This document shows, piece after piece, positions 1 to 64,000 of a stretch of DNA of 64,000 nucleotides (positions are counted from its first letter, which is position 1; every line of letters starts with the position of its first letter). Made by a program: the position numbers and the translations under genes. The stretch is from the NCBI RefSeq assembly GCF_013409505.1, contig NZ_JACCBN010000001.1:3534001-3598000 (forward strand), read 5' to 3'. The notes under the pieces are model-generated. The model was not told where the DNA came from, made no database searches, and saw only the letters and a program-made list of their open reading frames with translations. The stretch is from Actinomycetospora corticicola (lineage in GTDB: Bacteria > Actinomycetota > Actinomycetes > Mycobacteriales > Pseudonocardiaceae).

Positions 1-1155
1 GGACACCGCGTCCGCCGCCAACGGCACCCCGTCGATCTCGGTCGGCGGCGCCGCCCCGTCCTTGCCCTCCACGAACGCCGGGTCGAACCCGACCAGCTCC
101 GCGCCGGCCTGCCGCAGCAACGCCGCGATCGCCAACGCCGGGGAGTCCCGCAGGTCGTCGGTACCGGCCTTGAACGTCAACCCCAGCAGCGCCAGCCGCA
201 CCCGCGACAGCGACCCGGTCCGCTTCCCGGTCACCGCCAGACGCACCTTGTCCACGATCCGCTGCCGCTGGCGGGTGTTCGTGTCGATCGTCGCGCGCAG
301 CAACCGGAACTCGAAGTCCGCCGAGTCCGCCACCTGCAACAACGCGTGGGTGTCCTTCGGCAGACACGACCCACCCCACCCCGGGCCCGGCGACAGGAAC
401 GCCTGCCCGATCCGCCGGTCGTAACCGATCCCCTCGGTCACATCCGAGATGTCCGCCCCGACCCGCTCGCACAGCTCGGCCATCGCATTCACGTACGACA
501 GCTTCATCGCCAGGAAGCAGTTCGCCGCGTACTTCATCAACTCCGCCGACGCCGCATCGGTCAGCACCGTCGGCGCACCCAGCCGCGCGTACAGAGCGGC
601 CACCCGCTCCGCGGCGTCCTGGTTGTCCGACCCCACCACGATCCGGTCCGGCCCGAGGAAGTCCTTGACCGCCGAACCCTCCCGCAGGAACTCCGGGTTC
701 GACACCACCGCGACGTCGGTGCGCTCGAGCAGCTCCGCGGTCCGCGCCGCCGTGCCCACCGGCACCGTCGACTTGTTCACCACCACGGTGCCCGCCGCCA
801 GCTCCGCGCCGACCTCCTCGATCACCGACTCCACCGCGCGCAGGTCCGCCACCCCACCCGCGCCCATCGGCGTCGGGACACAGAGGAACAGCACCTCCGC
901 CGGCCGACCGTCCTCGAACGAGCCCAGCGCCGCCCCCGCGCCGACCACGAACGACAACCGCCCCGCCGAGGTCTGCTCGGAGACCAGCTCCGCCAGATCC
1001 GGCTCCACGATGTCCACCACACCCCGACGCAGCCGCTCCACCTTGGCCGCGTCGATGTCCGCGCACACCACCTCGTGACCCAACGACGCCAGACAGGCCC
1101 CCGTCGTCAGCCCGACGTAGCCCGTCCCCACCACCATGACCCGCCGTGCGAACAC
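1..1155 (-). CDS. ugd: UDP-glucose 6-dehydrogenase, C-terminus cut by window edge
   Basis: Oxidises UDP-glucose to UDP-glucuronate in the cytoplasm, a precursor for the exopolysaccharide genes that follow. The N-terminus carries the NAD-binding glycine motif GTGYVG, and the central region contains the catalytic-cysteine motif GGSCLPKD, both hallmarks of the UDP-glucose/GDP-mannose dehydrogenase family. 385 codons are visible of a usual 430-450, with no stop before the window edge. I chose GTG at 1155 because GAGGAAGG lies a few bases upstream; an in-frame ATG at 1137 would begin directly at the nucleotide-binding strand and is less likely. A GDP-mannose dehydrogenase is the alternative reading. 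Confidence 0.93.
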   Translation of the reverse strand, partial: MFARRVMVVGTGYVGLTTGACLASLGHEVVCADIDAAKVERLRRGVVDIVEPDLAELVSEQTSAGRLSFVVGAGAALGSFEDGRPAEVLFLCVPTPMGAGGVADLRAVESVIEEVGAELAAGTVVVNKSTVPVGTAARTAELLERTDVAVVSNPEFLREGSAVKDFLGPDRIVVGSDNQDAAERVAALYARLGAPTVLTDAASAELMKYAANCFLAMKLSYVNAMAELCERVGADISDVTEGIGYDRRIGQAFLSPGPGWGGSCLPKDTHALLQVADSADFEFRLLRATIDTNTRQRQRIVDKVRLAVTGKRTGSLSRVRLALLGLTFKAGTDDLRDSPALAIAALLRQAGAELVGFDPAFVEGKDGAAPPTEIDGVPLAADAVS

Positions 1156-1229
1156 CCCTGGCACCCTTCCTCGGGATCGGTTCGGACGTCACGGTGCCAG
1201 ATCACGGTGGGTGAGCGGACGACTGCGGC

Positions 1230-2591
1230 TCAGTTCACGCCGGTCACGGCGTCGACGTAGTCCTGCCGGGTCGATCCCGACGACGGGTCGTCGAGCACGT
1301 CCTCGAAGGCGAGGAAGAACGCGGCGAGGGCACAACCGCGCGCGTAGCCGGGACTGCGTCGGATCTGCTCGGCCTCGGAGTCGGAGTTCGACGTGCCCCC
1401 GGTCTGGGCGGCCGGCGGGCCGGGGTTCTCCCCGACGGCGGCGAGTCCGGCGCGGGCGGCCTGGGCGCGGGCGAAGCGCAGGTTCGACCACGACGCGACG
1501 TTCGTGGAGGTCTGCACGCTGGTGGTGGCGTCGGTGGTCTGACAGGTGTCCTGCGCCGGAGTCAGCCCGCGGGCGGTGACCGCGGTGGCGTCGTCCACGC
1601 CGGTCAGGTCGACCACGACCGGGCCGGCGACGTTGCCGGCGAGCACCGGGAACTGGTCGACGTAGGAGAGGCCGCGGCCCAGCGAGCCGTCGCGGTCGCC
1701 GGTGCCGTTGAGCAGCGCGTTCGTCGCGGAGGTCAGGTCGGCGGGCAGCACGCCCTTGCCCGGAGCAGGGACGTGCACGGCGCCGGAGTAGCCCGCGGCG
1801 CGCAGCGTGTCGGCCTGCGCCTTGATCGCGTACACCAGCGAGCGCTCGTACCAGAGGAACCAGTTCTGGGCGGCGGCGGCGGTGACGGCCTTGCCGTTCC
1901 ACGTCTTCGCGCCGGGAATCCAGCCGGGCATCGGCGTCTTCGGGGTGCCGGCGGCGAGGCCGGTTCCCTGCTGGGCGTCGGCGCCGTAGGCCCAGTAGCT
2001 CTGCAGGAACCCGGTGCCCGACTCGTTCGGTCCGGGGAAGCCGATCTCCCCGGCGGTGCTGGTGCCCACACGGATGCCGTCGAGCCGGGAGGCGGGGAGC
2101 TTCGCGACGATGCGCCGGAGGTAGTCGTTCTGCGCGTTGCGCACGGCGGCGGAGAAGATCGTGTCGACCGCCCCCGTCGTCGGGGTGTTGCCGCGCTGGT
2201 CGACCAGGGTGGCGCCGGCGAGCTGCCGCACCCACGACGGCGGGTACTGCGTCCCGGTGCCGACGACCACGCGGATGCCGGCGTCCAGGCAGGCGGTGAC
2301 GCGGGCCGCGAGGTCGTTCACGTAGTCGGTGCTCTCGGCGGTGGCCGAGGTCGGCAGCCAGCGGTCCCAGTACGCCTCGACCTCCACGAGCCCGATGCCG
2401 GCGGCCTGGTTCGCGGCGATGTCGGAGGCCGTGCAGCCCGACGCCATCACGCCCCACGCCGGGTCGGTGGCGGCGTGCGCGGGGCGCAGGCCGAGGAGGG
2501 ACAGGGCGAGCACCACGAGGACGACGACGAGGGCTCGCGAGTGACGGACGGGGCAGGAGTGACGCAGGAGGAGGGACACGATCCCTGCCAT
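1230..2591 (-). CDS. Secreted glycoside-hydrolase-like protein, tandem copy 1
   Basis: About 453 residues. A Sec signal peptide (hydrophobic stretch near residues 20-38, cleavage after AHA) precedes DPAWGV. The body has the look of a TIM-barrel glycosidase: conserved EAYWDRW, TQYPPSWV, TSTAGEIG and a late FEDVLDD, with two glutamates placed where a retaining glycosidase would have acid/base and nucleophile. I cannot assign a family number. Copies 2 (2816-4171) and 3 (4267-5097, broken) are clear paralogues. Next to an exopolysaccharide locus the likely role is trimming or releasing the polymer outside the cell. The start is uncertain: ATG at 2591 has no good ribosome site, and a GTG four codons later is also possible. 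Confidence 0.75.
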   Translation of the reverse strand: MAGIVSLLLRHSCPVRHSRALVVVLVVLALSLLGLRPAHAATDPAWGVMASGCTASDIAANQAAGIGLVEVEAYWDRWLPTSATAESTDYVNDLAARVTACLDAGIRVVVGTGTQYPPSWVRQLAGATLVDQRGNTPTTGAVDTIFSAAVRNAQNDYLRRIVAKLPASRLDGIRVGTSTAGEIGFPGPNESGTGFLQSYWAYGADAQQGTGLAAGTPKTPMPGWIPGAKTWNGKAVTAAAAQNWFLWYERSLVYAIKAQADTLRAAGYSGAVHVPAPGKGVLPADLTSATNALLNGTGDRDGSLGRGLSYVDQFPVLAGNVAGPVVVDLTGVDDATAVTARGLTPAQDTCQTTDATTSVQTSTNVASWSNLRFARAQAARAGLAAVGENPGPPAAQTGGTSNSDSEAEQIRRSPGYARGCALAAFFLAFEDVLDDPSSGSTRQDYVDAVTGVN

Positions 2592-2684
2592 CGCGTCGTC
2601 CGGGGTCGGATGGCACACGTCGCCGTCGACGCGCACCGGACGGCGCAGCGGGTCCACGCCATTGGTCCAGCGGAGCCGTACCCA

Positions 2685-2718
2685 CTGCTCCGAGCGGCGG
2701 ATCGCCTGCTCGGAGCAG
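2685..2718 (-). terminator. Hairpin between GH-like copies 2 and 1
   Basis: Perfect 11-bp inverted repeat (CTGCTCCGAGC / GCTCGGAGCAG) with a 12-base loop. It lies 98 bases downstream of copy 2 and about 95 bases upstream of copy 1. It probably ends the copy 2 transcript, but could also be a leader structure of copy 1. No T-tract follows, as usual in actinomycetes. Confidence 0.5.
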
Positions 2719-2744
2719 CCGTCGACGGGCCACCTGCCCGCCGC

Positions 2745-2801
2745 GAGGTGCACACCATGCAGGCGCGCGGCCCCGCAAACCTGCCCCACGTCACCCTCGC
2801 G
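2745..2801. repeat. 57-bp dispersed intergenic repeat, copy A
   Basis: This segment matches 37731-37787 over 57 bases with about eight mismatches and no gaps, in the same orientation. The best conserved part is the 3' half, CCTGCCCCACGTCACCCTCG. Both copies are intergenic and lie near gene ends. Function unknown; it is too conserved for unconstrained spacer and codes for nothing obvious. Confidence 0.7.
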
Positions 2802-2815
2802 GCGGGGGTCGCGGC

Positions 2816-4171
2816 TCAGCGTCCGATCGCCGCCGCGTAGTCGGCCGGGGTGAGGCCGCTCCGGTCGGTGTACAGGTCGTCCTCGAAGGCGAACAGGAAC
2901 GCCGACAACCCGCAGCCGCGCGCGTAGGACACGGCGTACCGGAGCTGGTCGGCCTCGCTGTCGGAGTCGGCGGTCCCACCCGTCGTCGGGCCGGGTGGGC
3001 CCGGGTTCTCCCCCACCGTCGGCAGACCCGCCCGGGCGGCGGCCGCGGCGGTGACGCGCTGGTTCGGCCAGTCGTCGAGCGACGGCGCCCCGCTCACCAG
3101 CGCCTCGGCATCGCCCGGCCGACACCGGTCCTGAGGCGGCGAGAGCCGGCGGGCGCGGACGGCGGTGGCGTCGTCGAGACCGGTGATGTCGACGACCGCG
3201 TTCGGCACGGTCCCGGCCAGGGCCGGGAGGTCGGCGACGTAGTCCAGGCCCCGGCGCAGCGCACCGTCGCGCACCGCGGTGTCGAGCACCACCGCCACGG
3301 CGGCGTCGAGGGCGGCGGGCAGCACCCCGCGACCGGCGGCCGGGACGTGCACCGGTCCGCGGTAGCCGGCCTCCCGCAACGACCGCGCCCGGTCGGCGAC
3401 GGCCCGGACGAGCGAGCCGGAGTACCAGCCGAACCACGCCCGGGCGTCGGCCGGCGTCACGGCGCGGCCCTGCCACGTCCGCCGGCCGGGGATCCAGTCG
3501 GGCAGCGGCGACGGGATCTGCCCCGGGGCCAGGCCCTGCCCCTGCTGCGGCGCGGGGCCGAACGCCCACCAGCTGTCGAACGCCGCCCCGGACGCCTCGG
3601 GGCCGGGATGGCCGAGCTCGCCTGCCGTCGAGGTGCCGACCCGGATGCCGACGAGCCGGTCGGCGGGCACGGCCGCGACCAGGCGCTGCAGGTACCGGTC
3701 GGCGGCGGCCGCCACGGCGGCGGAGAAGACGGTGTCGACGGCGCCGTTGGTCGGGGTCCGACCGGCCTGGTCGCGCACCGCGGCGTCGGGCAGCGCCCGG
3801 ACCCAGCCCGGCGGGTACTGCAGCCCGCTGCCGAGGACCACGCGCACCCCGGCGTCGACGCAGCGCTGCACGCTCGCCCGCAGCCCGTCGGCGTACCCGG
3901 CGTCGACCGCGTCCGCCGTGGGCTCGAGCCGGTCCCAGTGCGCCTCGACGACGGCCACGTCCACCCCCGCCGGCCGGGCCGCGAGCCGCTCGGGGGCGCA
4001 CGTCGAGTCCACGACGCCCCAGGCGGGGTCGGCCCGCGCCGGGGCCGCGGCCGGCGAGAGCGACGGCACGGCGGGGACAGCAGGAGGCACGGCAGCGGGA
4101 GGCCGCTCGGCCGGAGCCGCGCCACACGACGCGACGAGCGCGAGCAGCACCGCGAGCACCCGGACCGGCAC
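2816..4171 (-). CDS. Lipoprotein glycoside-hydrolase-like protein, tandem copy 2
   Basis: About 451 residues, starting at GTG 4171 behind a GGAAG/GAGG ribosome site. Unlike copy 1 it has a lipobox (LLALVAS then Cys), so it is probably anchored to the membrane outer face, followed by a Pro/Ala linker before DPAWGV. The body aligns with copy 1 throughout: EAHWDRLEP, LQYPPGWV, TSTAGELG, FEDDLY. Both candidate catalytic glutamates are kept. A CCCGTCGTCGGG motif at 2979-2990 encodes a segment where copies 1 and 3 have a different sequence. Secreted (copy 1) versus anchored (copy 2) forms suggest divided roles on the same polysaccharide; this is inference. Confidence 0.75.
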   Translation of the reverse strand: MPVRVLAVLLALVASCGAAPAERPPAAVPPAVPAVPSLSPAAAPARADPAWGVVDSTCAPERLAARPAGVDVAVVEAHWDRLEPTADAVDAGYADGLRASVQRCVDAGVRVVLGSGLQYPPGWVRALPDAAVRDQAGRTPTNGAVDTVFSAAVAAAADRYLQRLVAAVPADRLVGIRVGTSTAGELGHPGPEASGAAFDSWWAFGPAPQQGQGLAPGQIPSPLPDWIPGRRTWQGRAVTPADARAWFGWYSGSLVRAVADRARSLREAGYRGPVHVPAAGRGVLPAALDAAVAVVLDTAVRDGALRRGLDYVADLPALAGTVPNAVVDITGLDDATAVRARRLSPPQDRCRPGDAEALVSGAPSLDDWPNQRVTAAAAARAGLPTVGENPGPPGPTTGGTADSDSEADQLRYAVSYARGCGLSAFLFAFEDDLYTDRSGLTPADYAAAIGR

Positions 4172-4222
4172 GCCCGGAACGCCTCGCTTCCCCACGCCGG
4201 GAAGCCTGGCCGAGCCGACGCA

Positions 4223-4234
4223 CCCGTCGTCGGG
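4223..4234. repeat. CCCGTCGTCGGG dispersed 12-mer, intergenic example
   Basis: One of 13 exact copies of CCCGACGACGGG or its complement in this window. Starts, forward orientation: 1276, 9483, 11764, 18069, 22127, 27185, 29830, 32448, 58504; reverse orientation: 2979, 4223, 8375, 14621. Near-matches occur at 27211, 47477 and 43913. It is often preceded by T or TT and followed by T. About ten copies are inside coding sequence and the rest between genes. Base composition alone would predict far fewer. Confidence 0.8.
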
Positions 4235-4266
4235 AAGGACCAGGAAACCGCCCGGTCCGGTGACCC

Positions 4267-5097
4267 TCAGCCGAGGACGGCCCGGCGGTAGTCGTCGCGG
4301 GTGACGCCGAAGCGGGGATCGTCCATCGCCCACTCGAACGCGACGAGCAGCGCCGCGAGCCGGCAGCCGCGTGCGTACGCGGGGGATCGGGCGATCTGGT
4401 CGGCGAGGGAGTCGGAGTAGGACGTGCCGCCGGTCTGCGCCGCGGGCGGCCCGGGGTTCTCCCCCACGGCCGGCAGGTTCGCGCGGGCGGCCTGGGCGCG
4501 GGCGAAGCGCTGGTTGGACCACAGGTCGACCCGTGTCCCGGAGGCGACGCTGGCGGCCGGGTCGCCGTCCTGGCACGCGTCCTGCGGGGGTGACAGGCGC
4601 CGCGCGAGGACGGCCGACCCGTCGTCGATGCCGGTCAGGTCGATCACGAGCTTCGAGACGCTCCCGGCGAGGACGCCGAACTCGTCGGGGTAGTTCAGGC
4701 CACGTCCGAGCGAGCCGTCGCGGTCGCCCGTGCCGTTCAGCAGTGCGTTCGACGCCGTCGTGAGATCTGCGGGCAGCACCCCCTTGCCGGGGGCGGGCAG
4801 GTGCACCTGGCCCGCGTACCGGGCGGCCCGCAGCGCGTCGTGCTGACTCCTGAGGGCCGAGGTCAGGGAGCGGGAGTACCACTGGGACCACGTCCGCGCG
4901 CTCGCCGCGGTGACGGCCCGGCCCTGCCACGTGCGCTGGCCCGGTATCCAGCCGGGCATCGGCGTCCGCGACGCCCCGGCGGCGAGACCGGTCCCCTGCT
5001 GCGCCGCAGGCGAGAAGGCCCACCAACTCTGGAGGAAGCCGTCGCCGGCCGCGTTCGGGCCGGGATAGCCGACTCCGATCGGGAGTCCTTCCTGACG
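4267..5097 (-). pseudogene. 5'-truncated third copy of the glycoside-hydrolase-like gene
   Basis: From about 5097 the minus strand reads PIGVGYPGPN and continues through QQGTGLAAG, PMPGWIPG and a late FEWAMDD to a stop at 4267, aligning with copies 1 and 2 from about residue 190 onward. The N-terminal 180-190 residues, including signal peptide and first catalytic glutamate, are missing. There is no start codon with a ribosome site; an internal ATG at 4959 would give 230 residues without export signal. The break falls just 30 bases from the end of the acyltransferase gene, so a deletion or rearrangement joined that operon to the repeat array. The remaining frame is intact, which suggests recent loss. 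Confidence 0.75.
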
Positions 5098-5125
5098 ACA
5101 GGGAGACCGAGTGGGCCCCCTGTCG

Positions 5126-6367
5126 TCACCGTCCGTCGGTGGCCTGCCGGGCGCCGCCGGCCGAGGCGCTCGGCGCCCGCTCGCCCTCGCGCGGGTGCTC
5201 GACGGCGGCCTCCACCCGCTCCTCGACGGGCTTCGCCGGTGCCCCCGGGGCCCGCTTCACGAGCGTGCGCATCCACTTCTGGGCGGGCCGCTCCACGAGC
5301 ACGTAGGCCAGCCAGGCCAGGACGAAGGCCCCGAGCACCAGCAGGACGATCCCCAGGGCACCCCACGCGGGCCCGGGGAAGGTGCGCGGGTTGATCAGCA
5401 GCGAGGCCGCGAGAATCCACGGCACGTGCACCAGGAAGAGCGCGACGCTGTACTCGCCGCCGATCATCGACGTCCTGGTGGACAGGGCGTGGTCGAGCAG
5501 GCCGCGCCGCTGCGCGAGGGCCGGGACGACGAGGCCGATGAGCGGCAGCGCGAACATCGTCGAGACGCCCAGGTTCGACGCGACCACGATCGCGAGGAAC
5601 GCGACGAGGGCGAGCGCGCCGGTCATGCGGCCGAGCCACGCGGGGATGCGGGTCGACACGGTGGTCAGCTGGTAGAGCGCGGCGCCGGCGAGAAAGGCAC
5701 CGAAGGCCCGCGGCAGCGGCATGCCGTAGGTGATCGTCCCGTCGTCGAACCCGATGAACGAGTAGACGACGAGCGGGATCGCGCAGGCCACGAGATAGCC
5801 CACGAGGCAGGCCGCGGGCGTCCGCAGCCGCTGAACGAGCGGCAGGAGCAGCGGCAGCACGAGGTAGCAGGCCCACTCCGCGGACAGCGACCACACCGGC
5901 CCGTTCCAGGTCAACGAGTGCGCGCCACCCCACCCGGAGGTCAGCGTGATCTGGCGCAGGAGGTCCCACGTCAGGTTGCCGCCGTGCGGGATTTCGCGGC
6001 CGACCGCCCGGGAGACGAGGACCGCGGCGACCATCGCGGCGAGGACCGCGAGGTGCACCGGGTAGAAGCGCGACAGGCGGGCCCACAGGAACTTCCCGAA
6101 CGTCGCGCGCCCGGGCCAGCGCGCGAACGTCCGCGCGTACCCGGAGCTGATCACGAAGCCGGAGAGGACGAAGAACAGGTCCAGCGCCACGTAGCCGTGG
6201 TGCCAGACCGGCAGGAAGAAGGCCGCCGTGACGGGGACCATCGCCACCGCGAACGGCGCGAGGTGCACCGCCACGACGACGAGGGAGAGGTAGCCGCGGA
6301 TGCCGACCAGGCTCGGGATGAGCCCGGTCGGGGCTCCTCCGACGGCGGGGCGTGGTTGCTCGGGCAT
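5126..6367 (-). CDS. Membrane acyltransferase, OafA/AT3 family
   Basis: About 413 residues with ten or so hydrophobic segments. It begins with the family pattern GIRGYLSLVVVAVH, continues with LDLFFVLSGFVIS and has the conserved central region ending WSLSAEWACY. Members O-acylate exported or membrane-facing sugars. A charged, Ala/Glu-rich cytoplasmic tail of about 50 residues follows the last segment. It lies eight bases downstream of the GT-C gene and is probably the last gene of the operon starting at 14073, so it likely acetylates or succinylates the polysaccharide made by those enzymes. ATG at 6367 fits the family start. Confidence 0.88.
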   Translation of the reverse strand: MPEQPRPAVGGAPTGLIPSLVGIRGYLSLVVVAVHLAPFAVAMVPVTAAFFLPVWHHGYVALDLFFVLSGFVISSGYARTFARWPGRATFGKFLWARLSRFYPVHLAVLAAMVAAVLVSRAVGREIPHGGNLTWDLLRQITLTSGWGGAHSLTWNGPVWSLSAEWACYLVLPLLLPLVQRLRTPAACLVGYLVACAIPLVVYSFIGFDDGTITYGMPLPRAFGAFLAGAALYQLTTVSTRIPAWLGRMTGALALVAFLAIVVASNLGVSTMFALPLIGLVVPALAQRRGLLDHALSTRTSMIGGEYSVALFLVHVPWILAASLLINPRTFPGPAWGALGIVLLVLGAFVLAWLAYVLVERPAQKWMRTLVKRAPGAPAKPVEERVEAAVEHPREGERAPSASAGGARQATDGR

Positions 6368-6375
6368 CGTCGCTC

Positions 6376-8703
6376 CTAGCCTTGGGGACCGAGACCGATG
6401 GGCGCCGAGCCGTCGAGCGGCCGGCTGAAGTCGTAGACCTTGAGATCGCCCGCGGTGCGGCCGTGGGCGAGGAAGACCACCGGGTAGCGCCGGTCGAGCT
6501 CGGCGATGGTGGCGGGCGTGAGGTCGGCCAGGCCGAGCTCGGAGAGCTGGGTCGAGACGACGCCGTAGCGGGAGTTCGAGGCACGGGCGTCGTCGATGCT
6601 GCGCAGCGGGAACACGCCGTAGCCGGGCATGACGAACTGCGCGGTGTGCTCGCCGAGCGCGATGTGCGTCGCCTTGGGGTCGACGTTCGCGAAGAGCCAG
6701 GCCGAGAAGGCGCTGTAGGTGTCGTCGGTCTGCGAGCGGATGTTCCACCAGATCGCACCGGAGCACGCGAGGACCACGACGACGAGCGCCAGGGCGATCG
6801 ACGCGGCCCACCGGCGGGCGCGGGCGGCCCGCGTCACGAGCAGGCCCGCCACCACCGACAGCGGCACCGCGAGCAGGTAGAACGTCTGCTCCTCGACCTC
6901 GCCCAGGCCGAACGTGTAGGTGATCGCCCCGAGCACGCCCGCGATCCAGCAGACGATGACGGCCAGCGCGTGCTCGCCGGGGGCACGGACGCGGCCACCG
7001 AGGTCGCGCGGGTCGGCGAAGCGGTCCCCCGGCTCACCGCGCACCCGCAGCGAGCGCCACGAGAGGAGCACGACCCAGGCCGCGAACACCGAGGCGACCC
7101 CGATGAGCACGTAGGAGGTGCCGGTCAGGCTCAGGTTGGCCACGATCCGGCTGGAGAACGAGGGCGAGTTCGCCGAGCTGAAGCCGGTCTCCTTGACCAG
7201 CCCGACCGCCCGGAGGACCCCGCCGAAGGTCTGCTCCGCCCACCCGAGGAAGCGGCCGGTGACGACGGTCCAGAGCACGTAGCAGAGGTAGAACCCGATC
7301 TCGCAGCCGAAGACCGTGGCCGCCTCCCGGCGGCGCAGGCCCCACGAGAACACCAGCATGATCAGCAGCGGGAGGCCCGTGACCAGCCCGGCGTTCGTCT
7401 TCGTCGTGATCGCGAGGCCCCACAGCAGCCCGCCCGCCACGAGCAGCACCCACCGCCGCCGTCCGGTGGGCGACTCGGCGGCGAGGAGCAGGCACAGCAA
7501 CCCGGCGAGGACCCCGAAGAGCATCGGGGACTCGAGCATCAGGCGGCTGTCGAAGCGGATGACGAAGGGGTCGAGCGCGTAGCACGCGCCGGCGACCAGG
7601 GCCGCCCAGCGCGGCACGACCCGGCGGGCGCAGGCGACGACGAGCGCGGTGTTCGCCGCCGCGAAGAGCAGGTTCGCCGGGCGCAGCGAGAGCACGAACT
7701 CGACGGTCATGCTGGCCTGCGGGGCGCTGATGAAGCGGCTGAAGTACAGGAACGCGAGCGGCGGGTGCAGGAAGAACGGCGCGTCGAACAGCTGCGGCCC
7801 GGTGCCCTCGGCGAAGGAGTTCGCCACGTCGGCGTACTGCACCTCGTCCATGAACAGCTCGTAGGCGGAGTGCTGGTGGAAGCCGCGCAGGAACACCGCG
7901 ACCGCCACGAGCGCGAGGCTCGTGAGGACGAAGACGAGGCCGGGACGCCGTCCGGGCAGTGCGCCGCCGAAGGGGCGCGCGCCGTAGAGCACCCCGGTCA
8001 GCGGCGCCCCGGGCTCCCGGGAGAACCGGCGGACGAGGCCCGCCGTCGGGCGGTGGACGAGCAGGACGGTGCCGACGACCGCGAGCAGGTCGCGGACCCG
8101 CCACTCGAGGCCGGCGATCCCGCCGGGGCGGGCCCGTTGCGGTCCGGGCGCGGTGACGAGCACCCGGCCGAGCGGGGGCGCGGCGCCGGGCGGCAGCCGC
8201 CTGTGCCGGTGCCGGTGCCGGTGCTGACCGGACGGCGGTGTGGTGCGGGCACCCGTGCGGTGTGCGGGGGCGGCCCGGTGCCGCCCCCCGCCGGTCCCGG
8301 TACCGAGCGGCCCGGTACCGAGGCTGACCGGCCCGGTGTCGGCGTCGTCCGGCGCCGGGGGCAGCGGCCCCGCACCCGTCGTCGGGACCTCGGCGTGCCG
8401 GCCGCCCGGGCGCTCGCCGCCCGCAGCGGGCTCGACCCGGTAGCTCCGCCGCGCCCGGGCTCGGCGCGCCTCGGTGCCGGACCCGTTCCCGGTGCCCGGC
8501 CCGCCGGCCGCCTCCGTGCCCGCCGCGCCGCCCGCGTGCCGCGGGGAGCGTGCCCGGTGAGTGGTCGGACCGGCGACCAGGGCCGACGTCCCGGTGGGCG
8601 CACCCGTCGGCGGGGTGCGGGCCCACCGGCCGTCGGGGCCCGCGGTCCGGACCCGCGCCGGGTCCCGGCGCAGGCGGACCAGCGGGACGGAGGTGTCGGT
8701 CAC
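6376..8703 (-). CDS. GT-C glycosyltransferase (PMT/ArnT-like) with disordered N-terminus
   Basis: About 775 residues. The first 190 or so are low-complexity (Pro, Gly, Arg, Thr, with an HRHRHRHR run). A membrane domain follows, with first segment near residues 255-275 and then the GT-C acidic motif MDEVQYADVANSF (Asp286, Glu287) in the first extracytoplasmic loop, as in lipid-phosphosugar-dependent transferases. Many more transmembrane segments and a C-terminal soluble part follow. It would move a sugar from a polyprenyl-phosphate donor to a glycan, lipid or protein outside the membrane. GTG 8703 overlaps the upstream stop by four bases (GTGA), so translation is coupled. Acceptor unknown. Confidence 0.85.
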   Translation of the reverse strand: MTDTSVPLVRLRRDPARVRTAGPDGRWARTPPTGAPTGTSALVAGPTTHRARSPRHAGGAAGTEAAGGPGTGNGSGTEARRARARRSYRVEPAAGGERPGGRHAEVPTTGAGPLPPAPDDADTGPVSLGTGPLGTGTGGGRHRAAPAHRTGARTTPPSGQHRHRHRHRRLPPGAAPPLGRVLVTAPGPQRARPGGIAGLEWRVRDLLAVVGTVLLVHRPTAGLVRRFSREPGAPLTGVLYGARPFGGALPGRRPGLVFVLTSLALVAVAVFLRGFHQHSAYELFMDEVQYADVANSFAEGTGPQLFDAPFFLHPPLAFLYFSRFISAPQASMTVEFVLSLRPANLLFAAANTALVVACARRVVPRWAALVAGACYALDPFVIRFDSRLMLESPMLFGVLAGLLCLLLAAESPTGRRRWVLLVAGGLLWGLAITTKTNAGLVTGLPLLIMLVFSWGLRRREAATVFGCEIGFYLCYVLWTVVTGRFLGWAEQTFGGVLRAVGLVKETGFSSANSPSFSSRIVANLSLTGTSYVLIGVASVFAAWVVLLSWRSLRVRGEPGDRFADPRDLGGRVRAPGEHALAVIVCWIAGVLGAITYTFGLGEVEEQTFYLLAVPLSVVAGLLVTRAARARRWAASIALALVVVVLACSGAIWWNIRSQTDDTYSAFSAWLFANVDPKATHIALGEHTAQFVMPGYGVFPLRSIDDARASNSRYGVVSTQLSELGLADLTPATIAELDRRYPVVFLAHGRTAGDLKVYDFSRPLDGSAPIGLGPQG

Positions 8704-11480
8704 GCCCCTCCCCGGCCCTCGGCGGCCACCCGTCGGTAGAACGCGTCCTGCGTCGCCGCGAGCGCGTCCCAGTCGTGGATGCGGGCGAGCTCCGGGCCGC
8801 GCCGGGCGACGACGGCGCACCGCGGCTCGTCGTGCCAGAGGACGACCAGGGCGTCGGCGTAGGCGCGGGCGTCGAACCCACCCGCCGTCGGGACCAGCAG
8901 TCCGCCCTCGGCGGGGACGACCTCACGCAGGCAGTCGATGTCGTAGGCGACGACGGGCGTGCCGACGGCGAGCGCCTCCGCCGCGACGATGCCGAAGGTC
9001 TCGAAGCGCGACGGGACGGCGGCGATCCGCGCGGCCGCCACGAGCTCGGACTTGTCGCGGCCGGCGACCCAGCCGAGGAAGCGGACCCGGTCGGCCACGC
9101 CCAGCTCGCGGGCCCGCTCGCGCAGCGCCGCCTCGTCCGGTCCGGTGCCCGCGAGCAGGAGGTCGCCCGGGATGCGGTCGGCGGCCGCGGCCCACGCGTC
9201 GAGGAGCAGGTCCAGCCCCTTCTGCGCGATCTCGAGCCGACCGACGTAGACGACGTCGCGGCGGGACGCGACCGGCACGGGCGGCACGGTGAAGGCGACC
9301 GGGTCGACGCCGTTGCCGATCACCGCCACCTCGGCCTCCGGGCTCAGCGCCTGCGTGGCCGCGCCGACGCCGTGCGAGACCGCCACGATCCGACGGTGGG
9401 TGCGCACGGCCCAGCGCTCCACCCAGTGCACCGGCAGGTGGTACTGCGCGGCCTTCTCCTTCGCGTTGAGCCACTGCACCACCCCGACGACGGGTCGCCG
9501 GGTCCAGCGCGGGATCGCCATCGACGAGATCGGGGCGAAGAAGTCCTCGACGACGAGGTCGACCGGACCCGGCCCGGCCTCGTCCCCCGGGTGCCGCCGA
9601 CCGGCCCGGCGGGCGGCGAGGAACGCGGCCGCCATGTAGGGCAGCAGCCGGGTCAGGCGCGTCCGGCCGCGGCCGACGTGCGGGTGCACCCAGCGCACGG
9701 TGCCGGGGCCGTGGCGCTCCACCCGGTCCGCGGCGCCCGGGTAGCGCCCGGTGAGGACGGTGACGTGGTGTCCGGCCGCGGCGAGTCGGCGGTCGATCTC
9801 GGCGGTGCGCAGCGCGCCGCCCCCGGAACCCGGCATGGCGGGGTCCTCGAACGCGAGGTGCAGCACGTGCAGGGCCCCGTGCTCCCGGTCGGGCGGGGCG
9901 AGGCCCGCCTCCGGGCCGGGCGCGACCCGACGGCCCAGCACGGGCAGACCCACCAGCCCGAGGCCGAGGACGACCACGGCGACGAGCCAGAGCCCCACCG
10001 ACGGGCGGGCCGCGGCGAGCACCACGGTCGCGAGGACCGCGTAGAGCACCCCGACGACGGCGGCGCGGACGAGCCCGGGGCCGGGCGGCACGCGGCGCGG
10101 GCGGTGCCCGGCGCCGAGCAGCGCGACGGCGGCGGCGCCGACGACCGCACCGAGCGCCGCCCCGGCGGCCAGGGAGCCGGCCGGGTCGGCGGGCACCCCC
10201 GGGAGTCCGACGAGCGTGCCGGCGGCCCCGAGCGCGAGCCCGGCCGCGAAGGCGGCGACCGCGACGGCCAGGGACACCGCGAGCGCGCGCCGGGCACGGA
10301 CCGCGAGGAGCAGGGTGGCGAGCACCGTCGTCGTGCCGAGGCCGACGCCCATGAGGGCGAGGACCGGCAGGAGGGCGACCGAGGGCAGGTAGCGCTCGGG
10401 CAGCACGATCCCGACGAGGACGGTCGGCACGGTGGCGACGACCGCGGCGGCCGGGACGACGAGCGTGACGAAGGAGCCGAGGGCCTCGCGCAGCCGCAGT
10501 TCGCGGTCGCGGCCGTGGGCGACGCGCAGCACGGGGAAGCTAACCAGCGCCGTGCCGACGGCGACGTAGACCGGCGCCTTGGCGAGGGTGGAGACCGCCT
10601 GGTAGCCCGCGGCGGCCGTGGTGTCGGTGACGACGAGCGCGACGACGACGGCGTCGGCCGCGGCGAGGGCGGACAGGACGGCCTGGGTCGCGGCGACCCC
10701 GCCGGTCTCGGCCCACCGCGCCCGGTCGCGCAGTGCGCGCAGGACCGTCGACGGCGAGAGCCCGCGGAACGGTCCGGCGGCCGGGGTCAGCGACACGGCG
10801 AGCACGGCGACCGCACCGACGGCGAACCCGCCGACCGCACCCCACGCCCCGGCGCCCACGACCACGGCGACGACGCTCGCGACGAGACGCACGGCGACCT
10901 CGCCGACCGTCAGCGCGGCGTAGCGCACGAAGCGGGACTCGCCCTGCAGGTGGCCCCACACCGGCGCGATCGCGAAGAGGGCCAGCCCGGAGACGGCGGC
11001 GGCGAGGGCGGTGGGGACGTCGGAGACCGGGCCGACGACGAGCGCGAGCACGATCGCGGCGACGAGTCCGACCAGCACCGACACCCCGACGGCGAAGGCC
11101 GTGGCGGCCCGCCGCTGCGGGGCGTGGGCCGGGTACGCCCGGACCACGTGGGCCAGCGGGAACGGGATCAGCGCCGCCGACGCGACGCCCGCCGTGCCGA
11201 CCACGGCGACGGCCGCGGCGAACGCGGTGTAGGCGGGCGCGTCGAGCAGGTGCGCCATCACCAGGGTCACCGCGTAGCTGAGCAGCCCGACGAGCCCGCC
11301 GGAGGCGGAGAGCAGCGTCGCCGTGCCGCCCGTGGCGCGGTCGTCCGGGGTGTGGCCGGCCTGCGCGGTCCCGGCCGGGGCGGCGCCGACGGGGGCACCG
11401 CCCCCCGGTGGCAGCAACGCGTCGTTGCTGCCACCCGGTGACAGCAACGACGCGTTGCTGCCACCCGAGGGCGCGCTCAT
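8700..11480 (-). CDS. Flippase-glycosyltransferase fusion (Wzx/MATE-like + GT4)
   Basis: One uninterrupted 926-residue frame with two parts. Residues about 40-510 are a polysaccharide flippase-like membrane protein (about 12-14 helices, starting GGLVGLLSYAVTLVMAHLL). Residues about 532-926 are a GT4 retaining glycosyltransferase: GNGVDPVAF, YVGRLEIAQKGLDLLL and the C-terminal E-x7-E motif in FETFGIVAAE. ATG 11480 overlaps the upstream stop by four bases and GTG of the next gene overlaps its stop. Residues about 4-25 are encoded by the GTGGCAG dispersed repeat (11407-11466) and look like a foreign extension. I see no stop or internal ribosome site at the junction, so I call it a true fusion; a sequencing-error merge is the alternative. 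Confidence 0.85.
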   Translation of the reverse strand: MSAPSGGSNASLLSPGGSNDALLPPGGGAPVGAAPAGTAQAGHTPDDRATGGTATLLSASGGLVGLLSYAVTLVMAHLLDAPAYTAFAAAVAVVGTAGVASAALIPFPLAHVVRAYPAHAPQRRAATAFAVGVSVLVGLVAAIVLALVVGPVSDVPTALAAAVSGLALFAIAPVWGHLQGESRFVRYAALTVGEVAVRLVASVVAVVVGAGAWGAVGGFAVGAVAVLAVSLTPAAGPFRGLSPSTVLRALRDRARWAETGGVAATQAVLSALAAADAVVVALVVTDTTAAAGYQAVSTLAKAPVYVAVGTALVSFPVLRVAHGRDRELRLREALGSFVTLVVPAAAVVATVPTVLVGIVLPERYLPSVALLPVLALMGVGLGTTTVLATLLLAVRARRALAVSLAVAVAAFAAGLALGAAGTLVGLPGVPADPAGSLAAGAALGAVVGAAAVALLGAGHRPRRVPPGPGLVRAAVVGVLYAVLATVVLAAARPSVGLWLVAVVVLGLGLVGLPVLGRRVAPGPEAGLAPPDREHGALHVLHLAFEDPAMPGSGGGALRTAEIDRRLAAAGHHVTVLTGRYPGAADRVERHGPGTVRWVHPHVGRGRTRLTRLLPYMAAAFLAARRAGRRHPGDEAGPGPVDLVVEDFFAPISSMAIPRWTRRPVVGVVQWLNAKEKAAQYHLPVHWVERWAVRTHRRIVAVSHGVGAATQALSPEAEVAVIGNGVDPVAFTVPPVPVASRRDVVYVGRLEIAQKGLDLLLDAWAAAADRIPGDLLLAGTGPDEAALRERARELGVADRVRFLGWVAGRDKSELVAAARIAAVPSRFETFGIVAAEALAVGTPVVAYDIDCLREVVPAEGGLLVPTAGGFDARAYADALVVLWHDEPRCAVVARRGPELARIHDWDALAATQDAFYRRVAAEGRGGA
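11407..11466. repeat. GTGGCAG dispersed repeat inside the flippase-GT4 gene
   Basis: A perfect palindrome of 13-bp arms (11407-11435, centre CGT) is followed by a second related half. The first part matches the 38-bp elements at 20399 and 21080 with few changes (GTGGCAG, then AA, then GCGTCGTTGCTG). Here it is read in frame and encodes GGSNASLL and GGSNDALL near the N-terminus of the flippase-GT4 fusion. Confidence 0.75.
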
Positions 11481-13045
11481 CGGCCCGGGACGACGTCCGA
11501 GGGCAGGGTCTCGCCGCGGGCGATGCCCACGATGGCGGGACCGCCCAGGAGCTCCGGCCGGCTCGCGAGCCGGACGTAGGGCTCCTCGGCCCCGAGCCGG
11601 GAGATCACGCCGAGCGCGTCGACCTCGTCGCAGCCGCGCAGGAGCGCGAGGACCCGGTTGCGCCCGAGGCAGATCGACACCTCGTCGCTCAGGCGCAGGG
11701 CGGCCGCGGCCTCGGCGGGCTCCGGGTGGCTGAACCGCGCCAGCACCGTCATGTCCGAGCGGGCCCGACGACGGGTCGCCGCGCGGTGCAGCGCCGACCG
11801 GTCGGCCGGGGGCAGGTCGGACTCGGCCTGCGTGCGGTGGAAGGCGCGCATCTCGGAGAGCACCGACCCGGCGAGCAGCTCGGCCGAGCGCTCCCAGGAG
11901 AAGCAGCCCGCCCAGGTGCGGCACGCCTCGGCCACCTCGTCGGCCCGCGTCGGGTCGGCGAGCTCGGCCATGGTGCGCGGCAGGATCGCGGCGAAGTCGT
12001 CGATGCCGTCGACGAGCCAGCCCGTGACGCCGTCGAGGACCGAGTCGCGGATACCCGTCGTCCGGATGGCGAGGCAGGGGACGCCGGCGGCGGCGCCCTC
12101 GAGCACGACCAGCCCCCAGCCCTCGCCGTCGGAGGTCGAGGTGGTCAGCCACGCCGACTCCATGAGGGCGTCGCGCTCGGCGTCGCCCAGCCGGCCGTGG
12201 AAGCGCACGGTCCGACCGAGCCCCAGCTCGACGGCGGTGCGGCGCAGGGTGGTGAGGTCGGGGCCGTCGCCGATGATCTCGACCTGGAGGTCGGGGATGT
12301 CCGGCAGCGCCGCCGAGACCGCGTGCAGCAGCAGGTCGACGCGCTTGTGCGGGACGAGGCGGCTGGTCAGCACGATCGTGGGCTTCTCCGCCCGCCGACG
12401 CGTGCCGGAGGAGATCGCCGTGTTCATGCCGTTGGGCACGACGTCGATGGGGCCGTCGAACTTCAGCCGGCGTCGGAGCTCCTGCCGGGTCGACGCGGAC
12501 ACCGCGACCGTGCGACGTCGCTGGTAGACCCGCTTGGCCACCCGGCCCTCGAGCAGCCGCCCGACGAGGGAGCCGGCGGGCCCGAACCGCGTCGAGAACT
12601 GGTCCTGGTGGACGTGGTGGACGACCTGGACGATCGGCACGGAGTTGCGGGTGAACACCGGCGAGAAGAACGGGATGCCGTTCTGGCAGTCGACCACCGC
12701 GTCGAAGCGCTGGCGCAGGCTGCCGCGCAGCAGGCGCGCCGCGGTCCGGACGTAGACGCCCATCGTGCCGCCGGCCCGCAGGATCTCGATGCCGTCGATC
12801 TCGTCGCGGGCGCTCTGCCCGGCGTCGCGGGCGGTCAGCCAGGTGACGTGCACGCCCGCCTCCACCCAGCGCTTCGAGATCTGGTGGGCGTAGGCCTCGG
12901 CGCCGCCGGCCTGCGAGTGCCGGATGTCGCGCCAGTTCAGGACGAGCACGCGGCAGCCCGCGAGCTGGGCCGTCGCACGGCCGAGGACCGGGATGAGCCG
13001 GACCGGCGGCAGGGTCTCCTCGGGGGTGGGCAGGGTCGTGGTCAC
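11477..13045 (-). CDS. GT4 glycosyltransferase
   Basis: About 522 residues. The N-terminal donor/acceptor half starts at CRVLVLNWRDIRHSQAGGAE, typical of GT4 enzymes of cell-envelope polysaccharide loci. The nucleotide-sugar half has VVPNGMN, SRLVPHKRVDLLL and the E-x7-E region in SDGEGWGLVVLE. About 110 extra C-terminal residues without an obvious domain follow. It is cytoplasmic and adds one sugar to the lipid-linked unit. GTG 13045 overlaps the upstream stop (GTGA) and its own stop overlaps ATG of the flippase fusion. The 12-mer CCCGACGACGGG at 11764 lies inside the C-terminal extension. Confidence 0.9.
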   Translation of the reverse strand: MTTTLPTPEETLPPVRLIPVLGRATAQLAGCRVLVLNWRDIRHSQAGGAEAYAHQISKRWVEAGVHVTWLTARDAGQSARDEIDGIEILRAGGTMGVYVRTAARLLRGSLRQRFDAVVDCQNGIPFFSPVFTRNSVPIVQVVHHVHQDQFSTRFGPAGSLVGRLLEGRVAKRVYQRRRTVAVSASTRQELRRRLKFDGPIDVVPNGMNTAISSGTRRRAEKPTIVLTSRLVPHKRVDLLLHAVSAALPDIPDLQVEIIGDGPDLTTLRRTAVELGLGRTVRFHGRLGDAERDALMESAWLTTSTSDGEGWGLVVLEGAAAGVPCLAIRTTGIRDSVLDGVTGWLVDGIDDFAAILPRTMAELADPTRADEVAEACRTWAGCFSWERSAELLAGSVLSEMRAFHRTQAESDLPPADRSALHRAATRRRARSDMTVLARFSHPEPAEAAAALRLSDEVSICLGRNRVLALLRGCDEVDALGVISRLGAEEPYVRLASRPELLGGPAIVGIARGETLPSDVVPGR

Positions 13046-14073
13046 GGAGCGCTCCCGAGGGCGGTGGTGGTGGGGGCGGACGCGGCGGGGACCCGTCGTC
13101 CGGGCAGGGCCGGGCCGCTGCCGCGGTTCAGCTCGCGGTGCAGCTTGGCCACCGCCCCGAAGGCGGCGAGGCCGTCGCGGACCGGGCGCAGCGTCGAGCC
13201 GGCGGTGTCGGTCCAGGTCACGGGGACCTCGGCGATGCGGCCACCGTCGTCGCGGACGTGGCGCAGGAGCTCGATGTCGAAGGCGAAGCCGGTGGAGCGG
13301 CACTTCCACAGCGCGCTCTGGACGGCCTCGCGACGGAAGAACTTGAAGCCGCACTGGGTGTCGTGGATGCCGGGCACCAGGGGCCGGGACAGCATGCGGA
13401 AGGCGGTTCCGCCGATCCGCCGGCCGAGCGGCTGCTTGGTGGCGATCGACGCGCCCGGCGCGTGCCGGGAGGCGATCGCGGCCGCGGCCCCGTCCTCGAG
13501 GGCGGCCATCACGGGCAGGAAGGTCTCGAGCGGGGTGGAGAGATCGGCGTCGGTGAACCCGACGACCCGCGAGCGGCTGGTCCGGAGCCCGCGGATCACC
13601 GCGGCGCCCTTGCCCGCCTGCGAGCAGCCGATCGCGACGGCCTCCACGCACCAGCCGGTGGCGACGTTGCAGGCGCGCCCGGTCACGTTCAGCACCCCGG
13701 CGGCGGTGTCGTCCACGCTGCCGTTGTCGACCACGACGATGCGGGAGGTCCACGGCTGCTCGGAGAGGAACGCGACCATCGCCGCGAGGGTGGCCGGGAG
13801 CCGCCCGGACTCGTTGTAGGCCGGGATGACGATCTCGAGGTCGACCGGGGAGCGGGCCCCGGCCTCCTCGGACGCGGGCGGGCGTTCGGCGAGCTCGTGG
13901 GTCGCGCGCGAGACCTCGCGCGCGACCGCGGCGACGACGGCGTCGTCCACCACGTCGACCAGTTCGGTGCTGCGCACCTCCTCCACGAGGTCGACGGGTC
14001 GGAGCTCCCCGGGCCCCCGGAGCGCCGGGTGCGGGGACAGGGCGTCCTCGAGGCGGTCCGTCACGTTCTGCAC
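13042..14073 (-). CDS. GT2 glycosyltransferase, dolichyl-phosphate-glucose synthase-like
   Basis: 343 residues. After about 75 variable residues a GT-A fold begins: EIVIPAYNES, VVDNGSVDDT, the metal-binding FTDADLSTP, and DTQCGFKFF, a combination typical of polyprenyl-phosphate glucosyl/mannosyl transferases (Alg5/DPM1 type). It probably makes a polyprenyl-phosphate sugar, which would be the donor for the GT-C enzyme in the same operon (6376-8703). It is the first gene of the coupled operon running down to 5126. The start is GTG 14073; the region upstream is comparatively AT-rich, consistent with a promoter. Confidence 0.88.
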   Translation of the reverse strand: MQNVTDRLEDALSPHPALRGPGELRPVDLVEEVRSTELVDVVDDAVVAAVAREVSRATHELAERPPASEEAGARSPVDLEIVIPAYNESGRLPATLAAMVAFLSEQPWTSRIVVVDNGSVDDTAAGVLNVTGRACNVATGWCVEAVAIGCSQAGKGAAVIRGLRTSRSRVVGFTDADLSTPLETFLPVMAALEDGAAAAIASRHAPGASIATKQPLGRRIGGTAFRMLSRPLVPGIHDTQCGFKFFRREAVQSALWKCRSTGFAFDIELLRHVRDDGGRIAEVPVTWTDTAGSTLRPVRDGLAAFGAVAKLHRELNRGSGPALPGRRVPAASAPTTTALGSAP

Positions 14074-14435
14074 GTCACAACAATCGACCGTTCAGCCCAG
14101 CGATTAACCCCTTCGTCTGCGAACCATTCGGTGCGCTCTGTCGTATTTCCGCTGGTCGGGCGACGTCCGACCACCGCATCGAGGCCCGGAAAGCCGCCGC
14201 GATTTTCACACCGTCGAGTGACCTGATCGGCGGCGTGTCGGAGCGGGCGTGGCACGGGGTCGCCCGTTCGGCCGGACGGACGAGCCGGACCCGCGCGGGA
14301 GGGTCCCGGACGGCCGCCTCCTACACTCCTGGAACGGTGGGTCCGGCGCAGGACCCCGTCGCGGCGGCGCGAGGAGGCCGTCCGGCACCGAAGACCCCCC
14401 GGCGATGCCCCGGCGGTCCGCGAGCAGGAGGCCCC
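14074..14435. promoter_or_regulatory. Divergent 362-bp intergenic region
   Basis: No gene is seen. It separates the minus-strand glycosyltransferase operon from the plus-strand envelope module. Part next to 14073 is AT-richer than its surroundings (TTAA near 14104, TATTT near 14144). A 7-bp inverted repeat TGGTCGG/CCGACCA lies at 14153-14173. TACACT at 14322-14327 resembles a -10 box for the plus-strand genes, but no -35 is clear. Confidence 0.4.
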
Positions 14436-15332
14436 ATGAGCCGGTCGGCGGCGCCCCCACCGCGTCATGCGGGACCGCCCGGGCCCACGGCGTCCGGCGG
14501 CGGGGCACCCACGGGCGGCCACCGCCCGGAGCCCGGGACGCCCGCCGCCGGCACGCCGGTGACCGGCGCGCCCGCACCGCGCCCGTCCGACGGGCCGCGC
14601 CCGCCCGCTCCGGTCCCCGCCCCGTCGTCGGGACCGATCCGACCGCCCGACGGGTCGACCGGCCTGCCGACCTACACCCTCGCGAACCGCCTCGCCGACT
14701 GGCGCCGCGCCCGCGCGGACGGCCGCGCGGGGCTGCCGAGCGGGTCGTCCGGCACGCCGACGCTCGAGGAGCTCGCGCAGGACTTCCTGGCGCGCAGCCA
14801 CCGCGAGCGGCTCCGGCTCGACGTCGAGCTCGCGCCGCTGCTCGAGACCGAGGCCGCGCTCGGCGTCCGGATCACCGAGACCGCCGAGGCCTGGCGGCGC
14901 GCCGAGGAGCGGGTCGCGTCCTGGCCGGCCCTGCTCGAGTCCGACCAGCTCGGCCTGCGCCGCGGCGGGGAGTCGCTGACCGCCGACGACGTGGTGCGGG
15001 CGCGCCGGGCCCGGGAGTACGAGGCGCTGCGCCGGCCGATGGTCGAGGAGGTCACGCGCCTGCAGCGCGCCGGGGCGGCCGCCCGGGAGGAGCTCGCCCG
15101 GGTGCGGGCCGCGATCCGCGCCCGCGAGGTGGTCGGCGCGACGCGGGTCCGCCGGATCCACGCCCAGGCGATGGCCCGCATCTCGGCCTACGAGCGCCAC
15201 CTCGTCCGCCACCACCCCCGCCGTGACGCCATCGGGCCCTGGCTCGTGGCCCAGCACCCCCGCATCCCGGGATGGGTGTTCGACGCCGAGACCGGGGGCT
15301 CCCCCTCCTCCGGGTCACCCGAGGAGTCCTGA
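14436..15332 (+). CDS. Envelope module protein 1: Pro-rich N-terminus plus charged helices
   Basis: 298 residues, family not recognised. Residues 1-85 are Pro/Gly/Thr/Ala-rich and likely disordered. Residues about 105-255 are rich in Arg, Glu, Ala and Leu with long uninterrupted helix propensity (for example RRAEERVASWPALLES), a probable coiled coil. No membrane segment or signal peptide. ATG 14436 follows a strong AGGAGG. Its stop overlaps the next ATG by one base, and the three following genes also overlap, so the four products are likely made together. A cytoplasmic adaptor of a membrane complex is a guess. Confidence 0.75.
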   Translation: MSRSAAPPPRHAGPPGPTASGGGAPTGGHRPEPGTPAAGTPVTGAPAPRPSDGPRPPAPVPAPSSGPIRPPDGSTGLPTYTLANRLADWRRARADGRAGLPSGSSGTPTLEELAQDFLARSHRERLRLDVELAPLLETEAALGVRITETAEAWRRAEERVASWPALLESDQLGLRRGGESLTADDVVRARRAREYEALRRPMVEEVTRLQRAGAAAREELARVRAAIRAREVVGATRVRRIHAQAMARISAYERHLVRHHPRRDAIGPWLVAQHPRIPGWVFDAETGGSPSSGSPEES

Positions 15333-16063
15333 TGTTCCAGTGGTTGCGCCGGCGGCGGTCCGATGACGGCGGGGCCGCCCCGGCCCACCGGGTGACGGGC
15401 GCCCCGGACACCCCCGCCCGTCCCGGTCTGCGCGCCCCCGGCACACCGGAGGAGAAGCGCTTCTCCCAGGTCTACGCCGAGGACCGGGTGGGGCCGATGC
15501 CCTACCCGAACCAGGCCTCACCGGACGTCGCGGCGGCCCGCGGCCGGGTGCGCGCCCTGGTCAACGACCTCCTGCCGAACGCGGTCGACGAGGGGACCGG
15601 CGCCGCGCTCGACCCGCTGATCGCGTCCTGGTCCTCGGGCTGGCTCGCGCGCATCGACTCCGAGCACGCCGACCACCACGCCGTCATCGACCGCCTCGTC
15701 GGCGGCGCCCGTCAGCAGCTCGCGGACGCCGAGGCGAACCACGAGCGCGACCGGCGCGCCCTGGAGATCGCCCGCCTCGACTACGCCGACGCCCGCGACC
15801 GGCTGATGGAGTCCCCCCGGACCCCCGCCGTGCGGCCGGGCGTGGCGGAGGACGACGAGACCGTCGCCGACGACCCGCGGCGCGGCGCCTCCCGCGGTCC
15901 CCGCGCCGCGCGCCAGGCCCTCGCGGTCCGCCGTCCACCCCCCGGCGACGAGGCCCTCACCGGCCCGCTGCGGGTGCGCACCGGCCCGGGCCGCTCCGCC
16001 GCCGGCGGCCCCGCCCCCGACCCCGCGGCCGACAGCACCGTCACCGAGCAGGAGACCCGATGA
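15332..16063 (+). CDS. Envelope module protein 2: charged helical protein
   Basis: 243 residues, family not recognised. A short basic N-terminus (MFQWLRRRRS) could touch the membrane. Residues about 70-165 are helical and charged, containing GGARQQLADAEANHERD, a likely coiled coil; the C-terminus is Arg/Pro/Gly-rich and probably disordered. ATG 15332 shares one base with the preceding stop, and its own stop overlaps the next ATG (ATGA). Similar helical architecture to protein 1 suggests that the two interact, which is inference. Confidence 0.72.
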   Translation: MFQWLRRRRSDDGGAAPAHRVTGAPDTPARPGLRAPGTPEEKRFSQVYAEDRVGPMPYPNQASPDVAAARGRVRALVNDLLPNAVDEGTGAALDPLIASWSSGWLARIDSEHADHHAVIDRLVGGARQQLADAEANHERDRRALEIARLDYADARDRLMESPRTPAVRPGVAEDDETVADDPRRGASRGPRAARQALAVRRPPPGDEALTGPLRVRTGPGRSAAGGPAPDPAADSTVTEQETR

Positions 16064-17145
16064 GCACGACCCCCTCCGCGGGTTCCCGCCTGCCCTGGCG
16101 CCGGGGTCCCCGGCCCGGCACGGTCGGGTCGTACCGCGACTCGACGATGCTGATCAACCGGTCGCGGGAGGACTACCTCGCGCTCGGCATCATCGTGCTC
16201 GCGATCGGCGGCGACATCGCCGCGTTCTACGTCGTGCTCGCGCGGGTGTTCCGCGGCTCGACCTTCCTCATCGTCATCGGCACGATCGGGTTCGCGGCCG
16301 CGTCGGTCGGCCTCGCCCACCTCGTCGGGCAGGGGCTCGCGCGGCGGCGCTGCGGCGACCCGCGCGCCTCGGTGCTGCTCACGGTCGCCGCGTTCGTCGT
16401 GTGGCTCGTGCTGGGCGTGGCCTCGTTCGTCACCCGGCTGCTGACCCCGTCGTCGACGTCGTCGAACCCGTTCGGCTCGTCGTCGGGATCGGGCTTCGGG
16501 TCCGGCGGCTCCGGGTTCGGCTCCGGCGGCGGCTTCGGATCAGGGGGCGGCTTCGGGTCGGGCGGCGGGTTCGGCTCGAGCTCGTCGACCGCGCTCGACG
16601 CCTCCGCCGTCCTGCCCGCGACGCTCTTCGGCGCGCTGTTCCTCGCGAGCGGGGTCGCCGCCATGGTGGCGACGTTCGTGTCGTTCAACCCGGTCGCCGG
16701 CGCGCTGCGCCGCGCGGAGCGCCGCCTCGAGGAGGCCACCGCCGCGGAACGCGCCAGCCGCGCCGAGCTGGAACGGTCCCGCGAGGCGCTGCGCCAGCAG
16801 CAGAACGAGCGCGACCGGGAGGAGCAGCGCTGGGTCGCCGCCCGCCAGCAGGTGGCCGCGGAGATGCTCGAGCTGCAGAACTACGCGCGGAACCTCATGG
16901 CCTCGAAGATGCAGAACCCCTCCATCACCGACGGGCTGACCAACTCCGCGCCGTACCCGCTGTTCACCCCGGCCCGCGCCCTCGAGCCCGGCCGCGAGGC
17001 CCGGCCGCCCGTGCGCCGCGACCCGCCGCCGCACCGCGCCCCCGCGCCCACCCCCGCCGTCGTGAACGGGCGGCGGAACGGCACCCACGGCACGAACGGC
17101 ACGAACGGCCACCACCGCGCGACCCCGAACGGAGACCCTTCGTGA
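16060..17145 (+). CDS. Envelope module protein 3: membrane protein with Gly-Phe-Ser loop and coiled coil
   Basis: 361 residues. Hydrophobic segments near residues 40-64, 67-89, 103-124 and 181-206 flank a low-complexity loop (about 130-171) of GFGSGG units. After the last segment comes a long coiled coil (about 213-275, rich in Glu, Arg and Gln) and a polar tail rich in Pro, then Asn/Gly/Thr. Both ends are predicted cytoplasmic, with the glycine-rich loop outside or in the membrane plane, depending on topology. ATGA overlap with the gene before and GTGA with the gene after. No family assignment. It is the natural membrane anchor of the module. Confidence 0.78.
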   Translation: MSTTPSAGSRLPWRRGPRPGTVGSYRDSTMLINRSREDYLALGIIVLAIGGDIAAFYVVLARVFRGSTFLIVIGTIGFAAASVGLAHLVGQGLARRRCGDPRASVLLTVAAFVVWLVLGVASFVTRLLTPSSTSSNPFGSSSGSGFGSGGSGFGSGGGFGSGGGFGSGGGFGSSSSTALDASAVLPATLFGALFLASGVAAMVATFVSFNPVAGALRRAERRLEEATAAERASRAELERSREALRQQQNERDREEQRWVAARQQVAAEMLELQNYARNLMASKMQNPSITDGLTNSAPYPLFTPARALEPGREARPPVRRDPPPHRAPAPTPAVVNGRRNGTHGTNGTNGHHRATPNGDPS

Positions 17146-18428
17146 CCCTGCGGCGTTCCCCCGGGTCGAGCTCCGCTCCGCTGCGTCTCCGGGCCTCCGG
17201 GTCGAGCTCCGCTCCGCTGCGTCTCCGGACGTCCGCACTCGCCCTCGCCACGGTCGCCGCGCTCGCGCTCGGCGCGTGCTCCTCCTCCGACGACTCGTCG
17301 GGCGGCTTCGGCTCCGGCGGCGGCGGGGGCGCGCCGCTGTCGTGCCCGGTGCCGGTCGGACCGATGGCCATCGCCCTCGGCGGGCGCGCCAACGAGCCCG
17401 AGCCCAGCCTGCCCGGGCCGGTGCAGCAGGCCGCGATCTCGGTGGTGTCCGGGGCGTCCGACCAGAAGGTGCAGCCGAAGTTCACCGTCGTGAACGTCGA
17501 CGGTCGACCGACCGTCGCGGGCAGCGACACCTACCGCACCGACGCCGGCAACGCGATCGCCGCGCAGGACGACCAGAACGCCTTCCTCTCCGGACTGGGC
17601 CAGGCGATCCCGACGCTGCGGGCGCAGACCCCGGAGGCCGACACCCTGGGCGCGCTGACCCTCGCCGGCCGGTCCGTGCAGGGTTCCCGGCCCGGCACGG
17701 TCGCGCTGATCGACTCCGGGCTCTCCACCGTCGCGCCGCTCGACTTCCGCACCGCCGGGCTGCTCGACGCACCGGTCGCCGACGTCGTCTCCTCGCTGCG
17801 CGACGCGAAGGCGCTGCCGGCCCTCAACGGCGCCACGGTGATCCTGGCCGGGATCGGGGACGTCGCGGCGCCCCAGGGTCCGCTGGACACCTCGCAGCGC
17901 GCCTCGTTGGTGGCGCTGTGGAAGGGCATCGCCGAGGCGGGCGGCGCGTCCTGCGTCGCGGTCGTCGACGAGCCCCGATCGGGGGACGCCCCGTCGGACG
18001 TCCCGCCGGTCTCCGTGGTCGACCTGCCGCCGCCGCCCACCATCACCCCTGGGAAGGCCACCGCCCTTCCCGACGACGGGTCGGTGGGCTTCCAGCCCGA
18101 CACCGCCACCTTCCGCGACGAGAACGCCGCGCGGGGCGTGCTGGCGCCGTTCGCGGACTTCCTCAAGCAGGCCCCGGCCCGGCGGATCGCCCTGACCGGC
18201 ACCACGGCCCGGGCCGGGAGCCCGGCGTCGCAGACCGACCTGTCGACGCGCCGCGCCGAGGCGGTCAAGGGCCTGCTGGTCTCCCTGGGCGCGTCCGCCG
18301 ACCAGATCACCACGAAGGGTGTGGGGAGCCAGTTCCCCGGCTATGTCGACGACGTGGGGCCGGGCGGCAAGCAGCTCCCCGGTCCGGCCGCGACGAACCG
18401 GAAGGTCATCGTCGAGCCGTCGGCGTGA
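17142..18428 (+). CDS. Envelope module protein 4: OmpA-like lipoprotein
   Basis: 428 residues from GTG 17142 (GTGA overlap). An Arg-rich N-terminus containing a duplicated 12-residue unit leads into a hydrophobic stretch and lipobox (LALGA then Cys), then a GGFGSGGGGG linker echoing protein 3. A middle domain (about 70-280) is unrecognised. The C-terminal domain (about 310-425) is OmpA/MotB-like, with VGFQPDTATF, DLSTRRAEAV and NRKVIVEP. The arginine expected to bind peptidoglycan is kept, but the usual TD of the binding motif reads TT. It probably ties the module to the cell wall. Ends with no clear terminator. Confidence 0.85.
   Translation: MTLRRSPGSSSAPLRLRASGSSSAPLRLRTSALALATVAALALGACSSSDDSSGGFGSGGGGGAPLSCPVPVGPMAIALGGRANEPEPSLPGPVQQAAISVVSGASDQKVQPKFTVVNVDGRPTVAGSDTYRTDAGNAIAAQDDQNAFLSGLGQAIPTLRAQTPEADTLGALTLAGRSVQGSRPGTVALIDSGLSTVAPLDFRTAGLLDAPVADVVSSLRDAKALPALNGATVILAGIGDVAAPQGPLDTSQRASLVALWKGIAEAGGASCVAVVDEPRSGDAPSDVPPVSVVDLPPPPTITPGKATALPDDGSVGFQPDTATFRDENAARGVLAPFADFLKQAPARRIALTGTTARAGSPASQTDLSTRRAEAVKGLLVSLGASADQITTKGVGSQFPGYVDDVGPGGKQLPGPAATNRKVIVEPSA
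17161..17228 (+). repeat. In-frame tandem duplication at the lipoprotein N-terminus
   Basis: A 32-base unit beginning CCGGGTCGAGCTCCGCTCCG occurs at 17161-17192 and again, identical, at 17197-17228 (period 36 bases, 12 codons). It encodes GSSSAPLRLR twice just after the start codon. A related GGCTCCGCTCCGCT stretch sits at the start of the glycosyltransferase at 29811. Confidence 0.8.
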
Positions 18429-18692
18429 AGCACATCACGTGCCCGATCGGCCTGCTCGAGTAACGTGATCGGTATCTCTTCACGTCATGGCAACCTGGCC
18501 GTTGCACGCCGGACGGCCCGTCCCAACAGGGCTGATCGGCCCAGCAGCGGGCATTCCTGACCGGTTCACTAAATCGCTTCAGACACGGAGTGTGATCGTG
18601 GACTGTGTCCATCGTGGTCGAACCGCTCTAGCGTCTCCTCTCCGGAAGCCCCGTTGGAAGCGAGCCGAGCACGACGTCCGGAGGACCACCAC
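18429..18692 (+). promoter_or_regulatory. Upstream region of the betaine gene
   Basis: 264 bases with no gene, less GC-rich than average. TGGAC-TGT-GTCCA at 18599-18611 is a 5-bp inverted repeat that may bind a regulator. TAGCGT at 18629 is a weak -10 candidate. GGAGGA at 18680-18685 is the ribosome site of the next gene. I see no riboswitch-like fold. Confidence 0.35.
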
Positions 18693-20387
18693 ATGACCAC
18701 AGCCGCAGACCGGAGCCCCGACACCGCGGCTGGCCTCGAGGAGTACACCGAGGCCGAGGTGCACCAGGAGTTCGGTGAGAACCCGAACGAAGTGCGCGAC
18801 ACGAACCACTACAAGGACGAGTACATCAAGGGATTCGTCGACAAGTGGGACGACTACATCGGCTGGGAGGGACGCGCCGCGAGCGAGGGCACGTTCTTCA
18901 TCGACCAGCTCCGCGCGCGGGGCGTCGAGAAGGTCCTCGATGTCGCCACCGGCACCGGCTTCAACTCGGTGCAGCTCCTGGAGGCGGGGTTCGAGACGGT
19001 CTCGGCGGACGGCAGCGCCGAGATGCTCGCCAAGGCGTTCGCGAACGGACGCGACCGCGGGCACGTGCTGCGGGTGGTCCAGGCCGACTGGCGCTGGCTC
19101 AACCGCGACGTGCACGGCGAGTACGACGCGATCATCTGCCTCGGCAACTCGTTCACGCACCTGTTCTCCGAGCGTGACCGCCGCAAGGCCCTCGCCGAGT
19201 TCTACGCGATGCTCTCGCACGACGGCGTGCTGATCCTCGACCAGCGCAACTACGACGCCATCCTCGACGAGGGCTTCTCCTCGAAGCACAAGTACTACTA
19301 CAGCGGCGACACCGTGACCGCGGAGCCGGAGTACCTGGACGAGGGCCTGGCCCGCTTCCGGTACACGTTCTCCGACGACGGGTCGGTCTACCACCTCAAC
19401 ATGTTCCCGTTGCGCAAGGAGTACGTGCGCCGGCTCATGAAGGAGGTCGGGTTCCAGAAGGTCGACACCTACGGCGACTTCCAGGACACCTACGGCCAGG
19501 ACACCCCGGACTTCTGGATCCACGTGGCGGAGAAGATGTATCGCACCGACGACGAACTGTCCGGCGACTACTCGACCGCGGTGAACACCGCGCGCGACTA
19601 CTACAACTCCGAGGACGCCGACACCTTCTACCACGAGGTGTGGGGCGGCGAGGACATCCACGTCGGGCTCTACGCGACCCCCGACGAGGCCATCGCCCCC
19701 GCCTCCGCGCGCACCGTGGAGCGGATGGCCGAGACGGCCGGGATCACCGCCGAGACCCGGGTCCTCGACATGGGCGCCGGCTACGGCGGCGCGGCCCGGC
19801 ACCTCGCGAAGGTCTACGGCTGCCGGGTGACCTGCCTGAACCTGTCCGAGGTCGAGAACGAGCGGAACCGGGAGAAGACCCGCGAGCAGGGTCTCGACCA
19901 CCTCGTCGACGTCGTCGACGGTTCGTTCGAGAACATGCCGATCCAGGACAACGCCTACGACCTCGTGTGGTCCCAGGACGCGTTCCTGCACTCCGGTGAG
20001 CGCTCGACGGTGGTCTCCGAGATCGCGCGCGTGCTCGTGCCCAGCGGGCAGGTCGTGTTCACCGACCCGATGGCCGCCGACGGCGCGGACGTCTCCGCCC
20101 TGACGCCGATCCTCGCGCGCCTGCACCTGGACTCCCTGGGCTCGCCCGGGTTCTACCGGGACGAGTTCGCGAAGCACGGGCTGAGCGACTGCACCTTCGA
20201 GGACCACACCGACCAGCTCACGACCCACTACGGCCGGGTCCTGGCGGAGCTCGAGAAGGCGGAGCAGGCGTTCGCCGGGAAGATCTCCGACGAGTACATC
20301 TCGAACATGAAGACCGGCCTGCGCAACTGGGTCAACGGGGGGAAGTCCGGCCAGCTCGCCTGGGGCATCTTCCGCATCAAGCGGTAG
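18693..20387 (+). CDS. Fused glycine/sarcosine and sarcosine/dimethylglycine N-methyltransferase
   Basis: 564 residues, two class I methyltransferase domains. The first (about 30-285) has VLDVATGTGFNS as SAM motif I and aligns with glycine/sarcosine N-methyltransferase. The second (about 290-564) has RDYYNSEDADTFYHEVWGG, VLDMGAGYGGAA and LVWSQDAFLHS, typical of sarcosine/dimethylglycine N-methyltransferase. Together they turn glycine into glycine betaine, an osmoprotectant, using three SAM. Most known producers keep two genes; a natural fusion is known from the halophilic actinomycete Actinopolyspora. ATG 18693 follows CCGGAGGA. The gene stands alone with a strong terminator at 20478-20511. 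Confidence 0.93.
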   Translation: MTTAADRSPDTAAGLEEYTEAEVHQEFGENPNEVRDTNHYKDEYIKGFVDKWDDYIGWEGRAASEGTFFIDQLRARGVEKVLDVATGTGFNSVQLLEAGFETVSADGSAEMLAKAFANGRDRGHVLRVVQADWRWLNRDVHGEYDAIICLGNSFTHLFSERDRRKALAEFYAMLSHDGVLILDQRNYDAILDEGFSSKHKYYYSGDTVTAEPEYLDEGLARFRYTFSDDGSVYHLNMFPLRKEYVRRLMKEVGFQKVDTYGDFQDTYGQDTPDFWIHVAEKMYRTDDELSGDYSTAVNTARDYYNSEDADTFYHEVWGGEDIHVGLYATPDEAIAPASARTVERMAETAGITAETRVLDMGAGYGGAARHLAKVYGCRVTCLNLSEVENERNREKTREQGLDHLVDVVDGSFENMPIQDNAYDLVWSQDAFLHSGERSTVVSEIARVLVPSGQVVFTDPMAADGADVSALTPILARLHLDSLGSPGFYRDEFAKHGLSDCTFEDHTDQLTTHYGRVLAELEKAEQAFAGKISDEYISNMKTGLRNWVNGGKSGQLAWGIFRIKR

Positions 20388-20398
20388 CCCCCGCCCTT

Positions 20399-20436
20399 CG
20401 TGGCAGGAAAGCGTCGTTGCTGTCATCCAGTGGCAG
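20399..20436. repeat. 38-bp inverted repeat, left copy (GTGGCAG family)
   Basis: The 38 bases from CGTGGCAGGAAAGCGTCG to CCAGTGGCAG are identical to the complement of 21080-21117. Weaker similarity continues outward on the inner side (CGCCGC then TCC). The pair encloses 640 bases with one small gene. A related sequence is at 11407-11466. Confidence 0.85.
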
Positions 20437-20477
20437 TTCCGCCGCTTCCTGACGACGGGGGACGCCTCGGCTCGGAG

Positions 20478-20511
20478 ACGGCGGACGGACCGACACTGGT
20501 CCGTCCGCCGT
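20478..20511 (+). terminator. Strong hairpin after the betaine gene
   Basis: Perfect 14-bp stem (ACGGCGGACGGACC / GGTCCGTCCGCCGT) with loop GACACT, 90 bases after the stop of the methyltransferase gene. A GC-rich stem without T-tract is a normal actinomycete terminator. Confidence 0.85.
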
Positions 20512-20599
20512 CGTCGTCCGTCCCCACCGGCACCGGACCCCCCGGTCATCCACGGGCTCCGGCGGGCGTGATCGACGGCCCGCCGACCCCGGCGCCACC

Positions 20600-21055
20600 G
20601 TGACGGGCATGCGCCGCAACCCGAACACCGACGACCTCACCTACCTCCGCACCTTCGCCGACGACGATGTCATCGCGGTCGTCGAACTCGTCCGGCTCGG
20701 TGTCCCCGAGACGACGGTCTACCGACGATGTCGACCCGGCGGGCCGTGGCGCCTGCTCGCACCCGGCGTCGTCCTGCTGACCACGGGTGTCCCCACGCGC
20801 TCGCAACGCCTCCGGGCCGCCCTCCTCCACGGAGGCCCCGAGCACCACTTCATGACGCCGGATCAGGTCATCGAGACCGAGCGTCAGCACCGGGCCTACC
20901 GGTCGGCCGGCCTCCACGTCATCGGCATCCGCCCGAACCGGCTCCGCCTCGATCCGGACGGCCTGTACCGGGACGTCCTCGATGCCCGCCGGGTTGCCGC
21001 GGCACTGCCGCCGGCCGAGGTCACGTGGCGGCCGGACCTGCCGTCGGCCGGCTGA
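20600..21055 (+). CDS. Small AbiEi/DUF559-like protein, probably internally deleted
   Basis: 151 residues. The N-terminal half (LVRLGVPETTVYRRCRPGGP, WRLLAPGVVLLTTG) resembles the winged-helix antitoxin domain found in AbiEi and in many actinomycete proteins that continue into a DUF559/Vsr-like nuclease. The C-terminal half, from about residue 85, reads like the end of such a nuclease-type protein (RQHRAYRSAGLHVIGI, RLRLDPDGLYRDV). The roughly 150 residues that normally lie between are absent, so the catalytic core is missing. No toxin partner is adjacent. Start could be GTG 20600 or ATG 20609; neither has a good ribosome site. The gene sits between inverted 38-bp repeats, as if carried or trapped by them. 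Confidence 0.6.
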   Translation: MTGMRRNPNTDDLTYLRTFADDDVIAVVELVRLGVPETTVYRRCRPGGPWRLLAPGVVLLTTGVPTRSQRLRAALLHGGPEHHFMTPDQVIETERQHRAYRSAGLHVIGIRPNRLRLDPDGLYRDVLDARRVAAALPPAEVTWRPDLPSAG

Positions 21056-21079
21056 ACCGCGGTCGAGGATGCGGCGTTC

Positions 21080-21117
21080 CTGCCACTGGATGACAGCAAC
21101 GACGCTTTCCTGCCACG
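21080..21117. repeat. 38-bp inverted repeat, right copy (GTGGCAG family)
   Basis: Exact complement of 20399-20436. It ends 10 bases before the deacetylase stop codon at 21127, so it also lies in the 3' region of that minus-strand gene. Confidence 0.85.
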
Positions 21118-21126
21118 GGGCTGGGG

Positions 21127-22068
21127 CTATGAGCGCAGCGACGACAACCGGCGGCCGACGAGGCCCTTCGCCTTGCGCCAGCCCTTCTCGGCGACGCTGG
21201 CGAGGTCGGTCGTGGGCGTGACGACGACGCGGCGCATCTCGTAGGGCGAGTCGCCGCCGGAGGCGAGGCCGGCCGTCGTCGTGATGGCGCACCGGTAGCC
21301 GAGGTCCCGGGCCACGCGGGTGGTGACCTCCGAGTAGTCGGCCGACGAGCCGTTCGGGAACGCCAGGGTGTCGACGGTGATCCCGAGGCCCGACTCCAGG
21401 GCCGCGCGCGACTCCCCCAGCTCGATCCGCTGCCCCGGCTCGGTCTCCCGCTCCAGGATCGCGTGCGAGACGGTGTGCGACCCGATCTCGTGGCCGGCCG
21501 CGAGCAGCGACTTCGCACCCGACCAGTCCATGAACAGCCCCTCGCCGACCGACGAGGGAGCCGGCGAGAGCAGCTCCGACACCCGCGCCACCTCGGCCAC
21601 CCGCGAGGCGTGGTCCAGCGTCTTGAGCGACGCCCGTACGGCCGCGTGCGCGGTCTCCCGCTCGGCCGGGCTCCCCAGCGGGTACACCGTGCCGCCGAAC
21701 TCCAGCGTCGTGGCCCGGGCGCGGTCGAAGGCGGCGGACAGGTCCTCCCACCAGGCGCCGACGGTCCCGGAGAGGAAGCCCGGCACGAGGAAGAAGGTCG
21801 CCGGGAGGCCGTGGCGCTCCAGCATCGGGATCCCGAGCTCGAGGTTGTCGCGGTACCCGTCGTCGAAGGTCAGCACCACGGCGCGCGACGGCAGCGGCTC
21901 CCCCGCCTCGATCAGACCGAGCGCGGTCTGCAGCGGCAGCACGTTCGCGAACCGCGAGAGCATCCGGAGCTGCTTGGCGAAGCCGAGGCGGCCCACGCCG
22001 GGCGGGTCGGGGAACCCGGGCGTCGGGTCGATGTTGTGCCAGCCGAGCACGAGGAGCCGGTTGCCCAT
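21127..22068 (-). CDS. Polysaccharide deacetylase, NodB/CE4 family
   Basis: 313 residues. The NodB domain starts with VLGWHNID and has the metal/catalytic motif LTFDDGYRDN near residue 75 and the second metal motif GSHTVSH near residue 195. Such enzymes remove N- or O-acetyl groups from polysaccharides or their lipid-linked precursors. No signal peptide or membrane anchor is visible, so action on cytoplasmic or lipid-linked intermediates is likelier than on secreted polymer. ATG 22068 is accepted although the ribosome site is weak. It lies 11 bases downstream of the next gene and is probably cotranscribed with it. Confidence 0.9.
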   Translation of the reverse strand: MGNRLLVLGWHNIDPTPGFPDPPGVGRLGFAKQLRMLSRFANVLPLQTALGLIEAGEPLPSRAVVLTFDDGYRDNLELGIPMLERHGLPATFFLVPGFLSGTVGAWWEDLSAAFDRARATTLEFGGTVYPLGSPAERETAHAAVRASLKTLDHASRVAEVARVSELLSPAPSSVGEGLFMDWSGAKSLLAAGHEIGSHTVSHAILERETEPGQRIELGESRAALESGLGITVDTLAFPNGSSADYSEVTTRVARDLGYRCAITTTAGLASGGDSPYEMRRVVVTPTTDLASVAEKGWRKAKGLVGRRLSSLRS

Positions 22069-22079
22069 GGCGACCCACC

Positions 22080-22877
22080 CTAGGTGGCCGACCGCACCGC
22101 CCCGCCCACGGCCTCCGCCGCGGCTTCCCGACGACGGGCCGAGCGCCGGACCGAGCGCGAGAGCTCCACGTGCACGAACACCGTGCCGTGGCGGGCCGCG
22201 TCGCGGCCCTGCACGTTCCGGGTGCCGGAGAGGTCCTCGCAGCCGGGCTCACCGCCGCGCCGCACCCGTTCCCCGGCCGCGGTCATCCGCGTGATCGTCT
22301 CCTCCAGCACCACCGACCCGCCCGCCGCGCCGGGCGAGACGACGGCGTCGACCCCCTCCCGGTCGGCGAACCCGTGCAGTTGCACCTGCGGCAGCCCGCG
22401 GCGCGCGACGAGGCCGGCGGCGATCCGGGCGAACACCGAGTCGGGTCGGTGCGCGACGTCGGCGGGACAGTCGGCCCGACGGCGGGCGTCCGCAGGCGCG
22501 CCCGCGTGCCGGTGCGCGCCCGCCTGGAGGTAGAGCGCGTCGTCGACCCGCTCGACGATCCCCACGCCGATCTGCTCGGTCCGCAGGTCCGCCGCCGGGT
22601 GCGGGACCTCGACGATCAGCGCCGGCACGGCCCGCGGCAGCACGATCAGGCCCCACGCCCGGGGGCTGCGGGCGTTCGCCACGAGCGCGACCCGACCGGC
22701 CACACCCGTCGTCGTGAAGCCGAGGGCGGCGGCGTGCGGTCCGACGTCGTGGCCGTCCGCGATCGCCCGGGCGAGCGCGTCGGCCGCGGCCCGCTCGGCC
22801 TCGTCGGGGGCGCGGTAGGGGCCGCTCGACCGCAGGGTGGCCGTGAACCGGTCGACCAGACCCGCGAGGGAGGTCAC
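22080..22877 (-). CDS. Uncharacterised hydrolase-like protein with EVPHP/AGAHR motifs
   Basis: 265 residues from GTG 22877. Not firmly recognised. Conserved-looking blocks are IVEVPHPAADLRTEQIG, LQAGAHRHAG, ADVAHRPDSVFARI and VQLHGFAD: a set of His, Glu and Asp spaced as in zinc-dependent amidohydrolase or peptidase-type folds that bind metal through H, E and H. The C-terminal 60 residues are Arg/Ala-rich. No export signal. Adjacency to the deacetylase (11-base gap) suggests a related step in polysaccharide or peptidoglycan modification. Function is unknown and the enzyme assignment is inference from residue pattern only. Confidence 0.65.
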   Translation of the reverse strand: MTSLAGLVDRFTATLRSSGPYRAPDEAERAAADALARAIADGHDVGPHAAALGFTTTGVAGRVALVANARSPRAWGLIVLPRAVPALIVEVPHPAADLRTEQIGVGIVERVDDALYLQAGAHRHAGAPADARRRADCPADVAHRPDSVFARIAAGLVARRGLPQVQLHGFADREGVDAVVSPGAAGGSVVLEETITRMTAAGERVRRGGEPGCEDLSGTRNVQGRDAARHGTVFVHVELSRSVRRSARRREAAAEAVGGAVRSAT

Positions 22878-22907
22878 CCCACGATCATGCAGGACCGACC
22901 GGCGGGA

Positions 22908-23345
22908 TCAGGCTCCGGCCGGGTACGCCGGGCCCCACTGCGGAGCGGCGCCCACGGCCGGCCGGTACGCGCCGCCGGGCGGGTTGCCGAACGGCGGCGT
23001 CCCGAACGGCGCCACGTAGAAGGCCAGCGGACGCCGGGGGGCGTTGAGGAAGGCGGCCGCCTCCGGGTCGGGCTCGAACGGGAGGTCCACGCCGAAGGGG
23101 ACCAGCCCCTCGACCTCGTCCGACACGTCCGGGGACTCCGCACAGGTCGACGACGGCGTCCACGCCCCCGTGGCGACGCCCGGCTCGGCCCACGCGGGCA
23201 CGGGCTCGGACGGCCGACGGGTGGTCGGACGCAGGGCGACCACCCGGCGCACCCCCGAGGACCCCGTCACCGGGCCGCCGTCCTCGGATGCACCGCGGTC
23301 ATGGGTCGTACCGCAGGAACCTCGCTCCGCCATGTGAACCATCAT
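22908..23345 (-). CDS. Small Pro/Gly-rich hypothetical protein
   Basis: About 145 residues, no recognised family. The C-terminus is rich in Pro, Gly and Ala (FYVAPFGTPPFGNPPGG) and the middle is acidic; no membrane segment. Start codons at 23345, 23342 and 23333 are all in frame and none has a convincing ribosome site. It precedes the hydrolase-like gene by 30 bases on the same strand. The reading frame could be spurious, but its length and third-position GC pattern favour a real gene. Confidence 0.45.
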   Translation of the reverse strand: MMVHMAERGSCGTTHDRGASEDGGPVTGSSGVRRVVALRPTTRRPSEPVPAWAEPGVATGAWTPSSTCAESPDVSDEVEGLVPFGVDLPFEPDPEAAAFLNAPRRPLAFYVAPFGTPPFGNPPGGAYRPAVGAAPQWGPAYPAGA

Positions 23346-23776
23346 CGGAAGCCGTTCCGAGCAATCTCGGTCGGGGGACACGGGTCCCCACCCCTCGTAC
23401 GCCCTCCGGCCGCAGGGAGCACCGGGACCGCGACCGGTTGCCGACCGAGGGCCACCTCCGTTCAGGGCAGCCGCGCCCGGGACGGGCGGAACGTCCGACT
23501 TCGGACGTCCCCGGAGTGACGCAGCGTACAACTCGCGCCCCACCCGTCCCCGCGTCACCGACGGTCCGACCGCCCGTTCACCGAGTGCAGGGCCGGCTCG
23601 GAGCCGCATCCTCCCGATGAATTCCGGATGATTCGGACAGAAAGGCCGTACGGTCTCTCCACCCCGGTGCCGCCCGCGATGGTCCGGTAGCGGACGATGA
23701 CGTCCGCCGACCGAACCCCGAACACCCTTCGTAGCCGACGCCGCGGTCCGCTGCCCGCGACCTGGAGGTGCTCCCC
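23346..23776. other. 431-bp region without a convincing gene
   Basis: Spacer between the divergent hypothetical gene and the aminotransferase. It includes a relatively AT-rich patch at about 23615-23640 (GATGAATTCCGGATGATTCGG), followed by GGCCGTACGGTC, which could hold the aminotransferase promoter. GGAGG at 23764-23768 is the ribosome site. No terminator or repeat of note. Confidence 0.4.
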
Positions 23777-25117
23777 GTGGAGAGACCCGCCCCCGACTTC
23801 ACCCGGTCGACCGCGCTGGCGGACCGCCTGCACGCGATGGTCCCCGGCGGGGCGCACACCTACGCGCGGGGCGACGACCAGTACCCCGAGGGCATGGCCC
23901 CGATCATCGAGCGGGGCCGCGGCGCGCGGGTGTGGGACGCCGACGGCAACGAGTTCGTCGAGTACGGCATGGGGCTGCGGGCGGTCACGCTCGGACACGC
24001 GTACGCCCCGGTCGTCGACGCCGTCCGCAACGTCCTCGAGCGCGGCGTGAGCTTCACCCGGCCGTCCACCCTCGAGGTCGACGCGGCGGAGGACTTCCTC
24101 GCGACCGTCACCGGCGCGGACATGGTCAAGTTCGCGAAGAACGGGTCGGACGCCACGACGGCGGCGCTGAAGCTCGCGCGGGCCGCCACGGGGCGGGACC
24201 TGGTCGCGGTCGCCGACCAGCCGTTCTTCTCCACCGACGACTGGTTCATCGGCACCACCGGCATGCACGCAGGGATCCCGGCCGCCACGCGGGACGCCAC
24301 CCTGCGCTTCACGTTCAACGACATCGACTCCGTGCGCGCCCTGTTCGCCGCGCACCCGGGCCGCATCGCCGCCGTGTTCACCGAGGCCGCGACCGGCATG
24401 GTCGCCCCCGAGCCGGGCTTCCTCCAGGCGCTGCGCGACCTGTGCACCGCCGAGGGCGCGGTCCTCGTCTTCGACGAGATGATCACCGGCTTCCGCTGGG
24501 CGGCGGGCGGGGCGCAGGAGGTCCACGGGGTCGTGCCCGACCTGTCCACGTGGGGCAAGGCGATGGGCAACGGCTTCCCGATCGCCGCCCTCGCCGGGAA
24601 GCGCGAGCTCATGGAGCTCGGCGGCCTCGCGACCGACGAGGGCCGGGTGTTCCTGCTCTCCACCACCAACGGCCCCGAGACGGTCGGCCTCACGGCGTTC
24701 CGGGCGGTGGTCCGGGCCTACCGCACCGAGGACCCGGTGGCCGCGATGCGCCACGCCGGGGAGCGTCTCGCCGCGGGCGCCAACCAGGCCATCGAGGCCG
24801 AGGGCCTGCAGGACCACCTGCTCGTCGCCGGCCACCCGAACTGCCTGGTGTTCCTCACGCGCGGGCCGGACGGCCTGCCCTCGCAGGAGTTCCGCACGCT
24901 CTTCCTCGCCGAGCTGCTGCGCGGCGGGGTGCTCGGCCAGTCGTTCGTGGTCTCGGCCGCACACACCGACGCCGACGTCGACCGGACGGTCCAGGCCGTC
25001 GCCGACGCGATCCCGACCTACCGCAAGGCGATCGAGCACGGGTCGACCGACGGCCTGCTCGTCGGCCGTCCGGTCGCCCCCGCGCTGCGCACGTACGCCG
25101 CCCCCCGGCGGCGCTGA
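23777..25117 (+). CDS. Class III aminotransferase, glutamate-1-semialdehyde aminomutase-like
   Basis: 446 residues, PLP-dependent. VPGGAHTYARGDDQYPEG and FAKNGSDATTAALKLAR are typical of the HemL branch; the PLP lysine lies in STWGKAMGNGFPIAA, preceded by VFDEMITGFR. GTG 23777 is placed eight bases after GGAGG. Its setting among glycosyltransferases and oxygenases rather than heme genes, and relatives in antibiotic and polysaccharide loci, suggest transamination of an amino-sugar, cyclitol or amino-acid precursor. The stop is 27 bases from the convergent PhyH-type gene, so the two are not in one transcript. Confidence 0.85.
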   Translation: MERPAPDFTRSTALADRLHAMVPGGAHTYARGDDQYPEGMAPIIERGRGARVWDADGNEFVEYGMGLRAVTLGHAYAPVVDAVRNVLERGVSFTRPSTLEVDAAEDFLATVTGADMVKFAKNGSDATTAALKLARAATGRDLVAVADQPFFSTDDWFIGTTGMHAGIPAATRDATLRFTFNDIDSVRALFAAHPGRIAAVFTEAATGMVAPEPGFLQALRDLCTAEGAVLVFDEMITGFRWAAGGAQEVHGVVPDLSTWGKAMGNGFPIAALAGKRELMELGGLATDEGRVFLLSTTNGPETVGLTAFRAVVRAYRTEDPVAAMRHAGERLAAGANQAIEAEGLQDHLLVAGHPNCLVFLTRGPDGLPSQEFRTLFLAELLRGGVLGQSFVVSAAHTDADVDRTVQAVADAIPTYRKAIEHGSTDGLLVGRPVAPALRTYAAPRRR

Positions 25118-25144
25118 GCGCCGGGCAGGACGACGGGTGGGGCG

Positions 25145-26038
25145 TCAGACCCCGACGACCGCCCGCCCGTCGTACTGCGCGGCGAGCTCCTCCGGCATCG
25201 GCGCGAGGTCGGTGCAGCGCCGGAAGTCCCGGAGCGAGGTGCCGGAGCACTCCGAGTCCACGTTGCGCGACCCGCGGTGCGCCTCGACGTCGTCGATGTC
25301 CACCACGCGGAAGTCGATGGAGAACCGGGTGCGCCCGGAGGTGTTCGGCACCGAGGAGTGCAGCTGGTTGCCGGAGAACACCATCATCCCGCCGACCTCG
25401 GGCACGACCCGGACCTGCGGGTCGAGCTGCACCGGCTCCTCCGGCGTGGGCTGGTCGCGGGTGTCCTTGCCGATCTGGGTGGCGGCCGAGAACCGGCTGG
25501 TGCGGTTCCACTCGTCGTAGTCGTACCGGCGTGAGCCGTTGCGCACCCCGTGGGTCATGTACTGCGGGTGGAACGCCATGACATTGTCGGCGGTCACCGG
25601 GTAGACCGGCATCCACCAGTTCGTCTGGCACATCGGCGCCGAGTACCAGGTGTCGCGGTGCGGGTGGAACGCGAACGCGATGCCCGTCGTCAGGTAGTCG
25701 TCCGAGGTCGAGGTGCGCAGGCGCGGCACGTCGAAGTAGGTGCGCTCCAGGTCGCAGCCCCGCTCCTCGAGGATGGCCGGCAGCAGTTCCTTGCACCGCG
25801 GGTGGTGGATGAACCGGGGCTTGAGGTCCGCGAGCAGCGCCGCGAAGTCCCGGACCTCCATCTCGTACTGCGCGACCTGCGGGTCCCGCCCGTCGAACGC
25901 CTCCTCCACCAGCTCCCGGGTGAACTGGACGAGGGCGAGCGTCGCCGGCGTCGCGCCGTAGACCATCACGTCGCCGTTGTAGAGGTGTTCGCGTCGCGTC
26001 GCGTCGTCGAACGACGGATTCGAGAGAACGTTCGTCAC
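25145..26038 (-). CDS. Fe(II)/2-oxoglutarate oxygenase, phytanoyl-CoA dioxygenase-like
   Basis: About 297 residues. The iron-binding HxD is in FAFHPHRDTWYSAP, the distal His in FSGNQLHSS and the 2-oxoglutarate Arg in SGRTRFSIDFR, in the right order and spacing. It hydroxylates a small molecule or sugar; substrate unknown. GTG 26038 has AAGGGGG five bases upstream and gives the usual N-terminus MTNVLSNP. An upstream in-frame ATG at 26071 has a perfect AGGAGG but that site is buried in a hairpin, and would add 11 residues. Divergent from the class IV aminotransferase and convergent with the class III aminotransferase. Confidence 0.82.
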   Translation of the reverse strand: MTNVLSNPSFDDATRREHLYNGDVMVYGATPATLALVQFTRELVEEAFDGRDPQVAQYEMEVRDFAALLADLKPRFIHHPRCKELLPAILEERGCDLERTYFDVPRLRTSTSDDYLTTGIAFAFHPHRDTWYSAPMCQTNWWMPVYPVTADNVMAFHPQYMTHGVRNGSRRYDYDEWNRTSRFSAATQIGKDTRDQPTPEEPVQLDPQVRVVPEVGGMMVFSGNQLHSSVPNTSGRTRFSIDFRVVDIDDVEAHRGSRNVDSECSGTSLRDFRRCTDLAPMPEELAAQYDGRAVVGV

Positions 26039-26068
26039 GTCGGCCCCCTTCGCGCCCGGTTCTCCCCA

Positions 26069-26229
26069 CATCAGGAGAACCTCCTGGCTACCGAGACGTC
26101 GCACGGTAGTCACAGGTTGTCCGACCGGGCGCACCGAGGGGTCCGAAGAATTACGATCATCACGACGACGGGATCGTTCGATCACTGAACGTCTTCTCGC
26201 CGTGGTTCATTCGGGAAGGAATACGACAC
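26069..26229. promoter_or_regulatory. Divergent promoter region with Shine-Dalgarno hairpin
   Basis: CAGGAG-AAC-CTCCTG at 26072-26086 forms a tight 6-bp stem, loop of three, directly in front of ATG 26071 on the minus strand; in RNA it would cover the AGGAGG. The rest, GAATTACGATCATCACG and GATCGTTCGATCACTGAACG (26150-26190), is AT-richer and probably carries the promoters for both directions. GGAAGGA at 26213 serves the plus-strand gene. Confidence 0.45.
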
Positions 26230-27177
26230 ATGGCACACATCGCGTCGCTGTCGCAGCTGCAGACGCCGCCGTGGGCCTCGGTCGACGGGCAGCTCGTGCC
26301 GTACGACGGGGTCAGGATCCACATCTCCGCCGAGGCGCTCACCCGGGCGCTCTCGGTGTTCGAGGGCGTGAAGGGCTACTGGGACCCGGCGAGCGAGACC
26401 TTCTCCCTGCGCACCCCGCGCGAGCACTACGAGCGGCTGCTCCGATCGGCGAAGCTCTTCCACATCCCGGTGGACTTCGACTACCCGGAGTTCCTGCGCC
26501 GCCTCGAGCAGCTCGCCGCCGAGCTCCTGGTGCGCGAGCGCGACCTCTGGTTCCGCCCCACCCTCTACGTCACCGAGGGCCACTGGGGTGAGGGGACACG
26601 CGCCACGCTGGTCATCACCGCCTTCACCCAGCAGAAGGAGTCCGGCGAGCCGATGCGCCTCGGCGTCTCCACCTGGCGCCGGGGCACGGACGTCGACCTC
26701 CCCACCCGCGTCAAGAGCAGCGCCAACTACGTCGTCGCGCGGCTCGCGCGGATCGAGGCCCGCCGGCTCGGCTACGACGACGCGATCCTGCTCAACCGCG
26801 AGGGCCGCGTCGCCGAGGCCACCGGAGCCTGTGTGGTCGCGCTGCTCGACGACGAGGTGGTGGTCCCGCCGTCGTCGGAGGGCGCACTGGACAGCCTCAC
26901 GGTCCGCATCCTCGAGCGGATCTGCCACCGCGACGGGCTCCGTCTCGTGCGGCGCCCGATCGACCGCACCGAGCTCCTCGCCGCGCAGGAGGTGGCGATC
27001 GCGGGCACGATCTCGGAGCTCACGCTCGTCTCCGAGATCGACGGGTTCACGTTCCCCGTCGACGGCGTACTCGCCCGGCTCCGTGCCTCCTACCTGCAGG
27101 TCATGCGGGGGACGGAGCACCTCGAGGGCGTCGAGATGGTCGCCACGGACGCCGGCCGCGCGCTCGTCACGTCCTAG
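26230..27177 (+). CDS. Class IV aminotransferase, branched-chain aminotransferase-like
   Basis: 315 residues, PLP fold type IV. The family pattern is clear: ALSVFEGVKGYW at the N-terminus, the PLP lysine in TRVKSSANYV, EATGACVVALLDD, and a late GTISELTLVSEIDG. Similar to IlvE and D-amino-acid/aminodeoxychorismate enzymes; in this setting it probably makes an amino acid or amino-acid-like building block for the decoration island rather than bulk Leu/Ile/Val. ATG 26230 follows GGAAGGA. It ends at a bidirectional terminator shared with the convergent glycosyltransferase. Confidence 0.87.
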   Translation: MAHIASLSQLQTPPWASVDGQLVPYDGVRIHISAEALTRALSVFEGVKGYWDPASETFSLRTPREHYERLLRSAKLFHIPVDFDYPEFLRRLEQLAAELLVRERDLWFRPTLYVTEGHWGEGTRATLVITAFTQQKESGEPMRLGVSTWRRGTDVDLPTRVKSSANYVVARLARIEARRLGYDDAILLNREGRVAEATGACVVALLDDEVVVPPSSEGALDSLTVRILERICHRDGLRLVRRPIDRTELLAAQEVAIAGTISELTLVSEIDGFTFPVDGVLARLRASYLQVMRGTEHLEGVEMVATDAGRALVTS

Positions 27178-27179
27178 AC

Positions 27180-27224
27180 CCCTTCCCGACGACGGGTCGC
27201 GCCGCGACCTGTCGTCGGGAACGG
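27180..27224. terminator. Bidirectional terminator built from CCCGACGACGGG arms
   Basis: 22-bp arms with two mismatches (CCCTTCCCGACGACGGGTCG against CGACCTGTCGTCGGGAACGG) fill the gap between the convergent genes ending at 27177 and 27226. Each arm is a copy of the dispersed 12-mer, so two inverted copies of the repeat form the hairpin. Confidence 0.85.
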
Positions 27225-27225
27225 G

Positions 27226-28284
27226 CTAGAGGACGCCGCGGACGATGTCGGCGAGCTCGCGCGCCATGTGTGCGGAAGTGAAGCGGGTCTCGACGTCCTT
27301 GCGCCCCTCGGCGCCCATGGCGGCCGCGCGCTCGGGGTCGGAGAGCAGCTCGGCGATCGCTCCCGCCATCGCCGCCGGGTCCCCCGGGGGCACCAGGATC
27401 CCGGTGCGGCCGTGGTCGACGTAGTGGTCCATGCCCGGGTTGTCGGTGGCGACGACGGGGCGCCCGCTGGCCAGCCCCTCCAGCGCCACCGTGAGCCCCG
27501 CGCCGACCGGGTTGGACCGCAGCGCGATCGCGACCACCGTCGAGCGCCGGTAGAGGCCGCGCATGGCGGCGTTCATCCGGCGGGCGTGCACCACGCCGGC
27601 GTCCGGGGCGAGCGTCACGGGGATCGTCGTCGCGAGCTCCAGCCACGCCGGCACGCCGCCCGCGCGGACCTGCTCGACGGCGGCCACCAGCGTGTCGTGG
27701 TCGCGGTTGCGGTCGTCGCCGACGCTCGTGATGGTCACGCCGCCGGGGTCGCGCTCGTCCCACGGCTGCTCGGGGTAGAACTCGGGGTCGATCCCCAGGG
27801 TCACGCCGTGGACCCGGCCGGGATCGACGTCCCAGTGCTCGCGCAGGATCGGGACGACGCCCGGGGACTGGCTGAACATCCCGGCCGCCCGCCGGAGCGC
27901 CCGCGTCGTGGCGATGCGCTCGGACCGGCCGAGCAGGTCGGGCCGCTCCAGCCAGCCGATGCCGGTGACCACCGGACGGCGCGGCGAGGTGAACAGCGCC
28001 GGCACGCCGGTGCGCTCGTCCATGCAGAGCACCGCGTCCGCGCCGCGGCGCTGCACGGCGCCGGTCACGGCCGTGACGGCCTCGTAGCCGTCGAGCCGGT
28101 TGCGCACCTTGCGCGACGCGTAGGCCACCGCACCGTGCGCCGGGCGCCGGAAGGTCACGACGTCGCCGTCGTCGCCGATGTGGTGCAGACCGTAGGGGGT
28201 GTGGTCCGGGATCTCGCCGCGGGCGTTCCGGAGCCGGTACTCCTCCACGTCGAGCTCCTCGGGCAGCTCCACGTGTACGTGCAT
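27226..28284 (-). CDS. GT4-like glycosyltransferase
   Basis: 352 residues. The C-terminal Rossmann half is GT4-like: TSVGDDRNRDHDTLV, IALRSNPVGAGLTVALEGLA with the conserved Glu, and DHGRTGILVPPGDP. The N-terminal acceptor half is diverged and begins MHVHVELPEEL. Cytoplasmic; adds a sugar to the growing unit. ATG 28284 is behind GGGGAG. Monocistronic on the minus strand between two plus-strand transcripts. Confidence 0.82.
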   Translation of the reverse strand: MHVHVELPEELDVEEYRLRNARGEIPDHTPYGLHHIGDDGDVVTFRRPAHGAVAYASRKVRNRLDGYEAVTAVTGAVQRRGADAVLCMDERTGVPALFTSPRRPVVTGIGWLERPDLLGRSERIATTRALRRAAGMFSQSPGVVPILREHWDVDPGRVHGVTLGIDPEFYPEQPWDERDPGGVTITSVGDDRNRDHDTLVAAVEQVRAGGVPAWLELATTIPVTLAPDAGVVHARRMNAAMRGLYRRSTVVAIALRSNPVGAGLTVALEGLASGRPVVATDNPGMDHYVDHGRTGILVPPGDPAAMAGAIAELLSDPERAAAMGAEGRKDVETRFTSAHMARELADIVRGVL

Positions 28285-28614
28285 GTGCTCGATCTCCCCC
28301 TGCGCTGCGTCCGTGACCCGTTCGGGCTACGGCGACGCTACCGATGTCCGGTGTCGGCCCGATCGCCGGATGTCGGGTCGCCGCGGCGGGCTGCCCACCC
28401 GCCCCGGGACCCACGCCATCGTCGCACCCGACGTCACACCGGGGAGCCGCGCGTCACCGCAACCCGCGGGCCCGCCGTGCGTCTTCCCCTCTGGTGCTGC
28501 GTGCGGTACCGGGCACCCGACGGGGTCCCGACACCGCCTCGCTACCGTGGTCCGAGCCCGAACGGGTTCCCGATCGGGCCGGCCCTGGCCCCCGACAGGA
28601 CGGAAGACGAGATC

Positions 28615-29814
28615 TTGCCCGGAAGAGCACTCATCCTCGTCGAGAACCTCTCGGTGCCGTTCGACCGTCGCGTCTGGCAGGAGGCCACGACGCTGCGCGA
28701 CCACGGCTGGGACGTCGAGGTGATCTGCCCGAGGGGCACCGCGCGCGACACCGAGCGCGAGGCGACCGTCGACGGCGTCCGCATCCACCGCTACCCGCTG
28801 CAGGCGGCATCCGGCGGCCCGCAGGGCTACCTCAAGGAGTACTCGGCTGCCCTGTTCCACTCGGTGCGGCTGGCCCGGGCGGTCCATCGGCGCGCCCCGG
28901 TCGACGTCGTGCACCTGTGCAACCCGCCGGACCTGCTGTTCGTGGTCGCGCTCGTGCTCAAGGTGCTGAGCGGCGGCCGCACGAAGGTCGTCTTCGACCA
29001 GCACGACCTCGTGCCCGAGCTCTACCTCTCCCGCTTCCGCCCGAAGCGCGACGCGCTCTACTGGGCCCTGCGGCTCACCGAGTTCCTCACCTACCGCACC
29101 GCCGACGTGGTGATCTCCACCAACGAGAGCTACCGCTCCAAGGCCGTCGGCCGCGGGCGGGTGCGGGGCGACCGGGCGTTCACGGTGCGCAGCGCGCCCG
29201 CGCTCGACCGGTTCAAGCAGGTCCCGCCGGAGCCCGAGCTCGCCCGCGGCAAGGAGCACCTGCTGGTCTACCTCGGCGTGATGGGCCCGCAGGACGGCGT
29301 GGACTACGCGGTCCGCGCCCTCGCCCGCCTCGGGGAGCGCCGGGACGACTGGCACGCCGCGTTCCTCGGCGGCGGTGACGCCTTCGACGACGTCGTCGAC
29401 CTCGCCCACCGCCTCGGGCTCGACGACCGGGTCACCTTCACCGGCATGGCCGACACCCCCGACGTGCAGCGCTACCTCTCGACCGCGTGCCTCGGCCTCG
29501 CCCCGGACCCGCTCAACCCGCTCAGCGACCTGTCCACCATGAACAAGATCATGGAGTACATGGCGATGGGCCTGCCCATGGTGTCGTTCGACCTCACCGA
29601 GGGCCGCGTCTCCGCCGGCGACGCCGCGCTCTACGCCCGTCCGAACGACGTGGACGAGTACGCGTCGCTGGTCTCCGACCTGCTCGACGACCCCGTCCGT
29701 CGCAAGCAGATGGGCGAGGTCGGCCGCGCACGCGTCGCCGGCGCGCTCTCCTGGTCGCACTCCCAGTCCTCCCTGCTCGCCGCGTACGCGACGGTGGACC
29801 CGGCCCGCCGGTGA
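28615..29814 (+). CDS. GT4 glycosyltransferase (WcaI/exopolysaccharide type)
   Basis: 399 residues from TTG 28615, chosen because LPGRALILVENLSVPFDRRV is the family N-terminus and GGAAGACGAG stands just upstream; no ATG or GTG is suitably placed. It has DQHDLVPE in the acceptor half, VYLGVMGPQDGVDYAVRA, and the C-terminal MEYMAMGLPMVSFD. Relatives belong to extracellular polysaccharide loci. Its TGA overlaps GTG of the next glycosyltransferase (GTGA), and the chain continues into the StrG-like gene, so the three form one unit. Confidence 0.88.
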   Translation: MPGRALILVENLSVPFDRRVWQEATTLRDHGWDVEVICPRGTARDTEREATVDGVRIHRYPLQAASGGPQGYLKEYSAALFHSVRLARAVHRRAPVDVVHLCNPPDLLFVVALVLKVLSGGRTKVVFDQHDLVPELYLSRFRPKRDALYWALRLTEFLTYRTADVVISTNESYRSKAVGRGRVRGDRAFTVRSAPALDRFKQVPPEPELARGKEHLLVYLGVMGPQDGVDYAVRALARLGERRDDWHAAFLGGGDAFDDVVDLAHRLGLDDRVTFTGMADTPDVQRYLSTACLGLAPDPLNPLSDLSTMNKIMEYMAMGLPMVSFDLTEGRVSAGDAALYARPNDVDEYASLVSDLLDDPVRRKQMGEVGRARVAGALSWSHSQSSLLAAYATVDPARR

Positions 29815-30998
29815 CGGCGCCGGTGCCTTCCCGACGACGGGTCGCGGGTCCGCTCCGCGGCGGGCGCGGCCGGTCCGGCTCCGCTCCGCTCCGCGTCCTG
29901 GTCGTCGGCCAGGCCGAGGGGACCCCCGGCGGGATCTCCTCGGTCCAGCGGCTGCACGTGCGCTTCCTCGACGCCCGCGAGGACGTCGCGGTCCGGGTGG
30001 TCACCACCTACGACGAGGTCGGTGCCGCACGGCGGCTGTGGCTGATGACGACCGGGATCGCGCGCGCCGTCGCCCTCGTCCTGGGCGGCCGCGTCGACGT
30101 GGTGCACCTGCACGTCGCCAAGGGACTCTCGGCGCTGCGCAAGGGTCTGATCGTCACGGTGGCGCGCCTGCGCGGCGTCCCGACGGTGCTGCACACCCAC
30201 GCCGGCGCCTTCGCGGAGTGGTTCGACGGCCTGCCCGCGCCGCTGCGCCCCGTCGTCGCGTGGCTGCTGCGCGCCGACCGCGTGATCGTCCTCGCCGACG
30301 GTGCCCGCGAGACCTACACGAGCCGCCTCGGGCTCGCGGCCGAGCGCGTCCCCGTCGTCGCGAACCCGGTGGAGTGGCCGGCGGAGCTCCCGCCGCGCGA
30401 CCCGCACGCGAGCCGCGTGCGCGGGGTCTTCCTGGGGCGCCTGATCGACCGCAAGGGCGTCTTCGACCTCATCGACGCGATCGCCTCGCTGCACGCCGAG
30501 CACCGCGCTCGCCTGCACGTGACCCTCGCCGGGCACGGCGACGTCGACGCGGTGCACGCGGCCGTGGCCGCGGCCGGGCTCGCGGGCAGCGTCGACGTCC
30601 GCAGCTGGATCGGACCCGAGGAGCGCGACGCGCTGCTGCGCGAGGCCGAGCTCCTCCTGCTCCCCAGCTGGTGGGAGGGCCTGCCGATGTCGGTCCTCGA
30701 GGGGATGGCGTGGGGGCTGTGCCCCGTCGTCACCCCGGTCGGTGGCCTCGCCACCCTCGTTCGCGACGGCGACAACGGTGTCGTCGTCCCGGTGCACGAC
30801 CCCGCGGCGCTCGGCGCCGCCCTGGACAAGCTGCTCTCCGACGACGACGTCCGGGTCCAGCTGGGGGCCCGGGCCCGCGAGAGCGTCGCACCGTTCGGCG
30901 CCGACGCCTGGGCGGACCGCCTCGTGGCCCTGTACCGCGAGCTCCTCGTCCCCGATCAGCTCCCCGACCGGCACGGAAGGAAGTCCCACCATGGCTGA
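29811..30998 (+). CDS. GT4 glycosyltransferase with repeat-derived N-terminus
   Basis: 395 residues from GTG 29811 (GTGA overlap). The enzyme proper starts near residue 28 at RVLVVGQAEGTPGGISS and carries VHLHVAKGLS, HTHAGAF, FLGRLIDRKGVFDLI and SWWEGLPMSVLEGMA with the E-x7-E type region. Residues 1-27 are encoded by the dispersed 12-mer CCCGACGACGGG (29830-29841) and a GGCTCCGCTCCGCT stretch, so they look like an appended extension rather than part of the fold. The stop lies eight bases inside the StrG-like gene. Confidence 0.87.
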   Translation: MTAPVPSRRRVAGPLRGGRGRSGSAPLRVLVVGQAEGTPGGISSVQRLHVRFLDAREDVAVRVVTTYDEVGAARRLWLMTTGIARAVALVLGGRVDVVHLHVAKGLSALRKGLIVTVARLRGVPTVLHTHAGAFAEWFDGLPAPLRPVVAWLLRADRVIVLADGARETYTSRLGLAAERVPVVANPVEWPAELPPRDPHASRVRGVFLGRLIDRKGVFDLIDAIASLHAEHRARLHVTLAGHGDVDAVHAAVAAAGLAGSVDVRSWIGPEERDALLREAELLLLPSWWEGLPMSVLEGMAWGLCPVVTPVGGLATLVRDGDNGVVVPVHDPAALGAALDKLLSDDDVRVQLGARARESVAPFGADAWADRLVALYRELLVPDQLPDRHGRKSHHG

Positions 30999-31653
30999 CC
31001 GCAGCGAGCACGGCACCGTGCTCACCTACGACCCGATCGAGTTCCCGTTCTCGACCGTCGTCGCCAAGATCCTGGACACGCCCGACCTGGAGAAGATCCA
31101 CGAGCTGGGCCGCCGGGCGGACGTGGACAACCACGACCAGGACTCCGACGACCACTCGATCTTCTACCGCGAGTACGACCAGGTGCGGGACCTCTACGAC
31201 CGCTTCCTCGTCGAGTGGATCCTGCCGCAGTACGGCGAGGACCTCGCCGTACAGCGCGTGCCCACCTTCCGGGTGCACCGCCCGGGCAGCGTGGCGGTGT
31301 CCGAGTTCCACAAGGACTCCGACTACAACCACCAGCCGGCCACCCTGAACTACTGGCTGCCGCTGACCCGCGCCTACGGCACCAACTCGATGTGGATCGA
31401 GGACGCCCCGGGCAGCGACACCTACTCCCCCGCCGTCGTCGAGCCCGGCGAGGTGTTCCGGTTCGACGCCGTGAACAACCGCCACGGCAACTACGCGAAC
31501 GACACCGACACCTCGCGCGTGAGCTTCGACTTCCGCGCGATCCCGCTGCGGCTGTTCGTCGACGAGGGCAAGTCCACGGTGAACGCCAAGCGCCGCATGG
31601 ACCTCACGGGCTACTACCGCAAGCTCAGCGCCGACGGGACGCTGGGCGAGTAG
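30991..31653 (+). CDS. StrG-like Fe(II)/2-oxoglutarate oxygenase
   Basis: 220 residues from ATG 30991 behind GGAAGGAAG, overlapping the upstream gene by eight bases. It resembles StrG of the streptomycin cluster. HKDSDYNH supplies the HxD iron ligands, NRHGNYANDTDTSR the distal His, and R-VSFDFR the 2-oxoglutarate arginine. The role would be hydroxylation or oxidation of a sugar, cyclitol or attached group. With the PhyH-like enzyme at 25145 this makes two different oxygenases of this type within 6 kb, together with two aminotransferases. Substrate unknown. Ends just before a palindromic hairpin. Confidence 0.82.
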   Translation: MADRSEHGTVLTYDPIEFPFSTVVAKILDTPDLEKIHELGRRADVDNHDQDSDDHSIFYREYDQVRDLYDRFLVEWILPQYGEDLAVQRVPTFRVHRPGSVAVSEFHKDSDYNHQPATLNYWLPLTRAYGTNSMWIEDAPGSDTYSPAVVEPGEVFRFDAVNNRHGNYANDTDTSRVSFDFRAIPLRLFVDEGKSTVNAKRRMDLTGYYRKLSADGTLGE

Positions 31654-31665
31654 GTGGCCTTCGGC

Positions 31666-31711
31666 CAGGTGAGCACTAAGTGGGGCTATAGCACCCCTTA
31701 GTGCTCACCTG
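31666..31711. terminator. Long palindromic hairpin between convergent genes
   Basis: CAGGTGAGCACTAA (31666-31679) pairs perfectly with TTAGTGCTCACCTG (31698-31711); the inner GGGGCTATAGCACCCC forms a further short stem around CTATAG. It is much less GC-rich than its surroundings, which suggests an inserted repeat unit. It includes the stop codon and last residues of GalE (31705-31707) and probably ends transcription from both sides. Confidence 0.75.
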
Positions 31712-32667
31712 CGCGGAGCGCACATCTCCGAGATCCCCCGCGTCGCCCGCCACCCCAGCACCGTCGCGATGCGGGACGCGTCCGCCACCACGCGGGCCGG
31801 GTCGCCCGGCCGACGCCCGACGATCTCGTAGGGCACCGCCCGCCCGCGTGCCGCCGACACCGCGGTGATCACCTCGAGCACGCTCGTGCCCTCGTTGCGA
31901 CCCACGTTGAGCGCCCCGGGCGACCGGCCCTCGAGCAGCGCCTCCGCGGCCGCGACGTGGGCCTCGGCGAGGTCGGAGACGTGCACGTAGTCGCGCAGGC
32001 AGGTGCCGTCCGGCGTGGGCCAGTCGTCGCCGAACACCTTCACCGGCTCCCCCGTGGCGGCCGCCCGCTCCACCAGCGGCAGCAGGTTGGTCGCGCCCCG
32101 GTCGGCCAGCGTCGCGGACGCCGTGCCCGCCACGTTGAAGTAGCGCAGCGCGGTCCACCCCAGGCCCTCGGCCTCGGCGTGCCGGCGCACCGCCCACTCC
32201 CCCGCGAGCTTCGTCTCGCCGTAGGGGCTCGTCGGCAGGGTGGGGTGCTCCTCGGTGACGGGCTCGGCCGAGGTCTCGCCGTACACCGCCGCGCTCGAGG
32301 AGTACAGGAACCGCCCGATCCCCGCGGCCGTCGCGGCGCGCAGGATCGCCACCGTGCCGCCGACGTTGTGCTCGTAGTAGGTGAGCGGGACCGCGACCGA
32401 CTCCGGCACCGACTTCTTCGCCGCGAGGTGCACCACCCCGGCCACGTCCCGACGACGGGTGAGGTCGGCCAGGACCTCCCCCAGCCCGGGGTCGAGCAGG
32501 TCGTGGCGCAGCAGCTCGACGTCGTCGGGCAGGCGCTCGACCAGCCCCGTCGACAGGTCGTCGAGCACCACCGCGTCGTGCCCCGCGGCCCGCAGGGCCC
32601 GCAGCACGTGGGACCCGATGTAGCCGGCACCGCCGGTCAGCAGCCAGGTCGAGTTCCGGACGTCCAT
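31705..32667 (-). CDS. galE: UDP-glucose 4-epimerase
   Basis: 320 residues, extended SDR. TGGAGYIGSH binds NAD; VHLAAKKSVPESV, SSSAAVYGE and YGETK (catalytic Tyr and Lys) follow, then NVAGT and RDYVHVSDLAEAH, all as in GalE. It interconverts UDP-glucose and UDP-galactose (or the N-acetyl forms) to supply the polysaccharide. ATG 32667 lacks a good ribosome site but gives the family N-terminus. The last residues and stop lie in the palindrome at 31666-31711. Divergent from the Wzx gene with a 94-base shared promoter region. Confidence 0.92.
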   Translation of the reverse strand: MDVRNSTWLLTGGAGYIGSHVLRALRAAGHDAVVLDDLSTGLVERLPDDVELLRHDLLDPGLGEVLADLTRRRDVAGVVHLAAKKSVPESVAVPLTYYEHNVGGTVAILRAATAAGIGRFLYSSSAAVYGETSAEPVTEEHPTLPTSPYGETKLAGEWAVRRHAEAEGLGWTALRYFNVAGTASATLADRGATNLLPLVERAAATGEPVKVFGDDWPTPDGTCLRDYVHVSDLAEAHVAAAEALLEGRSPGALNVGRNEGTSVLEVITAVSAARGRAVPYEIVGRRPGDPARVVADASRIATVLGWRATRGISEMCAPRR

Positions 32668-32761
32668 CGGGAGGTCACCCTAGTCAGCGACGGGCGCCGT
32701 CCCCGCCGAGGGGACCGCCGCCCGGGGGCGGTCCGGAGGCCCACGAGTAGCATTCGGACCG

Positions 32762-34549
32762 ATGAGCACCCGGTCCACGGCGATCGCCCGAGGCGTCGCG
32801 ATCCAGGTGCTCGCCAAGTTCTCGGCGCTGCCGCTGTCGATGGTCACCCTCGGCATCGCCACCCGCTACCTCGGCGAGGGCGGGTACGGCGTCCTCGCCG
32901 CGGCGGTCGTCTTCGCGCAGACCTTCGAGGCCTTCACCGAGCTCGGCCTGGGCACCATCATCGTGCGCCGCGTGGCGGGCCTCGGCGGGAACCTCGAGCG
33001 CCTCGTCGGGATGAACATCTCCTTCTCGACGGTGTACGCGCTCCCGTTGGCGATCATCGCCGCGATCGCGGGCATCGGCGTCTACTGGGGCGACTACGAG
33101 CAGCAGGCCGCGGTCTGCGTCCTGGCCGTCGGACTGATCTTCACGACGGTCTCGTCCTGCTACGAACCGGTCTTCGACGTCAAGGTCCGGTACTCCTCCG
33201 CCGCGTCGGCGGAGTTCTTCTCCCGGGTGCTGACCCTCTCGGCGGCCGCCTCCGTCGCCTACTTCGACTGGGGTCTGCTCGCCATGTGCGCGGTGCAGAT
33301 CATCCCCCAGGCGCTGCGTCTGGTGATCCAGTGGTGGGGCGCGCGCCGGCTGACCCAGCTGAGCTGGGTGGTCGACTGGCCCGAGATGTGGAAGCTGCTC
33401 AAGGAGGCCTTCCCGCTCACCGTCATCTCGATCATCGCGGTGCTCTACTGGCGCGCGGACGGCCTGCTGCTGTCGATCCTCGGCACGTCCGAACAGATCG
33501 GTGGGTACTACGCCGCCCTGCAGATCGCGTTCACGCTCACGCTGATCTCGCAGGTGTTCGAGCGCTCCGTGCTCTCGACGATCAACGAGACCTACAACTC
33601 CGATCGGGCCCGCTTCGCCCGCGCCGTCGACCAGGGCTACCGGTTCCTGCTGCTCATGGGTTTCCCGATCGCGGTGATCGGGTGGCCGCTGGCGCAGCGG
33701 ATGGCCGACCTCGTGGGCGGCTCGAACGGCGTCGGCGCGTTCGCCGGTCCGCCCCTGCAGTTCTTCTTCATCGCCGTGGCCATGACGTTCCTGTCGGCGA
33801 TCGTCTCCGACGGGCTCATCGCCGCCCACGAGCAGCGCTACCTGACGACGATGTCGACGATCAACCTGGTCATCAACATCGTCGGCAACATCATCCTCAT
33901 CCCGCACCTCGGCGCCGTGGCGTGCGGGATCATGCTGATCGTCACCGAGACGATCGGGGTGCTCGCCTCGCAGTGGCGGCTGCGCCGCCACGGCGTGCAC
34001 CCGCTGCCGTTCGCCTACCTGGCCCGGCTCGTCCCCGCCGGCCTGCTCGCCCTCGGCGCGATCTATCTGACCTACGACCTGCCGCTGCTCATCCCGCTCG
34101 CGGCGGGCGGCATCGCCTACTTCGGCGGCGCGCTGCTCGTCGGGGCGATCCCGCCCGCGATGCGCAACGCCCTGCTCGGCGCGCTGCGCCCGAAGAGCCT
34201 CGACCGCATGGAGGCCGAGGCCGCGGCGGAGAACGCCGACGACGGCATCGGCGCCGCGCCCTCCGCGCCGACGGTCGAGCCGCGGATCGACCCGGCCGGC
34301 GTGGGCCTGGACGCGGCGACCACCGTGCTGCCCGGCATGTCGCGGGTGCCCGAGGGTCGCAGCGCCCTCGACGCCGAGACCGCCCAGATGCGCCCGACGG
34401 TCGCCGCCGGCACCCGCAGCGTCCCCCGCCGGGACCTCGCCGACATCACCGACGTGCCCACCATGGAGCTCGACATGGCGGCGCTGCAGACGATCCGCAT
34501 GCGTCAGCAGGGCAAGTTCGTCGAGATGCGCGTCATCCGGAAGGGCTGA
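32762..34549 (+). CDS. Wzx-type polysaccharide flippase with cytoplasmic tail
   Basis: 595 residues. Residues 1-470 are a polysaccharide-transport membrane domain of about 14 helices (starts RGVAIQVLAKFSALPLSMVT, contains YWRADGLLLSILG and INLVINIVGNIILIPHL). It moves the lipid-linked repeat unit across the membrane for polymerisation. About 120 additional residues follow, acidic and Pro/Thr-rich, predicted cytoplasmic; ordinary Wzx proteins lack this. TVLPGM and PTMEL in the tail are threonine-rich and might be phosphorylated, which is speculation. This is the second flippase in the window, after the fused one at 8700. Confidence 0.9.
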   Translation: MSTRSTAIARGVAIQVLAKFSALPLSMVTLGIATRYLGEGGYGVLAAAVVFAQTFEAFTELGLGTIIVRRVAGLGGNLERLVGMNISFSTVYALPLAIIAAIAGIGVYWGDYEQQAAVCVLAVGLIFTTVSSCYEPVFDVKVRYSSAASAEFFSRVLTLSAAASVAYFDWGLLAMCAVQIIPQALRLVIQWWGARRLTQLSWVVDWPEMWKLLKEAFPLTVISIIAVLYWRADGLLLSILGTSEQIGGYYAALQIAFTLTLISQVFERSVLSTINETYNSDRARFARAVDQGYRFLLLMGFPIAVIGWPLAQRMADLVGGSNGVGAFAGPPLQFFFIAVAMTFLSAIVSDGLIAAHEQRYLTTMSTINLVINIVGNIILIPHLGAVACGIMLIVTETIGVLASQWRLRRHGVHPLPFAYLARLVPAGLLALGAIYLTYDLPLLIPLAAGGIAYFGGALLVGAIPPAMRNALLGALRPKSLDRMEAEAAAENADDGIGAAPSAPTVEPRIDPAGVGLDAATTVLPGMSRVPEGRSALDAETAQMRPTVAAGTRSVPRRDLADITDVPTMELDMAALQTIRMRQQGKFVEMRVIRKG

Positions 34550-34636
34550 CCGGGGCGGGGGCGGGGTCACTCCCGGTGTCGTGCCACGATCGCCGTGTCC
34601 GGTTCGGGGAGTGGACGGCGAAGGAGTCATCGGGTC

Positions 34637-36622
34637 GTGTCGGGTCGTGAGCTGGCGGTCCTGATCGTGTCGTACCGGCGGGCCGACCTGCTGGACCGGG
34701 CGCTGCGCAGCGTCGAGAAGCACCTCCCGGACGCGCCGGTGTACGTGTGGGACAACGCGTCGTCGGGCTCGGACGAGGTCCGCGCGCTGGCGGGGACCTG
34801 GCCGCAGGTGCACTGGACCTTCTCGGCGTCCAACCTCGGCTACATCGCGGCGATGAACCGGCTCGCGGCGCAGTGCCCGGACGCCGACATGCTGCACCTC
34901 AATCCCGACGCCGAGCTCATCGGTCCGCTGACCGCGGCCCGGGCGGCCCTCGCGGAGCCGCGCGTCGCCGCCGTCTCCCCGACCGTGCTCGACCCCGAGG
35001 GCCGCGAGCGCCCCTGGGATGTCGCGCACCGCGAGCAGAGCGTGCTGCGGAACCTGCTCAACGCCGCCGGCTACGCGAAGCGGCTCCGGGAGCACCCGCG
35101 CCTGGCCGGGCTCTCGGACCTCTACCCCGAGACGCCGCACGACGTCGACGGCTACATGGCGGGCTGCTGCCTGCTCCTGTCCCGCGACGCGTGGAACGCC
35201 CTGGGACCCTTCGACGAGCGCTTCTTCGTCTACGGCGAGGACGCCACCTGGCAGCCCGCGGCCCGCCGCGCGGGATGGACGCTCAAGCTGGTCGACGACG
35301 ACGGGCCGCAGGTGCGGCACGCCGCGGCGGGCACCCAGACCGGCGACCCGCTCGCCTCGCAGCGTGGGGTCGACCTGCTGCGGGCCGCCCAGGTGATGGC
35401 GCTCGGCAACGCGGGCAACCGCGGGCCGGGCACGGTCTTCTCGCTGGGCACCGCGGTGCTCGACCGCGTGCAGCGCTCCAAGCGCACCGACCGCCGTCGT
35501 CGCCGGATCGCCCTGACCGAGCGCGCGGCCGGGCGGCCCGGCGTCGTGGTGACGACGAACGACCTCGACCTCGGCGGGGCCGAGCGGCAGCGGGTGCTGC
35601 TGGCCAACGCGCTCGCGGCACGCGGCCACCCGGTGACGATGGTGTGCCTGCAGGGCCTCGGGCTCTACACCGCCGAGCTCGACCCGCGGGTGCGGCTCGC
35701 GTTCGTCCCGTGGTGGCAGCCGACGGTGGAGGTCGCGGGCGACGAGGCCGTCGTCGTCGGCGGGGTCACCAACACCGAGGTCGCCTTCGCCCGGGCATGG
35801 CGGGCGCTCGGGCGCGTGTCCGGGCAGGAGCGGCGCTGGATGCCCGCGACGCACGACCCGGCGCGGCTCGACCGGGCCACCTACTCCGACACGCTCGCGA
35901 GCAGCCTGCGCACCGCCGACGGGCTGCTGGTGCTCTCCGCGCAGCACCACGTCGACCTGACCCGACACCAGGCGCTCACCGACGTCGTCATGGCCGCCCC
36001 GAACGGCATCCCGACCGCCGACCCGCTGCCGTTCCGCGCGACCGGCACCGCGCCGGTCCGGTTCGCCATGCTGACCCGGGTCGTCGAGTACAAGAACCCG
36101 CTGCTGCTCATCGAGGCGCTCGCCGCCACCGGGCGTGACGACTGGACGCTCGACGTCTTCGGCGACGGCCCGGACAAGGCCCGGCTCGAGGCGCGGACGC
36201 CCGCGGCGCTGCGCGACCGGGTGCGCTGGCGCGGGGCGGTGTCCGGCCCGGACGCGGCGTTCGCCGAGACCGACGTGCTCTGCGTCCCCAGCGACTTCGA
36301 GGCGTTCCCGCTGGTGATGGTGGAGGCGATGACCCGGGGCGTGCCGGTGATGGCCTCGGCCAGCGGCACGGTGCCGGAGATGCTCGACGACGGCGCCGCC
36401 GGAGTCGTGGTCGCCCCGGCGACCGTCCAGGCCTGGACCGCGGCGCTGATGACCGCGCTGGCGGACCGCGACCGGCTCGCCGCCCTCGGCGCGGCCGGGC
36501 GGGAGCGGGCGCTCGCGCGCTACACCGACGCCGCGATGGCCGACGCCTACCAGCGGGCGTTCGCCCGGCTGTTCGGCCGGCCGGTCCCCGGTGGCCCGAC
36601 CGAGCCGGCGGAGCTGCTGTGA
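34637..36622 (+). CDS. Bifunctional GT2-GT4 glycosyltransferase
   Basis: 661 residues with two enzyme domains. The first (about 1-270) is GT2: VLIVSYRRADLLDRALRSVE, NLGYIAAMNRL, LNPDAELIG, and the ED motif in YGEDATW. The second (about 310-645) is GT4: VVTTNDLDLGGAERQRV, APNGIP, LTRVVEYKNPLLLIEAL and FEAFPLVMVEAM. It likely adds two consecutive sugars. GTG 34637 is ten bases from AAGGAG. Its stop overlaps the next GTG (GTGA), coupling it to the following GT4. Confidence 0.88.
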   Translation: MSGRELAVLIVSYRRADLLDRALRSVEKHLPDAPVYVWDNASSGSDEVRALAGTWPQVHWTFSASNLGYIAAMNRLAAQCPDADMLHLNPDAELIGPLTAARAALAEPRVAAVSPTVLDPEGRERPWDVAHREQSVLRNLLNAAGYAKRLREHPRLAGLSDLYPETPHDVDGYMAGCCLLLSRDAWNALGPFDERFFVYGEDATWQPAARRAGWTLKLVDDDGPQVRHAAAGTQTGDPLASQRGVDLLRAAQVMALGNAGNRGPGTVFSLGTAVLDRVQRSKRTDRRRRRIALTERAAGRPGVVVTTNDLDLGGAERQRVLLANALAARGHPVTMVCLQGLGLYTAELDPRVRLAFVPWWQPTVEVAGDEAVVVGGVTNTEVAFARAWRALGRVSGQERRWMPATHDPARLDRATYSDTLASSLRTADGLLVLSAQHHVDLTRHQALTDVVMAAPNGIPTADPLPFRATGTAPVRFAMLTRVVEYKNPLLLIEALAATGRDDWTLDVFGDGPDKARLEARTPAALRDRVRWRGAVSGPDAAFAETDVLCVPSDFEAFPLVMVEAMTRGVPVMASASGTVPEMLDDGAAGVVVAPATVQAWTAALMTALADRDRLAALGAAGRERALARYTDAAMADAYQRAFARLFGRPVPGGPTEPAELL

Positions 36623-37689
36623 AGGTCCTCTGGCTGTCCCCCTGGCTGCGCACGCTCACGCGCGTGCAGGTCGACGCCCTCACCACGGCCGGGCACGAGT
36701 GCCTGGTGGTGACCACCGACCAGCACTACGAGAAGGTCGCCGCGCGGTCCGACGAGCGGGTCCTCGACCCGGCGATCAAGGACCCGCGCACGCTCCCCGC
36801 CCTCGCGCGGGTGACGGCGGAGGCCCGCCGGTTCGGGCCCGACGTCGTGGTCTCCGAGCTCATGCACGACCCCCGGTGGCTGCCGATGACCCGGCTCGCG
36901 CCGCTGGTGCAGGTGGTCCACGACGACCGCCCCCACGACGCGACCGAGGAACGGCCCTGGCACCAGCGCGCGGTGCTCGACCACCAGACCCGCTCGGCGG
37001 CGGCCGTCGTCGCGCCGAGCGCGCACGTGGCGGCGGTGCTGTCGGCGCGGTTCGGGCGCCGGATCGACGTGGTGCCGGTGACCTCCGACGTCCCCGAGGC
37101 GGCGCTGCCCCCCGTGCCCGTGCCTGCCTCGGAGCGGCGGGACTTCGTGCTGCTCGGTCGGATGTCCCCGTACAAGAACGTCGAGGTGGCGCTGCGGGCG
37201 TGGGCGGCGCACACCGCGTCCCCGGCCCACCGGGGCGACCGGCTGCTGCTGCTCGGGAACGGTCCGCTGTCCGAGCTCGACCTGCCGGAGCACGTCGAAT
37301 GGCGGCGTGAGCACTTCTCCTACGCCGACGTCCTGCCCGACCTGGCGCGCGCCAAGGGGTCCCTCGCGCACTACCGGCTCGCGACCCAGAGCGGCGTCCA
37401 GGTGCTCTCGATGCAACTGGGCGTCCCGACGATCGTCTCCGACTCCGGAGGCCTCCCCGAGTTCGCCCCGCCGTCGCTGCCGCCGCTGCCGATCGACGAC
37501 GTCGCCGGTCTGACCGCCGTGTTCGGTCGCCTCGCCGACCCCGCCGTGGCCGCCGAGGTCGGCGCGGCCGCCCGCGCCCACTACCTGGCGCACTTCTCCG
37601 CCGACCGTGCCGCCGAGGGGTGGGCGACCGTGTTCGCCCGGGTGTCGGCGGCCGCCGGTTCCGAGCGAAGGGCCCCCTCGGTCGGGTAG
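36619..37689 (+). CDS. GT4 glycosyltransferase
   Basis: 356 residues. GT4-like features are MKVLWLSPWLRTLTRVQ at the start, APSAHVAAVLS, LLGRMSPYKNVEVALRA and GVQVLSMQLGVPTIVSDSGG. The usual E-x7-E glutamate near the donor site is not evident (SGVQVLSMQ), so catalytic detail may differ. GTGA overlap with the fused glycosyltransferase upstream; the transcript ends at the 37799-37842 hairpin. Confidence 0.83.
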   Translation: MKVLWLSPWLRTLTRVQVDALTTAGHECLVVTTDQHYEKVAARSDERVLDPAIKDPRTLPALARVTAEARRFGPDVVVSELMHDPRWLPMTRLAPLVQVVHDDRPHDATEERPWHQRAVLDHQTRSAAAVVAPSAHVAAVLSARFGRRIDVVPVTSDVPEAALPPVPVPASERRDFVLLGRMSPYKNVEVALRAWAAHTASPAHRGDRLLLLGNGPLSELDLPEHVEWRREHFSYADVLPDLARAKGSLAHYRLATQSGVQVLSMQLGVPTIVSDSGGLPEFAPPSLPPLPIDDVAGLTAVFGRLADPAVAAEVGAAARAHYLAHFSADRAAEGWATVFARVSAAAGSERRAPSVG

Positions 37690-37730
37690 GCGGGCCGTGG
37701 GCGCCCGGCGCCATGGGTGCCGCCCACGCC

Positions 37731-37787
37731 GAGGTTCACACCAGGCAGCCGCGCGGGCCCTCCGACCTGCCCCACGTCACCCTCGCG
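37731..37787. repeat. 57-bp dispersed intergenic repeat, copy B
   Basis: Matches 2745-2801 with about eight substitutions and no gaps. It lies 41 bases after the glycosyltransferase stop and just before the terminator at 37799. Confidence 0.7.
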
Positions 37788-37798
37788 CCCGTGAACGA

Positions 37799-37842
37799 CG
37801 ACGGCCCGGCGCCGGAGCGGGAACTCCAGGGCCGGGCCGTCG
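37799..37842. terminator. Terminator between convergent genes
   Basis: Perfect 12-bp stem CGACGGCCCGGC / GCCGGGCCGTCG with a 20-base loop, between the glycosyltransferase ending at 37689 and the Wzz-like gene ending at 37854. Likely serves both strands. Confidence 0.8.
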
Positions 37843-37853
37843 GTCGGACCAGA

Positions 37854-40211
37854 TCAGTCGCGCGAACCCCCGCGATCGGCGTCGCCGGAGGTGGTCGACG
37901 CGACGCGGTTCGGCGTCGCGTCGGGCCGGGGCCGGGGCCGGGGCGTGGGGCTCGGACCACCCTTGCGCCGCATGTCGACGGCCACGGTGTCGGCGTCGAG
38001 CCCGCCCGAGCGGGCCGGGGTGTGCCCACCGGGTGCCACGCTCGGGGCCGGCGACGGCGAGGACGTCGACGACGGGCTCTTCGGCTTGATCGACACCGGC
38101 TTGCCGGGCGCGGGCCGTCGAGGCGTGGGCGAGGACGATGAGGACGACGACGGCGAGGTGCCGACCGTCGTCGTCGGGGCGTCCGCCTCCGGGGCACTGG
38201 GCTTCGGCGCGGATCCCGAGCCGTTCGCGGCCGGAGCGGGCTTCGGACCCGACCCTGCCGCGGCGGCGCCGGCCTGCCCGTTCACGGCACTCCCGTTGGC
38301 CGCCGGCGCGGGCTTCGGCGCCGCACCGCCGCCCGGACCGGAGGACCCCTTCGCGCCGGCGGGAGCAGGGCTCCCCGAGGACGGTGCGGCACCGCTCTTC
38401 GCGGCGCCGGGGTTCTGGGCCGGACCCGGGGTCGGGCCGCCCTGCTTCGGCGCAGCCTGCGGAGGACCGGACTGCGGCGTCTGGCCCCGGGCGCCGTTCT
38501 GCTGCTGCCCCTGCGGGGCATTCTGCTGACCGCCCTGCGGCGCCTGACCCTTCGCGCCGTTCTGCTGCTGGCTCTGCGGGGTGCCCTGCTGCTGACCGCC
38601 CTGGGGCGCCTGCCCCTTGGCCCCGTTCTGCTGCTGGCCACCCTGCGGGGCGTTCTGCTGGCCACCCTGCGGCGCCTGGCTCTTCGCGCCGTTCTGCTGC
38701 TGGCCCTTCGGGCCGTTCTGCTGAGCGGCCGGCGACGGCTTCGGCCCTGCGCCGTTCGGCCCGGGGGTCGCACCGGGCTTCGGCGCACCGGGACCGGACG
38801 GTGTCTGACCACCGCGGCCGGCCTGACCGTTGGCGCCGTTGGCGGGCCCGGCGTTCTTGGCACCGCCGCCCGCGGACCCGGCCGCCGCACCCGCTGCCGT
38901 GGCACCGCCGGGCGAGGGCTTGGACGGCGAGGGCTTCGACGGTGACTGCGGACCGGGACCCGGCCCGGGGCGCCCGTTCTGGCCGGACTGCGCCGAACCG
39001 TTCTGCTGCGCGGGGCCGGAGGGCGACGGACCACCCGCGGAGGGCTTCTGTCCGGGACCGGCCGAGGGCTTCGAGGGCGACTGCGGACCGGAGCCCGGGG
39101 AACCACCGGGACCGGACGACGACGCGGCCTTCGCCGCCGCCGCACCGGCGGCAGCCCCCGCGGCACCGGCGGCGACGGCACCGGCCTTGCCGGGACCGCT
39201 GCCCTCACCCGTGCCGGAGGACCCGGCCCCGGAGGACCCGGCCGAGGTGCCCGAGGTCCCGCCGGACGAGCTGCCCGACGGCTTGCCGTCGGCAGCGGCC
39301 GCGGCCGGCTTCGCCGCCCCGGCGCCGGCACCGGACTCGCCGCCCTGCACCCGCTGGGTGGCCTCGGACGACCCGGGGCCGGCGCCACGGGCGGCGGCGA
39401 GCTGCGCCGCGGAGACCGGGGTGGTCGGGGTCGGGTCGACCGCCGGCTGCGGCGCGGGCGGACCCGACGGTCGCGGCGGCGGGGGCAGGGGCCGACCGGG
39501 CGGCGGGTAGTAGCCGGGCGGAGGACCGAGCGCGGGGTTCGCCCCGGTCGGCGGGCCCATCATCGGGGGCCGGGCGCCGTCGGGGTCGCTGGACACCCAC
39601 GCGAGGACCCGGTTCCCCGTGCGGCGCACGTACTGCGAGCCGTAGAGGACCACGCCGATCAGCACGAGCAGGAGCCCGGCGATCGCGCCGCCCGCCACGC
39701 GCAGCACGGAGCTGGACTGGCTCTGCGTCGGGGTGGACGGGTCGCCGGTGACCTGCGTGGTGATGCGTGGCGGCTGACCCGGGGCCGGCGTCTCGAGGAC
39801 CTCGACGGCCTGGGTGAAGGACTGGGTGACCGCCCGGGCGGACCGGACGGCGTCGTCGGGGGTGGCCCCCTGCACGTCGATCGACAGGACGGTCGTGTCG
39901 CTCCCCGCGTTGGCCGTGACCCGCGAGGCGAGGTCCGGCTCGGAGATCCCGAGCTGCTGGGCGGCCGGGCCGAGCACCTGGTCGCTCGTCACGAACTCCG
40001 CGTACGTCGACATCCGCTGGTTGACGTACTGGTTCGCGTTGTAGACCTCGTCGGCGTCCCCACCCCCGCCTCCGGAGACGAGGACCTGGGACGCGGAGGT
40101 GTACCCCTGCCCCGAGACCCGGAGGTCCACGACGAGACCCACCACGGCACCGAGCACGGCACCGAGCACGAGCACCCACCACGCCTTGCGTAGCGCTGAC
40201 GTCACGGTCAT
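37854..40211 (-). CDS. Wzz-like polysaccharide co-polymerase with very long disordered tail
   Basis: 785 residues. Residues 1-215 form a chain-length-determinant domain: transmembrane near 10-30 (WWVLVLGAVLGAVVGLVV), an extracytoplasmic part with YTSASQVLV and NQRMSTYAEF, and a second transmembrane near 190-212. The remaining 560 residues are almost entirely Pro, Gly, Ala, Ser, Gln, Lys and Asn, with a QQNGAKGQAPQGG-type repeat. The tail would face the cytoplasm. It has no kinase motif, and no tyrosine-rich cluster is seen. ATG 40211 has GGAGGAG upstream; GTG 40223 overlaps the preceding stop and is the alternative. Regulates polymer length with the Wzz-Wzy fusion upstream. Confidence 0.82.
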   Translation of the reverse strand: MTVTSALRKAWWVLVLGAVLGAVVGLVVDLRVSGQGYTSASQVLVSGGGGGDADEVYNANQYVNQRMSTYAEFVTSDQVLGPAAQQLGISEPDLASRVTANAGSDTTVLSIDVQGATPDDAVRSARAVTQSFTQAVEVLETPAPGQPPRITTQVTGDPSTPTQSQSSSVLRVAGGAIAGLLLVLIGVVLYGSQYVRRTGNRVLAWVSSDPDGARPPMMGPPTGANPALGPPPGYYPPPGRPLPPPPRPSGPPAPQPAVDPTPTTPVSAAQLAAARGAGPGSSEATQRVQGGESGAGAGAAKPAAAAADGKPSGSSSGGTSGTSAGSSGAGSSGTGEGSGPGKAGAVAAGAAGAAAGAAAAKAASSSGPGGSPGSGPQSPSKPSAGPGQKPSAGGPSPSGPAQQNGSAQSGQNGRPGPGPGPQSPSKPSPSKPSPGGATAAGAAAGSAGGGAKNAGPANGANGQAGRGGQTPSGPGAPKPGATPGPNGAGPKPSPAAQQNGPKGQQQNGAKSQAPQGGQQNAPQGGQQQNGAKGQAPQGGQQQGTPQSQQQNGAKGQAPQGGQQNAPQGQQQNGARGQTPQSGPPQAAPKQGGPTPGPAQNPGAAKSGAAPSSGSPAPAGAKGSSGPGGGAAPKPAPAANGSAVNGQAGAAAAGSGPKPAPAANGSGSAPKPSAPEADAPTTTVGTSPSSSSSSSPTPRRPAPGKPVSIKPKSPSSTSSPSPAPSVAPGGHTPARSGGLDADTVAVDMRRKGGPSPTPRPRPRPDATPNRVASTTSGDADRGGSRD
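38490..38730 (-). repeat. Gln/Asn/Gly-rich repeat block within the Wzz-like tail
   Basis: Imperfect units reading QQNGAKGQAPQGG and QQNAPQG recur about six times, with DNA units around GTTCTGCTG and CCCTGCGG on the plus strand. The unit number may vary between strains by replication slippage. Confidence 0.75.
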
Positions 40212-40219
40212 CGGTGTGC

Positions 40220-42517
40220 TCACTCCTCCATGGTGCCTGCGGGGACGGCAGGACGTCGGGGGGGACCCGGCGGACGCATCGGTCCGGCGCCCGGCGGACG
40301 CATCGGTCCCGCGCCCATCGGGGGCCCGGGCCGGCGCGGTGGGAAGGGCGGCCGGGTCGGCCAGGGCGACCACGTGGCGAACGCCGACAGCGCCGCCATG
40401 AGGGTGACCGTGGTGATGATCGCGGGTCGGTCGACGAGCATCGTCTGCAGGCTGGACTGCGCCGCGAGGCACGCCAGGCCCATCCCGACGACCACGACCA
40501 TCGGGGCGCCGGGCGATCGCCGCCGCCAGGACAGCAGCACCGTCGAGAGGATCCGGGTGCCCGCGAAGGCGTAGGCGAACAGGCCCAGCACCCCCATGTA
40601 CAGCCAGATCCGCAGGTACTGGTTGTGGATGTACGGGCGCGGGTCGACGTACGGCCGGCTCAGGTCGTTGTTGTACTGCGGCAGCTCCCCGCCGTAGTAC
40701 TGCCCGACGCCGACCCCGAAGAAGGGCTGGCGCTCGAGCGTGGCGTAGGCGGCGGCGTTCTCGCGCAGCCGGTCGGGGAGGCTGTCCTCGCCGTAGGCCT
40801 GCCCGGTGACGACGCTCGTGGCGCGCAGCGCGATGGCCTTCGCCTGCCCACCGGCCAGACCGGTGAGCGCGACGCTGAGCCCGATGGCCCCGACGACGAC
40901 GAGCACCGCGGCGCGGCGCACCAGGCCCTTGGGGCCGTGCGTCACGGCCGCGACCGCCACGACGAGCAGGATCAGCGGGGCCCAGGTCGAACGGTTGAAG
41001 CTCGCGGCCTGGTGCAGCACGCCGATGACGACGAGCCCGATCCACAGCCAGCGCGGCCGGCGCGGCATCAGGGCCGAGAGCAGCAGGATCAGCAGCGGCG
41101 CCCACATGTCGAGTGTGGGACCGGAGAGCCGGGCGACGTCGGAGGTGGCCGACCCCGTGATGACCGAGGTGCGCTCGTCCACGAGGAGCCGCGACCACCC
41201 GGCCACGGAGGCGACCAGCACGATCGAGCTGCAGACCCCGGCGATCGACAGCATCACCGCGATCAGCTGGTGCGGGCGCCGGGCGAAGGCGAAGTACACC
41301 GGGAAGAACGCCGCGACCATGAGCAGGGCGCGGTAGTTGTCGATCATCAGGCTGAACGCCCCGCCGAGCGCCAGCGCGGCGACGGCGCCGACCGTGGCGG
41401 CGACCAGGATCGCGATCACCGGCCACGTGAGCACCGGCCGGGGCGAGCGGGCGATCCCCCGGCCGCGCAGCAGCAGCACGAAGGCGAGCACGAGCGAGAC
41501 CTCGAGCACCGTCGGCGTCACCGGGCCGAGCTTGATCAGGTCGACCTTCTCCGGGAACACGCCGACGCCGGTGAACAGCAGCGCCGCCGAGGACCACCGG
41601 GGGTCGGCCTTCTTCCACGTCCACACCGCGGCCGCGAGGACCGGGATCAACGGGAAGATCGCGAGCCCCGTCAGGCCGTAGCCCGCGATCGACAACGCCG
41701 CGATCCCCGCCGTCACCTTGCCGACCGGCGAGCGCAGACCGGTGATGATCAGGTCGCGCAGCGCCTCGTGCATCACCGCCTGGTTCAGCTCGACCATGCG
41801 CCGGCGGGACCGGATGGTGAACGGGGCGAGGTCGCGCGACCAGCGTCCGGGCCGCAGCAGGGAGCACGCGAGCAGCGACAGGATGAACCCGCCGACCGCG
41901 CCGAGGATCGCCCACCAGCGGGCCTCCTCGACGCCGTGGTCGGTGGCGGGCCCGCCAGGGCTCACGACCCGCGCGGTCACCTTGGAGTTCGCCGAGCCGG
42001 GGTAGCGCTCGCTGCCGACCACCACGTCGGCGAGGGCCTGCGCCGCGGTGCTCGCGTCCGCCGCGACGGTCGCCTCGTCGTCGGAGGTGACCGTGACCTC
42101 GAGGATCTCGGTGGCCGTGAGGTGCTTGGACGAGATGGAGACGGTCGCCGGGTCGAACGGGGTGCTGCCGGGCCGCGCACCGATCTCGGCGGCCCGCCGG
42201 GCGACGGCCTCGCTGCTGCCGAGCGTCTCCCAGGTGGTCAGCCGGTCCTGGATGTAGCGCGAGCCCCGGGCGATGTTCTGGTCGGTCTCCATCGTCGAGT
42301 TGAAGACCACCTCGGAGGTGCTCTGCCAGCGCCCGACCGAGGCGAACACCCCGACGAAGGTGATCGCGCCCGTGAGCAGCGTCGAGAGCACGACGACGGC
42401 GGCGGCGACGCGGAGATGGGGGCTGCTGCGCCGGGGCCGCGTCGGGCCGGGCCGCTGCTGCGGGACCCGGGGCCCGGGCGCGGCGCCCGCTGCCCGGTGG
42501 GCCTCGACTGCCGTCAT
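40220..42517 (-). CDS. Wzz-Wzy fusion: chain-length domain joined to O-antigen polymerase/ligase
   Basis: 765 residues. Residues about 36-225 are Wzz-like: transmembrane VVVLSTLLTGAITFVGVF, a periplasm-type domain with STSEVVFNS and YPGSANSKVTARVV, and a second transmembrane AILGAVGGFILSLLACSLL. Residues about 260-730 are an O-antigen ligase/polymerase-like membrane domain with 10-12 helices and the Wzy_C-type block near VGVGQYYGGELPQYNND and IHNQYLRIWLYMG. The C-terminus is Pro/Arg/Gly-rich. These two activities are normally separate partners in polymerisation, so the fusion would fix their ratio. ATG 42517. Confidence 0.85.
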   Translation of the reverse strand: MTAVEAHRAAGAAPGPRVPQQRPGPTRPRRSSPHLRVAAAVVVLSTLLTGAITFVGVFASVGRWQSTSEVVFNSTMETDQNIARGSRYIQDRLTTWETLGSSEAVARRAAEIGARPGSTPFDPATVSISSKHLTATEILEVTVTSDDEATVAADASTAAQALADVVVGSERYPGSANSKVTARVVSPGGPATDHGVEEARWWAILGAVGGFILSLLACSLLRPGRWSRDLAPFTIRSRRRMVELNQAVMHEALRDLIITGLRSPVGKVTAGIAALSIAGYGLTGLAIFPLIPVLAAAVWTWKKADPRWSSAALLFTGVGVFPEKVDLIKLGPVTPTVLEVSLVLAFVLLLRGRGIARSPRPVLTWPVIAILVAATVGAVAALALGGAFSLMIDNYRALLMVAAFFPVYFAFARRPHQLIAVMLSIAGVCSSIVLVASVAGWSRLLVDERTSVITGSATSDVARLSGPTLDMWAPLLILLLSALMPRRPRWLWIGLVVIGVLHQAASFNRSTWAPLILLVVAVAAVTHGPKGLVRRAAVLVVVGAIGLSVALTGLAGGQAKAIALRATSVVTGQAYGEDSLPDRLRENAAAYATLERQPFFGVGVGQYYGGELPQYNNDLSRPYVDPRPYIHNQYLRIWLYMGVLGLFAYAFAGTRILSTVLLSWRRRSPGAPMVVVVGMGLACLAAQSSLQTMLVDRPAIITTVTLMAALSAFATWSPWPTRPPFPPRRPGPPMGAGPMRPPGAGPMRPPGPPRRPAVPAGTMEE

Positions 42518-42734
42518 GCCACGCGTCCCATCCCTCGATCGTGTCGGTCCGGCCGTACGGTCCCCGTCACCCGCCCGGCTGAGCCGGACGGCGGCACCGG
42601 CCGCTCCCGCCCGGGCAGTCTAGGGCCGACCCCCGACGGCCCACCCACCCGCCGGTGAGCAGGGCCGATCGGGGCAGCCGTCCCGCAAGACGCCGCGCCG
42701 CACCCCGCGGTGCTTCGTCGGAGACGTGGGTCAC

Positions 42735-43895
42735 TCAGCTCCGCGGCTCCGCCACGCGGACGGCCGGGTCCACGACGACCCACCGGCCGCCCGCCGCCTC
42801 GACCTCCGGGATGCGGTCGCGCATCTCCTCGAGCAGGTCGGTGACGAAGAGGACCACCTCGTCGGGCCGTCGCCCCGCGACGTCCGCCGCGGCCACGATG
42901 GGCACCGGCACCCCCGGGAACCGGCGGCCCTGCTTGCCGGGCGACCCGTCGGCGACGGCGGGCAGCAGGTCCGGCCCGATCCGGGCCCGGTTGAGCAGCG
43001 GCACGGCCCGCGACGCCGCGGCGTAGCCGAGGACCGAGCGGCCCGCGTCCCGCGCGGCGGTGAGGTGCTCGGCGAGCGCGTCGGCGCTCGCGGCCGTCGC
43101 GCCCTCGAGGGTCCCGACGACGGCGGGGTCCAGCACGCCCGCCGCGGTCTCGGCCTCGACGAGCGCCGACACCGACGCCGGGTCGGCCGGGCCGCCCACG
43201 CCCCGACGACGCGCGGCGAGCAGCACCGTCCCGCCGTAGAGGTCGAAGCGGAACGCGTGCGTGGCCTCGAACCCGATCTCCTCGAGCATGCGCACCAGCA
43301 CCGGCGTCGAGTAGTAGGCGAAGTGCCCGTGCCGCAACGCGTTCCACCCGCCGTCGGCGACGATCGCGGCGAGCGTGTGGAACTGCAGCAGCAGCGTCCC
43401 GCCGGGCGCCACCGCGGCGGCCCGGCGCCCGAGGCCGGCGGCCTGGTCCGCGTCGTGCATGAGCCCGAAGCAGTCGATCACCAGGTCCGCGCCCACGCCC
43501 TCGGGCACCGGGGACAGCCCGACGGCGTCGAGCAGGTCCAGCCACGACCCGCCGTGCGGACTGCCGAACTCGGTCACCGTCGTCCGCGCCGTGCCGTCCG
43601 GCGCGTCCAGCAGCCCCGCCGCCCGCACCCGGGACACGGCGTCGCGGGCCTGGTCGACCATCGCCTGCGGTTCGGCGCCCCGCGGCTCCTCGGGGGTGGT
43701 CGGGTCCTCGGCGAGGTTCGCCAGGCCGCATCCGGAGCACAGCCACATCCGCAGCGGGTGGACCGGGTCGGGCCCCGGGTCGTCGACGGCCGGGAAGTGG
43801 TCGGCCGCGGGCTGGTCGCCGAGGTCGAGCACCAGGGTGCCCTCGGTGGAGCCGCACCAGCGGCAGGTGACGGTGGCGGAGACCTCGCGGGTCAC
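42735..43895 (-). CDS. Sugar C-methyltransferase-like protein (TylC3 family), degenerate SAM region
   Basis: 386 residues. N-terminal zinc-type cysteines CRWCG and CSGCGL with LDLGDQPAADHF are typical of the TylC3/NovU NDP-4-keto-sugar C-methyltransferases, and the C-terminal LGYAAASRAVPLLNRA domain is also conserved. In the middle, the usual SAM glycine motif (E-x-GxNxG-type) is not obvious and the catalytic HEHF block reads RHGHFAYY. It may have altered or lost methyltransferase activity. GTG 43895 behind AGGAAGGA. Divergent from the RmlC-like gene. Confidence 0.75.
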   Translation of the reverse strand: MTREVSATVTCRWCGSTEGTLVLDLGDQPAADHFPAVDDPGPDPVHPLRMWLCSGCGLANLAEDPTTPEEPRGAEPQAMVDQARDAVSRVRAAGLLDAPDGTARTTVTEFGSPHGGSWLDLLDAVGLSPVPEGVGADLVIDCFGLMHDADQAAGLGRRAAAVAPGGTLLLQFHTLAAIVADGGWNALRHGHFAYYSTPVLVRMLEEIGFEATHAFRFDLYGGTVLLAARRRGVGGPADPASVSALVEAETAAGVLDPAVVGTLEGATAASADALAEHLTAARDAGRSVLGYAAASRAVPLLNRARIGPDLLPAVADGSPGKQGRRFPGVPVPIVAAADVAGRRPDEVVLFVTDLLEEMRDRIPEVEAAGGRWVVVDPAVRVAEPRS

Positions 43896-43945
43896 GGGGG
43901 GTCCTTCCTGACGGCGGGTCGATGCGTGCTGGGAGGGTGGTGGCC

Positions 43946-44485
43946 ATGGAGGTTCGCACGAGCTCGATCGACGGTGTCCTGGTGTTCGTCCCCACGCCGC
44001 ACACCGACGACCGGGGCTTCTTCACCCGCACGTTCGACACCGCGATCGGCGCCGAGCACGGCGTCGACCTCGGGGCCCTGGCGCAGGACAGCCAGTCGCG
44101 GTCCCGCGCGGGCACGATCCGCGGGATGCACGGGCGGCGCGGGGCGGGCGAGGCGAAGCTGGTGCGGGTGGCGCACGGGGCGGTGCACGACGTCCTCGTC
44201 GACGCCCGCCCGCACTCCCCCACGTTCGGCGTCGTCGCGAGCTTCCGGCTCGACGACGTCGACCACCACCACCTCTACGTGCCGGCCGGCCTGCTGCACG
44301 GCTTCCAGGCCATCAGCGACGCCGACGTCTGCTACCGCATCGACCGGCCGCACGCGCCCGGTGAGGACCTCGGGGTGGCCCACGACGACCCCGACCTGGC
44401 CATCACCTGGCCGGTCGAGGTCACCGCGATCTCCGAGCGCGACCGGACGGCCGGCTCGTGGAAGGACCTGGTGGCGACCCTCTAG
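43946..44485 (+). CDS. dTDP-4-dehydrorhamnose 3,5-epimerase-like protein
   Basis: 179 residues, RmlC cupin family: GVLVFVPTPHTDDRGFFTRT, AGTIRGMHGRRG (the catalytic His motif, GxH), VPAGLLHGFQAISDADVCY. It epimerises C3 and/or C5 of an NDP-4-keto-6-deoxy sugar. The other rhamnose genes (rmlABD) are absent here, so it probably serves the CDP- or dTDP-deoxysugar route of the neighbouring genes. ATG 43946 is nine bases after GGGAGG. The stop is seven bases from the convergent epimerase gene. Confidence 0.87.
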   Translation: MEVRTSSIDGVLVFVPTPHTDDRGFFTRTFDTAIGAEHGVDLGALAQDSQSRSRAGTIRGMHGRRGAGEAKLVRVAHGAVHDVLVDARPHSPTFGVVASFRLDDVDHHHLYVPAGLLHGFQAISDADVCYRIDRPHAPGEDLGVAHDDPDLAITWPVEVTAISERDRTAGSWKDLVATL

Positions 44486-44492
44486 ACCAGCT

Positions 44493-45518
44493 CTAGACGG
44501 GCCGCAGCGTCGCGTCGAGCGTCCCGGCCTCCTGCCGCGCGTGCAGCACGGCGAGGCGGGTGAAGCGACGGTCGAAGGTCTCCTGGGTGAGCCCACGCGC
44601 CCGGTACTCGCGCAGCAGCTCGGCGGCCCCGTCGGCCACCGACCACGCCGCACGGAACTCCGGCAGCTCCTTCTCGATCCGCGAGAAGTCGACGCGGTAG
44701 GAGCGCGGGTCGCCGCCGGTCTCGCCGGTGACGATCAGCTCCGCCTCGGGCACGGCGACCTTCACGGCCTCGGCGATGTCGCGGACCTGCACGTTGTTGT
44801 CGGTGCGCCCGACGTTGAAGGCCCGGGCGCGCACGACCTCGGCCGGGGCCTCCATCGCGGCGATCGCGGCGGCGACGATGTCACGGCCGTGGCACAGCGG
44901 ACGCCACGGCGTGCCGTCGCTCATCACGAGGATGCGCCCGGAGAGCACGGCGTGACCGACGAGGTTGTTCAGCACGATGTCGGCGCGCAGGCGCGGCGAG
45001 AAGCCGAACGCGGTCGCGTTGCGCATGGACACCGGCACGAACTCGTCCGACGCCAGGTCCACCAGGTCGGACTCGACGCGCACCTTGGACTCGGCGTAGG
45101 GGGTCACCGGCTTCATCGGCGCCTCCTCGTCGAGGACGTCGGCGGTGCCGGAGGCGCCGTACACCGAGCAGGTCGACGCGTAGACGAACCGGCCGACCCC
45201 GGCCTCCTTGGCCAGGCGGGCCAGCCGCGTCGAGGCGTGGTGGTTGATGTCGTAGGTGTGCTCCGGGGCCAGCGAGCCCAGCGGGTCGTTCGACAGCGCC
45301 GCGAGGTGGATGACGGCGTCGAAGCCCTCCAGCTGCTCGACGGTGACGTCGCGCAGGTCGACGGCGAGCGCCGGCGGGTCGGGCTGCTCCAGGTCCCCGA
45401 GGATGCAGTCGGCGTACAGCCCGGAGTCGAGGCCGGTGACCTCGTGGCCCGCCGCGGCGAGCATCGGGGAGGCCAGGGTCCCCAGGTAGCCCTGGTGGCC
45501 GGTCAGCAGGACGCGCAC
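44493..45518 (-). CDS. NDP-sugar epimerase/dehydratase, extended SDR family
   Basis: 341 residues. NAD motif TGHQGYLG, then VIHLAALSNDPLG, STCSVYGASG and the catalytic YAESK; the C-terminal half recognises a nucleotide sugar (FNVGRTDNNVQVRDIAEAV). Sister enzymes accompany glucose-1-phosphate cytidylyltransferase and TylC3-type methyltransferases in deoxysugar loci. GTG 45518 has CGGAG nine bases before. Together with the three genes upstream on this strand it forms the sugar-biosynthesis block. Confidence 0.85.
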   Translation of the reverse strand: MRVLLTGHQGYLGTLASPMLAAAGHEVTGLDSGLYADCILGDLEQPDPPALAVDLRDVTVEQLEGFDAVIHLAALSNDPLGSLAPEHTYDINHHASTRLARLAKEAGVGRFVYASTCSVYGASGTADVLDEEAPMKPVTPYAESKVRVESDLVDLASDEFVPVSMRNATAFGFSPRLRADIVLNNLVGHAVLSGRILVMSDGTPWRPLCHGRDIVAAAIAAMEAPAEVVRARAFNVGRTDNNVQVRDIAEAVKVAVPEAELIVTGETGGDPRSYRVDFSRIEKELPEFRAAWSVADGAAELLREYRARGLTQETFDRRFTRLAVLHARQEAGTLDATLRPV

Positions 45519-45541
45519 GTGCAACAGCTCCGTTCGGTGTT

Positions 45542-46183
45542 CTACACACCCACCAGCAGGCGGGTCGGGTGGAAGCCCTCGGCGTAGCGGACGCCGGCCT
45601 GCACCCCGCGGATCCGCGCGAGGCCGCGGAAGGCCTCGTCGTCGAACCAGGTGCGGCCGGTCTGCGAGGGGTAGTGCTCGTGCAGCAGCCGGATCTTGTC
45701 GTCCACGGCCTCCTGCGACAGCGGCCAGAGCACCGGCGGCTGCGCCAGGTCGGGCTCGGCCTTGAGGATCTCGTAGCCGAGCGTGGCGTGGTCCCGGAAG
45801 ACCGTGGGGACGAGCCGGGCGAGCTCGCGGTGGTCCTGGTGGTCGTCGGCGCGGTGGCCGGCGAGCACCAGATCGGGCTCGGTGGTGCGCCGGAAGGTCT
45901 CCAGCGCCTCCTTCGCCCAGTTCCAGTGGTGGGGCAGGCGCCCGTCGGGCATGTCCAGCACGGTGACCTCCAGCGAGGCCCCGGGGCAGAACGCGGCGAG
46001 CGCGGCGCGCTCCTCGGCCTCCCGCGGCGTGCCGCCCCCGGAGAGCACCAGCGCCCGCACCCGCAGGCCCGGCCGGGCGCGACACAGCGTGAGGACGGTG
46101 CCGCCCGCTCCGATCGGGATGTCGTCGCAGTGCGCGCCGAGCAGGACGAGCTCGTCGAGCCGTTCGGGGACCAGGCGCTGCAT
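45542..46183 (-). CDS. PIG-L family deacetylase
   Basis: 213 residues, LmbE-like. Zinc/catalytic motif LLGAHCDDIPIG near residue 15 and HRADDHQDHRELA near residue 110 give the expected His-Asp-Asp and His ligands. Such enzymes de-N-acetylate small sugar conjugates, which would create a free amino group on the deoxysugar. ATG 46183 directly follows the TAG of the upstream gene, so they are cotranscribed and probably coupled. Confidence 0.88.
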   Translation of the reverse strand: MQRLVPERLDELVLLGAHCDDIPIGAGGTVLTLCRARPGLRVRALVLSGGGTPREAEERAALAAFCPGASLEVTVLDMPDGRLPHHWNWAKEALETFRRTTEPDLVLAGHRADDHQDHRELARLVPTVFRDHATLGYEILKAEPDLAQPPVLWPLSQEAVDDKIRLLHEHYPSQTGRTWFDDEAFRGLARIRGVQAGVRYAEGFHPTRLLVGV

Positions 46184-47011
46184 CTAGGACTGCAGGTGCT
46201 GCGTGACGAGGCTCTCCAGCGGCGGGAGGTCCGGTCCCTGCTCCTTCTCCCAGAGCATCCACGGCCGGCTGCCGGCCCGGTAGGACGCCTCGAGCTGGTT
46301 GCGCTCCTTGAGCGTGTCCGCCGGGAGCCAGAAGCCCTCGTACGGGTAGCCCATCAGCTTGCCCTCGGCGGCCAGCGCGGTGCACGCGTCGCCCACCAGG
46401 TCCCCGTTCTCCGGGATGCGGTCGATCACCGACGGCCGCAGCACGAAGTAGCCGCCGTTCTCCCGCACGCCCATGTCGGTGACGGGGTGGATCGAGGTGA
46501 TCCGGTCCTCGTCGTCGGACTCGACGATGTGGAACACGGCTTGCGGCAGCACCGCGAGCAGCGCCGCCTCGGCGTCGGAGTCGGAGAACCGCTTGACCAT
46601 CTGGTCGAGCGGGGCGTCGGTCAGCACGTCGGCGTAGTTCGCGAGGAACATCTCGTCGCCGTCGACCAGGTGACGCACCCGGCGCAGGCGCTCACCGATC
46701 GGCGACTCCAGGCCGGTGTGGACGAAGTGGATCGTCCAGTCGGCGATGTCGGAGCCGCCGAGTTCGATCGCGCCCTCCCGCAGGACGAAGTCGTTCGACT
46801 CCGTCTCGCGGTAGTTGAGGAAGTAGTCCTTGATGTGGTGCGCCCCGTAGCCCAGGCACAGGATGAACTCCTTGTGCCCGAAGTGGGCGTAGTAGCGCAT
46901 CACGTGCCAGATCAGCGGGCGCGGGCCGACCATCTGCATCGGCTTGGGGACGTCGGAGTCCCCATCCCGCATCCGCATGCCGAAACCGCCGCAGAACAGG
47001 ACGACCTTCAC
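46184..47011 (-). CDS. rfbF: Glucose-1-phosphate cytidylyltransferase
   Basis: 275 residues. VVLFCGGFGMRMRDGD and VPKPMQMVG form the nucleotidyltransferase signature; LCLGYGAHHIKDYFLNY and FLANYADVLTD are typical of RfbF/DdhA, which makes CDP-glucose from CTP and glucose-1-phosphate. This is the first step to CDP-3,6-dideoxy and branched sugars. A CDP-glucose 4,6-dehydratase, the usual next enzyme, is not seen in the window. The stop abuts the PIG-L start. Confidence 0.92.
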   Translation of the reverse strand: MKVVLFCGGFGMRMRDGDSDVPKPMQMVGPRPLIWHVMRYYAHFGHKEFILCLGYGAHHIKDYFLNYRETESNDFVLREGAIELGGSDIADWTIHFVHTGLESPIGERLRRVRHLVDGDEMFLANYADVLTDAPLDQMVKRFSDSDAEAALLAVLPQAVFHIVESDDEDRITSIHPVTDMGVRENGGYFVLRPSVIDRIPENGDLVGDACTALAAEGKLMGYPYEGFWLPADTLKERNQLEASYRAGSRPWMLWEKEQGPDLPPLESLVTQHLQS

Positions 47012-47036
47012 TGCAGTACTTCCCTCTCGAGTTGGC

Positions 47037-48293
47037 TCAGGCGGGCGAGCTGCCGGGCTCCACGACCTCGAGGGCCGGGATCGGGAAGACGAGCTTCCCG
47101 CCCCACTCGGCCACCGGCGCCAGCTGCGCCGTGATCTCGTCGCGGAGGTTCCACGGCAGGACGAGCACGTAGTCGGGCCGGTCGGCGTCGATGCGCTCCG
47201 GCGGGTGGATCGGGATCCGCGTGCCGGGCGTGTACCGCCCGTGCTTGTAGGGGTTCCGGTCCACCGTGTAGGCGAGCAGGTCCGGACGGATGCCGCAGTA
47301 GTTCAGCAGGGTGTTGCCCTTGCCGGGCGCCCCGTAGCCGACCACGGTCTTCCCGGCATCGGCCGCCTCGATGAGGAAGCGCATCAGGTCGTTGCGGATG
47401 CGCGAGACCTCGCGGGCGAACCCGGCGTGGCCCTCGACGGTGTCCAGGCCGGCCTTGGCCTCGTCGGCCAGGACCTTCCCGACGGCGGGGGTGCGTCCGG
47501 CCCCCAGCTCGGTCGGCCGGGCCCAGAGCCGGATCGACCCGCCGTGGGTGGGGACCAGTTCGACGTCGACGAGGTCCAGGCCGCCGCTGGCCAGGGCCCT
47601 GATGGCCGTGCCGACGGTGTAGTACTGGAAGTGCTCGTGGTAGATCGTGTCGAACTGCCGGTAGGCCACGAGGGTCAGCAGGTGCTGCACCTCGATCGAC
47701 ACCCACCCGTCGTCGGCCAGCATGGCCCGCAGGCCCTGCGTGAAGCCCACGACGTCGGGGATGTGCGCGTAGACGTTGTTCGCCACGACGAGGTCGGCCG
47801 GGCCGTGCTCGGCCCGCACCGCCGCGCCGGTCTCCGGCGAGAGGAACGCCGTGACGGTCGGGACGCCCTTGTCGCGGGCCGCCTGGCCCACGTTGACGCT
47901 GGGCTCGACGCCCACCGCGCGCATCCCGTCGGCCACCACGTGCTGCAGCAGGTAGCCGTCGTTGGACGCCGCCTCGACCACCAGCGAGTCCTGCGTCAGC
48001 CCCGCGCGCTCGGTGGCGGCGGTGACGAAGCGGCGTGCGTGCTCGACCCACGAGGTGGAGAACGAGGAGAAGTACGCGTACTCCGTGAACGTCTCGTCGG
48101 GGTCGATCAGCGGGGGCAGCTGCACGAGCAGACACGACCGGCACACCCGCGGGTGCAGCGGGAAGGTCGGCTCCGGGCCCTCGAGCGCCTCGGCGGTGAG
48201 GAACAGCTCGCACGGCGGCGTGGCCCCGAGGTCGACGAAGCTCTCCAGCTCCGTCGAACCGCACAGGCGGCAGACCAGGGCGGGGGCCCCCAT
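47037..48293 (-). CDS. NDP-sugar C-methyltransferase, TylC3 family
   Basis: 418 residues with a complete set of family features: zinc cysteines CRLCG and CRSCLL, SAM motif VVEAASNDGYLLQ, the catalytic YHEHFQYYT and the C-terminal VVGYGAPGKGNTLLNY. It adds a methyl branch to carbon 3 of a 4-keto deoxysugar. Contrast with the degenerate paralogue at 42735. Its ATG (48293) overlaps the WcaJ stop by one base. 25 bases separate it from rfbF. Confidence 0.9.
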   Translation of the reverse strand: MGAPALVCRLCGSTELESFVDLGATPPCELFLTAEALEGPEPTFPLHPRVCRSCLLVQLPPLIDPDETFTEYAYFSSFSTSWVEHARRFVTAATERAGLTQDSLVVEAASNDGYLLQHVVADGMRAVGVEPSVNVGQAARDKGVPTVTAFLSPETGAAVRAEHGPADLVVANNVYAHIPDVVGFTQGLRAMLADDGWVSIEVQHLLTLVAYRQFDTIYHEHFQYYTVGTAIRALASGGLDLVDVELVPTHGGSIRLWARPTELGAGRTPAVGKVLADEAKAGLDTVEGHAGFAREVSRIRNDLMRFLIEAADAGKTVVGYGAPGKGNTLLNYCGIRPDLLAYTVDRNPYKHGRYTPGTRIPIHPPERIDADRPDYVLVLPWNLRDEITAQLAPVAEWGGKLVFPIPALEVVEPGSSPA

Positions 48294-49906
48294 CAGTAGG
48301 CCCCGTCACCGCGGAAGACGGCCGAGACCGTCTTCCACAGGATGACCAGGTCCATGGCGGGCGACCAGTTCTCCACGTAACGCAGGTCCAACCGGACCGA
48401 CTCCTCCCACGACAGATCGGAACGGCCGCTGACCTGCCACAGACCCGTCATGCCCGGCCGCACCAGGAACTTGCGCTTGGCGGCGTCGGAGTAGGCGTCG
48501 ACCTCTCCGGGCAGGGGCGGGCGGGGCCCGACCAGCGACATCGAGCCCCCGACGACGTTGAACAGCTGCGGGAGCTCGTCCAGAGAGTAGCGGCGCAGCA
48601 TCGAGCCGATCCGGGTCACCCGGGGGTCGCGGCGCAGCTTGAACAGCGGACCGGAGCCGTCGTTACCGCCTGCGACCACCTGGGCACGGAGCCGGTCCGC
48701 GTCCGGGACCATCGAGCGGAACTTGACCATGCGGAACGTACGGCCGCGCAGACCGACGCGGGTCTGTCGGTAGAACACCGGTCCGCCGTCGAGCTTCACG
48801 AACAGCGCGATGAGCAGGAACACCGGCGCGAGGGCCAGCACGAGGGCCATCGAGGCGGCCCGGTCGAAGAGCAGCTTGCCGATGCGCGGCACGCCGGACA
48901 GGCGCGGCTCGGTGAGGCGCAGCAGCGGCAGGCCGTCCACCGGCGCCACGTGCAGGCGCGGCCCCGCGACCTCCATCAGGCCGGGGTCGACGACGAGCTC
49001 GGACCCGGTGCCCTCGAGGTCCCAGGCGAGGCGGTGCAGGCGCTTCGGGCTCCAGCCGGGGGTCTGGGCCACCGCGACGACGCCGAAGCGACCGGACCGC
49101 ACGGACGCGGGCAGCGAGTCGAGGTCGCCGATGACCGGCACGCCCGCGACGTGTCCCTGCCCCTCCTCGCCGAGGCCGGTCGGGGTGCAGGCGCCGGTGA
49201 CGACCCAGCCGATGTGCGCCACGCGGCGGGTGCGCTCGATGAGGTCGCGCACCGACTCCTCGGTGCCGATCGCGAGCACGGGCAGCAGGCCGCGGCCGCG
49301 CTTGCGGGCCTGGTGCAGCCAGCGGCGCAGCGTGTAGCGGCCCGCCATGGAGAGGAGGCCGGCGATCGGGAGGATGCCGAACACCCACGGCCGGACGCCG
49401 GTGCGCTCGAGTACGAGGCCGGCCAGCGCGAGCAGGATCGCCGCGCTGACGTAGCCGCGCATCAGGCGGCTCCACTCCTCGGAGCCCTGACCGAGCACGC
49501 GCGGGTCCCAGGCCCGGGTCGCCCCGAGCGCCATCGGCACCAGCACCAGCGAGACGACGGCGAGGGCCCACGGGTTGGTCCCCGTGGTCCCGCTGCCCGC
49601 GCCGAAGCCGATCAGGGCGCCCAGCACCGCGCACACCGCGAGGACGAGCACGTCGCTCGCCGCCACGCCCAGCGCGAACTTGGTCTGCCAGCTGGTGGCG
49701 GTCGCCACGCTGCCCGGCTGCCCGGGGGCCTCGTCGTCCCAGATCCGGATGAAGCCCGGGGCGGTCGGATCCGGGTCGACGAAGGGCTCGGGAGCCGCCT
49801 GGGCTCCCGGGTCGCCGGGCCGTACCTCCCCGCGCCGCCGCGGGGTGGCCGGGATCCCGCCGGTGTCGGTCGGGTCGGTCCGACCGTCCAGCTCGGTGCC
49901 GCTCAC
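48293..49906 (-). CDS. Initiating phosphosugar transferase, WcaJ/WbaP type
   Basis: 537 residues. A Pro/Asp-rich leader of about 75 residues, four transmembrane helices, a cytoplasmic Rossmann-like region (PVLAIGTEESVRDLIERT), a fifth helix, then the C-terminal catalytic domain: PVFYRQTRVGLRGRTFRMVK, LRRYSLDELPQLFN and MSLVGPRPPLPGE. It transfers a sugar phosphate from UDP-sugar to polyprenyl phosphate, starting repeat-unit synthesis. GTG 49906 is preceded by CAGGGG. First gene of the minus-strand block running to 44493, so the promoter upstream controls initiation together with deoxysugar synthesis. Confidence 0.92.
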   Translation of the reverse strand: MSGTELDGRTDPTDTGGIPATPRRRGEVRPGDPGAQAAPEPFVDPDPTAPGFIRIWDDEAPGQPGSVATATSWQTKFALGVAASDVLVLAVCAVLGALIGFGAGSGTTGTNPWALAVVSLVLVPMALGATRAWDPRVLGQGSEEWSRLMRGYVSAAILLALAGLVLERTGVRPWVFGILPIAGLLSMAGRYTLRRWLHQARKRGRGLLPVLAIGTEESVRDLIERTRRVAHIGWVVTGACTPTGLGEEGQGHVAGVPVIGDLDSLPASVRSGRFGVVAVAQTPGWSPKRLHRLAWDLEGTGSELVVDPGLMEVAGPRLHVAPVDGLPLLRLTEPRLSGVPRIGKLLFDRAASMALVLALAPVFLLIALFVKLDGGPVFYRQTRVGLRGRTFRMVKFRSMVPDADRLRAQVVAGGNDGSGPLFKLRRDPRVTRIGSMLRRYSLDELPQLFNVVGGSMSLVGPRPPLPGEVDAYSDAAKRKFLVRPGMTGLWQVSGRSDLSWEESVRLDLRYVENWSPAMDLVILWKTVSAVFRGDGAY

Positions 49907-50398
49907 GCGTTCGCCCCTGTTCTGAGCGCCGGGGTCCGGCCCTGCGGCCGTCCCTCCGTCGCCCGACGTCGATCGTCGCCCGTGCGGTGGTGGGGGTGGG
50001 CGACCGGGGGCCGCACGCACACGTCCCGTGTCCGGGCCACCCGCTCACCTCCCTCGCACGGCGTCCGCCACCGGCCGGCGGATCGGGTTCTCCACCACGA
50101 AGGACGCACGTGCCCCGGACGGGTTGCGCGCGGATCCCGCGTGAGCCATGTCATGGCACCCGGCCGCAGCTCCTGGTGGGGATCAACGAGGCCACCGGGC
50201 CGGGGTCACGGTGGGGCGATTCGCCGACGGCGGGTGGTTCCACCCGCCGTCGGGAACGGTGGGTGACCGGTATTGGGCCGTCCGGTCCGGGGCCGGTCTC
50301 CGTCCGGGTGGCTCCCCCGCCGGGTCCGGCCCGCGGCGCGGCCGCGAGGGGGACCGACCGGTCGTGTCACCATGAGCAGCGCGGGCCGCGGCCCGCGG
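49907..50398. promoter_or_regulatory. 492-bp region between the polysaccharide block and tRNA-Gln
   Basis: No gene seen. It must contain the minus-strand promoter of the WcaJ block and the plus-strand promoter of the tRNA, but no classical -35/-10 pair stands out. A strong hairpin is at 50224-50253. Confidence 0.45.
50224..50253. terminator. Orphan hairpin upstream of tRNA-Gln
   Basis: Perfect 14-bp inverted repeat CCGACGGCGGGTGG / CCACCCGCCGTCGG with a two-base loop. The arms resemble the CCCGACGACGGG repeat with one or two changes. It is far from any gene end, so it may be a barrier for read-through or a relic of the dispersed repeat. Confidence 0.5.
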
Positions 50399-50470
50399 TC
50401 CGCCGTGGTGTAAGGGCAACACCTCGGATTTTGGTTCCGATGATCCTGGTTCGAATCCAGGCGGCGGAGC
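50399..50470 (+). tRNA. tRNA-Gln (anticodon UUG)
   Basis: Acceptor stem TCCGCCG / CGGCGGA; D arm with GTGTAAGGGCAACAC; anticodon arm TCGGA-TTTTGGT-TCCGA with anticodon TTG; T arm CCTGG-TTCGAAT-CCAGG. 72 bases. CCA is not fully encoded. It reads CAA codons (and probably CAG). Confidence 0.95.
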
Positions 50471-50493
50471 AGCACGTCCGGCCGGGAGGGTGC

Positions 50494-50901
50494 GTGGAGG
50501 GCAGGCGCGTCCCCGCCGCCGGTGCGGTGGTCCACGACGCGACCGGCCGGCTCCTGCTCGTGCAGCGCGGCCGGGAGCCGCAGGCCGGGCGCTGGACCCT
50601 CCCCGGCGGCCGGGTCGAGCCCGGGGAGTCGCCCGCCGAGGCGGCCGCCCGCGAGGTGGCCGAGGAGACCGGCATCGTCGTGACCGTCGGCCGGGAGTGG
50701 CTCGTCCTCGAGCGCCCGGGCCCCGGCGACGTGCTCTTCGAGATCCACGACTTCGTGGCCGAGGTCGTCGGCGGTGCCCTGCGCGCCGGCGACGACGCCG
50801 CCGACGTGGGCTGGTTCACGGTCGCGGAGATGGCGGACCTGCCCCTGACCACGGATCTGTTCGGAATCCTCGACCGGGCGGGGCTCCTGCCGGGGCGGTG
50901 A
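50494..50901 (+). CDS. NUDIX hydrolase
   Basis: 135 residues. The NUDIX box GGRVEPGESPAEAAAREVAE followed by ETGI matches G-x5-E-x7-REUxEExGU in full, in a typical core (AAGAVVHDATGRLLLVQRG, then GRWTLPGG). Hydrolyses a nucleoside diphosphate linked to another group; substrate unknown, with MutT-like or ADP-ribose-type both possible. GTG 50494 follows GGGAGGG closely. The gene begins 24 bases after tRNA-Gln and may be read from the tRNA promoter. Confidence 0.87.
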   Translation: MEGRRVPAAGAVVHDATGRLLLVQRGREPQAGRWTLPGGRVEPGESPAEAAAREVAEETGIVVTVGREWLVLERPGPGDVLFEIHDFVAEVVGGALRAGDDAADVGWFTVAEMADLPLTTDLFGILDRAGLLPGR

Positions 50902-50972
50902 CCGTACGGGTCGCCCCGTGGTCACGACGTGAGAATCCGACAAGGGATGCAACATGCGTTTACCCTGGAGGG
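50902..50972 (+). promoter_or_regulatory. Likely autoregulated promoter of the OhrR-type gene
   Basis: GATGCAACATGCGTTTACC at 50946-50964 contains AAC-ATGC-GTT and is AT-richer than its surroundings, suiting an operator. A nine-codon frame MQHAFTLEG (50947-50976) ends in TGA overlapping the ATG of the regulator, which might couple translation. Both are suggestions. Confidence 0.35.
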
Positions 50973-51464
50973 ATGACCACGGCCGAGGCAGGAACGGGCA
51001 CGCAGCCCTTCACGATCGACGGGCAGCTGTGTTTCGCACTGCACTCCGCATCGCGGGCGATGACCGCCTGCTACCGCCAGGGCCTCGACGCCCTGGGCCT
51101 GACGTACAGCCAGTACGCCGTCATGCTCGTGCTCTGGCAGCACGAGGCCGTCTCCATGGGCTTCCTGTGCGAGCAGCTGCACCTCGACTCGGGCACGCTC
51201 TCCCCCCTGCTCAAGCGCCTGGAGAAGCAGGGGCGGGTCACCCGCCGTCGTCGTCCGGAGGACGAGCGCACCCTGGAGATCGCGTGCACCGAGGAGGGAC
51301 GCGCGCTGTTCGACCAGGCCCGTCTCGTGCAGCGTGACGTCGAGCGCGCCACCGGCCTGGACGGGTCCGACCTGGCCTCGCTGCGCGGGCAGCTCGACGA
51401 GCTCGCCGGCCGTCTGCGCACCGCCACCACGGTGCAGGAGCAGCAGCCGGTCGCCCAGGCCTGA
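50973..51464 (+). CDS. ohrR: OhrR-type MarR-family peroxide sensor
   Basis: 163 residues. The redox cysteine is in LCFALHSASRAM near residue 20, and LTYSQYAVMLVLW, LDSGTLSPLLKRLEKQGRV and the wing RRRRPEDERTL are diagnostic of OhrR. It represses genes for organic hydroperoxide resistance until its cysteine is oxidised. The usual target ohr is not next to it, so it either regulates itself or a distant gene. ATG 50973 has GGAGGG only a base or two upstream. Confidence 0.9.
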   Translation: MTTAEAGTGTQPFTIDGQLCFALHSASRAMTACYRQGLDALGLTYSQYAVMLVLWQHEAVSMGFLCEQLHLDSGTLSPLLKRLEKQGRVTRRRRPEDERTLEIACTEEGRALFDQARLVQRDVERATGLDGSDLASLRGQLDELAGRLRTATTVQEQQPVAQA

Positions 51465-51496
51465 TCCCGGCGTGACCCGTCCGGCCGGACGGGCCC

Positions 51497-51553
51497 TTGC
51501 TCCTCAGTTCGGTTGCGGGCAATCTACTCGGGTCCACCTGTCCGATCGGACAG
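51497..51553 (+). promoter_or_regulatory. Promoter with 16-bp palindromic operator
   Basis: TTGCTC (51497-51502) and CAATCT (51520-51525) are 17 bases apart. CTGTCCGATCGGACAG at 51538-51553 is a perfect 16-bp palindrome just downstream of the -10, where a repressor would block initiation. TetR-family operators often look like this. The regulator is not identified. Confidence 0.6.
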
Positions 51554-51578
51554 TCCTCCTCCCCCGGGAGCGCCCCCG

Positions 51579-51830
51579 ATGAGCACACCGGCCCGAGTCC
51601 GTCCCGTCGCGGCTCCCGCTTCCCGCTGCCCGGTGTGCCTGCGGACGGTCGCGCCGGACGCCGACGGGACGGTGCGTGTGGTCGGCCTCGCGCCGCGGGA
51701 GGCCCCGCGGCTGTGGGTGTGGGGCCCCGCCGTCGTGCACGACGAGTGTCGCTACGACGTCCGCACGCCCCTCGACGACCGCACGGGCTACCTGCCCGTG
51801 GAGCAGCGGGTGCGCACCGCGGCGCGGTGA
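51579..51830 (+). CDS. Small cysteine-containing protein
   Basis: 83 residues, no family recognised. A CPVC pair near residue 17 and a third Cys near residue 56 (HDECRYD) with nearby His could bind zinc. No membrane segment. ATG 51579 is eight bases from GGGAG. It has its own promoter with a palindromic operator and is followed by the anti-sigma-like gene, from which it is separated by a distinct promoter. Confidence 0.65.
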   Translation: MSTPARVRPVAAPASRCPVCLRTVAPDADGTVRVVGLAPREAPRLWVWGPAVVHDECRYDVRTPLDDRTGYLPVEQRVRTAAR

Positions 51831-51833
51831 CCG

Positions 51834-51859
51834 TTTCCCCGGTCACACACGGGGGTAGA
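51834..51859 (+). promoter_or_regulatory. σB/σF-type promoter of the anti-sigma-like gene
   Basis: GTTTCC (51834-51839) and GGGTAG (51854-51859) are separated by 14 bases, close to the GTTT-N14-17-GGGTA consensus of general-stress sigma factors in actinobacteria. It stands 44 bases before the RsbW-like start, suggesting feedback from the sigma factor it may control. Confidence 0.55.
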
Positions 51860-51902
51860 AGGTGGGGTCAGCACGCCCTCGCACCCGGGAGCCGACCCTT
51901 CC

Positions 51903-52364
51903 GTGACTCCGCAGGCCCCGCCCGACCTCGACCTGACCGCGCAGGCCGCGCCCCCGCAGGTCGGCTCCTTCCGGCGCGCCCTCCGACGCTGGCTCGGTGA
52001 GGTCCTCGACGCCGTCGGCGGCTCCCCCGTCGGCGACGACCTGGAGGACCTCGCCGACGACCTGGTGCTCGCCACGAGCGAGGCCCTCGAGAACGTGGTG
52101 GACCACGCCTACGCCGGCGCCGGCGAGCCCGGCGCCATGTCGTTGCGCGCCCGCCTGCAGGAGGACACCGTCGCGGTGGTCGTCACCGACCACGGCCACT
52201 GGCGCGACCCGCCGACGGGACCCTCGTCGCGGGGTCGTGGCCTGGAGATGATGGAGCGGCTGGCCGAGACGCGGGTCGACCGCGGCGAGCCCGGCACGGT
52301 GGTCACGCTGTCCCGGCGCCTGCCGCAGGACGCGCCCCACGACCGGTCGGCCGCGCAGGCCTGA
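51903..52364 (+). CDS. RsbW/SpoIIAB-like ATP-binding protein (anti-sigma factor or serine kinase)
   Basis: 153 residues, GHKL ATPase fold. N box SEALENVVDHAY, G1 region VTDHGHWRDPP, and G2 GRGLEMME. These proteins bind a stress sigma factor or phosphorylate an antagonist. No sigma factor or antagonist is adjacent, so the partner is elsewhere. GTG 51903 is 11 bases from GGGAG. The upstream promoter looks σB/σF-dependent. Confidence 0.85.
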   Translation: MTPQAPPDLDLTAQAAPPQVGSFRRALRRWLGEVLDAVGGSPVGDDLEDLADDLVLATSEALENVVDHAYAGAGEPGAMSLRARLQEDTVAVVVTDHGHWRDPPTGPSSRGRGLEMMERLAETRVDRGEPGTVVTLSRRLPQDAPHDRSAAQA

Positions 52365-52388
52365 GCCCGCCCGGCGGACCGCCGCCGG

Positions 52389-53105
52389 TCAGCGCAGCGC
52401 CGGCAGGCGGCGCGTCGCCACCTCGTGGTTCGGCGACTCCGTCGCGGCGAGGTCCGCGAACGCGTCGACGACGAGGGCGGCCGGGCCCACCACCGCGACC
52501 ACCACCCCCAGCGCGGCGACCACGTCGCTCGGGTCGTGCACGTCGCGGCCCACGAGGCTGACCCCGACGGCGAGGACGCCGAGACCGAGGGCGACCGCGA
52601 TGCCGTGGCGCTGCGCCCGGGACAGCACCGGGGCCGAGAGGACCAGCACCGCGGCGACCGCGGCGAGCGACGCCACCGCCGTCGTGTGGCCGCTGGGGAA
52701 GGCCAGCTCGCCGCCCCGGGTCCGTCCGACGATCGGCTTGAGCACCAACGACGTCAGCACCATCGCGGCGGGCGGCGCCACGAGCACCAGGGCGAGACCA
52801 CGACCACCGCGTCCCCACCACGCCGCCACCGCGCCGAGGAGCAGCAGGGCCGCCACGGGGAGCGGGTCGCCGAGGGCGGCGAGCACGTCCCCCACCGCGG
52901 CCGGCAGGCCGTGGTGCATCGGGACCAGCGCGGCGAGAGCGCGATCGAACGGCCCGGCGGAGGAGGTCCCGGCGACGCGCACGGCGAGCACCCCGACCAC
53001 GAGCACCCCGAGGACCACGAGGAGGGCGACCGCGCGCCGTCCCGTGGCGGGCACGAGTCGTGGGGTGCCCGCGCGGCCGTCCGTCGTCGCTCCGCTGTGC
53101 GCCAT
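52389..53105 (-). CDS. PAP2-family phosphatase
   Basis: 238 residues with about six transmembrane helices. The three phosphatase motifs are present: KPIVGRTRGG (a variant of KxxxxxxRP, with Thr-Arg in place of RP), PSGHTT, and GRDVHDPSDV. It would dephosphorylate a lipid phosphate, possibly undecaprenyl diphosphate, recycling the carrier that the polysaccharide pathway uses. ATG 53105 has no clear ribosome site. Convergent with the RsbW-like gene, 24 bases apart. Confidence 0.83.
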   Translation of the reverse strand: MAHSGATTDGRAGTPRLVPATGRRAVALLVVLGVLVVGVLAVRVAGTSSAGPFDRALAALVPMHHGLPAAVGDVLAALGDPLPVAALLLLGAVAAWWGRGGRGLALVLVAPPAAMVLTSLVLKPIVGRTRGGELAFPSGHTTAVASLAAVAAVLVLSAPVLSRAQRHGIAVALGLGVLAVGVSLVGRDVHDPSDVVAALGVVVAVVGPAALVVDAFADLAATESPNHEVATRRLPALR

Positions 53106-53258
53106 GCGGGGTACAACGACGCGGAGCGACCCGGGCTGCGCCCCCGGCGTCCGCATGTGCAGAATCCCGGGTGACACGGAGCGACGACACTTCTGCGCTG
53201 CGTGATCGACGGAGGGGAAGCGCCCTCGTCCGTCGCACGGGTGGTGAGGAGGTGGCGC

Positions 53259-55034
53259 ATGGGACGTCCGGGTGAGGGACGCCCCCGGCCCGACGACCGG
53301 ACGCCGCCGCGGGACGCGTGGCACGGCCGGCCCGCCGACGCCCCGCGCGACAGCCTGCTGGCGCACGTCCGCGCGGCGAGCGCCCGGGCGGCCCGCGCAC
53401 CGCACCCCGCCCCCGGCGCCGACCTCGCGACCCTCCTCGAGCTCGTCCGGCACGCCGGGGACCGGGAGCCCGCCACCCGCGCGGTGCTGCTGCGCGAGGC
53501 CGCCGCCGGGCTCCTCGCCGTCCGGGGGGCCGGGACCTGCCCCCGGACCGGGCGGCCAGCGGCCGACACCGACGCGGCGGAACGGATGCTCGACGACCTC
53601 GTGTCCGTCGTGTCCGAGCACGGCCTGACCCTCTTCGCGGTCGACGCCGAGGCGCTGCTGGCCCGCCGGGCCCTCCTCGCCGACGACGAGGAGTCCGCCC
53701 TGGCTGCGGCGACCCGGGCGCTGACCACCCTCGACGAGCAGGCCGCCGTGGACCGGGCGCCGACCGAGCGGGAGCACCGCGGGAACCTCCAGGACACCTA
53801 CCGCCTGGTCGCCTCGACCCTCGCGGCCCTCGGGCTCCACGAGAACGCCCAGCCCCTGCTCACGCGGGCCCAGGTGATCGCGGAGGACGACGGGGACCTG
53901 CTGGCCACGGCGCGGTGCGAGCACGAGCACGTCCGGGTCCTCGCCGGCTGGGGCCTCCGCCTCCTGCGCGCGGGCCGGGACGGTCTCCCGCACCTGGAGG
54001 AGGCCGCCCGGCGGGCCGGGGCGCTGCACGCCGAGCCGGCCCTGCTGGGCGCCGACCACCGCCGGGCCCAGCGTGCCCTGGTCACCCTCGCCCGCCAGCC
54101 GGCCGGCCCCGACCGTCCCGACGCCGGGATCGGGACCGCCCGGGCCGACCTGGAGGCCCTCGGCCCCGGGCAGCCGCCGTCGGCCTGCCTCGCCGACCAC
54201 CTGCTCGTCGTCCTCGCCCGGGCCCGCGCGCTCGTGGCCCTCGGCCGTCCCGACGAGGCCGCCGCCGGACTCGACGAGGTCCGGGCCCGGCGACCCCGGG
54301 GCGAACCCGGACTCGCCCTCGCCGTCAGCCGCGAGCTGGTCGCGGTCACCGCGGACCACCTCGGCGGGGTCCCGGGCCGCCGGGCGCTGCGCGACTACAC
54401 CGCCGATCTCGAGCACGAGCTGTTCACGCTGCAGCAGGCGCGGGTGCTCTCGCTGCGCACCCGCATCGCCCACGAGCAGCTGCGACGGGAGCACGGCGAG
54501 ATCTCGGTCCAGGCACGGACGGACCCGCTGACCGGCCTGCCGAACCGCCGGGCCCTCGACGACGCCCTGGCCGACCACCTCACCACCGTGGCCGGCCGCG
54601 GGTCCGTCCTCGCGATCGCGATGGTCGACGTCGACCGGTTCAAGACCATCAACGACCGGGTGTCCCACGCCCGCGGGGACGAGGTGCTGCGCCTGGTCGC
54701 CGAGACCCTGCGCCGCTGCCTGCGGGCGGACGACCTCGTCGCCCGGTACGGCGGGGACGAGTTCGTCGCGGTGCTGCCCGGCAGCTCGCCGACCGACGCG
54801 CGGGCGGCGTTGGAGCGGGCCGCGGCGGCGGTGGCCGGGGTGCCGGTGGGCGACGGCTCCCGGGTGTCCCTGTCGGTCGGCGTGGCGGGCACCGAGCACT
54901 CGGGACTCACCCCCGGCACCCTCCTCGCGCGCGCCGACCGCGCGATGTACGAGGCCAAGCGCGCGGGCGGCGGCGCCGTGGTCCTCGACGCGAGCACGGA
55001 CACCCCGGCGGACGGGCTGCTCGTCGGCGGCTGA
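53259..55034 (+). CDS. Diguanylate cyclase with helical (TPR-like) sensor region
   Basis: 591 residues. The C-terminal GGDEF domain (about 420-585) has ARTDPLTGLPNRRALDD, the active-site RYGGDEFVAVL and, five residues before it, the RADD I-site used for product inhibition, so it should be an active c-di-GMP synthase. The N-terminal 400 residues are Ala/Leu/Arg-rich helices resembling TPR repeats (LVASTLAALGLHENAQPLL), with no membrane segment. ATG 53259 follows GAGGAGG by six bases; a GTG at 53202 is less likely. c-di-GMP often controls exopolysaccharide production, so a link to the adjacent locus is plausible. Confidence 0.88.
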   Translation: MGRPGEGRPRPDDRTPPRDAWHGRPADAPRDSLLAHVRAASARAARAPHPAPGADLATLLELVRHAGDREPATRAVLLREAAAGLLAVRGAGTCPRTGRPAADTDAAERMLDDLVSVVSEHGLTLFAVDAEALLARRALLADDEESALAAATRALTTLDEQAAVDRAPTEREHRGNLQDTYRLVASTLAALGLHENAQPLLTRAQVIAEDDGDLLATARCEHEHVRVLAGWGLRLLRAGRDGLPHLEEAARRAGALHAEPALLGADHRRAQRALVTLARQPAGPDRPDAGIGTARADLEALGPGQPPSACLADHLLVVLARARALVALGRPDEAAAGLDEVRARRPRGEPGLALAVSRELVAVTADHLGGVPGRRALRDYTADLEHELFTLQQARVLSLRTRIAHEQLRREHGEISVQARTDPLTGLPNRRALDDALADHLTTVAGRGSVLAIAMVDVDRFKTINDRVSHARGDEVLRLVAETLRRCLRADDLVARYGGDEFVAVLPGSSPTDARAALERAAAAVAGVPVGDGSRVSLSVGVAGTEHSGLTPGTLLARADRAMYEAKRAGGGAVVLDASTDTPADGLLVGG

Positions 55035-55172
55035 GCCGCCGCCCCCGTCGCCGCCCGGGTCCGGGCAGGTGGGAGGATCGGAGGTGACCGGGGCACCGGT
55101 GCGTGTGCTCCGCGGCGTCGCCGGTGACGTCCCCAGTCGACCACACCCACCCGACCAGGAGCAGCAGAGCCG

Positions 55173-56672
55173 ATGCCGCCGACCCCCACCGCGGTCGTCG
55201 TCCTCGCCGCGGGTGAGGGCACCCGCATGCGATCGGCCACGCCCAAGGTCCTGCACCCGGTCGGCGGCCGCAGCCTGCTCGGCCACGCGTTGCACGCGGC
55301 CGCGGGCACCACGCCCGAGCACCTCGTCGTCGTCGTGGGGCACGGCCGCGAGGAGGTCGGCACGCACTGCGCCCAGGTCGGCGCCGAGCTCGGCCGCCCC
55401 ATCCGCACGGCGGTGCAGGACCGACGCCGCGGCACCGGGCACGCCGTCGCCTGCGGGGTGGACGCGCTGCCCGCCGACGCCGCCGGGACCGTGCTGGTCT
55501 CCTACGGCGACGTCCCGCTGCTCGACACCGCGACGCTGCGCGCGCTGGTCGCCGAGCACGACGACGCCGGGAACGCCGTCACCCTGCTCACCGCCGAGAT
55601 GGACGACCCGACCGGGTACGGCCGCGTGGTGCGCGACGAGAAGGGCGGGGTGACCGCCATCGTCGAGCAGTCCGACGCCTCCCTCGACCAGCTCGCGATC
55701 ACCGAGGTCAACTCCGGGGTCTACGCCTTCGACCTCGCCCTGCTGCGCACCGCGCTCGCCCGCCTGGGCACCGACAACGCCCAGGGCGAGCTCTACCTCA
55801 CCGACGTCGTGGGGGTCGCGCACCGCGAGGGTCTCGACGTCGGTGCCGTCGAGCTGTCCGACCCCTGGCTGGTGACCGGCGTCAACGACCGCGTGCAGCT
55901 CGCCGCGCTCGGCGCGGAGCTCAACCGCCGGATGGTGGAGCGCGCGATGCGGGCGGGCGTCACCGTGGTCGACCCCCGGACCACCTGGATCGACGTCGGG
56001 GTCCGCCTCGAACGCGACGTGACCCTGCTGCCCGGCACCCAGCTGCACGGCACGACCTCCGTCGCCGAGGCGGCCACGGTCGGACCGGACACCACGTTGA
56101 TCGACGTCGCCGTCGGCGCGCGGGCGACCGTCGTGCGGACCCACGGCAGCAACTCCGTCGTCGGGCCGGAGACCTCCGTCGGACCGTTCGCCTACCTGCG
56201 CCCCGGCGTCGAGCTGGCCGAGCGCGGCAAGATCGGCACCTTCGTCGAGGTCAAGAACTCGACCATCGGGCCCGGTTCGAAGGTGCCGCACCTGACCTAC
56301 GTCGGCGACGCGACCATCGGCGAGGGCAGCAACATCGGTGCCTCGAGCGTGTTCGTGAACTACGACGGGGTGACCAAGCGCCGGAGCGTCGTGGGCGACC
56401 ACGTCCGCACCGGCAGCGACAACACCTTCGTGGCGCCGGTCACCATCGGAGACGGCGCCTACACCGGAGCGGGCACGGTGGTGCGCGAGGACGTCCCCCC
56501 GGGCGCCCTCGCCGTCTCCTCGGGCCCGCAGCGGACCATCGAGGGTTGGGTGGAGCGCAAGCGACCCGGGACGGCGGCCGCCGAGGCCGCGGCCCGGGCG
56601 TCGACCTCGCCCGAGGGCGGACCGGACGACACCGTCCGGCCGCCCGAGCGGCGCGACCAGGAGGAGCAGTGA
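55173..56672 (+). CDS. glmU: Bifunctional N-acetylglucosamine-1-phosphate uridylyltransferase / glucosamine-1-phosphate acetyltransferase
   Basis: 499 residues. The N-terminal pyrophosphorylase has [12 protein letters not shown] and the C-terminal left-handed beta-helix acetyltransferase has repeated hexapeptides ending with [18 protein letters not shown] and [22 protein letters not shown]. It makes UDP-GlcNAc for peptidoglycan and for polysaccharides. ATG 55173. A basic/acidic tail of about 40 residues follows the helix. Heads the conserved glmU-prs-rplY-pth group, with GTGA overlap into prs. Confidence 0.96.
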
Positions 56673-57655
56673 GCGTGAGCGCAGTGTCGTCGACCCCCAA
56701 GAAGAGCCTGATGCTCTTCTCCGGGCGGGCCCACCCGGAGCTGGCCGAGGAGGTCGCGAAGGAGCTCGACGTCACGATCACCCCGCAGTCGGCGTACGAC
56801 TTCGCCAACGGCGAGATCTTCGTCCGCTTCGAGGAGTCGGTCCGCGGCTGCGACGCGTTCGTCCTGCAGAGCCACACCCAGCCGATCAACCAGTGGCTCA
56901 TGGAGCAGCTGATCATGATCGACGCCCTGAAGCGGGCGTCGGCGAAGCGGATCACCGCGGTGGTGCCGTTCTACGGGTACGCCCGGCAGGACAAGAAGCA
57001 CCGCGGCCGTGAGCCCATCTCGGCGCGGCTGGTGGCCGACCTGCTGAAGACCGCGGGCGCCCACCGGATCATGACGATCGACCTGCACACCGACCAGATC
57101 CAGGGCTTCTTCGACGGGCCGGTCGACCACCTGCTGGCGAACAAGGTCCTCGCCGAGCACCTGCGCGACGCCTACTCCGGCGAGGACCTCGCCGTGGTCG
57201 CCCCCGACTCCGGCCGCGTCCGCGTCGCCGAGAAGTGGGCGGACACGATGGGCGGCGTCCCGCTCGCCTTCATCCACAAGAGCCGCGACAAGACCCGGCC
57301 CAACGAGGTCGTCGCGAACCGCGTGGTCGGTGACGTCGAGGGCCGCTGCTGCATCCTCGTCGACGACATGATCGACACCGGCGGCACGATCGCGAAGGCC
57401 ACCGAGGCGCTGTTGAAGGACGGCGCCTCCGACGTCGTCATCGCGGCCACCCACGGCGTGCTCTCCGGCCCCGCCATCGAGCGGCTCTCCTCCTGCGGCG
57501 CGCGCGAGGTGATCGTCACCAACACCCTGCCGATCCCCGACGAGAAGCGGTTCCCGCAGCTCACGGTGCTCTCGGTCGCGCCGCTGATCGCCCGCGCGGT
57601 GCGCGAGGTCTTCGAGGACGGCTCGGTCACGAACCTCTTCGACGGCAACGCCTGA
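56669..57655 (+). CDS. prs: Ribose-phosphate pyrophosphokinase
   Basis: 328 residues. [36 protein letters not shown] and the PRPP loop [16 protein letters not shown] identify it. It makes PRPP for nucleotides, His and Trp, and in actinomycetes for decaprenylphosphoryl arabinose. GTG 56669 overlaps glmU by four bases; a second GTG at 56675 has better spacing from AGGAGG. Confidence 0.96.
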
Positions 57656-57803
57656 GCGGTCGGTACACTCGTCCGCGATCCACTTCGGCGAGGGCCGGTC
57701 TCCGGCCGTGATCGACGCGGTGTGCATCCCGGCGTGATCCGCCGGTGGTGCCCGGCCGCTCGTCGTCGCCGAGTCCGCACCACCGCAGGAGCACCGACCA
57801 GCC
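57656..57803 (+). promoter_or_regulatory. Spacer upstream of rplY
   Basis: TACACT at 57664-57669 is a good -10 candidate shortly after the prs stop, so rplY-pth may have their own promoter. GGCCGGTCTCCGGCC at 57695-57709 forms a small hairpin. AGGAG at 57787 is the ribosome site. Confidence 0.4.
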
Positions 57804-58496
57804 ATGGCTGACGTCAAGATCGCCGCCGAGACCCGTACCGAGTTCGGCAAGGGCGCCGCGCGCCGTACCCGGCGCGCCGGCCGCGTCCCCGCCGTCCTCT
57901 ACGGGCGCGGCACCGACCCGATCCACCTCTCGTTCGACACCGTCGAGTTCGCCGCCGTGATGCGCGAGAACGGCCGCAACGCCGTCCTCACCGTCTCCGG
58001 GGTCGGCAAGGACCAGCTCGCGCTGACCAAGAGCGTCGTGCGTGACCCCATCAAGGGTTTCATCGAGCACGTCGACCTGGTGTCCATCAAGCGCGGCGAG
58101 AAGGTCCAGGTCGACGTCCGCGTCGTCACCCTCGGTGAGGCCGGCCCCGGCACGCTGGTCTTCCAGAACGAGGACACGCTGTCGATCGAGGCCGACGCGC
58201 TGAACATCCCCGAGGAGATCACCGTGGTGATCGACGAGGCGGAGATCGGCACGCAGTTCCTCGCGGGCGAGATCCGGCTGCCGGACGGCGCCACCCTGCT
58301 CTCCGACCCCGAGCTCCTCGTCGTGAACGTCACCGAGGCGCCGACCGAGGACGACATGGAGGAGGAGATCGACGCCGAGGGTGCGGGCGTCGAGGAGGAC
58401 GCGCCCGAGGACGAGGCGGCCGAGGACTCCGAGACCGCGTCCGACTCCGGCTCCGACTCGTCGGACGACGCGGGCGAGAGCTCGGACGAGAGCTGA
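57804..58496 (+). CDS. rplY: Large ribosomal subunit protein bL25 (Ctc form)
   Basis: 230 residues. The N-terminal 5S-rRNA-binding domain has [20 protein letters not shown] and [10 protein letters not shown]; the C-terminal TL5-type domain and a long acidic Ser/Asp/Glu tail make this the long Ctc version. It binds 5S rRNA in the large subunit. Its stop shares one base with the pth start (TGATG). Confidence 0.95.
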
Positions 58497-59083
58497 TGTC
58501 GGTCCCGACGACGGGCGCGGGGCCCGTGCTCGTCGCCGGGCTCGGCAACCCGGGCGCCGAGTACGACGGCACCCGGCACAACGTGGGGTTCGCGGTCGCC
58601 GACGTGCTCGCCCGGCGCGTCGGCGGCCGGTTCTCCGCGCACCGGAAGTCCGGCTCCGACGTCGCCGAGGGGCGGCTCGTGGGCCGGAAGGCCGTGCTGG
58701 TGAAGCCGCGCGGCTACATGAACCTCTCCGGCGGCCCGGTGACGAACGCCCTGCGCTTCTTCTCCGTGCCCGTCGAGGATCTCGTCGTGGTCCACGACGA
58801 CCTCGACCTCGACTTCGGCGTCGTCCGACTGAAGCGCGGCGGCGGCGAAGGTGGGCACAACGGCCTGCGGTCGATCTCGAAGTCCCTCGGCACGAAGGAC
58901 TACCTGCGCGTGCGCTTCGGCATCGGCCGCCCGCCGGGCCGGCAGGACCCGGCGGACTTCGTGCTCAAGCGCTGGAGCGGCGCCGAGCGCAAGGAGCTCG
59001 ACGTCTCGCTCGAGCTCGCGGCGGACGCCGTCGAGGCCCTGCTGACCGAGGGGTTGGAGTCGGCTCAGAACCGGTTCCACTGA
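58496..59083 (+). CDS. pth: Peptidyl-tRNA hydrolase
   Basis: 195 residues. [42 protein letters not shown] and [12 protein letters not shown] contain the catalytic His and Asp and the conserved Asn residues. It frees tRNA from dropped peptides. The N-terminal VPTTGAGP is encoded by a CCCGACGACGGG repeat (58504-58515) just after the start codon and is likely an extension, since the fold begins at PVLVAGLG. Convergent with the aldolase gene, nine bases apart, no terminator seen. Confidence 0.96.
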
Positions 59084-59092
59084 CGCCGGCGC

Positions 59093-60118
59093 TCAGGACG
59101 CCACCGGCGCCCGGGACGCGGCGAGACCGAGCGCGACGTCGACGATCATGTCCTCCTGGCCGCCCACCAGCCCCCGGCGACCGACCTCCACGAGGATCGT
59201 GCGGACGTCGATCCCGTAGCGGGCCGCCGCGACCTCCGCGTGCCGGAGGAAGGATCCGTAGACCCCGGCGTACCCCAGGGTCAGGGTCTCGCGGTCGACC
59301 CGGACCGGACGGTCCTGCAGCGGACGCACCAGGTCGTCGGCCGCGTCCTGCAGGGCGAACAGATCGCAGCCGTGGGACCAGCCCTGCAGGTCGGCGACGG
59401 CGACGAACGCCTCGATCGGGGTGTTGCCGGCGCCGGCCCCCTGTCCGGCCAGCGATGCGTCGACGCGGGTGACCCCCTCCTCGACGGCGGTCATCGAATT
59501 GGCGACCGACAGCGAGAGGTTCTCGTGGGCGTGGATCCCGATCTCGGTGATGGGGTCGAGCACGTCGCGGTAGGCCCGCATCCGCCTCCGCACGCCGTCG
59601 GGGGTCAAGCGCCCGCCCGAGTCGGTGACGTAGACGCAGTGCGCGCCGTACGACTCCATCAGCTTCGCCTGCCGCGCCAGTTCCTCGGGTGGCGCCATGT
59701 GACTCATCATGAGGAACCCCGAGACGTCCATCCCCAGCTCCCGGGCGGTGGCGATGTGCTGGGCGGCCACGTCCGCCTCGGTGGCGTGGGTCGCGACCCG
59801 GACCGAGGTCACCCCGAGCGCGTGGGCGTGCTCGAGGTCGCGGACGGTGCCGATCCCCGGCAGCAGCAGCGTGGTGAGCCGTGCCCGGGTGACGGCCGAG
59901 GCGGCGGCCTCGATCCACTCGGCGTCGGAGTGGCTGCCGGGGCCGTAGTTCAGGGAGCCGCCGGCGAGACCGTCGCCGTGCGACACCTCGATCGCGTCCA
60001 CCCCGGCGGCGTCGAGGGCGGCGGCGATCGCCGCGACCTGCCCGGGCTCGAGGCGGTGGCGGATGGCGTGCATGCCGTCCCGCAGGGTCACGTCCTGGAT
60101 GAACAACCGCGTGCTCAC
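59093..60118 (-). CDS. mhpE: 4-hydroxy-2-oxovalerate aldolase
   Basis: 341 residues, DmpG/BphI family. [16 protein letters not shown] carries the Arg-Asp pair, followed by [25 protein letters not shown] and the metal histidines in [12 protein letters not shown]. It cleaves 4-hydroxy-2-oxoacids to pyruvate and an aldehyde, channelled to the partner dehydrogenase. GTG 60118 overlaps that gene's stop (GTGA). Last step of meta-cleavage degradation of aromatic or steroid rings. Confidence 0.94.
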
Positions 60119-61074
60119 GCCCGGACCTCCTGGCGGCTCGCCGCGCCCGCGAGCGGCCCGGCGGCGAGCGCCTCGGCCACGCGCAGTGCGGCGCTGGTCA
60201 TGATGTCGAGGTTCCCGGCGTAGGCGGGCAGGTAGTGCGCAGCGCCCTCCACCTGCAGGAACACCGACACCCGGTGCGTCGCCGGCGCCGTGGTGAGGGT
60301 GTGGACCGGGAGGTCGGCGGGGATCGGATCGATCTGCACGTGCTGGGCGAGGCGGTACCCGGGTACGTAGGCCGCCACGTCGTCCACCATCGCCGCGACC
60401 GAGGCACGGATGTGCTCGTGCTGCTCGGAGGTAGGCGCGTCGACCAGGGCCAGCACGGTGTCGCGCATGATCAGTGGTGGCTCGGCCGGGTTGAGGACGA
60501 TGATGGCCTTGCCACGACCGGCACCACCGACCGTCTCGATCGCCCGCGCCGTGGTCTCGGTGAACTCGTCGATGTTCGCCCGCGTCCCCGGCCCGGCCGA
60601 GCGCGAGGCGATCGAGGCGACGATCTCGGCGTAGGGCACGGGAGCGGCCGCGGCGATGGCGGCGACGATCGGGACGGTGGCCTGTCCCCCGCAGGTCACC
60701 ATGTTGACGTCGGGGGCGTCGAGGTGGTGGGCGAGGTTGACCGCGGGCACGACCATCGGCCCGAGCGCCGCCGGGGTGAGGTCGATCAGGCGCACGCCCG
60801 AGGGCGCGAGCACCGCGGCGTTGTGGCGGTGCGCCCCGGCCGACGTCGCGTCGAAGACCACGCCGATCTCGTCGAACCCCGGAAGTCCGAGGAGCCCCTC
60901 GACCCCCTCGGCCGTCGTCGGGACGCCGAGGCGGGCCGCCCGGGCGAGCCCGTCGGAGGCGGGGTCGATGCCGACCATCGCACCCATCTCCAGCTCGGTG
61001 GACAGCCGCAGGACCTTGATCATGAGGTCGGTCCCGATGTTGCCGGAACCGATGACGGCGACACGGGTGGTCAC
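60115..61074 (-). CDS. mhpF: Acetaldehyde dehydrogenase (acylating)
   Basis: 319 residues, BphJ/DmpF family. NAD motif [14 protein letters not shown], catalytic Cys in [14 protein letters not shown] and [15 protein letters not shown]. It converts the aldehyde from the aldolase to acyl-CoA. GTG 61074 overlaps the hydratase stop and its own stop overlaps the aldolase GTG, so all three are translationally coupled. Confidence 0.94.
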
Positions 61075-61871
61075 GGGCGTCCTCCGAGGGTGACGGTGGC
61101 CTCGCCGAGGCCGACGAGGTGGGCGGTGAAGACGTCGCCGACGGTCGCGGGCACCATCGGGCCGAGTGCGCCGGAGAGCACGACCTGCCCGGCGCGCAGG
61201 GGATCACCGAGGTCCCGCACGGTGCGCGCGAGCCAGGACAGGGCGGCGAGCGGGTCCCCGAGACAGGCCGTCCCGGTGCCCCGCGAGACCTCCTCGCCGT
61301 TGCGGGTCAGGGTCATCGCGACCCCGGCCGGTTCGACGTCCTCCGGACCGACGGCGGTCGGCCCGAGCACGTAGGCCGCGCTCGAGCCGTTGTCGGCGAC
61401 GGTGTCGGCGACGGTGATGTCCCATCCGGCGATGCGGCTGTCGACGATCTCGAGGGCCGCGACCTGGTACGCGACCGCAGGACGGACGTCCTCGGGTCCC
61501 AGGGGGCCGTCGACGAGGTCGGCACCCAGGACGAACGCGATCTCGGCCTCGACCCGCGGCGCGAGCAGTCGGTCGAGCGGGAGGGTGCCGCGGTGCGGGA
61601 TCGCCATGCCCTCGAGGAGCACCCCGAAGTCGGGCTGGTCGACGCCGAGCTGGGCCTGCACCGCGGGCGAGGTCAGTCCGATCTTGCGCCCGACGACCCG
61701 GGCGCCGTCGGCCCGCAGGCCGGCGACCACCCGCCGGGCCACGGCGTACGCGGCGTCGAGGTCCTCCGCGCCGATGAGATCGCGGACGGGCGCACAGGGT
61801 TCTCCGGTACGGGACGCGCGGAGGAGCCGCTCGGCCGCCTCGGCGACCACCGTGCTCGTCGGGAGGGTCAT
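61071..61871 (-). CDS. mhpD: 2-oxopent-4-enoate hydratase
   Basis: 266 residues, FAH-like MhpD/BphH family. [20 protein letters not shown], the metal glutamates in [11 protein letters not shown], and [20 protein letters not shown]. It hydrates the dienoate from ring cleavage to 4-hydroxy-2-oxovalerate. I chose ATG 61871 (GAGGGT eight bases upstream); GTG 61889 would add six residues. First gene of the catabolic operon, with the IclR gene just upstream. Confidence 0.92.
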
Positions 61872-61931
61872 GCCGACACCCTCGATCACGGGGGACGCCG
61901 TGACCCAGCACCGAGTTCCGTGTGACGGAAC

Positions 61932-62678
61932 TCAGCCCGACCGACCGCGCGCCAGCATCGACGCGATGCCCGCTCCGGCGGCGCGCACCGCGTCGAGGTG
62001 CCGCTCGGGGTCGAAGCGGTGCACCGGGCCCGTCACGCTGACGGCTGCGTGGGCGCCGCCCTCCCGGTCCGCGACGACGGCCGCGACACAGGTCACGCCG
62101 ACGGCGGACTCCTCGTGCTCGAGGGCCACGCCCCGTTCGTGGACACGGTCGAGCTGGCGGCGCAGGACCTCCACGTTGACCACGGTGCGCGGGGTGAGCC
62201 TGGCCGGGCGGCCGCGCAGGACGGTCTCCCGGACGTCGGGAGGGGCGTGCGCGAGCAGCACCTTGCCGATGGCGGTGGCGTGCAGGGGCATCCGCCCCCC
62301 GAGCCGGCTGGGGGCGTCCACCTGCCGGTGACCGCCGCTCTTGGCCACGTAGACCACCTCGGTGCCCTCCCGCACGCCGAGGTGCACGGTCTCGCGGGTG
62401 CGTACGAAGAGGTCCTCGAGATAGGGCGCCGCGACCTCGAGGAGGCTGCGCCCGACGGCGGCCCGCATCCCGAGCTCGAACACCAGCCCGGAGAGCCGGT
62501 AGCGGCCGTCGGGACGCTCCAGGAGCCGGTGCTCGAGCAGTTCCGCCAGGGTCCGGTGCAGCGTGGCCTTGGCGAGGCCGGTCCGCCGGCCCAGCTCGGC
62601 GAACCCGAGCTCGGTGTCCTCGACGGTGAACGCCTGCAGGACCGTCAGCGCCTTGCCCAGCACCGTCGCGGGCACCAT
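61932..62678 (-). CDS. IclR-family regulator
   Basis: 248 residues. Winged helix LGFAELGRRTGLAKATLHRTL near the N-terminus; the effector domain has LHATAIGKVLLAH and VRETVLRGR as in aromatic-degradation regulators. It lies 60 bases upstream of the hydratase on the same strand and is probably its regulator, responding to an aromatic acid or a pathway intermediate. ATG 62678 follows GGAGG. Confidence 0.88.
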   Translation of the reverse strand: MVPATVLGKALTVLQAFTVEDTELGFAELGRRTGLAKATLHRTLAELLEHRLLERPDGRYRLSGLVFELGMRAAVGRSLLEVAAPYLEDLFVRTRETVHLGVREGTEVVYVAKSGGHRQVDAPSRLGGRMPLHATAIGKVLLAHAPPDVRETVLRGRPARLTPRTVVNVEVLRRQLDRVHERGVALEHEESAVGVTCVAAVVADREGGAHAAVSVTGPVHRFDPERHLDAVRAAGAGIASMLARGRSG

Positions 62679-62779
62679 CGGTCCTCCCGGGCGAGTGCGA
62701 ACGTGCTGGTCAGCGGTCGGTACGATGGACCGTACGCCGTCCGGGCGGTCACCCGCCCGCGTCCGCCGAAGGAGGACCC
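62679..62779. promoter_or_regulatory. Divergent promoter with inverted repeat between IclR and TetR genes
   Basis: GTACG-ATGGAC-CGTAC at 62720-62735 is an inverted repeat overlapping TACGAT, a possible -10 box. It is a likely operator for the TetR or IclR protein encoded on either side. Confidence 0.5.
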
Positions 62780-63463
62780 GTGCCCCCACGTCGGCGCCGC
62801 GGCGACGACTCGTCCGCCCTGACCGCGGACCGGATCGTCGACGCCGCTCTCGCTATCGCCGACCACGAGGCGGACCTCGACCGTCTGACGGTGCGGCGTC
62901 TCGCGGCGAACCTCGAGGTCGGGGTGATGACGCTCTACGGCTACTTCCGCAACAAGGACGAGATCCTCGACGCGATGGGCGACCGGATCCTCGGGTCGAT
63001 GGCGCTGCCCGACGAGATCGACACGGAGCCGGCCGACGCGCTGCGGACCCTGGGCCACGCGTTCCTCCACATGATGCGGGAGCACCCGAGCGTGGTGCGC
63101 CTCCTCGCGACCCGGGTCACCGACAGTCCCGCCGCGCTCGTCGGAGCGATGGAGGGTGTGCTCCACCGGCTCGCCGCGGCAGGCATCACCGGTCCGGCCG
63201 CCGTGCGCTGCTACGGCTTCCTCATCACGTACGCGCTGGGGTTCTCGGCCTACGAGACACCGCGGACGTGGGGGCGGGCGGAGGACGCCGCCGAGGCCCG
63301 ACGTCGCCGGTCGCACTTCTACGCGGGACTCGACCGCGAGCAGTTCCCGGAGACGGTGGGACTGGCGGCCGACCTGCCATCGCTGCCGACCGACGACCAG
63401 TTCGCGGACGGGCTCGACGCCTGGATCGCCGGCACGGTGGCCCGACTACCCACCCGGGCCTGA
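62780..63463 (+). CDS. TetR-family regulator
   Basis: 227 residues. The helix-turn-helix domain covers ADRIVDAALAIADHEA to RRLAANLEVGVMTLYGYFRN KDEI, as usual for the family. The ligand domain is helical and not assigned. GTG 62780 sits behind AAGGAGG. Divergent from the IclR gene, convergent with the transporter. It could control the transporter or itself; the substrate is unknown. Confidence 0.88.
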   Translation: MPPRRRRGDDSSALTADRIVDAALAIADHEADLDRLTVRRLAANLEVGVMTLYGYFRNKDEILDAMGDRILGSMALPDEIDTEPADALRTLGHAFLHMMREHPSVVRLLATRVTDSPAALVGAMEGVLHRLAAAGITGPAAVRCYGFLITYALGFSAYETPRTWGRAEDAAEARRRRSHFYAGLDREQFPETVGLAADLPSLPTDDQFADGLDAWIAGTVARLPTRA

Positions 63464-63471
63464 ACGCGGCG

Positions 63472-63504
63472 CTGCCGGGCCCCGTCGTCGACGGGGCCCG
63501 GCAG
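63472..63504. terminator. Bidirectional terminator between TetR and MFS genes
   Basis: Perfect 15-bp stem CTGCCGGGCCCCGTC / GACGGGGCCCGGCAG, loop GTC, immediately after the TetR stop and before the convergent transporter stop. Confidence 0.9.
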
Positions 63505-63515
63505 CGGGGCGGAGG

Positions 63516-64000
63516 TCAGGCGCCCGCGGTGGGTACGGCCGAGGTCTCCGGGCCGGTGGCCGTCGGCCTCGCCGGGGCCGCGGGGCCGTCAGCCGGGAGC
63601 CGCAGCGCCAGGCCGGCGAGGAGCGAGACGACCGCCCCGCCCGCCATGTAGAGCGCGATGCCCCACCAGCCGCCCGTGGCCTCCAGCAGCGACGCCGCGA
63701 CCGCCGGGGCGAAGGCGTTCCCGAGGATCGTGCCGATGGTGAAACCGATCCCCATGCCGCTGAACCTCAGCGCCGGCGGGAAGACGCCGGAGAAGTAGAC
63801 CGGGAAGACGGCGTAGTTGGCGGAGTACGCGAGGAAGACGACGGCGAAGCCGAGCAGCATCAGCCCGTAGCTGCGGGTGTCGAGCAGCGCGAACCAGACG
63901 AACGGGGTGACGACGAGGCCCGCCGCCCCGACGAGGAAGACCCGACGGACACCGACCCGATCGGCCAGTCGCCCCGCGATCGGGATCGCCACCAGCAGCA
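63516..64000 (-). CDS. MFS transporter, metabolite:proton symporter type, N-terminus outside window
   Basis: The C-terminal 161 codons are visible, running off the window edge. PIAGRLADRVGVRRVF is the conserved loop of the major facilitator superfamily, followed by four or five helices and a Pro/Ala tail. FSGVFPPALRFSGMGIGFTIG resembles the MHS branch that imports carboxylic and aromatic acids, which would suit the catabolic operon at 59093-61871. Substrate not determined. Confidence 0.85.
   Translation of the reverse strand, partial: LLVAIPIAGRLADRVGVRRVFLVGAAGLVVTPFVWFALLDTRSYGLMLLGFAVVFLAYSANYAVFPVYFSGVFPPALRFSGMGIGFTIGTILGNAFAPAVAASLLEATGGWWGIALYMAGGAVVSLLAGLALRLPADGPAAPARPTATGPETSAVPTAGA

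Follow-up and report, generated by a model that had tools for sequence, protein, structure and literature searches.

Can a Wzy-type polymerase carry its own Wzz, and what would then be the role of a free Wzz encoded directly beside it? This question is raised by the open reading frame at 40220–42517 (minus strand) in a 64,000-nucleotide stretch of the Actinomycetospora corticicola genome (hereafter the window). A first-pass annotation had read the frame as a Wzz-like domain followed by Wzy and had proposed that the fusion fixes the two at a 1:1 ratio. Our best explanation overall, to which we give a probability of roughly 0.6, is a Wzz–Wzy polymerase that is coupled to a free canonical Wzz and would act with it in a mixed ring.

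The fusion is a single open frame with a conserved junction

The frame runs without interruption from 42517 to 40220 and encodes 765 amino acids. Its GC content at the three codon positions (0.69/0.55/0.97) follows the pattern of the real genes in the window. The protein consists of a Wzz-type domain (residues ∼36–225, 41843..42412), a 46-residue linker (residues 222–267, 41717..41854), and the membrane part of the Wzy polymerase as delimited by hydropathy (residues 268–712, 40382..41716), all encoded on the minus strand. By composition, the linker is positively charged (10 lysines and arginines, four aspartates and glutamates). Hydropathy and the positive-inside rule, from which we derive the orientation, predict it to be cytoplasmic.

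A search with the fusion protein returned at least 33 relatives, some at 55–62% and five of them partial (P0013, P0014, and P0032–P0034), and an alignment used as the query found the same 33; in these searches, the 8000 candidates sharing most words were scored. The five partial relatives were excluded from the alignment of fusion proteins (A1). All 29 aligned proteins (the window protein and 28 homologues) have an intact Wzz/Wzy junction, and the junction is also intact in 14 loci from other assemblies, which makes 15 with the window. Seven of these loci lie in Actinomycetospora (71–92% identity), and seven at 39–40% identity come from Kibdelosporangium, Actinosynnema, Actinocrispum, and a record titled Rhodococcus rhodnii. 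There is no matching plasmid record. In the record titled Rhodococcus rhodnii NRRL B-16535 (L013), the entire cluster is Kibdelosporangium-like (compare L014), and the strain label may be wrong.

The first-pass annotation had allowed for a frameshift that, once corrected, would split the gene. That the high-GC window holds many spurious long frames is all that speaks for a frameshift, a mis-assembly, or another open-frame artefact joining two genes. Because the junction is identical in the 28 aligned homologues and in the 14 other assemblies, such an origin is ruled out.

The Wzy part and its cluster context

The C-terminal part of the fusion matches Wzy_C (PF04932) over residues 496–649 (40571..41032) with 46.6 bits (cut-off 31.7, E = 3.9e-12), and Pfam finds no further domain in the protein. 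Motifs of the HNx9GxxG type have meaning for Wzy/WaaL ligases. In the fusion, the motif occupies residues 631–645 (40583..40627), where the large outer loop ends, and His-631, Asn-632, Gly-642, and Gly-645 are invariant in all 29 aligned proteins. Mean hydropathy over the same sequences gives 14 helices for the whole fusion, two of them N-terminal and 12 in the Wzy part. Our own reading is ∼14 helices in the Wzy part; two broad segments would then be hairpins, bringing the fusion to 16 helices and placing the basic loops inside. The available part of PMC12004945 gives 10–14 membrane helices for O-antigen Wzy.

The surrounding genes look like a complete Wzx/Wzy set. A Wzx-type flippase (32762..34549, plus strand; Polysacc_synt_3, 80.9 bits) is followed on the same strand by a two-domain glycosyltransferase (34595..36622) and a GT4-like glycosyltransferase (36619..37689), both assigned by Pfam and synteny. 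Upstream of the fusion lie two C-methyltransferase-like sugar enzymes (42735..43895, minus strand, Methyltransf_13/14; and 47037..48293, minus strand, Pfam), an RmlC-like sugar epimerase (43922..44485, plus strand; dTDP_sugar_isom, 167.2 bits, with TIGR01221 below its cut-off), and an NAD-dependent sugar epimerase/dehydratase (44493..45548, minus strand, Pfam). They are accompanied by a syntenic frame that we read as PIG-L-type deacetylase-like (45542..46183, minus strand; TIGR04001, 52 bits, below cut-off) and by a sugar-1-phosphate nucleotidyltransferase resembling glucose-1-phosphate cytidylyltransferase (46184..47011, minus strand; TIGR02623, 188 bits, below cut-off; NTP_transferase, 23.5 bits, over cut-off). 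A priming polyprenyl glycosylphosphotransferase (48293..50020, minus strand) matches Bac_transf and, with 390 bits and over cut-off, TIGR03025. The cluster is syntenic across 14 loci in records of Actinomycetospora, Kibdelosporangium, Actinosynnema, and Actinocrispum, with gaps that are due to gene picking.

Some of these loci contain further genes. A GH26 glycoside hydrolase lies beside the cluster's glycosyltransferases in L012 (11853–13115; assigned by Pfam in this locus only), and similarly placed frames occur in L013–L018. Several of the L012–L018 clusters also hold a further glycosyltransferase; neither gene was seen at this place in Actinomycetospora.

The genome has four Wzy_C matches, and the one within the window is the fusion, which is therefore the only Wzy_C polymerase candidate there. 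From the cluster context we infer that the protein very probably is a polymerase, acting on lipid-linked repeat units, rather than a ligase. A ligase or oligosaccharyltransferase would agree with the databases, where relatives are named O-antigen ligase, and with the breadth of Wzy_C, which spans ligases as well as polymerases. Such a function is nonetheless improbable for a protein that is the sole Wzy_C match in the window, adjoins Wzx, the priming transferase, and Wzz, and contains no other Pfam domain.

The N-terminal domain is a Wzz homologue missed by Pfam

The N-terminal part has the layout of a Wzz-type protein by hydropathy, with a helix at residues 37–55, ∼147 residues outside (56–202), and a second helix at 203–221. 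The window sequence by itself does not reach the curated cut-off of PF02706, and searches of Pfam, NCBIfam, and PDB sequences returned no Wzz match for it. Only one of the 15 fused N-terminal parts weakly matches Wzz in Pfam (E = 0.0095), and a PDB search with their alignment yielded unrelated matches, the best being chain T32-15-1 (E = 0.026). Profiles were therefore built here. The canonical set comprises 32 actinomycete Wzz proteins collected via PF02706 from 61 genomes of the order (39 matching) and from the genome itself; a Wzz row that was out of register (L139) was removed ahead of the alignment.

When compared by hhalign, the 15 fused N termini (A2) scored 98.5 against the 15 adjacent Wzz proteins (A3) and 98.8 against the canonical set, each over 183 columns. 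The match does not depend on the membrane helices. After their removal, A2 still scored 97.8 against canonical Wzz (raw score 78.2), whereas 100 column shuffles averaged 11.5 and did not exceed 17.4, which was also the score of the reversed set. The inter-helix part alone gave a raw score of 68.7 against the adjacent Wzz proteins (200 column shuffles: mean 11.6, maximum 19.8; reversed 21.4). In hmmsearch, the canonical profile found residues 20–218 of the window protein with 43.5 bits (E = 1e-13, 82 proteins searched); the profile of the adjacent Wzz proteins found residues 27–231 with 38.4 bits. These comparisons speak against the possibility, allowed for in the first pass, that the N-terminal part is unrelated to Wzz. 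They also split the outcome of the domain search suggested there: Wzy_C exceeds its cut-off, whereas PF02706 misses the N-terminal part, which the actinomycete Wzz profiles find. Judged by its profile matches, the fused domain is a Wzz homologue that is no member of PF02706, and with the 765-residue open frame and the Wzy_C match it is nearly certain that one protein combines a Wzz-like domain with Wzy.

Wzz proteins typically have a proline-rich stretch before the second helix, and this stretch is missing from the 15 fused sequences. The 25 residues preceding the helix contain on average 1.7 prolines in the fused domain (n = 15), 4.5 in the adjacent Wzz proteins (n = 15), and 4.7 in canonical Wzz (n = 23, the sequences out of 32 in which the second helix is visible in the slice). 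The loss would fit a relaxed interaction through covalent linkage as well as a loss of Wzz function.

In the latter case, the N-terminal part would descend from Wzz but would now serve as a mere membrane anchor or docking module, leaving length regulation to the free Wzz. The missing proline-rich stretch, the lack of a Pfam match for the domain in the window, and the low identity (28–31%) between the window and non-Actinomycetospora sequences could all be read in this way. However, the Wzz match covers the full length of the domain including the outside part, and 24 columns are invariant across the 15 sequences. Hence, we consider reduction to an anchor quite unlikely.

A free Wzz follows the fusion in all 15 loci

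The second Wzz-like protein that the first-pass annotation had placed right beside the fusion is indeed present. This free Wzz (Wzz2; 37854..40223, minus strand) is 789 residues long and consists of a canonical Wzz domain and a ∼570-residue tail rich in proline, glycine, alanine, glutamine, and serine. It matches PF02706 with 31.3 bits (cut-off 25.5) and TIGR01006 with 48 bits, the latter below cut-off, and its family scores 99.9 against canonical Wzz in hhalign. In PDB searches, the Wzz2 alignment retrieved only Wzc (E = 0.2), and the sequence alone gave no match.

The GTG start of Wzz2 overlaps the stop codon of the fusion by 4 nucleotides (GTGA), and this overlap is found in all 15 loci (the window and 14 others). 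The junction in the window (40209..40231, minus strand) also contains a GGAGGAG sequence and an in-frame ATG 8 nucleotides past the fusion stop; this GGAGGAG-TGA-ATG layout recurs in all eight Actinomycetospora loci including the window. With a free Wzz retained and coupled by overlap throughout the family, the cell is able to produce Wzz in excess of Wzy. The proposed fixed 1:1 ratio is therefore weak, the more so as a published complex has a ratio of ∼8:1 (PMC10030265, available in part).

The tail of Wzz2 begins downstream of ∼39580 in the window and measures 503–586 residues in Actinomycetospora, or 765 in A. chiangmaiensis (L005) with its longer frame. In that locus, the Wzz2 frame (from 10274) reaches 980 residues, and its end is a different, arginine-rich stretch that may result from a frameshift in the repeat-rich region. 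The seven non-Actinomycetospora loci have tails of 13–31 residues only. The Wzz module is thus the core of the gene, whereas the tail is specific to one lineage and is not the basic function.

Two further Wzy genes of the A. corticicola genome sit just upstream of a separate Wzz gene with the same 4-nucleotide overlap, and their products carry no Wzz domain. The arrangement found here speaks against a simple merger of neighbors; more likely, Wzy has gained an additional Wzz domain. As far as gene order and profiles tell, a polymerase with a built-in version of the length regulator and a free copy next door occurs in a group of soil actinomycetes.

Wzz-like domains on other actinomycete Wzy proteins

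A survey for Wzy_C covered 61 genomes from the order and gave matches in 53. The 67 loci examined (30 given, 34 with an open frame of ∼600 residues or more, shorter frames being left out, and three from the genome itself) contain 81 frames with at least eight helices, some of the loci having no such frame. HMMs built from A2 (fused N-terminal domain) and A3 (Wzz2) both match the window protein as a positive control and none of the 81 frames at E = 10; the exact N-terminal fusion family is therefore narrow. A phylum-wide survey covered 30 loci out of 116 genomes with a Wzy_C match.

Several survey proteins carry a helix-gap-helix module at the opposite, C-terminal end of Wzy. Against canonical Wzz, these modules score 94.2 (L027), 70.3 (L030), 89.4 (L031), and 91.2 (L088) in hhalign. 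The L027 type belongs to Cryptosporangium (100% match), with named relatives in Nakamurella, Microlunatus, Kocuria, and, more distantly, Mycobacterium sp. 155. A profile of 79 relatives, picked by a length of 600–730 residues from P0035–P0117 among at least 128 matches (8000 candidates scored), reaches 97.0 (raw score 71.9) against canonical Wzz, whereas 40 shuffles do not exceed 16.8. Each of the 79 covers the aligned C-terminal region with 120 residues or more; the count of 79/79 means this coverage, not 79 separate homology tests. The C-terminal profile scores 80.7 against the fused N-terminal family and 86.1 against Wzz2. The module of L033 scores just 4.2 against canonical Wzz yet 96.9 against the C-terminal family, and L104 from the phylum survey scores 97.3 against this family and 73.1 against canonical Wzz. 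A weak N-terminal case is L062, with 57.2 for canonical Wzz, 82.9 for Wzz2, and 2.2 for the fused N-terminal family. Helix-gap-helix modules on the Wzy proteins of L055, L071, and L081 were rejected for want of profile support.

Six loci of these other fusions (L153–L158) were taken at 12–15 kb. The fusion in L157 (L088 type) is immediately followed by a free Wzz (98.9), and in L158 (L104 type), the frame ending at 5171, where the fusion gene starts, has a Wzz domain (96.4). No other frame of at least 100 residues resembles Wzz in the 12–15-kb loci L153–L156. A free Wzz is thus close by in two of the six loci and in none of the other four, and a free partner next door is therefore not a universal need.

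With the 14 additional loci of the N-terminal fusion and the C-terminal version in a larger family, the architecture sought by the first-pass annotation does recur among actinomycetes. Judged by the profile comparisons, Wzz and Wzy became coupled at both ends of Wzy and probably on more than one occasion. A family model of their own may be warranted for those Wzy_C proteins of actinomycetes whose C-terminal Wzz-like domain Pfam leaves unannotated (L153–L155, L033, and L104; P0035–P0117). The profile of this C-terminal domain also finds a separate 309-residue frame in L118 (frame +2; E = 5.3e-9), possibly a stand-alone relative of the domain.

A mixed ring as the preferred model

In the enterobacterial common antigen complex, WzzE and WzyE occur at ∼8:1, with WzyE in the lumen of the WzzE ring (PMC10030265, available in part). 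On our reading, 40220–42517 very probably encodes a Wzy-type polysaccharide polymerase that has a Wzz (polysaccharide co-polymerase) domain at its N terminus and serves one Wzx/Wzy cluster. The fused Wzz domain would fill one place in the ring, free Wzz2 would fill the remaining places around one polymerase, and the 46-residue cytoplasmic tether would hold a polymerase in every ring. The number of subunits in the ring (∼8:1 in the enterobacterial system), not a 1:1 ratio, would then set polymerization.

This mixed ring of one fused and several free subunits is our preferred model, although we hold it only tentatively, at somewhat less than even odds. It is supported by the retention of the free Wzz with its GTGA overlap in the 15 loci. 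The loss of the proline-rich stretch is counted in its favor as well, since such a loss would follow from a partial relaxation of the interaction through covalent linkage. Against the mixed ring stands the divergence of the fused domain, which, having neither a Pfam match nor the proline-rich stretch, may not join a ring.

Alternatively, the fusion could work alone at 1:1, its Wzz domains forming homo-oligomers together with several Wzy units, while Wzz2, whose tail in Actinomycetospora is long and of low complexity, serves elsewhere, for example in cell-wall contact. The composition and the ∼570-residue length of this tail in the window would suit such a role. In addition, within the 12-kb stretches no free Wzz accompanies the C-terminal fusions of the Cryptosporangium-type loci L153–L155 or the weak N-terminal case of L156, and G036 and G045 lack any PF02706 match at 1e-6. 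Within the fusion family itself, however, the free Wzz is kept and coupled in every locus, it also adjoins the fusions of L157 and L158, and the short tails outside Actinomycetospora argue against the tail as the basic function. A strict 1:1 homo-oligomer would moreover sit badly with the published complex, in which a single Wzy occupies the ring center (PMC10030265, available in part). We therefore regard a fusion acting on its own as unlikely.

Relation to known systems and implications

The fusion shares with WzzE–WzyE the pairing of a two-helix Wzz-type co-polymerase with a multi-helix Wzy; there, according to the available part of PMC10030265, the two are separate proteins at ∼8:1, whereas here Wzy and one Wzz domain form a single polypeptide, with a free Wzz encoded in addition. 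The wps clusters of Actinoplanes missouriensis likewise encode a Wzy and a Wzz protein, but these are separate, and the accessible text of PMC13390465 reports no Wzz domain on Wzy. Wzc (PCP-2a) is also a natural fusion of the Wzz module; its partner, however, is a tyrosine kinase and not a polymerase (PMC12004946, available in part), and a Pfam scan of 18 window proteins, two of which have no family at all, gives no kinase domain. The C-terminal Wzy–Wzz proteins of Cryptosporangium, Nakamurella, Microlunatus, and Kocuria likewise attach a Pfam-invisible Wzz-like domain to a Wzy_C polymerase, but at the opposite end, with a score of only 80.7 to the fused N-terminal family, and with no free Wzz seen in the stretches taken from L153–L155.

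A natural Wzz–Wzy fusion was not found among the titles and abstract beginnings listed by a literature search, from which subscription journals and bioRxiv were mostly absent; this is not proof of absence. The available parts of PMC10030265, PMC12004946, PMC12004945, PMC13390465, PMC4594306, and PMC11340318 make no mention of one.

Control of polymerization by the co-polymerase is described as “not fully understood” in the accessible part of PMC12004946, and Wzz–Wzy complexes may dissociate during preparation (PMC10030265, available in part). A natural covalent Wzz–Wzy is a complex with inseparable parts, in which Wzz per Wzy can be counted, the tether can be cut, and the free partner can be deleted. 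Its interest lies in a loose complex turned covalent. More speculatively, the fused subunit might nucleate a ring that free Wzz completes, with one tethered polymerase each, and actinomycetes might repeatedly have built cryptic Wzz domains into either end of Wzy as a general solution missed by Pfam. Since Wzz-like domains recur at either end of Wzy, several actinomycete proteins annotated as “O-antigen ligase family” may well hide a co-polymerase domain.
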